A stretch of 37,672 nucleotides of DNA from Bacteroidota bacterium. Its GTDB lineage: Bacteria > Bacteroidota > Ignavibacteria > UBA10030 > UBA8401. Below the pieces are notes generated by a model. That model searched no databases, was not told the origin of the DNA, and saw only the letters and a list, made by a program, of their open reading frames with translations. The translations under genes were made by a program, and so were the position numbers. The stretch lies in the NCBI GenBank assembly GCA_021796215.1, contig JAJYOK010000027.1, positions 1 to 37,672 of the forward strand. The letters are read 5' to 3'. Positions 1 through 37,672 of the stretch are shown piece after piece. Position 1 is the stretch's first letter. Each line of letters opens with the position of its first letter.

Positions 1-2272
1 TACCAGTGACATCTCCCGTTCCGCTGATTGTTCCTGTCGTCCCTTGATCAAGTGTGTACGAGCCCATCACAAGATTGCCATTCAGTGCCAGCACTCCGGA
101 GACGGTAAAACTATTACTTGCTGTTACTGTCCCGCTGCTGACGGTCAGGTTATTCAGTGTCAATGTGCCGGTGCTGGCAATTGTTCCGCCGCTGTTCATT
201 GTTACCGTGCCGCCGGTTGCAACAAGATAGCCTGAAGAACCGACACTCAAGGTAGAATCAACTGTATAACTCGTGTTCGCTGTAACAGTATCAGCAATTG
301 TTAAATTATTGAACGCAAGAACGCCGCTGTTCGAAAGAACTGCGCTGTGCTGCAGCGTTACTTTCCCACTTGCCGGACTGTAATTTCCTGTAGCATTCAC
401 TGTCAGCGTTCCGCCAACACTGAAATTTGTATTTCCGGTGACGGTTCCGTTAATGACAAGATTATTAAATTTCAAATTCCAGACATTGGAAATTGACGAA
501 CCGTCCGACATTGTGATTGTTCCTCCGGTCGGCGAGAGATCGCCATTCACCAAAATATTCAGAAGTCCATTCACTGTGAACGATGCCGATGTCGTCACCG
601 GCGCGCTAATGCTCAAATTATTAAATGTCACGGTACCGTTGTTTGTAAAAATTCCTTTAAGAGTAACAGTGCCGCTCGGTTGAAAAATACTGCCGCTGCC
701 TATTGTGAGCGAATCAACAATTGAAAATGAACTGGACGTTGTTACCGTGTCGTTGCTGCCTATTGTGAGCGAACGGAATGTCGCTGTTCCATTATTTACA
801 ATTGTCGCACCGTTATTTAAAGTAATACTGCCGCTGCCGGGCGCGAAGGTTCCTGAAATTGTGAATGCTTCATTCACTGTTGCATTGGCGGCGCCGCTTA
901 CACCTCCACTGATCGTCAAATTGCGGTAACTGAATGAGTTGTCGATTGTGGCGTCGCTGTTTGTGTAATTCACAGTGCTGCCCGATTGTGTTATTGGGTA
1001 CAAGCTGAAATTGCCGGCAAATGTCGGGGTATTAATAAGCAGAGTAGTCCCATCGCCGATTGTGAAAGACGTATTGATTGTGTGTGTGTACGTTCTCGGA
1101 TCAAAAGTCCCGGTGGTAATTGTAAGATTGTTCACGCTAAGCGCACCATTGGCTGATGCCGTGTTGCCGATTCCGATATTGATATTCAACGTATTGAAAT
1201 TAGCCGCACCAATTAACGAGCCGCCACCCGTAATATTGACAATTCCAGTAGTTTGAAATGTGCCGCCCAATTTTGTCCACACTTGTGCATTCGTACCGGT
1301 GATCGTGATCGTTCTGCCGCTGTCGGAAAATGTTCCTGCGGATTGCGTGAACGACCGCGCCGTCATATTTTGTCCGGCAGTTCCGGAAAGTGCGCTCCAT
1401 GCTGTGCTCGAATATGTGAAATCGCCGGTCACGCTCAACGAGGAAGCAATTGTTTTCACTCCGGTACCGCTCAAAATCAGATTTCCGTACGGCTCGTCAG
1501 TGATTGTTTGCGCACCGCCATTATAATTCGTCGTGCTCGTCGAACCGATTGAAGCTGTAAATCCGGTTGGAAAACTGCTCGTTCCGGCAAGGTAGAGCGT
1601 CGTTCCGTTGGCAACTTCAAATGTCTTGCCGGTATTCCCTGTCACTGCATATCCGCTTGTATTGAATCTTCCCGATTGCAGACGCAGATCACCGAGAACA
1701 TTCGTCGTAGTGATATTCCCGCCTAAAACAACTCCGGTAGCCGAAGTATTATTGAGTAAAACCGTTGCAAAATAATAGCCTGCAACGGCAATTGTCGGAT
1801 CGAGCGTTTGCCCCGCCGACGTTCCGTTAAAATTTATCGTGCCTGTGGAATTAAATTTCAATACGCCGTTGAGGTTCCTGTTTTGTGCTATATCTCCGGA
1901 AATGTTCAATACACTTCCCGCCGCACCGGTTAAATCAATCGTTCCTTCAACATTTGAAGCCTCATCAACAGCAATATTGCCGCTGACATTCAACGTTCCA
2001 CCTGCCACAGTGAGGACAATTTTTCGCAACGATCTCGTTCCGCCATTCAACGCAATACCGCTTGTTCCCACATTCAATGTATTGTTCCCCACTGCAAGTG
2101 TCGAAGTACCATTTGATGTTGCCGATGTCATCACTAATTGAAGACACGATTGATTCTGGACCAGCGTTACTGTTCGATTGTTACTGATGTTAGCTACATC
2201 ATTTGGTCCGGGATAGCCGGAACCTTCAACATCATTCCCGGCATTTCCCCACGTTGCACCGGAATTCCAATT
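1..2272 (-). repeat. Module 3 of tandem repeat (incomplete at window edge)
   Basis: Third copy, opening with GNWNSGATWG and YPGPNDVANI. About 757 residues are inside the window; the edge falls close to where modules 1 and 2 enter their closing TMGA segment. Further copies may lie outside. Confidence 0.8.
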
Positions 2273-5200
2273 GCCGCTCGCCGCCGCAGTGAACCCGTGC
2301 GACGGATTATTGGCAAGCGTCCACGAATTCGTCAGTGAAGTAATCGTGTCTTGTTCTACCCATCCCGCAGTTTCATCCTTGTTGCTTCTGCCGACTTCCA
2401 CATACGTCGCCCCGCTCTTTTCCCATAGCTCCAAAAGAATACTATTATTTCCATTCAAATCTGCTGAAGCGTAATGCAGACGAAGTGTAGAAGTGTAACT
2501 TCCTCCGGTAGCAGTAATAGAATAGACGCGATAGATCGCATCAGTCTTTTCCACCGGCGCGCTGCCGATGCCGATATTCATCGTAACATTTGTCGGTACA
2601 GATCCCGCACTGAAGGTAATGCTCGTATAATAATTACCGAACGTATAGGCGGTTCCTGTAGTGAAGCTTGACCGTTGAATATTTCCGGTCACGTCCCCTG
2701 TTCCAGATTGAGCAGTAGCAGCAGAAGCTCCCATTGTGAGAGTATCGGCTCCCATTGCTAATGTCGCATTTGCTGTCAGCGTGCCGTTCACTGTAAAGCT
2801 GCCGCTGCCGGTTGTATTCCCGCCGACAGTGAGATTGAACACTGTAAGCGAGCCTGAATTTGAGATTGTTGCGCCAGTGCTGGTTGTCAGCGTTCCGCTT
2901 GTTTGATTGATTGTTCCGCTGTTTAAAAACGTACCGTTGACACCAAAGCTGGTATTCATTGTAACGGTGCCGCTCGTCGTCAAATTTGCAAATGTTAATG
3001 CGTTGTTGTTGACTATCGTCCCGCCTGAAATTGTCACCGTTCCGCTCGCAGGCGACAGGTTTCCTGACGCTCCTACAGATAGTGTATCTGTAACGTAAAA
3101 ACTTGTGTTCGCTGTGGTTGTGCCGCTCACGATGAGTTTGAAAAACGAAATAGTTCCTGTTGTAGTAAGTGAAGAATTATTTCCCAGCGTTACGGCGCCG
3201 CTTGTTGCCGTTAAATTTCCATTCCCCGAAAGCGTTCCATTGATAGTGTATGACGCATTTGCATTTACTGTGCCGAGCAGTACAAGATTTTGAAAAACTA
3301 CACTTCCGGAATTCGAAAGCGTCGCGCCATTAAGCGAGTCGGTTCCTGTTGATGTGAACGAAGCACCGCTGTTGACTGTGAAAGCACCGTTTTTCACTCC
3401 GAACGATGCGCTTGTCGAAATCATTGCGCCAGACGCTAATGTCAAATTATAAAATTGTAAGGAGCCTGAGTTGACAATTCCGGCGCCATTGTTCAATGTT
3501 ATAGTGCCGCCGCTCGGCGTAAAGGAGTTAGACACGGTCAATGTTCCATTCACCGTTGCAGTCATTGTTCCGGTCGCTGTGCCGCTGATTGTAAGATTTG
3601 AATAACTTAGATTTGCAAGCGTCAAACCTGTGGCGGAATATTCTATCGTACTTCCCGAAGAAATTGTTGTCGGGTTTGAAGCATAATTTGCGGTGAACGT
3701 TGCAGTTCTTACATAGAGCGAGGTGCCGGAATTCAAAAAGAAATTCGATGTAAAATCATGCCCAAAACTTCCCGGATCAAATTTCCCGCTCATCAATTTG
3801 AAATTTGCTGCCGTCAGCGCGCCGGTCGCTATTGCCGTATTTCCCGAACCGACATTGATTTGAAGAGAATCAAATGTCGCCGCACTGATTTGTGGCGCTG
3901 CGCCGGTGAAATTGACACTGCCAGTCGACGAGAATGTGCCGCCAGAGATTGTCCACGTGCCTGCACCGGTACCGGCAACAGTTATCGTTCTTCCATTATC
4001 GGTAAACGTCCCATTCGAAAGAGCGAATTTTCCGACTGTAATATCGTCGCCTGGAGTTGAGGACAGTGTTGTTGTGCCGGAGCTTGAATGTGTCAGCGTG
4101 CCGGTTACCGTCAGCGACGAATTGATTGACTTCGCACCGCTTCCGCTGATTGTTAGATTTCCGTATGTCGTTTGTGCAATTGTCTGCGTTGTGCCGTTGT
4201 AATTAACCGTGCTGCTCGGATCGAGTGAATAGGCAGCAAAATTTGTTGGGAAGCCGCTTGTTCCACCGACAATAAATGCAGCTCCGCCCGAAACAGAAAA
4301 TGTATCAAGTGGATTTCCGCTTATTGCATAGCCGGCATTGTTGAAAGTTCCGCCAAGAATCTTGAAATTCCCGCTGACATTGTAGGTATTGACATCTGTG
4401 TAGAATACATTTCCGTTCAACTGCACTCCGGCAGAATTATTTGAAACGATGTTCGCGTACTTGAAATTGCCTACATCAATTGTCTGGCTTGCAGTTCCAC
4501 TGAATGTTACGGTGCTTGATGAACCGGGAATAAACGTACCGGTGGTATTCATTGCTAACGATTTCCCGACGATCAACTGACTTCCCGCCGCGCCGCTTAA
4601 ATCCAGCACAGCGCGCACAGCTGATGATGTTGACAAAATAATATCGCCGGAAGAATTCAACGTTCCACCGCTTACCAGCACTTCCGCAACGCGAGCGTCG
4701 GTCGTGCCACCGGCAATCGTCAGCCCGCCAGATCCAACAGTCAACATATAATTTGCAAGATCAAGAGTAGTGATACCGTCAGAATTACTTCCTTGAACAA
4801 CTATGGTACCACCGGATTGTGCAGCTGAGAGTGTTATGGTAAAATTATCGCTGATGGTTACGTTATCAACCGAGCCGGGATATGTCTCGCCTGCAACTGC
4901 CGGAGTGTCAACCGGGAATCCCCACGTATGAGGATCATTCCAATTACCGGAGTTTCCAGCAACAAAATTTGCCGTCGGCTTATTCTTCAAAGTATATTCC
5001 CCGGTCAGCGATGTGAGATTCACTTTTTGAATCCATTTATCCGTCAAATTGTAATTGCTTCGTCCGAAATCTGCGTAAGTAGCAGGGTTCGGATTTCTCC
5101 ACAGATCAAGTGCATCTCCAATGTTGCCATTTAAATCTGCGGTTTGAAAATGAAGCTGAAGCGATGCATAATAATTGCTGCCGCCTGAAGAAGTGATATT

Positions 5201-7759
5201 GTATGTCCGCAATATTGCATCTGCCATTGTTCCCGGTGCAGAGTTGGCAATATTTATCGTGATGGACGTCGGCGCAGATGTCGCCGAATCAATCGTAATC
5301 TTCGTGAATTGATTTCCGAATGAATACCCTGTTCCAACAGAAAGTGACGTCCGCTGCACATTGCCCCACACATCATACAAACCAGCGGTTGTTGCGCTCG
5401 CCCCCATCGTCAGAGTATTACTTCCCATTGTAAGATTAGCGTTTAATGTCAACACACCGTTTACGGTAAAGCTTCCCGCCCCAATAACATTCCCGTTGAT
5501 TGTCACATCTTTGAAGCTCAAGCTTGATGAATTATAAATAGTATCTCCAGCGGCAAATGTAACAACGCCACTTGTTTGATTAATTGTACCGTTATTTGTG
5601 AATGAACCGGTTATCGAGAAACTTGTATTCATTGTCACCGCGCCGTTTATGACAATATTTTTGAACGCGAGTGCACCATTGTTTATTAACGCCGCGCCGG
5701 AAAGCGTTACTGTTCCACTCGTTGGCGATAAATTGCCGGCAGCGCCAACAGTCATTGTGCCGCTGACCGCGTAGCTTACATTTGCAGTGACCGAACCTCC
5801 AATCATTAAATTGTAGAAAGAAACATTTGTTGCCGTCAGTACAGAATTATTGCCCAAAACAATAGTTCCGCTTGAAGCAGAAAGCGCGCCGCTGCCAGAC
5901 AATGTTCCATTCACTGTGAAATTCGTATTTGCCGTAACACCTCCCGCAAGCACAAGATTTTTGAACGTAAGTGTTGCCGGATCAGAATTCGAATTGCTGA
6001 CTGTCGCGTTTGTCAGTGTCACCGTTCCGCTGCTATCAGTCAACGAGCCGCTTGCCGCGACCGAGAAATTACCTGTTACTCCGAAGGAACTTGCTGTAAT
6101 AATTGATGCGCTTGCAGCTACTGTTACATTGGAAAATGTAAGCGTGCCGGCGTTAATAATTGATGAGCCGGACGAGAATGTTATTGTTCCACCTGAAGGA
6201 GTAAAGCTGTTTGAAACATTAAAGCTGCCGCCTATTGTTGCGCTTGATGAACCAGTAACGGTTCCTGTAACATAAAGATTTGAGTAAGTAAAATTAGCCA
6301 GCGTTGACCCCGTTGCTCTATATTCGACAGTACTCCCGGCATTTGCAGTTGGTGTCTTGCTGTAATTGCTGGAAAACAGCGGCTGAGTAACAAGAAGCTT
6401 CGTTCCGCTGTTAAGCGTGAAATTTGTAGAAATTGTATGTGTGAACGCACCGGGATTAAAGATGCCCGATGTTAAAGTCAAATTCGTTGCAGTCAAAGCT
6501 CCGCCGGCAATTGCCGAATCATTTGGAGCGACATTGATTTGCAGAGTCGAAAAATTTGAGGCTCCAATCTGCGGCGAAACGCCCGTAAATGAAACCGTAC
6601 CGGTAGCAGTGTAAGTAGCGCCTCCGGATTTTGTCCAAACCGTACTGCCGCTGCCATACACGGTGATTGTATTTGCATTGTCAACAAATGTTCCCGCAGT
6701 AAGAATGAAACTGCCAACCACAATATTCGAACTGAGGTTTGTCGTTCCGGAATTCGACAATGTTAAAGCATTTGTAACCGTATCTCCGCCGGCAATCGTT
6801 TTCGTACTGCTGCCGCTTAAAGTTAAATTGCCATATTTTTGTGCGGCGATGGTCTGCGTTGTACCGGTATAATTCACTGTGCTTTGCGAATCAAGCTGTA
6901 CTGTTTGGAACGAAGACGGGAAACTGCTCGTGCCGCTGACGTTGAATGTTGCACCGGCATCAACTTCAAACTTAGCTGCTGTATTGCCGGCGATCGAAAA
7001 TCCGCCGTTGTCGAAAATTCCCGACTGAACTATAACGTTGCCGCTCACATTCGTTGATGTAAGCGCTCCATTCGACGTTACACCGCTGGCACTGCTGTTG
7101 TTAAAGGTAATATTCATATACGTGAACTTTACAACATTAAGCGTTTGCGGAGTGCTGCCTGCAAAATTTACAGTGCTTGCAGTGCCGGGGTCGAGTACAG
7201 CATTTGTGCCGGAATATGTCATTGTGCTGTCAACATTCATCGTGCAGGGAGAGCCGGTAAGATTCAAATGGCTGCCGGCACTACTTGTAATCACGATCGG
7301 ACCTTGAACGGTTAATGTCCCGTTTGTTCCAACATTGACTTCTGCTTTACGTGTAGTTGTGCTATACAGAAAAGTCAATCCTCCTGCGCCGATTGTCATC
7401 GTATAAGAATTCGTATTCAGCGAAGAGGATGTATTATTTTGGCTTCTCGCCCGCACCTGCACTGCATAACACGATTGATTTGCTGTTAAAGAAACGTCAT
7501 AGCCAAGATTAATGGTGGCAGTATCGTTGGCTCCCGGGTAATTAACACCTTCAGTAGGCGTACCGGTCAATCCCCACGTCGCAGGCGCATTCCAATTCCC
7601 TGTTGCCGCAGTTGTGAATGTGCCGGCAAACGATTCTCCGGCAAAAAAAACAACGGCGACACACCACGCAAGAACTGTGCGAAGCCGGTTAATGCGGAAG
7701 GCTTTTATGAAATTGAGAGCCCCAACGGGATTTTCAATATAAAGTTTGAGGTTGTTCAT
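1..7759 (-). CDS. Giant secreted tandem-module repeat protein (3' end beyond window)
   Basis: The minus frame stays open from an ATG at 7759 to the left edge (at least 2586 residues), so the C-terminus is not seen. The N-terminus has a long signal peptide: a basic stretch (INRLRT), a hydrophobic core (VLAWCVAVVFFA) and a likely cut after ESFA near residue 46. The mature part is almost entirely low-complexity Ser/Thr/Gly/Asn beta-strand repeats of the type GTVTL-NNG-I-N-G-LTF-NL, expected to stack as a beta-helix or beta-solenoid. Each large module opens with a G8-like motif (GNWN, then TWG, then YPG-ND). Three modules start near 7597, 4945 and 2272. The start is 12 bases after the stop of the barrel gene, so the two are probably co-transcribed; the ribosome site is weak. 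A T9SS domain or other anchor would be expected beyond the edge but cannot be checked. An adhesin or surface-fibre role is inference; no catalytic motif was recognised. Confidence 0.9.
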   Translation of the reverse strand, partial: MNNLKLYIENPVGALNFIKAFRINRLRTVLAWCVAVVFFAGESFAGTFTTAATGNWNAPATWGLTGTPTEGVNYPGANDTATINLGYDVSLTANQSCYAVQVRARSQNNTSSSLNTNSYTMTIGAGGLTFLYSTTTRKAEVNVGTNGTLTVQGPIVITSSAGSHLNLTGSPCTMNVDSTMTYSGTNAVLDPGTASTVNFAGSTPQTLNVVKFTYMNITFNNSSASGVTSNGALTSTNVSGNVIVQSGIFDNGGFSIAGNTAAKFEVDAGATFNVSGTSSFPSSFQTVQLDSQSTVNYTGTTQTIAAQKYGNLTLSGSSTKTIAGGDTVTNALTLSNSGTTNLSSNIVVGSFILTAGTFVDNANTITVYGSGSTVWTKSGGATYTATGTVSFTGVSPQIGASNFSTLQINVAPNDSAIAGGALTATNLTLTSGIFNPGAFTHTISTNFTLNSGTKLLVTQPLFSSNYSKTPTANAGSTVEYRATGSTLANFTYSNLYVTGTVTGSSSATIGGSFNVSNSFTPSGGTITFSSGSSIINAGTLTFSNVTVAASASIITASSFGVTGNFSVAASGSLTDSSGTVTLTNATVSNSNSDPATLTFKNLVLAGGVTANTNFTVNGTLSGSGALSASSGTIVLGNNSVLTATNVSFYNLMIGGSVTANVSYAVSGTMTVGAAGNLSPTSGTVTLSGAALINNGALAFKNIVINGAVTMNTSFSITGSFTNNGTINQTSGVVTFAAGDTIYNSSSLSFKDVTINGNVIGAGSFTVNGVLTLNANLTMGSNTLTMGASATTAGLYDVWGNVQRTSLSVGTGYSFGNQFTKITIDSATSAPTSITINIANSAPGTMADAILRTYNITSSGGSNYYASLQLHFQTADLNGNIGDALDLWRNPNPATYADFGRSNYNLTDKWIQKVNLTSLTGEYTLKNKPTANFVAGNSGNWNDPHTWGFPVDTPAVAGETYPGSVDNVTISDNFTITLSAAQSGGTIVVQGSNSDGITTLDLANYMLTVGSGGLTIAGGTTDARVAEVLVSGGTLNSSGDIILSTSSAVRAVLDLSGAAGSQLIVGKSLAMNTTGTFIPGSSSTVTFSGTASQTIDVGNFKYANIVSNNSAGVQLNGNVFYTDVNTYNVSGNFKILGGTFNNAGYAISGNPLDTFSVSGGAAFIVGGTSGFPTNFAAYSLDPSSTVNYNGTTQTIAQTTYGNLTISGSGAKSINSSLTVTGTLTHSSSGTTTLSSTPGDDITVGKFALSNGTFTDNGRTITVAGTGAGTWTISGGTFSSTGSVNFTGAAPQISAATFDSLQINVGSGNTAIATGALTAANFKLMSGKFDPGSFGHDFTSNFFLNSGTSLYVRTATFTANYASNPTTISSGSTIEYSATGLTLANLSYSNLTISGTATGTMTATVNGTLTVSNSFTPSGGTITLNNGAGIVNSGSLQFYNLTLASGAMISTSASFGVKNGAFTVNSGASFTSTGTDSLNGATLSNSGSVVFQNLVLLGTVNANASYTINGTLSGNGNLTATSGAVTLGNNSSLTTTGTISFFKLIVSGTTTANTSFYVTDTLSVGASGNLSPASGTVTISGGTIVNNNALTFANLTTSGTVTMNTSFGVNGTFLNSGTINQTSGTLTTSTGATISNSGSLTVFNLTVGGNTTGSGSFTVNGTLTANATLAMGADTLTMGASAATAQSGTGDVTGNIQRSSFTTGTAYTFGNYYTSITFSAGSVPTNVTMNIGIGSAPVEKTDAIYRVYSITATGGSYTSTLRLHYASADLNGNNSILLELWEKSGATYVEVGRSNKDETAGWVEQDTITSLTNSWTLANNPSHGFTAAASGNWNSGATWGNAGNDVEGSGYPGPNDVANISNNRTVTLVQNQSCLQLVMTSATSNGTSTLAVGNNTLNVGTSGIALNGGTRSLRKIVLTVAGGTLNVSGNIAVDEASNVEGTIDLTGAAGSVLNISGDIAQNRNLNGVLKFNSTGTINFNGTSAGQTLDPTIAVAGYYFATVLLNNTSATGVVLGGNITTTNVLGDLRLQSGRFNTSGYAVTGNTGKTFEVANGTTLYLAGTSSFPTGFTASIGSTSTTNYNGGAQTITDEPYGNLILSGTGVKTIASSLSVTGDFTYSSTAWSALSGTAGQNMTARSFTQSAGTFSDSGRTITITGTNAQVWTKLGGTFQTTGIVNITGGGSLIGAANFNTLNINIGIGNTASANGALSVNNLTITTGTFDPRTYTHTINTSFTIGDGTTLLINTPTFAGNFSLYPITQSGSTVNYTNSDATIDNSFSYRNLTISGGVSGAANATVNEAFTISGTFAPGSGSITLNNGATIVNNGTATFRSLTIGSNDTVTTSSSFSIVDSLTIGSGSIFQPSGTVTLKGIFTNNGTVTFNNLSISAPVTTSASFTVNGLLNILVNGDLSPTGGTITMSDGSSISNVWNLKFNNLVINGTVTGNTNFSVGGTLTVNATGNYSPASGKVTLQHSAVLSNSGVLAFNNLTIADTVTANTSYTVDSTLSVGSSGYLVATGGTVTMNSGGTIASTGTLTLNNLTVSSGTVTASNSFTVSGVLALNGNLVMGSYTLDQGTTGTISGTGDVTG
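2273..4945 (-). repeat. Module 2 of tandem repeat (about 891 aa)
   Basis: Second copy, with the same motif order as module 1. The closing segment reads TMGASAAT, GNIQRSS and ADLNGN, close to module 1. The start-to-start distances (2652 and 2673 bases) are multiples of three, as expected for in-frame tandem duplication. Confidence 0.85.
4946..7597 (-). repeat. Module 1 of tandem repeat (about 884 aa)
   Basis: First large module of the giant protein, counted from its GNWN motif to the next one. It opens with a G8-like segment (TWG, YPGANDTATI), continues as short beta-strand repeats, and closes with a segment containing TMGASATT, GNVQRTS and ADLNGN. It matches modules 2 and 3 in order of motifs. 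Confidence 0.85.
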
Positions 7760-7771
7760 TGCCGCATCATA

Positions 7772-10700
7772 TTACTCAAAATAATTAAGAATTTTTTCGG
7801 TGAACTTCATCTTTACGCTCAGGAATGGACCGCGAGACCAATAGGTATAATCTACCAAATCGCGTTCTTTGCTTCCGACAAAATTATAGCCGACACCCAG
7901 CCGAACATTTTGCATCACAACGTATCCAACTTCGCCGCTATATCCGATACGCATATCGTTCGCTTCGCGCTGAGATAAGATTCTAAATTCACCGGCAACA
8001 TCAACATTGTGCCAGTTCAGGTCATAGTCAGCCCGCGCAAGATAAAGATCGGTGAGTGTTTTTGCACGTAATCCATACGACTGTTCATCGGCATACTTCA
8101 GTGCATATTTAATGCCGACTTCAAGATATGGAATCGGCTCGACAAAAGTGTGGAGAGATATGATCGAAGCACTGTAATCGGCTTGCGGCGAGACAAAGCC
8201 GTTGTACTCCATTTTTTGATCAAACCTTCCGATAGCATTCAGCCAATCATACATCACCGGGCGGAATGCAAAGCCGACCGTATTACTAAATCGTTTCAAG
8301 AAGCCGCCGTTCACGGTTGAAGTTGATTGATCAAGCGACAATGGCGCCGACCAAAATTGACTGGAGGCTGTTAACGATTGTGTTTGCGTTTCATCATAAT
8401 ACGTCAACTTCTCAATCAACGTAAAATCTGAGCCGACTTTAACGTCTCCTCCAAAAGAGAAATTACGTTTTACGCTTTGCGCATTTTTCTCATACTCACC
8501 TTTTATACTCGCCTTGTACGGAGCTTTCGGAATAAGTTCAAGCCCAAGTGAAAACGCATCATGATCTGAGGTTTGTGTTTCAACAAGGTTACGGTCAAGC
8601 GCGCGAGTTCTTTCATAAGCAACATTCGCTGTCAGGTCATTTGTAATCTTCGTGGTATTTTTCAATCCGATGCTCGCTTGGTTGCGCCTGCCGCTGATTC
8701 CATTGCCAATTTCGTAATTGCCGGTGACCGTTGTTCCATAGCCGATGTTTGAACTTATTCCAAACAATGTTGCATTGCCGCCTGCTTCATAGAATTTGTA
8801 TTGCGCTGTAAGCAAGACAGGTTTGAAAATATTATATGATGCGCCAACCATTCCGACAGCTGGCTTAACCTCTTCATGAGATGTTGCAATGCTGCGTTCA
8901 TATTGCCCGTTAAGTGTCAGCTTCTCAATCGGCTTTACGGAAGTCTGCGCTCCAAGAATAGTTGACTCGCGAATATCCTGAAGCGATGCTGAATCCCTCG
9001 AAGAACTTTCATACCGCACGTTTTCTATTTTCAAACCGCCAGTTGCAAACTTTCCGAAAGAATGTTCAACGGTTCCTGTTGTGGATTTAATGATCACTGA
9101 TCCGAGGCTTGCATCTTGCATAGAGCGATAATATTCAGCACCAAGGGTAGTATTCGCGATACCTCCGTACGAACTGCTCACACCATATTTATTCGAACCG
9201 ATTTCGCCTGTTCCGCCGCCGCCGAGAGTTTGATTAACGAAACCGGATTCAACACGATGATAATATGTTTTCAGCGTGAGTTCGTCAGCTGGCGTAGCTG
9301 CCAATTCAAGCCTCCACGCATTGCCTTTCGAATTCACATCAGCGCCGCGGGCAATTTGTCCCGATGCGTGAACGAATGAATTCATGTTGTACTGTGTATT
9401 GAAACCATACAGCGTATAATTGCTCGGGTCTCGTTCTTCTGTTACTGCTGTTGCTCCAACGGTTAACCCTTTGGCAATTTCCTTCTCTCCCTGACCGCCG
9501 ACAACATAATTCGACGCTGATCCGGATTGAGCTTCGTACGTTACGACAATGTAGATCGGGTTACCGGTTGCATCAATGCTTTGCACCGGCTGTTTGAAGA
9601 ACAATGTTCCCTGCTGATAATCAATCTCATAATCATTAAAACGGGATTTATACGTGCGGCTAACGATAACATCAGAATGGTAAGCATCGCGCGTTTCAAT
9701 TCTCACTTTTTCCGAGCCAGTAACGATATTACTGTTCTTCAGGAAATAGAATCCGGAAATCCCTTCGCCACGAATCTCCTCCTGCGCCACTTTTCGATTT
9801 GTCATCGTTGCAAACACGTCGGCGTTTTGCGTGCTGTCCTCGTAATGCCCTTTGAGTCCGGTGAATGTTCGGTCGTAGCGGGCAAGCTCATTTTGTGCAA
9901 GGCCTGTGTTGAAATCTCCGTAGAAGAGATTCGAGCGGTTTCTTTCGATTTTGACAAAGACTGAACTGCTTGTCTGCGCGGTGTAATCAACATTGCTGTT
10001 GTCACCGTAGATCGAATACAGTACATCAGGGTCAATTTCTTGATAGAAGCGGTCCTGCTGATGACGTTGATTGTCGTACGACGCAGTGAGCATGTATTTA
10101 TCGAAAATTGCGCCACGTCCATAGAAAGCTAATCTGCCGTCCTCATGGAATCCGTCAGAAAATTTTCTCTGGTCATTGATCTGTGAGAGGTCGCCCTTTG
10201 TATTCAGCAGACTTCCAGACGCATTTGCAGAGCCAACGAGCATGAGCGGTTCAAGCGCAGTAACGAGAACCACAGGCTTATTAATGCTGATACCATTTGA
10301 GCTGAGAGTTAGAATATATGTTCCGGCATCGCGTGTCGTCTGCAGATCAAAATTGATCTCGCCGTCGCGAAGCGGCACTTGAATTCCCGGTGTCGCCGGG
10401 TCATTGTCTGGTGTCAAGATTCCGAGAGTATCAATGCGTATTGTTACCGGGTAACCAGATGGAATTTTCACGCCCCACTTATCCACGATGTACGCTTTGC
10501 CGTGAATGATTGTTCTGCCATCGGCAGGAATATCAGTCGGGATATTAACGATAATCGAATCCGGCGGACCAAGAATATGAATTTTCCGCTCTGCATGATA
10601 TTTAATGCCATTGCGTTCCGTTTCAACTGTGTAGGTCACTGGACCAAACGGCGATGGAACACCAATAAATTCAAACACGCCATCCGGGCGAACGATCTGA

Positions 10701-10897
10701 GAATCAACAGGCGTGTTGTTGATGTCTAAACGAATCCGCCAGCCGGCAGGTGCATGCCCGCTGATAAACTGATTCTGGTACGGACTTACCATGCCTTCCG
10801 CCGGAACTTTGATGTTAATTTGAGCATCAACACCAAATCCGACGAGAAGCACGCTGCCCAACACCATCACAGCATATTTTCGGATCGCGTTAAACAT
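7772..10897 (-). CDS. Large outer-membrane beta-barrel protein with N-terminal Ig-like domains
   Basis: 1041 residues. A signal peptide ends near residue 25 (VLLVGFGVDA). Residues about 27-110 and 115-212 look like two beta-sandwich domains; the second resembles bacterial Ig-like (invasin type) folds. Residues about 290-455 carry conserved blocks of a large OM protein family: YGD near 297, YGDFNTG near 326, GSEKVRIETRD near 394, and DYEIDYQQGTLFF then NPIYIVVTYE near 422-455. From about 465 to the end there are alternating amphipathic strands rich in Y, and the chain ends in FLSVKMKF, typical of a barrel C-terminus. Its neighbours are a DUF11 protein upstream and the giant repeat protein 12 bases downstream. 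It may anchor or export one of them, which is inference. It is not a classical TonB receptor: I saw no TonB box or plug motif. Confidence 0.85.
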   Translation of the reverse strand: MFNAIRKYAVMVLGSVLLVGFGVDAQINIKVPAEGMVSPYQNQFISGHAPAGWRIRLDINNTPVDSQIVRPDGVFEFIGVPSPFGPVTYTVETERNGIKYHAERKIHILGPPDSIIVNIPTDIPADGRTIIHGKAYIVDKWGVKIPSGYPVTIRIDTLGILTPDNDPATPGIQVPLRDGEINFDLQTTRDAGTYILTLSSNGISINKPVVLVTALEPLMLVGSANASGSLLNTKGDLSQINDQRKFSDGFHEDGRLAFYGRGAIFDKYMLTASYDNQRHQQDRFYQEIDPDVLYSIYGDNSNVDYTAQTSSSVFVKIERNRSNLFYGDFNTGLAQNELARYDRTFTGLKGHYEDSTQNADVFATMTNRKVAQEEIRGEGISGFYFLKNSNIVTGSEKVRIETRDAYHSDVIVSRTYKSRFNDYEIDYQQGTLFFKQPVQSIDATGNPIYIVVTYEAQSGSASNYVVGGQGEKEIAKGLTVGATAVTEERDPSNYTLYGFNTQYNMNSFVHASGQIARGADVNSKGNAWRLELAATPADELTLKTYYHRVESGFVNQTLGGGGTGEIGSNKYGVSSSYGGIANTTLGAEYYRSMQDASLGSVIIKSTTGTVEHSFGKFATGGLKIENVRYESSSRDSASLQDIRESTILGAQTSVKPIEKLTLNGQYERSIATSHEEVKPAVGMVGASYNIFKPVLLTAQYKFYEAGGNATLFGISSNIGYGTTVTGNYEIGNGISGRRNQASIGLKNTTKITNDLTANVAYERTRALDRNLVETQTSDHDAFSLGLELIPKAPYKASIKGEYEKNAQSVKRNFSFGGDVKVGSDFTLIEKLTYYDETQTQSLTASSQFWSAPLSLDQSTSTVNGGFLKRFSNTVGFAFRPVMYDWLNAIGRFDQKMEYNGFVSPQADYSASIISLHTFVEPIPYLEVGIKYALKYADEQSYGLRAKTLTDLYLARADYDLNWHNVDVAGEFRILSQREANDMRIGYSGEVGYVVMQNVRLGVGYNFVGSKERDLVDYTYWSRGPFLSVKMKFTEKILNYFE

Positions 10898-10951
10898 TTG
10901 TTAATTGTTTTTCACTTCATCTTCGTTTGATTACCTGATCGATCTTATTTG

Positions 10952-10984
10952 AAGGCTTACCGGGCATCACTCCCGATAAGCCTT
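10952..10984 (-). terminator. Stem-loop between DUF11 gene and barrel gene
   Basis: Arms at 10952-10964 and 10972-10984 pair over 13 positions (one G-U on the minus strand) around a 7-base loop. No run of T follows on the minus strand, so it may be a partial terminator or an mRNA-processing or stabilising hairpin that sets different levels of the two genes, rather than a full intrinsic terminator. Confidence 0.45.
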
Positions 10985-11021
10985 GCGCCAAAGGAATTCC
11001 TTCAGCAAAAGCTAAAACTGA

Positions 11022-12785
11022 CTAGTTGATTTTGACTCGAAACTTGATCGTCTTTGTACCGGCTGCAGCAACAGTATATGGACCAGCCGAAAGAGTTGTT
11101 CCATCGCACGAAGCCAGATCGCCATCGGCGGCGTTTGTTTTGTTTACACCGTCAACTTCAATGCCTTCGCCAGATGCATAACCATTTGTCAGGAACGTTG
11201 TGTTAGAAGGAATAGCATTTGTGACAGTGACATTTGTTGCACTTCCGGTTCCATTGTTTGTAATGGTGATGATATATTCGATAGTATCGCCGGGAGCAGG
11301 ACTGGATGCGGTTCCCACTCCGTTGATGTGTGAAGTTGTGTAAGAGATATTAAGGCTTGGTGCAGTGACAGTCGTCTTAATCGTTACATTTTGAAGAACC
11401 GATTCATTCGGCGTTGCGCCACTGGTCACCGGAGTAACTGTAAGAGCGCGTTTAATCGAATCGCCATCAGCTCCGCCGTAATTCACATACAGTGTAACGA
11501 CGATCGTTAAACTATCACCAGCGTTGACGCTCGCTGTGGTGAAGGACGCAGTACCTTTCGAGTTTGTCCCCGTTGTATCGAAGTAATGAGTCGTATCAAG
11601 TCCACCGGCAGTCGCATTAGTAAGCGTAAATGTATTGGCGCTGTTACTGCGGTTTAACAGATGAAATGTGTAGCCGACAGAATCGCCCGGGTTTCCGGTT
11701 GTGTTTGCTGTGATCTGGCGGAAATATGCACCGGCTGCTTGTCCTACGTTAAATGAAAACGCCGATGAACTACCTGCATTCCAAGTATGAAGACCATCAG
11801 AGTAGTTGAAGTTGGTTTTCGTGCTTGGGGTAGCTGTCGAATCCATTGCAGTGATTGGCGTATTGTAGGGCGACCCTGTTGTATTGTGAGTAACTTTCTC
11901 GATTGTGGTATGAATGGTGATTGTGGTAGAATCATTTGCATTAATGGTCAAACCGGAAGCTGTTATCGTTCCACCTTTGCCAAGACCATCTGCACCGCTG
12001 TTGGTTCCTGCTGTTGTGCTGACAAAAACAAATGCGGTATCGAGCTTGAACGTGAATGTACCGCTGGTAGCTGACGCGTGTCCGCTGTTCTTTACTTTGA
12101 CATCGTATTGAATATCGTCGCCAGGAATTTTATTCGAGGTAAGCGTCTGAACTCCGGTAACTGAAAGAACCGGTTTGTTGATTGTAACATTTGCCGTATA
12201 GCTTTGTGTGTACGCTGAGTCGACGACATAGATGGAGCCATTACCTGCGTACTCGGAAGTAATCTTGACCAGTGGGCTATATGTTGTATTATCTTGTGCC
12301 TGGCTTCCCCGCGGAATCGTCACTGCAGCAATAATGTGTACTGAATCGTTTTCAACAACACTGAGATGGCCACCTGCTGTAATTGCACTGTCGGAACCAT
12401 CGAAGGTGCCAATTGTGCCCTTGTCTTTGTAAATATGAACCTCCCAGCCGCCGGGCGTGGAATTTGTATCAAGCCGGAAATTATCATCATAGTTGCCGAC
12501 ATTGTAAAAAGTGAACGCCTGATAAATAATCGTGCTGTCCACTGTGGTTGTAGTTTGGCTTGAAGGGCTTAAGTTCAGCGCAATATTATATGCCACCGTT
12601 ACCGAAACGCTTGCCGAAGTTAAACGGCTATTCGTTCCTGCCATATAGCTGACGCTTGCGGTACTTGTTATTGTAGTACCGGCACGGGTACCGGTTGCCA
12701 ACGCATCATTCACCCCAATGAAAAGAGTCAGAGCTAATGTTATCAACATAGCTCCAACGAGAGAAAACCGAGAATCTGACTTCAT
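11022..12785 (-). CDS. DUF11 repeat surface/envelope protein
   Basis: 587 residues from the chosen start. The ATG at 12785 is preceded by AAAGGAG at 8 bases and begins a clean signal peptide (MKSDSRFSLVGAML, cut after NDALA). An in-frame ATG at 12875, with a weaker AAAGG, would add 30 lysine-rich residues. The mature protein is a string of immunoglobulin-like beta-sandwich repeats. Several copies show the DUF11 pattern: PGDxIxYxxxxxNxG near the start of a repeat (for example PGDTIEYIITITNNGTGSAT near the C-terminus), with matching segments around PGDDIQYDVKVKNSG and PGDSVGYTFHLLN. DUF11 domains occur in bacterial surface and outer-envelope structural proteins such as OmcB of Chlamydia. There is no T9SS domain. 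The barrel gene follows after 124 bases with a hairpin between. A structural or adhesive surface role is inferred. Confidence 0.85.
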   Translation of the reverse strand: MKSDSRFSLVGAMLITLALTLFIGVNDALATGTRAGTTITSTASVSYMAGTNSRLTSASVSVTVAYNIALNLSPSSQTTTTVDSTIIYQAFTFYNVGNYDDNFRLDTNSTPGGWEVHIYKDKGTIGTFDGSDSAITAGGHLSVVENDSVHIIAAVTIPRGSQAQDNTTYSPLVKITSEYAGNGSIYVVDSAYTQSYTANVTINKPVLSVTGVQTLTSNKIPGDDIQYDVKVKNSGHASATSGTFTFKLDTAFVFVSTTAGTNSGADGLGKGGTITASGLTINANDSTTITIHTTIEKVTHNTTGSPYNTPITAMDSTATPSTKTNFNYSDGLHTWNAGSSSAFSFNVGQAAGAYFRQITANTTGNPGDSVGYTFHLLNRSNSANTFTLTNATAGGLDTTHYFDTTGTNSKGTASFTTASVNAGDSLTIVVTLYVNYGGADGDSIKRALTVTPVTSGATPNESVLQNVTIKTTVTAPSLNISYTTSHINGVGTASSPAPGDTIEYIITITNNGTGSATNVTVTNAIPSNTTFLTNGYASGEGIEVDGVNKTNAADGDLASCDGTTLSAGPYTVAAAGTKTIKFRVKIN

Positions 12786-12800
12786 GGTTGTATCTCCTTT
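12783..12800 (-). promoter_or_regulatory. Ribosome binding site deciding DUF11 gene start
   Basis: AAAGGAG lies 8 bases before the ATG at 12785. It favours that ATG over the upstream in-frame ATG at 12875 and fits the position of the signal peptide. Confidence 0.7.
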
Positions 12801-12920
12801 AAAGTTGATTTGAGTAGATGATTGAATTTGTTTCTTTTTCTTTGTTTTGTCTTTAAAACTGTTTTGAGTTTCCATTGTTAATACCTTTGAATTAAATTTT
12901 CTCGTCGCTGCCTGCTTGTT

Positions 12921-12939
12921 GAGAGAGACAGCTTCTCTC
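12921..12939 (-). repeat. Small inverted repeat in DUF11 5' leader
   Basis: Six base pairs (GAGAGA with TCTCTC), plus one wobble pair, close a 5-base loop. It sits between the possible leader ORF and the DUF11 start codons. It could be part of a regulatory leader structure; alone it is weak evidence. Confidence 0.3.
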
Positions 12940-12954
12940 GTCTTTTATTGAAAC

Positions 12955-13008
12955 TTAGGGTGGCCGCGCGTCCATGATTGATCTCCTTTTTTTGATAATT
13001 TTTTTCAT
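12955..13008 (-). CDS. Possible short leader ORF ending in Arg-Pro-Pro-stop
   Basis: ATG at 13008 to TAA at 12955 encodes 17 residues (MKKIIKKRRSIMDARPP). An internal ATG at 12975 has an excellent Shine-Dalgarno sequence (AAAGGAG, 6 bases away) and would encode only MDARPP. The ORF lies between the MerR-type regulator and the DUF11 gene and is followed by a small inverted repeat. A Pro-Pro-stop end is a known ribosome-stalling context, so a translational leader or attenuator is possible. Chance cannot be excluded for so short an ORF. Confidence 0.3.
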   Translation of the reverse strand: MKKIIKKRRSIMDARPP

Positions 13009-13033
13009 ACCTTAATTCTTAATTTCATTTTAG

Positions 13034-13915
13034 TCAGCTATCTTTTCGGACAAAAAGGCTATGCTGTACTCCGATAATTTCTTTAAACGTTGAACAGATT
13101 TTATCTACGTAGGCAATGGAACCGAATTGTGCAATCTGTACAGAGCTCATGACAAATATTTTCCCCTCTCGTTCGGAGAGTATCTCTTTTGCCTTTGCCA
13201 ATTGAGCGAAGTCGAATGCACTTGAAGCATGAATGTAGACATGGTGGGGCTGTTTGCTCGTAATCAGCTGCAAAATTGAATCAGGCGATGCCGACACGCC
13301 AAGGTTTAACACTTCAAAACCTTCACTCTCCAAAAGGGCGACAAGTGCCTTTAACTCAATGTCGTCATTGTCCCCTTCAATGGTGCAGCATAAAACGCGT
13401 TTACCCTTCACCGATGGCCTGATAATAACGTCTGAAAATAAAATTATGCCGTTTGATAACGTATTGTTTGCTAATTGCATTTCGGCGTCAGATATTTTTC
13501 TCTCGCGGTTGAGATCTTTGATTCGTTTTAGAGTGGGGCGAAGTACTTCATCGAAAATGAGCGGAAGAGTAAGACCGTTGCGGTATACTTCAGAAAAAAC
13601 CTTTGCAACGTCACTCTGCCTCCCTTCTATAGCAGAATTGAAACAGACTGAGGCAAGAACATTATATTCTTTTCTCATGATGATACGCCGCATAACGGCT
13701 TCATCACTTGCAAATTGCTGATACAGATTCAGTGAAGAGATGCCATAATTGAATTCCGACATAAATTGATATAAATCTTCTGCACGGAATTTTCTGTGGC
13801 CACCAGGAGTTCTGAAACACTTTAGTTTCCCTTCGTCTGTCCAGCGCTTCACGGTAGATTTATCAACCTGAAGCATTTGAGAAACATCTGCCGTGGTGAA
13901 AAGTATTTCTGTCAT
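13034..13915 (-). CDS. MerR-type HTH regulator with degenerate cobalamin-binding-like domain
   Basis: 293 residues. Residues 1-50 form a MerR/excisionase winged helix (TTADVSQMLQVDKSTVKRW, then TPGGHRKF). A helical region (about 70-165) and a Rossmann-like C-terminal domain (about 171-285) follow the layout of CarH/LitR-type B12-dependent light sensors. The ligand positions are changed: the D-x-H-x-x-G motif reads DNDDIE at 182-187, so both His and Gly are lost. The helical-domain E-H pair seems to be M-Q near 146-147. It probably does not bind B12 in the usual way and may be a B12-independent or apo-type regulator. The start has AAGGAG 6 bases upstream. It sits directly upstream of, and in the same direction as, the surface-protein cluster, which it may control (inference). 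Confidence 0.85.
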   Translation of the reverse strand: MTEILFTTADVSQMLQVDKSTVKRWTDEGKLKCFRTPGGHRKFRAEDLYQFMSEFNYGISSLNLYQQFASDEAVMRRIIMRKEYNVLASVCFNSAIEGRQSDVAKVFSEVYRNGLTLPLIFDEVLRPTLKRIKDLNRERKISDAEMQLANNTLSNGIILFSDVIIRPSVKGKRVLCCTIEGDNDDIELKALVALLESEGFEVLNLGVSASPDSILQLITSKQPHHVYIHASSAFDFAQLAKAKEILSEREGKIFVMSSVQIAQFGSIAYVDKICSTFKEIIGVQHSLFVRKDS

Positions 13916-13994
13916 TTCCTACTCCTTAATATGTATAAAAAACTCTAAAAATCGTATTTAAGCTGAATGAGCGTTTTAAACTTTTTGCACTGAT

Positions 13995-14023
13995 AAAATA
14001 CTTCTAAATGAGTAAACATGCAA
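13995..14023 (-). promoter_or_regulatory. Candidate promoter of the MerR-type regulator
   Basis: TTGCAT (14023-14018) and TATTTT (14000-13995) are separated by 17 bases in an AT-rich intergenic stretch, about 80 bases before the start codon. Each box matches the sigma-70 consensus at four of six positions. Bacteroidota often use a different consensus, so this is only a candidate. The rest of 13916-14120 shows nothing else recognisable. Confidence 0.3.
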
Positions 14024-14120
14024 TAGAATTTCGAAATTATTCTATTTTTGTGATATTCACCACATTCTATGTTTTTTTAAAAATAATAAATATAGTCAAT
14101 CATAGGTTACAGAATAGGAA

Positions 14121-14150
14121 TAAAAAAACCCTGATTATTCAGGGTTTTTT
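14121..14150 (-). terminator. Intrinsic terminator after tRNA-Leu
   Basis: A near-perfect stem (AAAAAACCCTGA with TCAGGGTTTTTT) around a 4-base loop, with a T run on the minus strand just after the tRNA 3' end. It is symmetrical enough to work in both directions. It also closes the long operon on the right if transcription reads through the tRNA. Confidence 0.8.
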
Positions 14151-14151
14151 G

Positions 14152-14237
14152 TACCGAGGGCCGGACTTGAACCGGCACGCTCCTTGCGGAGCTCAGGATT
14201 TTAAGTCCTGTGCGTCTACCAATTCCGCCACCCCGGC
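14152..14237 (-). tRNA. tRNA-Leu (anticodon UAA)
   Basis: On the minus strand an 86-base class II tRNA can be folded. The acceptor stem starts GCCGGGG and pairs with CCTCGGT (a G-U first pair), with discriminator A. The D-arm contains GGTAGACGC. The anticodon arm GGACTTAAAATCC gives anticodon TAA. A long variable arm (GAGCTCCGCAAGGAGC) is typical of Leu. The T-loop is TTCAAGT. The 3' CCA is not encoded. Confidence 0.95.
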
Positions 14238-14256
14238 TAAGCTTTTATGCCAAAAA

Positions 14257-14284
14257 CACTTATTCCACTTTCTCCTTTCGTCAA
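14257..14284 (-). promoter_or_regulatory. Candidate promoter of tRNA-Leu
   Basis: TTGACG (14284-14279) and TAAGTG (14262-14257) are 16 bases apart, and the tRNA 5' end lies 20 bases downstream. The -10 match is poor. It suggests the tRNA has its own promoter rather than depending on the operon in front. Confidence 0.3.
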
Positions 14285-14359
14285 TCGCCATAGATTCGCT
14301 CACTAATAACGCACAACTGAACCTATAACCATTATGTAAATATACAAATAGCAGTGTGG

Positions 14360-15013
14360 CTAAGCAATATTCTTTTTCGCTTCCTGAAAATTTTTTATCA
14401 ACCGTTGCGCTCTTTCGGTCAGCACTTCGTAGCGTTCCTCTTCGATCGCCTTTTTGTCGAGAAGATCACTGCCGATGCCGACTGCAACAGCGCCTGCCAA
14501 AACCCAATCACCGACATTCTCAATAGTCACACCGCCAGTTGGCATTAAACGGATGTGCGGGAAAGGACCTGCGATATCTTTAAAATATTTTGGCCCGAGT
14601 GACGTTGCAGGAAATACTTTGATGATGTCCGCACCTGCATTCCATCCGAGGAGAATCTCCGTCGGAGAAAAACATCCCGGCATGCAAGCAACGTCATTAT
14701 CGCGGCACGCTGCAATTATATCAAGATTAAGCACCGGACCAACGACGAATTTTGCTCCAGCTTTGATAACATCCAGAGCATTATTTTTTTCTGTGACACT
14801 GCCCGCACCGATAAGAACATCAGACGGAACGCTTCGTATCATCTCACCAATGATATCAACGGCATTGGGAACGGTCATCGTAATTTCAATGGATTTCACA
14901 CCGCCAAGCCGAATTGCTTCAATAACTTTTGAAAGATGCTGCGCATCTTTCAAGCGAATAACCGCGATGACACCGGTTGAAATAATTTGTTCTACAACTT
15001 CTTTTCGTGACAT
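14360..15013 (-). CDS. eda: KDPG aldolase (2-dehydro-3-deoxy-phosphogluconate aldolase)
   Basis: 217 residues from the ATG at 15013. An alternative ATG at 15043 adds 10 residues, but it overlaps the end of kduD and its reading starts before the family's usual N-terminus. This class I aldolase cleaves 2-keto-3-deoxy-6-phosphogluconate to pyruvate and glyceraldehyde 3-phosphate. Family motifs are visible: an early TGVIAVIRL strand, EITMTVPNA with the Glu general base, GAGSVTEKNNA, MPGCFSPTEI, IIKVFPATSLGPKY with the Schiff-base Lys, and LMPTGGVTIENV. It is the last gene of the uronate operon and finishes the KduI-KduD-KDG kinase route. Confidence 0.93.
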   Translation of the reverse strand: MSRKEVVEQIISTGVIAVIRLKDAQHLSKVIEAIRLGGVKSIEITMTVPNAVDIIGEMIRSVPSDVLIGAGSVTEKNNALDVIKAGAKFVVGPVLNLDIIAACRDNDVACMPGCFSPTEILLGWNAGADIIKVFPATSLGPKYFKDIAGPFPHIRLMPTGGVTIENVGDWVLAGAVAVGIGSDLLDKKAIEEERYEVLTERAQRLIKNFQEAKKNIA

Positions 15014-15027
15014 TGATGTTCTTTTGA

Positions 15028-15783
15028 TTACCTTGCCATCCATCCGCCGTCAACAACCAGCACATGTCCCTCCATATAATCAGAAGCGGACGAAGCCAGA
15101 AAAACAACAGCACCTTTCAAATCATCCGGCATGCCCCAGCGGCCTGCTGGAATCCGGTCGAGAATGGATTTAGAACGAACGGGATCATCCCTTAATGGTT
15201 TTGTGTTGTCGGTTGACATATAACCGGGAGCAATAGCATTCACGTTGATGCCGCGTGACGCCCATTCGTTTGCGAGCGCTTTTGTTACTTGAGCAACTGC
15301 CCCTTTGCTCGCCGCATAGGACGGTACAAGAATTCCTCCTTGAAATGCGAGAAGAGAGGAAATGTTAATGATCTTTCCGTACTTCCGTTTCATCATATCT
15401 TTCGCAACAGCTTGGGAAAAAAAGAAAACGGTTTTCGCATTCACCGCCATCACCTCATCCCAATCTTTTTCCGAAAATTCAATCGCTGGTGTCCTGCGAA
15501 TGATACCGGCGTTATTGACAAGGATATCAATTTTTCCGAATTCACGTAACGCTCGTTCAACAATCATTTGAATAGAAGACGTCGTGGAAAGGTCGGCGAT
15601 GACATCGAGCGCTTTTCTCCCTTTCTTTTCAACTTCCTCTTTTACTTTAGAACTTCCTGTCCGGCTGACGAAAACAAGATCGGCGCCTCCATCCGCAAGT
15701 CCGTGCGCCATTCCCGCGCCAAGTCCGGTATTTGCGCCTGTGACGATGGCAACTTTTCCGGTAAGATCAAAAAGGTTGATCAT
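15028..15783 (-). CDS. kduD: 2-dehydro-3-deoxy-D-gluconate 5-dehydrogenase (KduD), SDR
   Basis: 251 residues from the ATG at 15783, which has AGGAAAG just upstream and starts MINLFDLTGKVAIVTGAN; KduD is normally about 253 residues. The open frame runs further upstream to 15852 but would overlap gnd. This classical short-chain dehydrogenase has TGANTGLG for the dinucleotide, NNAG, the catalytic Ser in INISS and YAASK for the Tyr-Lys pair. In the family it reduces 2,5-diketo-3-deoxygluconate (from KduI) to KDG with NAD(P)H. The presence of kduI, KDG kinase and eda in the same operon supports this over a generic gluconate dehydrogenase. Confidence 0.85.
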   Translation of the reverse strand: MINLFDLTGKVAIVTGANTGLGAGMAHGLADGGADLVFVSRTGSSKVKEEVEKKGRKALDVIADLSTTSSIQMIVERALREFGKIDILVNNAGIIRRTPAIEFSEKDWDEVMAVNAKTVFFFSQAVAKDMMKRKYGKIINISSLLAFQGGILVPSYAASKGAVAQVTKALANEWASRGINVNAIAPGYMSTDNTKPLRDDPVRSKSILDRIPAGRWGMPDDLKGAVVFLASSASDYMEGHVLVVDGGWMAR

Positions 15784-15803
15784 TTCTTTCCTGTTTGGAT
15801 ACA

Positions 15804-17282
15804 TTACGCAACATAAGCGGACGACGCTGTTGTGCCACCGTGGCCAGTCCAATTCGTATGGAAAAATTCCCCACGCGGTTTGTCCGTTCGTTCGTACATG
15901 TGCGCACCAAAATAATCGCGCTGCGCTTGAAGTAAATTGGCGGGCAAACGCGAGTTTCTGAAGCCATCAAAATAATTCAACGCCGTTGCCATCGCCGGTG
16001 TCCAGATTCCATTCAGGATAGAAGTAGAAAGTACACGTCTCCATGCATCCTGCGAGTTCTCAATTATGTCTTTAAAAAACGGATCAAGAAGCAAATTCGA
16101 GAGATTTGGGTTCCGGTCAAATGCTTCTTTAATCTTCCCAAGAAATACTGAGCGGATGATGCACCCGCCGCGCCAAAGCAAAGCGATGCCGCCGTAGTTC
16201 AAATTCCATTTGAATTCTTCTGCCGCCGACCGCAGCATTACGTATCCTTGCGTGTACGAAACAAGCTTAGAAGCATACAGCGCTTTTTCAAGGTCGTTGA
16301 GAAATGCCTGTTTATCTTCTGTAAATTTTGGCTTTGGACCTGTCAGAACGTTTGATGCCTCGACGCGCTCGCTTTTCATTGCAGAAAGACAGCGGGCATA
16401 GACTGCTTCACTGATAAGTGTGAGAGGAATACCAAGGTCTAATGCCTCGACGCTGGTCCATTTACCGGTTCCTTTCTGACCTGCCGTGTCAAGAATCTTA
16501 TCGACAAGCGGCTGCCCGTCAGCGTCTTTGAATGCGAGAATGTCCCGTGTAATTTCAATCAAATAGCTGCCGAGCGGGCCTTTGTTCCATTTCTCAAAAA
16601 CGTCATGCATTTCGGCTGCAGACATGCCGAGGAGTTCTTTCATAATCTGGTACGCTTCGCAAATTAGCTGCATGTCGCCGTACTCTATCCCGTTATGTAC
16701 CATTTTAACAAAATGTCCAGCCCCATTTCCGCCGACCCAATCACAACATGGCGTTCCATCTTCCACCTTCGCCGCGATTGACTGGAAAATCGGTTTCACA
16801 TGCTGCCACGCAGGAAGTGAGCCGCCGGGCATGATTGATGGACCATGCAGCGCTCCTTCTTCACCGCCTGAAACACCGGTACCGATGAACAACAATCCTT
16901 TCGACTCAAGATATTTCGTTCGTCGTATCGTATCAGGGAAATGCGAATTTCCACCATCAATGATAATGTCACCTTTATCAAGATGAGGAATAATCTGTTC
17001 GATAAATTCGTCAACAGGTTTTCCCGCCTTCACCATTAGCATAACCTTTCGCGGCGTTTTGAGTGACTCAACAAGCTCAGGAATGGAATGTGTTCCGATA
17101 ATTTTTTTTCCTTTTGCACGGCCAGCGACAAAGCTATCTACTTTTTCAACCGTGCGATTGAATACTGCAACAGTGAACCCGCGGCTTTCCATGTTCAATA
17201 CGAGATTCTCACCCATCACTGCAAGTCCTACCAGACCGATATCTGCCATGTTATTGACTTGATTTCCAACTTTGCCATTCAT
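15804..17282 (-). CDS. gnd: 6-phosphogluconate dehydrogenase, decarboxylating
   Basis: 492 residues. It oxidises and decarboxylates 6-phosphogluconate to ribulose 5-phosphate. It closely follows the long, dimeric Gnd type: GLAVMGENL nucleotide loop, FNRT, LMVKAG, IIDGGN, GTGVSGGEEGA, the catalytic block GHFVKMVHNGIEYGDMQ (Lys and downstream Glu), KGTGKWTS, and C-terminal QRDYFGAHMYERTD. The first 11 residues precede the conserved start MADIGLVG (ATG at 17249), which could be the true start. The C-terminus carries about 12 extra residues. It sits between a KDG kinase and kduD, unusual for a pectin operon because the standard KDG route does not make 6-phosphogluconate. Confidence 0.95.
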   Translation of the reverse strand: MNGKVGNQVNNMADIGLVGLAVMGENLVLNMESRGFTVAVFNRTVEKVDSFVAGRAKGKKIIGTHSIPELVESLKTPRKVMLMVKAGKPVDEFIEQIIPHLDKGDIIIDGGNSHFPDTIRRTKYLESKGLLFIGTGVSGGEEGALHGPSIMPGGSLPAWQHVKPIFQSIAAKVEDGTPCCDWVGGNGAGHFVKMVHNGIEYGDMQLICEAYQIMKELLGMSAAEMHDVFEKWNKGPLGSYLIEITRDILAFKDADGQPLVDKILDTAGQKGTGKWTSVEALDLGIPLTLISEAVYARCLSAMKSERVEASNVLTGPKPKFTEDKQAFLNDLEKALYASKLVSYTQGYVMLRSAAEEFKWNLNYGGIALLWRGGCIIRSVFLGKIKEAFDRNPNLSNLLLDPFFKDIIENSQDAWRRVLSTSILNGIWTPAMATALNYFDGFRNSRLPANLLQAQRDYFGAHMYERTDKPRGEFFHTNWTGHGGTTASSAYVA

Positions 17283-17358
17283 AATTATTTTCTCTTTCTT
17301 TCGTCAAATATTATTGTATCATTTTCTTAGTGTAAGCGCGGGCGATGACAACTTTTCT

Positions 17359-18441
17359 CTATCTCTGAATACGCGCTGAACCGCCTTCAGCGAATGCCTT
17401 TACTTGCTCCAAGGTTGCCATTGTCGTATCGCCGGGGAATGTTGTAAGCAACGCACCATGCGCCCAGCCAAGCCTTACCGACTTCTCCGGTGTTTCGCCG
17501 CTCAGTAAACCGTAGAAGAAACCGCTTGCGAATCCATCGCCTCCGCCAACGCGGTCGAGCACATCCAGAGCGACCGTCGGTGCTGTGTACGTTTTGCCGT
17601 CGATCCATGCGACCGCACTCCAACCATGATGATGTGTCGAATGGACTTCGCGCAATGTTGTTGCTACAACTTTCACCTGAGGATATTTTGCAATTACTTT
17701 ATCAATCATTCCGAAGAATGTGCTTGGATCAAGTTTTGATTTCGCCGCTACTTCGGGGCCCGGGATTCCCAAACCTTTCTGCAAGTCCTCTTCGTTACCA
17801 ACCAAGACATCGGCATTCTCCACGATGCGCGCCAAAACTTCAGCCGCTTTCTTTTCGCCGCCCCAAATATTCCATAGCTTGGCACGAAAATTCAAATCGA
17901 AACTCACCACTGCGCCGGCTTTTTTTGCAGCTTTCATTCCTTCAATGATCAGTTCACCCGTTGTTGCTGACAGTGCCGCAAAGATACCGCCGCTGTGAAA
18001 CCATCGCACACCGCCTGAAAAAATTTCATTCCAATTAAAATCACCCGGCTTCAATTGCGCTGCCGCTTCATTCGCGCGATTGTAAAAAACCACAGGCGGA
18101 CGAATACCATGTCCACGATCGCTGTACACAGTTGCCATATTTGGCCCATTCACGCCATTGTGTTTGAATATCGTATAGAATGGCTTCACTCCCATTGCTT
18201 TCACTCTCTCTGCGATAAGATCGCCAATCGGATAATCTACCATCGCTGTGACGATACCCGTGTTCATCTGAAAACAATCTGCTAAATTAGCCGCAACATT
18301 AAACTCGCCGCCGCTTGTGTGAATGGAGCATTCGGTCGCTTTCCGGAAAGGCACTATCCCCGGATCTAAACGATGCACCAATGCGCCCAATGAAACCAAA
18401 TCCAAAGCTCCTTTGGGATTGATTTTCAAACTATTGCTCAT
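17359..18441 (-). CDS. kdgK: PfkB-family sugar kinase, probable 2-keto-3-deoxygluconate kinase
   Basis: 360 residues from the ATG at 18441. A GTG four codons earlier lies inside the AAGGAG ribosome site, so the ATG is chosen (11-base spacing). PfkB signatures: the N-terminal SGGEFNVAANLA block and the C-terminal DRVGGGDGFASGF with the catalytic Asp. Middle motifs RWFHSGGIFAALS, SFDLNFRAKLW and LVGNEEDL are typical of KDG kinases. It would phosphorylate KDG at C6 for Eda. A paralogue lies two genes upstream (19793-20878) and the two flank uxaE, so which one is the true KDG kinase cannot be told from sequence alone. Confidence 0.85.
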   Translation of the reverse strand: MSNSLKINPKGALDLVSLGALVHRLDPGIVPFRKATECSIHTSGGEFNVAANLADCFQMNTGIVTAMVDYPIGDLIAERVKAMGVKPFYTIFKHNGVNGPNMATVYSDRGHGIRPPVVFYNRANEAAAQLKPGDFNWNEIFSGGVRWFHSGGIFAALSATTGELIIEGMKAAKKAGAVVSFDLNFRAKLWNIWGGEKKAAEVLARIVENADVLVGNEEDLQKGLGIPGPEVAAKSKLDPSTFFGMIDKVIAKYPQVKVVATTLREVHSTHHHGWSAVAWIDGKTYTAPTVALDVLDRVGGGDGFASGFFYGLLSGETPEKSVRLGWAHGALLTTFPGDTTMATLEQVKAFAEGGSARIQR

Positions 18442-18494
18442 TAACTCAATCACTCCTTTTTTCTGTAATGGTGTTGATTTGTCACACTTATTTC

Positions 18495-19748
18495 TTAATC
18501 GTTATTCAGAAATAATGGTACCAAATGCCGTTGAAAAATGTTTTCCGTAACTCCAGCGCTGATATCTTTTTGAGATTCATCCAATGCTGTCATAAAACGC
18601 TCTCCCATTTCAGCCGCAATTTTATATCCGATATGAACAAGCTGCCGGAATGAATTATTATACTGCGGGCATGATTGATCATGCTTCAACGCGCAAACAA
18701 AGTCCTGGCTGCTCCATCCATTGACGGTGGAGGGATTCGGAAGTTTTTTTACATCAATGTCTATCACCGTGAGATACGGCTTCGCCAATTCATCAAAGCG
18801 TTGATAGGATTGGACATAAACATCTTTCGCAATTTGAAGACCTGCCCCTCCGGATTTTGCCAATCCAATAACTTCCTCGAGCCAGGTAGTTCCTGCTGTC
18901 TTTAGATGTAAGCCGGCGTCGAACTTCTTAATTGTCCGGTTGATAATCGGGTAAATAGAGAACTTGTCACTTCCCGAGTGTACGCTTATTTTCAGACTTT
19001 CAGGCAAGGAAAATTCTTTCACGGCAAAAGCGATGATCGCAATATCCTGTTCAAATTCTTTTGCAAATTTCTTAATATCGCCGACATAATCTACTCCCTT
19101 GAGAAATTCTCCCGTGAATTTTGTCGCAATCGTCTGAAGCATAACACCTTCCTGAGCGAGCGCTGCAAGGATAAGAAAAAGCTCTGCCGGCGTCTGAGGA
19201 TCGTTCGACTCATCTGTAGATACTTCAGTGATAAAAGTATCTTTCCCTTTACGCGAAACGATATGCCGGTAGATTTTTCCAGCTTCCTTAACTGCTGAAA
19301 GATATTTCAAACCTACAGCAGTTATCATTCCTTTTGTGATAGCAATACTTTCTTTGAGTCCGGATACCCGAAGATTCCCTACATATTTCCCGCATTCGTT
19401 CTGGAATTTTTTTAAATCGTCGTGAGCAGGCTCTTTCCCGATAAAGTCGGCAACATCCAAAGTAAAATAATTACTCGGCTCTACGAACAAATCCACCGTG
19501 TTAATTCCAATATGATCGGCATCAACGTAATACGAATCATTCCATCCCACTACTCCTACTGCGCGGTCTGCTTCTTTCCGAACGTCCGCCGGCCTCGTTC
19601 CGATTAACGCATGTTCACGATTCGATTTATTCCAAACAGGAACAATGCTCACCCCACGCTCCTTTGCTTTCACAAACGCTGCAAGCTGAGCGGCTCCCTG
19701 ATGTCCGAATCGATCACCAATTCCAATCGAATATTTTTCTATCGTCAT
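18495..19748 (-). CDS. uxaE: Tagaturonate/fructuronate epimerase (UxaE family)
   Basis: 417 residues. It resembles the UxaE family first described in Thermotoga maritima, which interconverts D-tagaturonate and D-fructuronate and so joins the galacturonate branch to the glucuronate branch. Visible blocks: SIGIGDRFGHQGAAQL at the N-terminus, VGWNDSYYVDADHI, TEVSTDESNDPQTP, and ISVHSGSDKFSIYP, where His, Asp and Glu residues could bind a metal. With uxaC in the same operon it removes the need for altronate enzymes (UxaA/UxaB), none of which is present. The ATG has AAGG 10 bases upstream. Confidence 0.85.
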   Translation of the reverse strand: MTIEKYSIGIGDRFGHQGAAQLAAFVKAKERGVSIVPVWNKSNREHALIGTRPADVRKEADRAVGVVGWNDSYYVDADHIGINTVDLFVEPSNYFTLDVADFIGKEPAHDDLKKFQNECGKYVGNLRVSGLKESIAITKGMITAVGLKYLSAVKEAGKIYRHIVSRKGKDTFITEVSTDESNDPQTPAELFLILAALAQEGVMLQTIATKFTGEFLKGVDYVGDIKKFAKEFEQDIAIIAFAVKEFSLPESLKISVHSGSDKFSIYPIINRTIKKFDAGLHLKTAGTTWLEEVIGLAKSGGAGLQIAKDVYVQSYQRFDELAKPYLTVIDIDVKKLPNPSTVNGWSSQDFVCALKHDQSCPQYNNSFRQLVHIGYKIAAEMGERFMTALDESQKDISAGVTENIFQRHLVPLFLNND

Positions 19749-19792
19749 TACTTTTCATCCTTACCTTTCTTAAGTAACACAGCTACATTAAA

Positions 19793-20878
19793 TTATCGTT
19801 TTATTCGTGCACTTCCTCCGCCCATCACATGCTTGACTTCTTCCATTGTTACCATACTCGTATCTCCTCTCGTGCTTTGAAGGAGTGCGCCATGCGCCGC
19901 TCCCAACTCTACACATTCCTGCGGTTTCATTACATGAAGCAGCCCGTAAACGAATCCGCTGCAAAAACCATCGCCACCGCCAACTCTATCTTCTATTTCA
20001 AGATTGTTGTACTTGCGTGATTCGAAAAACATTCCATCATAATACATTATCGCTGACCAATTGTTGACCAATCCGCTGACAACTTCGCGCAACGTGGTAC
20101 CCACAACTTGAATATTCGGGTACGTATCTACGACTTTCTTCACCATCTTCTTGTAACCTTTAATCGGGAAAGATTTCAAATTTTCATCAACACCCTCGAC
20201 TTCAAAGCCGAGAACTTTCTGAAAATCTTCCTCGTTTCCGATGAGCACGTCAACGAACGGCATGAGTTTCTTCGTAACTTCAATCGCCTTTTTGCTTGAC
20301 CAGAGTTTACTTCGAAAGTTAAGATCATAACTGACAATCGTTCCCGCTTCATGCGCCGCTTTCATTGACTCGAGTGCAACTTCAGCACAAGTATCGCTCA
20401 ACGCTGTAAAAATTCCACCAGTGTGAAACCATCGCACTTTTCGTTGACTGAAGATTCGTTTCCAATCAACATCTCCCGGTTTCATGTGAGCAATCGCTGT
20501 GTGTCCGCGGTCGTACAGCGAAACGCTCGCCCGTACACCAATGCCAACTTCGGTAAAATTAAATCCAATTCGATCTGCCCTCCCCGATCCGTCATACGGT
20601 ATCCACACAACTTCGCTGATATCCATTCCGCTTGCGCGTGCGTGATTCTTAATAAATGCTCCGAGAGGATTATCAACAAGGCGTGAAACCCATGCTGCTC
20701 GCATTCCGTACCGGGCGAGAGCGTAGGTCACATTATATTCTCCGCCGCCAGCGTACGCTTCAAACACCGGAGTCAATTCAATCCGTTGATGTCCCGGAGG
20801 GCTCAATCGGATCATGCACTCGCCAAGCGACAACACATCAAGCTCTGTTTCAGCTTCTGATTTGATTTTTAACGGCAT
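19793..20878 (-). CDS. Second PfkB-family sugar-acid kinase (KDG kinase-like)
   Basis: 361 residues, clearly homologous over its full length to the kinase at 17359-18441: AYAGGGEYNVTYALARYG, RWFHTGGIFTALS, SYDLNFRSKLW, IGNEEDFQKVLG, and the catalytic DRVGGGDGFCSGF. The substrate-binding N-terminal region differs (GGGEYNVT against SGGEFNVA, and a different lid near residues 85-115), so the two kinases may have different sugar-acid substrates. Candidates are KDG, or an aldonate made by the neighbouring LarA homologue; neither is proven. It lies 22 bases after the LarA homologue. The Shine-Dalgarno match is weak, suggesting coupling to the upstream gene. Confidence 0.8.
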   Translation of the reverse strand: MPLKIKSEAETELDVLSLGECMIRLSPPGHQRIELTPVFEAYAGGGEYNVTYALARYGMRAAWVSRLVDNPLGAFIKNHARASGMDISEVVWIPYDGSGRADRIGFNFTEVGIGVRASVSLYDRGHTAIAHMKPGDVDWKRIFSQRKVRWFHTGGIFTALSDTCAEVALESMKAAHEAGTIVSYDLNFRSKLWSSKKAIEVTKKLMPFVDVLIGNEEDFQKVLGFEVEGVDENLKSFPIKGYKKMVKKVVDTYPNIQVVGTTLREVVSGLVNNWSAIMYYDGMFFESRKYNNLEIEDRVGGGDGFCSGFVYGLLHVMKPQECVELGAAHGALLQSTRGDTSMVTMEEVKHVMGGGSARIKR

Positions 20879-20900
20879 CGTTTTCTTAAAAATATATTTC

Positions 20901-22148
20901 TCATTTCAAACGATAAAGCAACTGACCTGCGTTTTCAACGACAAGTAAATCACCGTTTTGTTTTGCTTTCCACTCAGCAATATTAATTGAACGATAATCT
21001 ACATAACCAAGGTTTACAGCGCGGCATACATCTTTGGGAATTGACGTTGCCAGCGTGACATTAATGCGCGGAGATTCGATTCCATTCTCGTATGTTCCGA
21101 TACCGCGAACATTTGTGGAATGTGCAAGTATCAGTTTCGGCATCATCGAGAACTTGCTCCACTGCTTCACAAAATAATCTCGCACGTGATAACCGACTTT
21201 TCGTATTTCCTTTCCATGGACATATGATATCTCCTTTACATGCGGCGCGTAAATAATTACTTCGCCGCCATCGGCGATGATCGGTTCATGCTTGTACATC
21301 ACTTTGCCCGCCACCCAGATATCTTCGTAGATCGGAGGCGCAACGCCTAAAACTTTTTTGTAGGGATGGTCAACGTACTTAATATGAATTTTTTCTGAAC
21401 ACTCCGCCGCTTTCCCCCATGCTTCTTCCGGTGAACCGATAAACAGCGACGTCACGACATGGTCGTCAACAACAAACCCGAAGCAAATTCGCGGAACTGA
21501 AATGAACGAAGCGGCTTTGTTGATGACTCTTCTTACCGGCGTATCTTTCACGCCGTTGACGACTGGATTCGTGATCAATGCGCCAATCCAATGGAATGTT
21601 TGAATGATCTCCAGTCCGCCGATGCCAGGGAAAAAATATTTATTTCCGCCTGCAAATCCAACAGTTTCGTGCGGCACAACAGGACTGATTAGAATGAGTT
21701 GATCATACTCGAAAATGTGCTTATTAATCGTCACCTCAACGGAATCGTTGAATAGTCTTTGCGACAGTTCGGACATTTCCGAAGCGCTGATCGTTCCTAT
21801 CGTTCGAAGTTCATTTGAATCATTATGCAAATGATTATAGAATTTAGTCTTCGGGTATTTCTGTTTATAGTCGTCTGAAGTAATTCCCACATGATGTAGA
21901 ATTCTTTCCAGCTCCATTGGCGGATGAGTGCCAGCGGCGATGAGATAATCGAGAGCGATAACCTTATGGCCAAGAAGATCATCCAGCGTTTTGAAAAACA
22001 CCGGAAGCTCTGCATGCCGCGTTGTGTCGGGAATAATCACGAGCACCCGCTTCCCGTCAAGCCGGAGCGATGATAGTGCTTGCGCACTCAGTTCGTAAAT
22101 CTCCTCCATCATTTTTTGCCGCGATATTGTATCTTTTCCAATAACCAT
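20901..22148 (-). CDS. LarA-family nickel-dependent 2-hydroxyacid racemase/epimerase homologue
   Basis: 415 residues, full length for the LarA (DUF2088) family. The members known so far act on 2-hydroxy acids such as lactate and malate, and one epimerises D-gluconate at C2. Key features: PDTTR near 40-44, AAGTHPP near 71-77, YNHLHND near 104-110 (first catalytic His), PHETVGFAGGNKYFFPG near 159-175 (second catalytic His, and the Lys that carries the nickel-pincer cofactor), and QTFHW near 183-187 (metal-binding His). All expected residues are present, so it is likely active. It starts 2 bases after pdxB. In a uronate operon the substrate is probably an aldonate such as mannonate (inference). 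The cofactor genes larB, larC and larE are not in the window. Confidence 0.85.
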   Translation of the reverse strand: MVIGKDTISRQKMMEEIYELSAQALSSLRLDGKRVLVIIPDTTRHAELPVFFKTLDDLLGHKVIALDYLIAAGTHPPMELERILHHVGITSDDYKQKYPKTKFYNHLHNDSNELRTIGTISASEMSELSQRLFNDSVEVTINKHIFEYDQLILISPVVPHETVGFAGGNKYFFPGIGGLEIIQTFHWIGALITNPVVNGVKDTPVRRVINKAASFISVPRICFGFVVDDHVVTSLFIGSPEEAWGKAAECSEKIHIKYVDHPYKKVLGVAPPIYEDIWVAGKVMYKHEPIIADGGEVIIYAPHVKEISYVHGKEIRKVGYHVRDYFVKQWSKFSMMPKLILAHSTNVRGIGTYENGIESPRINVTLATSIPKDVCRAVNLGYVDYRSINIAEWKAKQNGDLLVVENAGQLLYRLK

Positions 22149-22150
22149 AC

Positions 22151-23311
22151 CTATCTCACTTCTACCCGAAATCCAATAGTCATCAATAGTTCTTGCAACG
22201 AACTCATCGGCTTCGGCAGCTCAACGGTTGTGTTCGAAAATTCTCTCCGAACTCGGTACTCTGCCCGTAACCGTCTGAAATATAAACGCTGCTCCTCACT
22301 TGAAATCTTGCTGATGTCTCTCAACGTCCGGTCATCACTTTCAATATCGTAACATTGACGAATAACGTTGTAGAACATGTTTTCGCTAGATTCGTTTCCT
22401 AATTTTTCAGCAGGAATTACAATTCGTTCTACAGGAGGCTTTGGAATTAATTTTTCTAAAGACCAATTTTCTTTTTGTCCGAAGAATTTACATGCGGCGG
22501 AATATGTTTGCTTCACCGCCGCCAACTTCCCTTCGAAGGAATATCCCGCGATATGCGGAGTTCCGATCTCTACATGTTTCAACAAAGAAGTGTCAATGAC
22601 AGGTTCACCCTCCCACACATCGAGCACAGTCCCTCCAAGATGACCGCTTGAAAGAACACCTGATAAGGCTTTCCCATCAATTACACTTCCGCGCGCCGTA
22701 TTAATAAGTATTGCGCCTTTTTTTATTTTATTCATGCGTGCAGCATCAAATAAATGATATGTCGGGTCTGGTCCCGTTTTAGTGAGGGGAACATGTACTG
22801 TGATGATATCAGCAAGCATTAATTCGTCGAGAGATAAAAAAGAAGTATCGCCGGTGGCCCGTGCAAGGGGCGGATCATTTTTCAGCACCGTCATTCCAAG
22901 CGCTTTTGCATTTCGAACAACTTTACTTCCGACATTTCCAACGCCGACAACGCCGATCGTTTTTTCTTTAAGTGAGAATCCTTTGCGGCGAGCAAGCAAG
23001 AGCAGTGCGGTCACAATATATTCTGCAACAGAGTTCGCATTTGAGCCGGGTGCGCTCGCAAATCCGATTTTCCGCGAACGAAGATATTCGACGTCAACAT
23101 GATCAGTGCCGATTGTTGCAGTTCCGACAAACTTCACGGTGCTTCCGTCAAGCAACTCCTTCGTCACTTTCGTTTCAGAACGGACAATGAGAATATCGGC
23201 ATCATGAACTGATTCCCGTGTAATGTCTTTGGTTCCAAGAGGAATTACATCGCCAAACTGCCGGAATGTTTCAGCTACGAGAGGATTATTTTTATCTACT
23301 ACAATTTTCAT
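22151..23311 (-). CDS. pdxB: Erythronate-4-phosphate dehydrogenase (PdxB)
   Basis: 386 residues. This D-isomer-specific 2-hydroxyacid dehydrogenase has the specific PdxB pattern: N-terminal MKIVVDKNNPLV, FVGTATIGTDHVD, ASAPGSNANSVAEYI, GVVGVGNVGSKV for NAD, NTARGSVIDG with the catalytic Arg, VLDVWEGEP, and GTPHIAGYSFEGK with the catalytic His. The C-terminal 100 residues match the PdxB dimerisation domain (CYDIESDDRTLR, YRVRREFSN), which separates it from SerA or glyoxylate reductases. PdxB oxidises 4-phospho-D-erythronate in pyridoxal phosphate synthesis. Its place inside a uronate operon, 1 base from the SDR and 2 from the LarA homologue, is odd; it may have a second role in sugar-acid metabolism. 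Confidence 0.9.
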   Translation of the reverse strand: MKIVVDKNNPLVAETFRQFGDVIPLGTKDITRESVHDADILIVRSETKVTKELLDGSTVKFVGTATIGTDHVDVEYLRSRKIGFASAPGSNANSVAEYIVTALLLLARRKGFSLKEKTIGVVGVGNVGSKVVRNAKALGMTVLKNDPPLARATGDTSFLSLDELMLADIITVHVPLTKTGPDPTYHLFDAARMNKIKKGAILINTARGSVIDGKALSGVLSSGHLGGTVLDVWEGEPVIDTSLLKHVEIGTPHIAGYSFEGKLAAVKQTYSAACKFFGQKENWSLEKLIPKPPVERIVIPAEKLGNESSENMFYNVIRQCYDIESDDRTLRDISKISSEEQRLYFRRLRAEYRVRREFSNTTVELPKPMSSLQELLMTIGFRVEVR

Positions 23312-23312
23312 T

Positions 23313-24095
23313 TTATATTGTCATCGCTGTAAAACCGCCATCAACGGGAATGAGAGCACCGGTCACAAATGAAGAAGCTTTCTCCGATGCAAGCCACAGA
23401 AGTGCTCCGGTCAATTCTTCAGGCTCGCCGTAACGTGCCATCGGCGTGTGTGCAAAAATTGATTTCCGGCGTTCCTCGGTCAGAATTTTTCGGTTTTGTT
23501 CCGCGGGAAAAAAGCCGGGCACAATCGCGTTCACACGGATCTTATGCGGCGCCCATTCTCTGGCGAGAAACCGGGTCATATTATTGATACCCGACTTCGA
23601 GATGGAATAAGTAAATACTTTCGATAACGGCAGCTCGGACGACACAGAAGAAATATTGATGATGCTTCCTCCCTGCTTTTGTTCGATCATCTGCTTCGCA
23701 AATGTTCGGCAGGAAAAAAACGTTCCCCTTAGATTTGTGTCGAGAATATTATTCCATTCTTCCATGCTGATATCGAAAACCGGCGTCGGAGAATTTACTC
23801 CCGGCGCGTTCACAACAATATTGATATTTCCCCACCGTGAAAGAATCTCATCCTTTCCTTTTTCAACACCTTCAGACGAAGCAGAATCAATCTGAACGGC
23901 AATTGCCGATCCACCGGACTGCTCAATCTTTCGCGCCAGCTTTTCTGCATTATCTTTATTGTGATGATATCCGACGGCAACTTTTGCTGAGGCTTGCGCC
24001 AGTGCTTGTGCCATCATTCCGCCAAGCACGCCGCTCCCGCCGATAACGACGGCGACCTTTCCATCCAAACCAAAAAGATTATCGAGATATGACAT
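23313..24095 (-). CDS. SDR oxidoreductase, probable fructuronate reductase (mannonate dehydrogenase)
   Basis: 260 residues. Classical short-chain dehydrogenase: GKVAVVIGGSGVLGG nucleotide motif (residues about 12-26), NAPG in place of NNAG, catalytic Ser in INISSVSS, YSISK for Tyr and Lys, and the C-terminal PVDGGFTAM. The N-terminal FGLDGKVAVV plus GGSGVLG pattern is shared with SDR-type mannonate oxidoreductases, which replace the unrelated UxuB. Given UxaC and UxaE, reduction of fructuronate to mannonate is the missing step it would fill. The start has AAGGAAG 4 bases before the ATG. Another sugar-acid specificity is possible. Confidence 0.7.
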   Translation of the reverse strand: MSYLDNLFGLDGKVAVVIGGSGVLGGMMAQALAQASAKVAVGYHHNKDNAEKLARKIEQSGGSAIAVQIDSASSEGVEKGKDEILSRWGNINIVVNAPGVNSPTPVFDISMEEWNNILDTNLRGTFFSCRTFAKQMIEQKQGGSIINISSVSSELPLSKVFTYSISKSGINNMTRFLAREWAPHKIRVNAIVPGFFPAEQNRKILTEERRKSIFAHTPMARYGEPEELTGALLWLASEKASSFVTGALIPVDGGFTAMTI

Positions 24096-24136
24096 GATGC
24101 TTCCTTGTAATTAAAACCGTTGACAATTTCAGATTT

Positions 24137-25417
24137 TTACACTTCCAACACAGCAGACTCCATTTTGGGTACCAGTCCATGGAAAATCAGCAGTGCAAGT
24201 AAATACGCCGAGCCGGAAATGATAAACAGTGTAAGATAACTTCCTGTGAACTCAAGTATAAATCCGGCGCCGGTTGCAAGAAGCATTCCGCCTACTGATC
24301 CCGCCATTCCACCCAAACCTACAACTGACGCTACCGCTCTTTTTGGAAACATATCGGATGCTGTGGTGAAAATATTTGCCGACCATCCTTGATGAGCCGC
24401 CGCAGCAAGACCAATGAGTCCGACTGCAACCCACAGTGACACCACAGAAGCAAACACGATTGGGACGACACATAATGCGCAAATCAACATTACTACTTTC
24501 CGGCTTTTGTTAATATCCCATCCCCGCTTGATAAACGCACCCGATAACCATCCGCCGCCAATACTTCCGACGGTCGTCATCGTATAAATCACAATCAGCG
24601 GCAAACCAAGCTGGCTCAAGTCGAGACCATATTTGGTATTGAGGAACAACGGGAGCCAATAAAGATAGAACCACCAAATCGGGTCCGTCAAAAATTTCCC
24701 AATGACAAACGCCCACGTCTGCTTGTGCCTTAGCAATGTTGCCCAGGGAATTTTTGCAGTCTCCGTCTCTGCAGGATCGCTCTGGATGTATTCCAATTCT
24801 TTCCTGGAAACACGGCGATGAACTTCAGGTCTATCATAGAACAACATCCACAGTACAAGCCAGAAAAATCCGAGCACTCCCGTGACGATAAATGCAGACT
24901 GCCATCCGTAAGTAATCGTTAACCATGGCACAACCATCGGCGCAAAAACTGCACCAATATTCGCCCCAGAATTAAAAATACCGGCCGCCAGCGCCCGCTC
25001 TTTTTTCGGGAACCACTCAGCAACTCCTTTTATCGCTGCCGGGAAATTTCCCGACTCGCCGAGTCCAAGTGCAAAACGCGCTGTTCCAAAGCCGAAAGCA
25101 GTACGAACCAATGCATGTCCCATCGCCGCCAGACTCCATACAGCAATTGCAAATGAGTATCCGTGTTTCGTTCCGAAGCGGTCAATAAGTCTTCCCATAA
25201 AGAGAAGTCCAAGAGCGTACGCCGCTTGAAATGCAGTAACTATATATCCGTATTCTATATTGTCCCAACCGATTTCCTTTTGAAGAACGGGAGCAAGAAT
25301 ACCGAGCACCTGTCTGTCAATATAGTTAATCGTTGTCGCAAAAAAGAGAAGTGCACAAACTGTCCATCGGAAGTTTGTTCTTTTTTCATCCAATGCTATT
25401 GATTCTGCGGTAGCCAT
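24137..25417 (-). CDS. exuT: MFS hexuronate transporter (ExuT/ACS family)
   Basis: 426 residues from the ATG at 25417, with GGAAGG at 6 bases; ATGs further upstream lie in or before that site. Twelve hydrophobic segments are expected. Anion:cation symporter family motifs: TINYIDRQVLGILAPVLQKEIGW in TM1, GRLIDRFGTKHGY in loop 2-3, RFALGLGESGNFPAAIKGVAEWFPKKERALAAGIFNSGANIGA in TM4-5. It probably imports galacturonate or glucuronate with protons across the inner membrane. The operon context (kduI, uxaC, uxaE) supports hexuronate over other organic acids; unsaturated or deoxy-keto uronates are also possible. Confidence 0.85.
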   Translation of the reverse strand: MATAESIALDEKRTNFRWTVCALLFFATTINYIDRQVLGILAPVLQKEIGWDNIEYGYIVTAFQAAYALGLLFMGRLIDRFGTKHGYSFAIAVWSLAAMGHALVRTAFGFGTARFALGLGESGNFPAAIKGVAEWFPKKERALAAGIFNSGANIGAVFAPMVVPWLTITYGWQSAFIVTGVLGFFWLVLWMLFYDRPEVHRRVSRKELEYIQSDPAETETAKIPWATLLRHKQTWAFVIGKFLTDPIWWFYLYWLPLFLNTKYGLDLSQLGLPLIVIYTMTTVGSIGGGWLSGAFIKRGWDINKSRKVVMLICALCVVPIVFASVVSLWVAVGLIGLAAAAHQGWSANIFTTASDMFPKRAVASVVGLGGMAGSVGGMLLATGAGFILEFTGSYLTLFIISGSAYLLALLIFHGLVPKMESAVLEV

Positions 25418-25478
25418 TCTCATCCTTCCTGAAAAATGAATTAACAATTAGTGAACGACATATTCTTTGAAAGTCTCG

Positions 25479-26312
25479 CTACCTCAACTCACTCATTGCT
25501 ACGGCATCCATATCAGAAAATTCCTGATTCTCTCCTCCCATCGCCCAGATGAATGCATAGTTTTTCGTGCCGGACCCGGCGTGAATGGACCACGGAGGAG
25601 AAATAACCGCCTGCTGGTTTCTCACGATTACTGCCCGTGTGTCGGTCGGTTTTCCCATAAGATGCACTACTAACGAATCTTCATCTAATCCAAAATACAT
25701 GTATACTTCCATCCTTCGTTGATGGGTATGCACAGGCATGGTATTCCACACCGAGCCTTTCGTTAATTCTGTCAGTCCCATGACAAGCTGACTGCTTTTT
25801 ATTCCATCGGAATGAATGAATTTTGTAATCGTTCGCGCATTAGCATTTTCGAGAGAACCGAGAGAAGTCTTTGAAGCTTCAGAAAACTTTGCATGGACAG
25901 AAGGGAAATTTTTATGTGCTGGAAAGGAAACGAAATAATAGAGCGAAGGCTTCTTCGGATCGCTGCTGCTGCACAAAATTTCTTTCACGCCTTTCCCAAG
26001 ATACAACAGGTCTTTGTTTTCCATTCGGAATTCGGTTCCATCGGCGCGTATTTTACCTTCTGCGCCGATATTAATGATGCCGACCTCTCGCCGTTCCAGG
26101 AAATATTCCGCCGCCATTTCTTTTTTCGATGCTTCAATCTTAAGCGCTTTCCCCTTGGGAACGGCAGTGCCAACAATGACCCGGTCAACATCGGAATAGA
26201 GCATCGTCACAATTCCTGCTTTAAAAAGATTATCAATAAGAAAAGCGCCGCGCAATTCGCTTGTTGTCATGCGTTGATATGCCTCGTCGTTGGGCGCGTA
26301 ACGTACTTCCAT
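25479..26312 (-). CDS. kduI: 5-keto-4-deoxyuronate isomerase
   Basis: 277 residues from the ATG at 26312 (MEVRYAPN), matching the family length of about 278. A GTG four codons earlier touches the AAGGA ribosome site and is less likely. This cupin-fold zinc enzyme converts 4-deoxy-L-threo-5-hexosulose uronate, the product of unsaturated pectin fragments, to 2,5-diketo-3-deoxygluconate for KduD. Metal ligands are visible: His-x-His and Glu in PVHTHQRRMEVYMYF, and the later His in PPWSIHAGSGTKNYAFIW. RREVGIINIGAEG is also typical. Confidence 0.95.
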   Translation of the reverse strand: MEVRYAPNDEAYQRMTTSELRGAFLIDNLFKAGIVTMLYSDVDRVIVGTAVPKGKALKIEASKKEMAAEYFLERREVGIINIGAEGKIRADGTEFRMENKDLLYLGKGVKEILCSSSDPKKPSLYYFVSFPAHKNFPSVHAKFSEASKTSLGSLENANARTITKFIHSDGIKSSQLVMGLTELTKGSVWNTMPVHTHQRRMEVYMYFGLDEDSLVVHLMGKPTDTRAVIVRNQQAVISPPWSIHAGSGTKNYAFIWAMGGENQEFSDMDAVAMSELR

Positions 26313-26354
26313 ATAGTTCTTCACTTCCTTAATTCAATGTTTACAAAACAGTCA

Positions 26355-27761
26355 TCAGAATTTGAAAAACCTCTTCGCATTGAAATAGCAGATATCTCTT
26401 ACCATTGAACCAACCAATTCCATGTCTGAAGGAATAAGCCCTTTTTCCATTTCAGTGCCGAGAATATTACAGAGAAGCCGCCGAAAATATTCATGCCGCG
26501 GGTACGAGAGAAAACTCCGGGAGTCCGTAATCATTCCCACAAACTGACTTAACAAGCCCATATTCGACAGCGCTTCCATCTGACGTGTCATTCCATCTTT
26601 CTGATCAAGAAACCACCACGCCGCGCCAAATTGAAGTTTTCCCGGAACAGAACCATCCTGAAAATTTCCGATCATGGTTGCGTACAATTCGTTATCGCGG
26701 GGATTAAGGTCGTAAAATATTGTTTTGGTTAATTTGTTTTCGCTGTCAAGACGGTCGAGATATTTTGCCATTGGCTTCGCCATTTCAAGATCGCCGATGG
26801 AATCAAAACCTGTATCGGGTCCGAGCGTACGCATCATGCGCGTGTTGTTATTCCTCAGCGCGCCGACGTGAAATTGCTGCACCCATCCTTTTTCCCAATT
26901 CATGATGCCGAATTCATACAACATCGCCGATCTGAATTTTGAAATTTCCGCCGGTGCCAGCCTTCTTTTCCGGAGAAGTTTTTTGAAAAGCAGTTTGATT
27001 TCGGATTCTTTGTACTCATCTGCATGAAAAGTTTCAAGCGCATGATCGGTGAGGCGGCAGCCGTGTTTTTCAAAATAATCATAACGCAAACGCAGCGCAT
27101 CAAGAAATCCATTATAGGAAGTAATCTCTTCTTTGACAGCTTTGCCAAGCAGTCCGACATATTTTGCAAATGCGACCGGATCATCTACCGCCATCGCCTT
27201 GTCCGGTCTCAATGCCGGCAGCACACGAATTGCGTTTCCTTGTGACGCATACTGTGTATGATGTTCAAGGGAATCAACGGGATCGTCCGTGGTGCAGACG
27301 ATTTCGACATTCATCTGTTTCATAATTCCCTGCGTCGTGAATTCAGGGGTTGCAAGCTTCCTGCGGCATTCATCCCAAATAGTTTTAGCAGTCGAAGAAT
27401 TGAGAAGTGTACCGGAGATGCCGAAAGGTTTTTTTAATTCAAGGTGCGTCCAATGGTACAACGGATTTCGTAATGTTTTTGGAACTGTTGCGGCCCATTG
27501 TTCAAATTTTTCCCAATCACTTGCGTTGCCCGTGATATATCGCTCATCTACACCGCATGTTCTCATCGCCCTCCATTTATAATGATCGCCATTAAGCCAC
27601 ACTTGAGTGATGTTTTCAAATTGCTTGTTCTCCGCAATCTCCTTTGGCGAAAGATGACAGTGGTAATCAATAATCGGCAATTTTTCGGCATAAGAGTGAT
27701 AAAGCGTTACCGCACTTTTATTTTCCAAAAGGAAATCTTCGTGTATGAATTCTTTTTTCAT
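26355..27761 (-). CDS. uxaC: Glucuronate/galacturonate isomerase (uronate isomerase)
   Basis: 468 residues, full length. Amidohydrolase-superfamily enzyme that turns D-galacturonate into tagaturonate and D-glucuronate into fructuronate. Motifs: IDYHCHLSPKEIAENK (the metal His-x-His), WLNGDHYKWRAMRTCGVDE, CTTDDPVDSLEHH, QFHVGALRNNNTRM and ITDSRSFLSYPRHEYFRRLLC near the C-terminus. It lies 9 bases after the DUF4861 gene, and kduI follows 42 bases later. It feeds UxaE further down the operon. Confidence 0.96.
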   Translation of the reverse strand: MKKEFIHEDFLLENKSAVTLYHSYAEKLPIIDYHCHLSPKEIAENKQFENITQVWLNGDHYKWRAMRTCGVDERYITGNASDWEKFEQWAATVPKTLRNPLYHWTHLELKKPFGISGTLLNSSTAKTIWDECRRKLATPEFTTQGIMKQMNVEIVCTTDDPVDSLEHHTQYASQGNAIRVLPALRPDKAMAVDDPVAFAKYVGLLGKAVKEEITSYNGFLDALRLRYDYFEKHGCRLTDHALETFHADEYKESEIKLLFKKLLRKRRLAPAEISKFRSAMLYEFGIMNWEKGWVQQFHVGALRNNNTRMMRTLGPDTGFDSIGDLEMAKPMAKYLDRLDSENKLTKTIFYDLNPRDNELYATMIGNFQDGSVPGKLQFGAAWWFLDQKDGMTRQMEALSNMGLLSQFVGMITDSRSFLSYPRHEYFRRLLCNILGTEMEKGLIPSDMELVGSMVRDICYFNAKRFFKF

Positions 27762-27770
27762 TTTTTTCTT

Positions 27771-29069
27771 TCAGTAGCTTATTTCAACCGGGTTATCAAA
27801 CTTTAAAACTGTTTCATCAAGGTACGCACGAAATGCTTCAAGATTTTTTATTCCATCAGACTCTTGCTGCCATGCGGCAGCAAAATAATATGTCAATGTT
27901 CCTTTGTGTGTACGAAGGGCAACTGCGTAACTGAGCGAATCGTCGCATCGTTGAACAAAATCGGATTCTCTGTAAAATATCGCAATTCCCAAGCTATCAC
28001 CGGAAAAAGCCTGCTGTCCGTACAAACCGAGGTAGCGCCAGCCGCTTGCATGGACTCCACCTTGAAGGTGGAGCCCATCTGCGGGTTCAAGAAGGATTGT
28101 ATGTCCGTGTTTTGCCAAACCTGTGCAAAGATCTTTTGGTGCAGGTTGAACCGTCGCTTCAAATTTTGTGAGCCGGCTTCCGGCTGTAATGGAATAGTCA
28201 GAAATGAGCTTATATTTTTTTCCGGCAACATTCCAACCATCATATATTCCCCGGACATCCGATCTTACGGGACCATTTGCAGCAATTATACAGAAAACGC
28301 TGTCTGTTTTCGAAACAGTCTCCAGACTATTTCCTGAAAGCATCGCAACCGAGCCGATTCCGAGCGAAGCTCCTACTTTGAAAATGTCCATTCCCCAGTT
28401 GAGCATTGACTCGTACGATTCATTATTGTTTGCTACCAGATCATGAACACCGGTTGTGTCGAGAACCATAGCGGGAATTTTCTTCCCGAAGATATCCGTT
28501 CGATTGCGCGCATCGAGGTAATACCGGTAACCAACCTTATCAGATTCCCAGCCGGGTCCCTCATGCCTGAACAAGTTATCATGATCCACATGCGTTGACG
28601 GCACGCGTACCGAATCTGCATCAATGAATCTTCCACCGATATATTTTCCGTCAACCAACGTGTACCCTGTTTTAACGCCGAGCTCAGCCTGAGTTCTTTT
28701 TTTATACTCATGCGGTCTTGAGCCTGTAGGATCGTATTTCACAGTAATTTGTTTCTTTTCTTTAGGTGCAAAATCTGTTACAATTGTGAGGATGTCAGGA
28801 GTACCATTCCTGTCGGTATCGTCAATTTGGCTTGCAATTTCTCCGTTATTATCGTACACAGCAAACGCATGCGGATTAAAATGCGGGATTTTCTTCTCTA
28901 GTGAAAGAACCGTGATGGATATTGGTTCATCAGTTCTTCCAATATTTAAGGGGTTCGTCAAAAAAATTACGAGCGAATCGGAATATTGGCTCTTCTGGGA
29001 ATTCTTTGCAAAACCGTTAGAAAGAAACAACACGAGAGCGATTATGCCAATACCAAAGGTTTTATTCAT
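27771..29069 (-). CDS. DUF4861 family secreted/periplasmic protein
   Basis: 432 residues with a signal peptide (MNKTFGIGIIALVLFLSNGFA). The family pattern of DUF4861 is clear: HDNLFRHEGPGWESDKVGYRYYLDARNRTDIFGKK in the middle, then HDLVANNNESYESMLNWGMDIFKVG and GLHLQGGVHASGWRYLGLYG. The fold is probably all-beta. DUF4861 genes are known from polysaccharide-utilisation loci, often those for uronate-containing glycans, but no enzymatic role is established to my knowledge. Here it lies 16 bases after the PL9 lyase and 9 before uxaC, so an action on pectin-derived uronates or oligosaccharides in the periplasm is a fair guess. Confidence 0.8.
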   Translation of the reverse strand: MNKTFGIGIIALVLFLSNGFAKNSQKSQYSDSLVIFLTNPLNIGRTDEPISITVLSLEKKIPHFNPHAFAVYDNNGEIASQIDDTDRNGTPDILTIVTDFAPKEKKQITVKYDPTGSRPHEYKKRTQAELGVKTGYTLVDGKYIGGRFIDADSVRVPSTHVDHDNLFRHEGPGWESDKVGYRYYLDARNRTDIFGKKIPAMVLDTTGVHDLVANNNESYESMLNWGMDIFKVGASLGIGSVAMLSGNSLETVSKTDSVFCIIAANGPVRSDVRGIYDGWNVAGKKYKLISDYSITAGSRLTKFEATVQPAPKDLCTGLAKHGHTILLEPADGLHLQGGVHASGWRYLGLYGQQAFSGDSLGIAIFYRESDFVQRCDDSLSYAVALRTHKGTLTYYFAAAWQQESDGIKNLEAFRAYLDETVLKFDNPVEISY

Positions 29070-29085
29070 TTTTTTAAATTGCCAC

Positions 29086-30618
29086 TTACTTCATCACAAT
29101 CATCTTTTTCACTGCTGTATAATTTCCTGCGCGGATGGAATAGAAATAAACGCCGCTTGAAACATTCCGGGCATTCCACTGCGTGGAATAGAAGCCTGTA
29201 GATTTATCTTCATCTATAAGAGTAGCGACTTCCCGCCCAAGCACATCATAAACTTTTAGGAGGACATGACTTCTTGCCGGTATTTGAAAACTGATCGCTG
29301 TTGACGGATTAAAAGGATTCGGATAATTCTGCAGTAATTCAAATACATGCGGCGCACCATTTGTTGTGGCGTGAGCCACAGTCGCGGTCGCATCAAACTC
29401 AAATGCACCAAGATCGGGCGCGCTTCCGACATACGGCAGTCCGACATTCGTTCCGGCATCAATAAACTGACTGCCAAGCACTAAATGCATGAACGGCACA
29501 TCAGGAAGACTTCCGTCGGCCTTTCGCGGTCCACGAACACCTGTAGTATCAATGCTGACAAAATCTGATTCTGTAGCCGAAAATGGGCTCATCCAGCTAT
29601 TTGTTTTCTGAACAGCGAAACTCGCCAGCGAGCCATAACTTCCAAGGGCGACACAATTTTCTACAGTCAGCACCGAACCGCTTTTCAATCCGGCGCTAAT
29701 TTGATAATTCGTACCGTTTCTATACGCGGTGCAATTCAACAGTGTCATAGAACCTCTGTTGTTGTTCTGATCAAACCCTTTTACTTTGTTGTCGAATGAG
29801 AGACAGTCCTTCAGAATCATATTATGGCGCAGGCTATCAGCATTGCCATTATCGCCGCCTCCCATTTTGAAGCCGTTACCATTTCCGCTGCTTCGGCTTC
29901 CGTTTTTGAGGTAGCCATTCATAAATGACCAGCAATTTTCCAGCGTTGTGCTTACGCTATCAGACGGACGAAGATATCCGTCCCATCCGTCGTCAGAATT
30001 TTGCCATGAACGACATCCATAAAAATAATTTCCGGTTCCTACGTCTAACTTTGGAGCAAAGCCGTCAGCGTTTCCCTGACTCGGATCAACATTATAGTAC
30101 GAATCGCAGTTGATAATCTGATTGTTTGATGCCCCGCTGCCTAACTGCAAACCTGTATCTCCGTTCTCGCTGAACGAACAATTCTCAACAATATTATTCG
30201 AGCCGGAAATGTTCATTCCGTTATCTCCTGCTTTTTTGATGGCGATACCTTTAATGTGCCAGTATCTTCCTTTCAAATTAACACACCGGTAGCTGCTTGA
30301 AACCGGCATGCCGGTGCAATCGAGAATCGGGCGCTCATTCGGATAAGCGAAAAGGTAATAGTTGCTTTCGCTCGATCCGCTCTTTGAAATATTAATTGTG
30401 CTATGGATGGAATACGTACCGCCGCGGAGATAGATTGTATCTCCGGCGGCGGCTACCGACATCGCTTTCGGAATCGTGAGTAACGGCTGATCAATCGTCC
30501 CTGAATTCGTATCGCTTCCGGCTGTGGAAACAAAAATCTGGTTCGCATTCAGACCTGATGTCAACACAACAAACAGACATACGTAACCGAACAACTTTCT
30601 CACAACACTGCTCCTCAT
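29086..30618 (-). CDS. PL9-family pectate lyase with T9SS sorting domain
   Basis: 510 residues. Signal peptide (KLFGYVCLFVVLTSGLNA), then a right-handed parallel beta-helix (about 28-405), a short linker, and a T9SS C-terminal domain (LLQNYPNPFNPSTAISF to the end). Catalytic and calcium residues of PL9 (Pel9A type) are in place: Asp in NADGFAPK (185), Asp-Asp and Asp in NSDDGWDGY (209, 210, 213) and the base Lys in GFKMGG (251); their spacing matches Pel9A. It cleaves polygalacturonate by beta-elimination outside the cell; rhamnogalacturonan is the other PL9 substrate. The ATG overlaps the stop of the pectin methylesterase gene (ATGA), implying coupled translation. A GTG five codons in has a better AGGAG and could be the real start. 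Confidence 0.9.
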   Translation of the reverse strand: MRSSVVRKLFGYVCLFVVLTSGLNANQIFVSTAGSDTNSGTIDQPLLTIPKAMSVAAAGDTIYLRGGTYSIHSTINISKSGSSESNYYLFAYPNERPILDCTGMPVSSSYRCVNLKGRYWHIKGIAIKKAGDNGMNISGSNNIVENCSFSENGDTGLQLGSGASNNQIINCDSYYNVDPSQGNADGFAPKLDVGTGNYFYGCRSWQNSDDGWDGYLRPSDSVSTTLENCWSFMNGYLKNGSRSSGNGNGFKMGGGDNGNADSLRHNMILKDCLSFDNKVKGFDQNNNRGSMTLLNCTAYRNGTNYQISAGLKSGSVLTVENCVALGSYGSLASFAVQKTNSWMSPFSATESDFVSIDTTGVRGPRKADGSLPDVPFMHLVLGSQFIDAGTNVGLPYVGSAPDLGAFEFDATATVAHATTNGAPHVFELLQNYPNPFNPSTAISFQIPARSHVLLKVYDVLGREVATLIDEDKSTGFYSTQWNARNVSSGVYFYSIRAGNYTAVKKMIVMK

Positions 30619-33600
30619 TTCACCAAAACTAATTTTTTCGTGGATACAAAATCTCCTGCCTTGAGTCTGTAAAAATAAACACCGCTCGATAAACTGCCAG
30701 CATTTCCGCCAGAGGCGGATCCGCCTTCGGCGGAAAAATTTACTTCGTACGTTCCTGGAGATTTTCGTTCATTCACTAACGTCGCAACTTCCCTCCCGAG
30801 GACATCATAAACCTTCAGAGACACAAACCCCAAAACCGGAACTACAAACCGTATTTTCGTCGTCGGGTTGAACGGGTTCGGATAATTCTGCGATAATGAG
30901 AAGGACGAGGGAATTTCATTGATCAACGCTCCTTCGTTCACACCCGTTGTTGTCGTATCGGGAACTGATGGCAGCCAGTCGCTTGTGAAAGCAGTGGAAT
31001 TAGTGTTCCGCGAAAAAATATTCGTCAAAGTAAATGTTCCAGCAGCGGAATCGCTCAATTGGCTTGACCACGTTGCGCGTGTAGCCGGCGAAGCGCCGGG
31101 CCCCGAAGAATTGTATTCTGCATATTGAGCCGGGGTAACATTCCATGCAAGCCAGCCGGCAGTGTTCAGATTTGCAGGCTCGTAGCAATTCAGAAACACC
31201 GTTCGCGGTGCGCCCTGCCACGGTCTTCCGAGATAAAATGTCGTTATCGGATTTCCATCGTAACCGACGGAATCGGCAATAATTGTGCAGTTGCGAAACA
31301 CGTAGCCGAATTGAGAAGCAGCGTCAGTACTCGCGGCGGTCAGTGTTCCGGTGTTTCGCTTTTCACGAATTGTACAGCTATCGAACACAGCAACATCACG
31401 TCCGAAAATAAAATCCACTGTGCCTTCGATGTAACAATTCTTATGATACAATCTGCCCGCTCCGCTTCCGCCCCACGTATAATACGTATCCTGATAGCCG
31501 AGAAGTTTACAGTTGTAGTACGCTTGTCTGTCGCCGTTCGCTCTCAGCGCAACTGCCTGAGTACCGCTCACGCCCGGCTGCGGAGAATAGGTGTTTTGAA
31601 TAGAGATGTTCGCGGCTGTGAAATCGCTCGCATCAATAGCAACGGTAAACGATCCGCTTGTGCCTGGATTTCCCGAGCCGTGGCTATCTGCATAATCGCC
31701 ATACGTGATGATCGTGCTGTCACGATCTTCTCCAAGCAGGAACACATTGATCTTTGATTTTGCCAGCGTGTCCTTTTCGTGATAGGTTCCTTTCTTCACG
31801 AAGATCGTCCATACTCCGGTATAGTTATCCGGCACATCACTGAACGAAGCTTGCACAGTTGTGTAATCGCCGCTGCCATCCTTCGCAACAACTTTCACCA
31901 CTGAAGGCGCCGGCACTTGCGTAGTAAACGAATCAACTTTGCCGTAGCCGGTACCCGCACTGTTGACAGCGTAAGCGCGCACATAATATATAGTACTTGC
32001 GATGAGTCCAGTGATGCCGCTTTTAAATGTGCCGATTCCATTTCCATCTTCTGTTTTGCTGTCGTTCACCGTTGGATTTCCTGCTGTGTTCCAGCAAACT
32101 CCTCTCACGTTTACTGTGTCGCCGCCCCAATCAATGACTGTACCGCCGCTGAGTGCAGTCTTTACCAAAATATTCGTCGGAGTCGTTGTCGTTACAGAAG
32201 GTGGAACAAGAGATGCTAAAGTGTTGAAAGTAATTTCATTACCATAAGCCGTACCGGCGGCGTTCGTTGCGTATGCACGAGCGTAGTAGGCCTTTCCCGG
32301 CATCAATCCGGTGATCGAACCTGTAAATGAGCCGGTTCCAACTCCGTCTGACGTATGAGCGTCCGTTAACGTCGGGGCGCTGACGGTATCCCAGCAAACA
32401 CCGCGAGCAGTAACAGCGCCTCCGCCGTCTGCAGAAATGGTACCTCCGCTCGTAGCAAATGTGGTTGATATATACGAAGCACTCGTTGTTGACAAACTTG
32501 GGAGTTCAATTGCTAAACCGGTTGTCGCACCGAAAACAAGTACGTGCGAAACGTACATCAACTTTGCCCATCCCTCATTCTGCGTATCGTACGGATAAAT
32601 TCTGAGATACAACGTCTCTCCGCTTTTCACTGTATCGCTTATTGTGAAAGAAAACGGAACCAGCGTGCTTGCAACTAACGCGGTGTCTGAAATTAATGCA
32701 GTTCGTGTTGTGAATGTCGAATCGTGTGAATAATACACGCCCGCTCTCAGGTTATTTGTGTATGCAGCACCGAGACTGAATGCAATCGAATCAGCATAGA
32801 ATGTTCCACCAACCATCGGCGAAACGGCATATTGAACATAGCGCGTGAAGTTCGGACTTGTCTCTGCAGTCCAACTATGGCTGACCGTTGTCATCCACAC
32901 AACGCTCACGCCGTTGACCGAAGTGTTCTGAGGATAGGTATAGAGACTGTCGCTGAATGTTTCCGGGCCTGCGTTCAACAATCCGGAAATTACGGGAGCA
33001 TCGGTTTGCGTTGCTGAAGAATCGGGCCACAGCACAGAAGCTGGAACCGGAATGGATGTGGTGGTTCCCGAAACTGTAAGATTCTGGGCATACAAATATT
33101 TCGTCGTACTGATTGTGCCCGCGGGTATCCACGGGTAAATTCTAATGTAGAGCGTCTCGCCGTTCATCGCTTCAGCGTGAAACGTATAGCTTTCCGGCGC
33201 AATCGTATTCGAAGGAAGACTGTCCTGTACCGCCAACACTGTCGGCGATGTAAACGACGTATCGGTCGAAGAAAGAATTGTGACGTTCATTCCTTTAATG
33301 CCTTTCGCACCAATAAGGAGCGAAAGGGATGTAGCGGTGAAATTTGTATTCGGTTTCGGAACGATAGCAAATTGAAGATAGCGATTCTTATTTAAGGTGT
33401 CTTCCGGGGGCCACGTGCTGGTTCCGGTCGTATCGCTGGTGCCCGCATCCGGTTTCACTTTCAAAACGTTTAAGTAACTGCCGACACCTTCGTATCCGGG
33501 AATAAGACCGCGGTAAGACCCGTCCACCCCGTTAACATTACCGGCTGTAGATGAGACGCTCAGACTGCCGGCAATTGCCCATGACACTGATGCTGAATCT

Positions 33601-33668
33601 TGTGCAAACACACGTGCCGTGCAAATCAGACAGAAAATCACAGCCAACCCGCTAATCCATCTTTTCAT
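30615..33668 (-). CDS. Multidomain pectin methylesterase (CE8) with T9SS sorting domain
   Basis: 1017 residues from the ATG at 33668, with AAGGA 9 bases upstream; an ATG three codons earlier touches that site. Order: signal peptide; two related beta-sandwich domains of about 170 residues (each with NFT, a YxxDxTFT segment and GETLYIRIYP) that may bind carbohydrate; two Fn3-like repeats (RGVCW, ITGL, YYVRAYAxNSAGT); a CE8 beta-helix from about 590 to 890; T9SS domain at the end (NYPNPFNPTTKIRF). CE8 catalytic residues are present: Gln in TQAVALR, Gln-Asp in GYQDTYY, Asp in DFIFG, and Arg/Trp in LGRPW. It removes methyl esters so that the PL9 lyase in the next gene can act. A GC-rich palindrome is inserted in frame in the sorting domain. 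Confidence 0.92.
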   Translation of the reverse strand: MKRWISGLAVIFCLICTARVFAQDSASVSWAIAGSLSVSSTAGNVNGVDGSYRGLIPGYEGVGSYLNVLKVKPDAGTSDTTGTSTWPPEDTLNKNRYLQFAIVPKPNTNFTATSLSLLIGAKGIKGMNVTILSSTDTSFTSPTVLAVQDSLPSNTIAPESYTFHAEAMNGETLYIRIYPWIPAGTISTTKYLYAQNLTVSGTTTSIPVPASVLWPDSSATQTDAPVISGLLNAGPETFSDSLYTYPQNTSVNGVSVVWMTTVSHSWTAETSPNFTRYVQYAVSPMVGGTFYADSIAFSLGAAYTNNLRAGVYYSHDSTFTTRTALISDTALVASTLVPFSFTISDTVKSGETLYLRIYPYDTQNEGWAKLMYVSHVLVFGATTGLAIELPSLSTTSASYISTTFATSGGTISADGGGAVTARGVCWDTVSAPTLTDAHTSDGVGTGSFTGSITGLMPGKAYYARAYATNAAGTAYGNEITFNTLASLVPPSVTTTTPTNILVKTALSGGTVIDWGGDTVNVRGVCWNTAGNPTVNDSKTEDGNGIGTFKSGITGLIASTIYYVRAYAVNSAGTGYGKVDSFTTQVPAPSVVKVVAKDGSGDYTTVQASFSDVPDNYTGVWTIFVKKGTYHEKDTLAKSKINVFLLGEDRDSTIITYGDYADSHGSGNPGTSGSFTVAIDASDFTAANISIQNTYSPQPGVSGTQAVALRANGDRQAYYNCKLLGYQDTYYTWGGSGAGRLYHKNCYIEGTVDFIFGRDVAVFDSCTIREKRNTGTLTAASTDAASQFGYVFRNCTIIADSVGYDGNPITTFYLGRPWQGAPRTVFLNCYEPANLNTAGWLAWNVTPAQYAEYNSSGPGASPATRATWSSQLSDSAAGTFTLTNIFSRNTNSTAFTSDWLPSVPDTTTTGVNEGALINEIPSSFSLSQNYPNPFNPTTKIRFVVPVLGFVSLKVYDVLGREVATLVNERKSPGTYEVNFSAEGGSASGGNAGSLSSGVYFYRLKAGDFVSTKKLVLVK
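30703..30736. repeat. GC-rich palindromic element inside the T9SS sorting domain of the CE8 gene
   Basis: TTTCCGCC at 30703-30710 and GGCGGAAA at 30729-30736 flank a second palindrome, GGCGGATCCGCC. In protein it gives a run like AEGGSASGGNAGS between VNFS and LSSGVYFY. The other two sorting domains in the window go from the equivalent strand to SSGVYFY or ASGMYIY without it. It looks like a small mobile palindromic repeat tolerated in frame. Confidence 0.55.
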
Positions 33669-33707
33669 AATCTGCATTCCTTCTTTTTCTATCCTCTTTA
33701 GTAGAAC

Positions 33708-33734
33708 CTTGCGAAGGTTTTAAGCCTTCGCAAG
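33708..33734. promoter_or_regulatory. Perfect inverted repeat upstream of the CE8 gene
   Basis: Arms CTTGCGAAGG and CCTTCGCAAG (10 of 10 pairs, 7-base spacer) lie between the terminator of the upstream gene and the CE8 start, about 40 bases before the ATG. No T run follows on the minus strand, so an operator or a 5' leader hairpin is more likely than a terminator. A dispersed palindromic repeat is the other possibility. Confidence 0.5.
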
Positions 33735-33741
33735 ATTTAGT

Positions 33742-33783
33742 AAAAAAAGCAAGTGCAAGGCATCTCGGAGGCACCCTGCACTT
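33742..33783 (-). terminator. Intrinsic terminator of the right-edge gene
   Basis: On the minus strand an imperfect stem (AAGTGCAGGG with CCTTGCACTT, extended by wobble pairs) is followed by GC and seven T. It starts 9 bases after the stop codon of the right-edge gene. It separates that gene from the pectin operon, so transcription of the CE8 gene probably starts after it. Confidence 0.75.
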
Positions 33784-33791
33784 TTGCCATA

Positions 33792-36700
33792 CTATTTCAA
33801 CAGGAGCATTTTCTCTTTGAAGACTTTATCTCCTGCCCGCATAACATAAATATACATTCCGGATGCGAATCTCGCGCCGTTGAATACCACTTGATGATTA
33901 CCTGCTTTCATATTCTCATCAACAAGCACTGCCGCTTTCTGTCCAAGAATGTTATAGATCGTGATCTGAACTTGAGCCTCTTTCGGCAAACCGAAGTTGA
34001 TCGTCGTTGACGGGTTGAACGGATTCGGATAGTTCTGGCTGATGTAGAAATCCTTTGGGATATCGTTTAACAAATTATTGACTCCGAGAACGATAATGTG
34101 AACGATGTCGGCAGTATCGCGTGGAATGATTTCATAACCGTCATTATACACGGAAGCACTGCTGGAGTATTGACTTGCAATCCCAACAAGATTAATCGGA
34201 TACTCCGTTTCCGTTTCACTACCGACACCTGTATTTGCGTTAAGGTACATCACCGTAGTATCTGTTTGAGCAACGTTTGTCAAATAAATACTTGCACCCG
34301 AACCCCACGTTCCCGAAACTTTGAACAAGCTATCTACTTCAATCAAAAGCCCTTCAAAGCTTTCTGGGGCTGATGCATATTGATGCAGCGTAAGATGTCT
34401 TGGCGCCGGAACAGCTGCATCGTGTTTCAAAATCCCGAAATGAACCGAGTCTGCAACAAGCGGAGAGATTTCCGTCAAGCCATGGTTTTGCATAACCTTT
34501 CCAATGACAAACACCGAATCGCCGATGGCGAAGCTCATCGCTGTGCCGCCTTTATACACGTTTATGCCGGCAGTTGCATCCTGAACATAATAGGAAGTGT
34601 AGCTTGAACCCATATTTGGCGAAGTCACAATGCCAAACACTTTCAGTGTGTCACCCGTGACCGAATGATCCGGAATCAGATCATGGTTGTCATCTTTTCG
34701 CGCTTCAGCAATTGTCACCACATTCAAAGCGACGGGTAACAATAGACTTCCACCTGCATCCACAACCGTTCCGTTCGGTCCCAGTGTAAACGCAATTGCG
34801 TTGTTGAAAAGACCCGCCTTTAACGTCAGTGTGCCGTTAATGAGCGTTGGTTGTGTGAGAACAACCCCCAACGAATCATCAATGGTGAGATTGTAGAGTG
34901 TATCCGGCAAAAGTGCACCGGTTATCTGCGCAACCTTACCACCATAGACGAAATTGGTTTTTGGATCAAATGTAATAGTGCCAGTGTTGGTGAGGTTCCC
35001 GCCGAGTCCGTCGGGATGTCGTGTAATGACGGTGGCAGCGGAATCTGACATAAATTTTCCGCTTCCGGCAATAACACTTGTGTCAAGATCAAGTGTTGTT
35101 CCGCTCATCACCCGAACCGGAAATCCACCGCCGCCGAACGTTACATTCGACAGTTTCAGCGCTTGCGTTCCCTGTTTTGCAAACACAAAGCGCGCGTTTA
35201 ATGGGTTGGAGTTCTGTGTTGTCGTACCAGACATCACGACATCGCCATAAAGATTCCATGTAGTTGAGCCAGAACCGCTTCCTTGCGAACCGCGGCTTAC
35301 AGAGAAATTTCCTCCGGTGACGTTCGTATTTCCCAACTGATTAATAACTATCACCGTATTGGCATTTCCTGTGCCGTTCGACGAAAATTGACCGCCGGAA
35401 ACATTGACACTACCATTGATAGTAACAATTGCGGTATCACCGGAAGCAGGCGCACACATTTGCCATCGAGAACTGCCGGTGTTGAGAACGGAAATATTTC
35501 CGCCAATTGTATTGCCTTTCCATCCCAAATTCAGATTGCTGGATTGATTCGGGCAATCCCAAATAACATTATAAAAATTTTGATTGCCGTTGGATGGGGC
35601 GTTTCCGGTTATGCCTGTCAGCATCAATGTAGAACCTGTATTCCATTTTCCGGTCGGGATGGTTCCGCCGTTCATCGCGTGATTGTAGACGCTTCCGTTT
35701 TCAAATGTTGCGGTATCTGAAACCATAAGCGTATCGGCAGCAAGAACCGTTCCGCTCACAGACATTGTAGAAGTTTTCAGATTTTGATTGACATCCAATA
35801 CGGAGCCAGTTGAAACAGCAATATTGGAAACGACCAGAGAATCGCTCAACGAAAGCGTATCACATGCAGCCGTCAACGCATTCACGGTATCCGGTAGAAG
35901 GGCGCCGGTCACCTGATTGCCTGCAGCAGCATAGATATAATTTGAATACAGACTTAAGCTGATTGCTCCTGCATTTGTAAGATTTCCGTTTAGTCCATTC
36001 GAATGTGTTGTGACAAAAGTTGCCGCAGAATCAACTGTGAATTTCGCCGTACTTCCGGCAAAGACGCTTGCTCCCATTTCCAGCGTGTCACCGCTGGCAA
36101 CTTCAAACCCAAGTCCGCCTGTATAGGTAACGCCTGACGGCGCATTATACGTTTGCGTACCGGTTTTGGCGAAAACCCATTTTGAAGCTGTATTTGAAGT
36201 TTGCAATGTTGCGCCGCTTGCAACAGAGAACGTGCTGCCATAAAAATTCCATGTCACTGCACCGCCGCTGCCGCCACTGACATACAATTTTCCGCTCGTT
36301 ACATTGATGTTGCCATAATGATTAATTGTGTATGTTTGTGCACCACCGGAACCTGTCGGTGTACATTGTCCGCCATTAACAATAACGTCGCCATTGATTG
36401 TGATTTCAATCGGGCTTCCACCGTTTGCATTATTGTTCGACATCCTGAACTGCTGACCGCTCGGCGCTGAGACTGTCAGATTTCCATTGATTATATTGTT
36501 GTGCCAACCGAGATTCAGACCTGTTGTTTGGCCCGCACAGTTCCATGTAAAGTTATAAAAATTTTGATTTGCATTAGAAGGCGCTGTGCCGGTTGCCCCG
36601 GTTACCAAACACGTGGAACCGGCATTCCATATTCCTGTTGGGATACTGCCGCCGTTCACAGCGTGAGTATATTGGGAGCCTGCATAAAATGTTAGAGTAT

Positions 36701-37672
36701 CGCTCGAGATAATAGCACCGCTGTCCACCAGAGATCCATAGACATTTCCTTTTGTGGAAATCGTCAGAGTATCTCCCGCGGCTACAGTGACCGTAGCGTT
36801 GGAATCTATTGAAACATTACCGCTTCCCTGAATAAAGCTCTTGCCGTGAAAATGTGCTTCGGTAACGCTGCTAATATGAAAAGTACCGCCTATAGAAATC
36901 GTGCCGCTGTCGGTAATGACAGATGTGCCAACATCACCGGCAAGTGAAGTCAACAGATCTTTTCCAACCGATAGAGAACCGTTGGCTCCAATGACCAGTG
37001 TGCCAACAGTTCCCGCACCGCTGGTTTTAATATTGAATGTGCTGTTCGGTTGTGAAAGGTCCATCATCCCGTTAACTGCATACGTCACACTTTGCGCCGA
37101 AGCTGTGCTGACACTGCTTCCTACTGCAACGGAAGCGTAATTCACGAACGTCACTGTGTCTCCTGCGTTGACGACAAATGTATTACCGTCGGTTTGCGGA
37201 TAGAGAGCCACACCCCCGGTTCCTGAGCTTCCAGTGTACATAAACTTCGTATTCATGTCGAAAACGGTTGTTGTGCCGGAAGCACCGGAATTCACTCTCA
37301 GGCGTGAAGGTGCAAACGTACCTGTTCCGGTGATTGTAACTGTTCCACCGTTATGTGCATTTTCGATTGCAATAACGTCTCCGGTAACAGCATCCCCTAA
37401 TGTACCATTGACCAATGCCGTGTCACCGTTAATGCGAAGATAGCGAATGCTCGATGATGGCAGCGCAACGCCGCCAATCAATGTCGCTCCGGCTTCAATG
37501 GTAAGATTCTTGCAGTTCTTTCCTGAAGCATCAAGAGTGTCAATAAAACCGTTTCTGATTGTTACATTATTCGTACTTCCGGGAGTGCCGGTAGCCGCCA
37601 CCCAATTCGCGCCGTCAAATGTTTCCCACGTTGATACCGCGCTCCATTTCCCGCTGGCAGCAGAGCGGTAAT
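33792..37672 (-). CDS. Large T9SS-secreted repeat protein with OB-fold-like domain (5' end beyond window)
   Basis: The frame is open through the right edge; about 1293 residues are seen and the N-terminus is missing. It begins with a G8-like segment (GKWSAVSTWETFDG, then GTPGSTNNVTI) like the modules of the giant protein at the left. Beta-helix-like repeats follow, including two copies of a unit 984 bases apart. Then comes an OB-fold-like region (DTLKVFGIVTSPNMGSSYTSYYVQD, then GDSVFVIGKVMQNHGLTEI) of the type found in secreted nuclease-associated proteins, with no nuclease motif seen. A T9SS domain (ISQNYPNPFNPSTTINFG) ends the protein. It is secreted to the surface; its role is unknown. A pectin-binding function is suggested only by proximity, and the terminator after it argues for a separate transcript. 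Confidence 0.88.
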   Translation of the reverse strand, partial: YRSAASGKWSAVSTWETFDGANWVAATGTPGSTNNVTIRNGFIDTLDASGKNCKNLTIEAGATLIGGVALPSSSIRYLRINGDTALVNGTLGDAVTGDVIAIENAHNGGTVTITGTGTFAPSRLRVNSGASGTTTVFDMNTKFMYTGSSGTGGVALYPQTDGNTFVVNAGDTVTFVNYASVAVGSSVSTASAQSVTYAVNGMMDLSQPNSTFNIKTSGAGTVGTLVIGANGSLSVGKDLLTSLAGDVGTSVITDSGTISIGGTFHISSVTEAHFHGKSFIQGSGNVSIDSNATVTVAAGDTLTISTKGNVYGSLVDSGAIISSDTLTFYAGSQYTHAVNGGSIPTGIWNAGSTCLVTGATGTAPSNANQNFYNFTWNCAGQTTGLNLGWHNNIINGNLTVSAPSGQQFRMSNNNANGGSPIEITINGDVIVNGGQCTPTGSGGAQTYTINHYGNINVTSGKLYVSGGSGGAVTWNFYGSTFSVASGATLQTSNTASKWVFAKTGTQTYNAPSGVTYTGGLGFEVASGDTLEMGASVFAGSTAKFTVDSAATFVTTHSNGLNGNLTNAGAISLSLYSNYIYAAAGNQVTGALLPDTVNALTAACDTLSLSDSLVVSNIAVSTGSVLDVNQNLKTSTMSVSGTVLAADTLMVSDTATFENGSVYNHAMNGGTIPTGKWNTGSTLMLTGITGNAPSNGNQNFYNVIWDCPNQSSNLNLGWKGNTIGGNISVLNTGSSRWQMCAPASGDTAIVTINGSVNVSGGQFSSNGTGNANTVIVINQLGNTNVTGGNFSVSRGSQGSGSGSTTWNLYGDVVMSGTTTQNSNPLNARFVFAKQGTQALKLSNVTFGGGGFPVRVMSGTTLDLDTSVIAGSGKFMSDSAATVITRHPDGLGGNLTNTGTITFDPKTNFVYGGKVAQITGALLPDTLYNLTIDDSLGVVLTQPTLINGTLTLKAGLFNNAIAFTLGPNGTVVDAGGSLLLPVALNVVTIAEARKDDNHDLIPDHSVTGDTLKVFGIVTSPNMGSSYTSYYVQDATAGINVYKGGTAMSFAIGDSVFVIGKVMQNHGLTEISPLVADSVHFGILKHDAAVPAPRHLTLHQYASAPESFEGLLIEVDSLFKVSGTWGSGASIYLTNVAQTDTTVMYLNANTGVGSETETEYPINLVGIASQYSSSASVYNDGYEIIPRDTADIVHIIVLGVNNLLNDIPKDFYISQNYPNPFNPSTTINFGLPKEAQVQITIYNILGQKAAVLVDENMKAGNHQVVFNGARFASGMYIYVMRAGDKVFKEKMLLLK
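34888..35611 (-). repeat. Internal repeat copy 2 of the right-edge gene
   Basis: Encodes APSNGNQNFYN, LNLGWKGN, TWNLYG, FVFAKQGTQ and GALLPDT, matching copy 1 at an offset of 984 bases. Protein similarity is clear but nucleotides have diverged, so the duplication is not recent. Confidence 0.75.
35872..36595 (-). repeat. Internal repeat copy 1 of the right-edge gene
   Basis: Encodes APSNANQNFYN, LNLGWHNN, TWNFYG, WVFAKTGTQ and ends at GALLPDT. The same motifs return in the same order 984 bases further along the gene, an in-frame distance of 328 codons. Confidence 0.75.

Follow-up and report, generated by a model that had tools for sequence, protein, structure and literature searches.

The closest described system is the UxaR pectin operon of Thermotoga maritima, aldH-pelB-gnd-uxaRED-gntEK (Rodionova et al. 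2012, as cited in PMC6978723; PMC3750489). As these sources describe it, this pectin locus combines gnd and uxaE with a uronate reductase, a gluconate epimerase of the LarA family and a gluconate kinase, and the same route that we discuss here has already been proposed for it; hence the route is not new. A hybrid isomerase/phosphoketolase pathway described for Lactobacillus suebicus likewise takes galacturonate via mannonate to 6-phosphogluconate and its dehydrogenase and is reported to be redox neutral to ribulose-5-phosphate, but mannonate is phosphorylated first there and, in that account, the genes are not known (PMC6978723). Mannonate/gluconate C2-epimerisation has been reported for four LarA homologues, GntE1, GntE2, LarAH10 and LarAH15, and GntE2 of T. 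maritima is described as a demonstrated mannonate/gluconate 2-epimerase; a preliminary description of the present locus had rightly invoked this activity but credited it to a single family member. Our literature search for LarA together with 6-phosphogluconate dehydrogenase and mannonate found nothing. Among the literature matches listed, there was no Ignavibacteria paper on uronate catabolism and, by title, nothing relevant on pectin with LarA, the nickel-pincer nucleotide or uronates.

The DNA analysed here (hereafter, the window) is a stretch of 37,672 nucleotides, contig JAJYOK010000027.1, from a member of the Ignavibacteria. It carries one minus-strand operon that runs from UxaC to Eda, in which neighbouring genes overlap slightly or are 1 to 76 bases apart. 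The UxaC uronate isomerase (26355..27761; NF002794, 648.5 bits, cut-off 387; PF02614, 687 bits) is predicted to convert galacturonate to tagaturonate and glucuronate to fructuronate. It is followed by KduI, the 5-dehydro-4-deoxyglucuronate isomerase of the unsaturated uronate branch (25479..26324; NF002091, 412 bits, cut-off 250), and by an MFS transporter of presumed hexonate/hexuronate type (24137..25447; MFS_1, 215 bits), which at 268.5 bits misses the TIGR00893 cut-off of 395. The next gene encodes an SDR reductase (23313..24095) that is likely a fructuronate reductase producing D-mannonate; its best NCBIfam model is NF006132, D-mannonate oxidoreductase, where it scores 280.9 bits, just under the cut-off of 281. 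UxaE, the tagaturonate-fructuronate epimerase (18495..19748), matches PF16257 with 194.7 bits (cut-off 27.1), while the NCBIfam profile search gave no match for it. Gnd (15804..17282) is a full-length, NADP-dependent decarboxylating 6-phosphogluconate dehydrogenase (TIGR00873, 772 bits, cut-off 426.7). The operon ends with KduD, the KDG 5-dehydrogenase (15028..15783; TIGR01832, 376.6 bits, cut-off 338.85), and Eda, the KDPG/KHG aldolase (14360..15043; TIGR01182, 183.2 bits, cut-off 156.05). We moved the start of KduD to the internal ATG at codon 24, the TIGR01832 match beginning at residue 28 of the longer open reading frame. UxaC, UxaE, the likely fructuronate reductase, a LarA homologue, a second PfkB kinase and Gnd had all been named in the preliminary description and were confirmed by their profile matches; that account had, however, left out KduI, KduD, Eda and PdxB as operon members and gave no explanation for PdxB.

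The genome, assembled to 3.37 Mb and rated 100% complete, shares UxaC, fructuronate reduction and Eda for KDPG with the canonical UxuA/UxaA isomerase pathway, but our search of it found neither mannonate nor altronate dehydratase. A profile search returned 0 PF03786 (UxuA) matches in the window or in the whole assembly, so the lack of a mannonate dehydratase gene previously noted for the window holds genome-wide and no co-regulated uxuA was found elsewhere. Loss of UxuA to assembly gaps can be rejected given the completeness of the genome, and among the UxuA-less genomes with the same LarA clade, this one included, 12 of 13 are 91% complete or more. The altronate route is rejected by the absence of any PF04295 (UxaA) match from the genome. 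An Entner-Doudoroff exit from 6-phosphogluconate via Edd is likewise rejected, as the sole ILVD_EDD protein in the genome is IlvD (804.6 bits), which reaches 244.9 bits with the edd model against a cut-off of 708.25. Genome-wide, no ManD was recognised among the best two of three enolase-superfamily matches, whose top models are racemase/dipeptide-epimerase. The genes for synthesis of the nickel-pincer nucleotide (NPN), the absence of which would have weighed against a LarA-type activity, are all present: LarB (294 bits, cut-off 175), LarC (464.6 bits, cut-off 22.1) and LarE (330.6 bits, cut-off 150). A second, short Gnd of the TIGR00872/NF007161 type adjoins zwf on another contig (C18), and the operon Gnd is therefore not the housekeeping copy.

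The LarA homologue (20901..22148; Lar_N PF09861, 70.5 bits, cut-off 23.3) retains catalytic residues Asp41, His75, His160 and Lys282, in agreement with the earlier reading, as well as the NPN-binding residues Arg44, Lys170 and His186. These residues equal those named for LarA and GntE2 and are kept in all 90 LarA-clade sequences read in our alignment. Its closest PDB match is 4nar, T. maritima GntE2 (219 bits), onto which the predicted model can be overlaid with a TM score of 0.84, and in a fold search all 19 PDB matches at E ≤ 0.001 were LarA-type entries. The protein thus belongs to the LarA superfamily by its Lar_N domain, fold, catalytic and NPN residues and the genomic LarB, LarC and LarE, and its predicted activity is that of a D-mannonate/D-gluconate 2-epimerase. 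In sequence, fold and several substrate-side residues it is nearest to GntE2, although the identity between the two is only 36%. LarAH groups 18, 19 and 20 are described as sharing a loop glutamate followed by valine or serine, a tryptophan in helix 11 and an alanine or valine in helix 14 (Desguin et al. 2020, PMC7583248). The window protein resembles these groups in its catalytic and NPN residues, in the glutamate after the catalytic histidine (Glu161) and in the helix 11 tryptophan (Trp278); the next loop residue is Thr162 and the helix 14 position is insecurely aligned. Across the clade, position 162 is valine in 64, alanine in 16 and threonine in 10 of the 90 sequences. Trp278, Tyr320 and His321 match GntE2 throughout the clade and Gly281 and Asn346 do so in the window protein, but near the proposed substrate region the clade differs from GntE2 at several positions, for example Leu339, Ser344, Thr345 and Arg361. 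Membership of the NCBIfam group-18 hexonate epimerases is ruled out, the protein scoring 170.6 bits with NF052594 against a cut-off of 500. The window protein also stands apart from group-20 GntE2 in our tree, which left out GntE1 and LarAH15: GntE2 joins the group-18 homologues (group B, support 0.90), separate from the window protein's own clade.

The operon also encodes two PfkB kinases, one at 19793..20878 (kinase A) and one at 17359..18453 (kinase B; PfkB Pfam, 67 bits, cut-off 25.8). Neither exceeds any NCBIfam cut-off, and the KDG kinase equivalog NF041332 (cut-off 440) is missed by both, with 202.2 bits for A and 123.6 for B. The KDG kinase 2afb is closer to A (234 bits) than to B. At 41 positions that are conserved within and differ between the kinase groups, B alone departs at 10 and A alone at none, and A keeps the group-conserved residues common to KDG-type kinases; the KDG-type reference comprised seven members picked by their neighbours Eda and UxuA, two of the seven lying near LarA. 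These residue patterns lean towards an aldonate kinase, for gluconate or possibly mannonate, in B and a KDG kinase in A. The preliminary description had put A forward for assay on gluconate and KDG; its PfkB assignment stands, but A is the more KDG-kinase-like of the two. Outside the window, 20 of 22 B-type kinases have LarA or Gnd no more than 1.5 kb away, as do all 10 members of A's own clade. Gene setting is not decisive between A and B because both types flank LarA or Gnd and the loci were all chosen for holding LarA or UxuA. In favour of A as the aldonate kinase, A adjoins Gnd-PdxB, away from LarA, in four relatives (G060, G063, G039 and G079), and the LarA-Gnd loci of two others (G022 and G032) showed no kinase besides an A-type enzyme. 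T. maritima GntK belongs to a different family, FGGY.

Together, these genes suggest that pectin products are divided between two branches of the operon, in a scheme whose substrates, order of epimerisation and phosphorylation, and division of roles between the kinases we infer. Unsaturated uronates would pass through KduI and KduD to KDG, which a KDG kinase and Eda would convert to pyruvate and glyceraldehyde-3-phosphate. Saturated galacturonate would be converted by UxaC and UxaE to fructuronate, which the SDR would reduce to D-mannonate. With mannonate dehydratase absent, the LarA homologue, using the nickel-pincer nucleotide supplied by LarB, LarC and LarE, would invert C2 and so produce D-gluconate. 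This would be phosphorylated to 6-phosphogluconate by a PfkB kinase, B being the leaning choice, and the operon's NADP-dependent Gnd would yield ribulose-5-phosphate, CO2 and NADPH, the last repaying the reductant used by the SDR. We consider it likely that saturated uronates take this path from mannonate through gluconate and 6-phosphogluconate to Gnd. The Thermotoga-type set of UxaE, uronate reductase, LarA-family epimerase, kinase and Gnd is complete in the operon, with presumptive substrates. T. maritima, as described, retains a kdgAK-uxuBA operon together with GntK, whereas the window genome lacks uxuA and has PfkB kinases. New here are another, functionally unassigned LarA clade, the PfkB kinases, the absence of UxuA and the presence of PdxB inside the operon.

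Comparison of genomes provides strong evidence for a LarA-to-Gnd route. In a sample of 80 related genomes, all 45 that encode a hexonate-type LarA homologue also have Gnd (PF00393), against 4 of the 35 that lack one (Fisher p 4e-18). Gnd occurs in the absence of zwf in 22 genomes, of which 21 carry such a homologue. LarA and Gnd lie at most 12 kb apart in 33 of the 45, while other LarA homologues (23-28% identity) have Gnd on the same contig at none of 18 places. G022 and G032 (98 and 99% complete) cluster LarA-PfkB-PdxB-Gnd-UxaC-UxaE and have no UxuA, ILVD/EDD or zwf and no UxaA over the cut-off; in G052 the sole Gnd is the short type adjoining zwf. At named LarA loci across many phyla, Gnd is found within 6 kb at 47 of 80 and UxuA at 1 of 80. 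No PfkB or PFK-type kinase occurs within 6 kb at 12 of the 47, and at 33 of the 80 Gnd itself is missing from this range; 14 of the 33 belong to the 39 loci that have 4 kb or more of flanking sequence on each side. Genes for LarA, a sugar-acid kinase and Gnd nevertheless cluster repeatedly across phyla, and this, with the absences from the genome, supports the UxuA-less reading that had been put forward for the locus. UxuA, however, is commoner in LarA-bearing relatives (19/45 versus 4/35, p 0.003) and occurs in 10 of 23 genomes of the window's LarA clade, including one of the same genus (G001). LarA is therefore no simple stand-in for UxuA, since both occur in many relatives, and in this respect, as in novelty, the preliminary reading needs qualification.

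The order of the two central steps could be reversed, with a PfkB kinase forming 6-phosphomannonate and the LarA homologue acting as a 6-phosphomannonate 2-epimerase to supply Gnd. Both activities have been reported in extracts of galacturonate-grown L. suebicus, for which that report gives no known genes (PMC6978723), and the clade's departures from GntE2 near the proposed substrate region also speak for this order. We regard this order as improbable, as the LarA-family gluconate epimerases described in two published accounts use unphosphorylated mannonate and the GntE2-like residues listed above are retained. Somewhat less probable still is that a mannonate dehydratase has escaped recognition elsewhere and that the LarA homologue has a different acid as its substrate, such as an aldarate or pectin-derived hydroxy acid. 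The authors of the GntE1 work are reported to suspect a different native substrate for that enzyme, and the ManD check covers the best two of three enolase-superfamily matches, the third being weaker; yet this explanation would account neither for the co-travel of LarA, sugar-acid kinase and Gnd across many phyla nor for Gnd in genomes without zwf.

The LarA homologue might also run towards mannonate, delivering environmental gluconate to a dehydratase, with Gnd as an unrelated passenger. A group-18 LarA homologue does lie two genes from UxuA in one relative (G011, locus L073), and the enrichment of UxuA among LarA-bearing relatives fits this direction. But 26 of these 45 relatives have no UxuA while all have Gnd, and no dehydratase was recognised in the window genome, which makes this direction very unlikely. 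Epimerisation of mannonate to gluconate ahead of phosphorylation is the order we favour.

PdxB, the 4-phosphoerythronate dehydrogenase (22151..23311; NF001309, 437.3 bits, cut-off 434), is familiar from vitamin B6 synthesis. The operon copy is the sole PF11890 match in the genome, and PdxB is often close to Gnd in relatives. Proofreading of 4-phosphoerythronate by CpgA, Pho13 and PGP is described as protecting 6-phosphogluconate dehydrogenase during the flow of carbon into the pentose-phosphate pathway (PMC6449344); the candidate guard here differs in being PdxB inside a catabolic operon. We tentatively suggest, as a possibility we hold to be rather less than even, that PdxB was recruited to uronate operons that contain Gnd in order to clear 4-phosphoerythronate, which potently inhibits Gnd, and that a HAD-family protein does the same job at the same loci in other phyla. 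Alternatively, PdxB might serve vitamin B6 synthesis or reduce 2-keto-6-phosphogluconate.

If correct, the favoured route would supply genes for a pectin pathway so far proposed in one hyperthermophile and, with phosphorylation first, described from extracts of a lactic acid bacterium, L. suebicus, with no genes attached. It would also give a function to an unassigned LarA clade that is spread over many uncultured phyla, and its redox neutrality to ribulose-5-phosphate would be of interest for engineering microbes that use waste pectin. The link of PdxB with Gnd offers a testable case of metabolite repair travelling with the pathway that needs it; if PdxB does act in this way, a catabolic pathway feeding Gnd would have been inherited along with an enzyme that guards its bottleneck step.

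The window is the entire contig C38 of a 3.37-Mb genome in 44 contigs, with completeness rated 100%. Its minus strand encodes, in order, secreted pectin enzymes, UxaC, KduI, an MFS transporter, an SDR protein, PdxB (22151–23311), the LarA homologue (20901–22148), PfkB kinase A (19793–20878), UxaE, PfkB kinase B (17359–18453), Gnd (15804–17282), KduD and Eda. From UxaC to Eda the intergenic spacing is 1 to 76 bases, or else there are small overlaps; that between Gnd and KduD disappears when KduD is started from an internal ATG, the point at which its family match sets in. Type IX secretion tails are present on a PelN-like lyase (29086–30618, minus strand) and, scoring just under the cut-off, on a pectinesterase (30615–33677, minus strand). 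A minus-strand gene 444 bases downstream of Eda (13034–13915) encodes a MerR-type regulator with a B12-binding-like domain and is perhaps the operon regulator. The same strand carries a 1041-residue protein (7772–10897) with zero Pfam or NCBIfam matches and a very long, repetitive, surface-protein-like open frame (2–7759, at least 2586 residues) that runs off the contig.

The preliminary description had proposed a route from mannonate through gluconate and 6-phosphogluconate to Gnd that bypasses UxuA, and the whole-genome searches agree with it. As such a route expects, UxuA was absent from the whole genome by a search that was positive in 5 of 14 control genomes, and the second UxaA domain (PF04295) was likewise absent genome-wide. 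The single ILVD_EDD protein is IlvD (ilvD model, 804.6 bits, cut-off 618.15) and lies under the edd cut-off (244.9 versus 708.25 bits), while LarB, LarC and LarE were each found over cut-off, spread over three contigs other than C38. The enolase superfamily model PF13378 matched three proteins, the third more weakly than the two listed; the best models for those two are N-acetyl-Glu racemase and Ala-Glu epimerase, both under cut-off, and neither protein matched a mannonate dehydratase model at E 1e-20. Contig C18 holds a short Gnd (302 residues) side by side with zwf and a Pgi-like protein, and this grouping with zwf indicates that the operon Gnd is a second, separate enzyme. The same-genus genome G001 has uxuA beside a KDG-kinase-like PfkB gene and an SDR gene (contig C248, locus L069), apart from its LarA operon; uxuA may have been lost from the window genome.

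The closest solved structure to the LarA homologue is 4nar (219 bits; runner-up, 40.5), which is T. maritima GntE2, with demonstrated epimerisation of D-mannonate to D-gluconate according to the available portion of PMC7583248. An AlphaFold model (mean pLDDT 88.4, low near residues 161–170) aligns to 4nar with a TM score of 0.84, and to other LarA entries with at most 0.76. The catalytic and nickel-pincer nucleotide (NPN)-binding residues are conserved in 90/90 clade sequences, some of them read twice off one contig, bearing out the full catalytic set described earlier. Window protein and GntE2 share W278, G281, Y320, H321 and N346, of which W278, Y320 and H321 occur in all 90 clade sequences, G281 in 65 and N346 in 27; L339, S344, T345 and R361 differ from GntE2. 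The protein scores 170.6 bits against the NCBIfam group-18 hexonate epimerase model, below the cut-off of 500, and in a FastTree tree that included 45 of the 90 clade sequences GntE2 grouped with a second, group-18-like kind of LarA homologue (group B) and not with the window clade (clade A; support 0.90). For these two reasons it is best called an uncharacterised relative of gluconate epimerases.

Among 80 related genomes, clade A occurs in 23 and group B, 33–38% identical over the matched part, in 22; sequences were read for seven of the 22 group-B proteins, the two that were scanned both exceed the group-18 cut-off, and G026, G047 and G054, with weak LarA matches only, were scored as having neither. 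Gnd (PF00393, either type) is present in 45/45 genomes with LarA A or B versus 4/35 without, counting G052, which shows just the short type beside zwf, and G012, one of the four, which is a contig-end fragment. The corresponding numbers for PdxB are 44/45 and 9/35; the genomes share kinship, so p values of these comparisons exaggerate independence. Gnd occurs without zwf in 22 genomes, all but the G012 fragment carrying LarA A or B (21). LarA lies less than 12 kb from Gnd in 33/45 genomes, whereas visual inspection of 18 places with other LarA homologues (23–28% identity) showed Gnd on the same contig in none. All seven group-B loci read (L073–L079) carry SDR, PfkB, PdxB and Gnd, and most add UxaC or UxaE, a similar setting, so that the two LarA kinds occupy the same slot.

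UxuA is found in 19/45 genomes with LarA A or B versus 4/35 without, and thus LarA and UxuA co-occur rather than substitute for one another; LarA stands alone in 26/45. Two genomes, G022 and G032, lack UxuA, ILVD/EDD and zwf and cluster LarA, PfkB A, PdxB, Gnd, UxaC and UxaE. UxaA is over cut-off in neither, with one sub-threshold match in G032 (21.3 versus 27.3 bits), and 6-phosphogluconate could hardly have a source other than aldonate in them. Clade-A genomes encode LarE (23/23), LarC (21/23) and LarB (22/23) over cut-off. Five genomes with group-B homologues (G003, G011, G016, G019 and G076; completeness 98–100% in four of them) have no LarB, LarC or LarE over cut-off, as does G014 (71%); the catalytic residues are complete in the homologues read from G011 (L073) and G076 (L077). 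Such proteins might use scavenged NPN, an alternative synthesis route or a different cofactor.

A profile search of named genomes gave at least 581 relatives, of which the best 80 were analysed; they span Ignavibacteria, KSB1, Myxococcales, WOR-3, Gemmatimonadota, Marinimicrobia, Chloroflexi, Planctomycetota, Hydrogenedentota, Verrucomicrobia and others, and at least seven, judged by length, coincide with contigs of the related-genome loci. On the same strand within 6 kb of LarA (one query protein per family, E 1e-10), these best 80 of at least 581 loci have Gnd in 47, SDR in 52, UxaE in 23, UxaC in 12 and UxuA in one. Gnd was not found within 6 kb in the remaining 33, or in 14 of the 39 loci with at least 4 kb on both sides. 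Of the two kinase families sought in the 47 Gnd-bearing loci, PfkB occurs in 16 and a PFK-type kinase in 20, with both in one locus and neither in 12. The PFK-type protein (about 430 residues; for example L104:7179–8468, L102, L137 and L152) resembles PPi-phosphofructokinases and replaces PfkB beside LarA and Gnd; it might represent a third type of aldonate kinase, or else act further downstream on sugar phosphates.

A tree of 43 PfkB sequences assigns kinases A and B to different clades. Kinase A matches 2afb, a named 2-keto-3-deoxygluconate kinase which we take to be of T. maritima origin, with 234 bits, and kinase B with 165. Across 41 positions that distinguish the groups while being conserved inside each, departures from KDG-type kinases number ten for B alone and zero for A alone, and on this basis the sequences lean towards kinase B as the aldonate kinase. 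Against this, four genomes have A-type kinases following Gnd–PdxB at a distance from LarA, and in some LarA–Gnd loci the only kinase found is of this type. Among loci fetched for LarA or UxuA, window left out, 10/10 A-clade and 20/22 B-clade kinases lie near LarA or Gnd.

PdxB in the window is over its equivalog cut-off, is single-copy in the genome, adjoins LarA and lies about 6 kb from Gnd. The part of PMC6449344 available to us reports that 4-phosphoerythronate inhibits 6-phosphogluconate dehydrogenase and that gluconate is toxic to B. subtilis lacking the enzyme that clears it. In the accessible text of PMC12445079, E. coli PdxB improves colony size of such a mutant; that text terms PdxB a GAPDH paralogue/erythrose-4-phosphate dehydrogenase, at odds with its name, making its identity there uncertain. 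We infer that PdxB might guard Gnd by clearing 4-phosphoerythronate, a reading rated slightly less probable because other genes separate PdxB from Gnd in the window. Of the 45 relatives holding both, 28 place the two at most 12 kb from each other, 22 of these at most 3.5 kb, and 17 have them apart; several with a close pair have Gnd apart from LarA, and PdxB also occurs in nine LarA-less genomes. An HAD-family protein of about 300 residues recurs next to LarA and Gnd across many phyla (26/47 Gnd loci; for example L115:142–1026, L085, L099 and L131); it scores far below the cut-offs of its best models, which are phosphoglycolate phosphatases. Of the 47 named loci with Gnd, 20 contain the HAD protein without PdxB, 4 PdxB without the HAD protein, 6 both and 17 neither.

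A literature search, with subscription papers mostly outside its coverage, found no published account of the route in this bacterial group. Conversion of mannonate through gluconate to 6-phosphogluconate was already proposed for T. maritima (Rodionova et al. 2012, as described in part of PMC6978723), the pectin operon of which reads aldH-pelB-gnd-uxaRED-gntEK in the portion seen of PMC3750489, and GntE activity in vitro is demonstrated according to the sections available of PMC7583248 and PMC11770544. The window system would therefore be a variant of this route, differing in its LarA clade, its kinases, the lack of a reserve UxuA and the placement of PdxB inside the operon.
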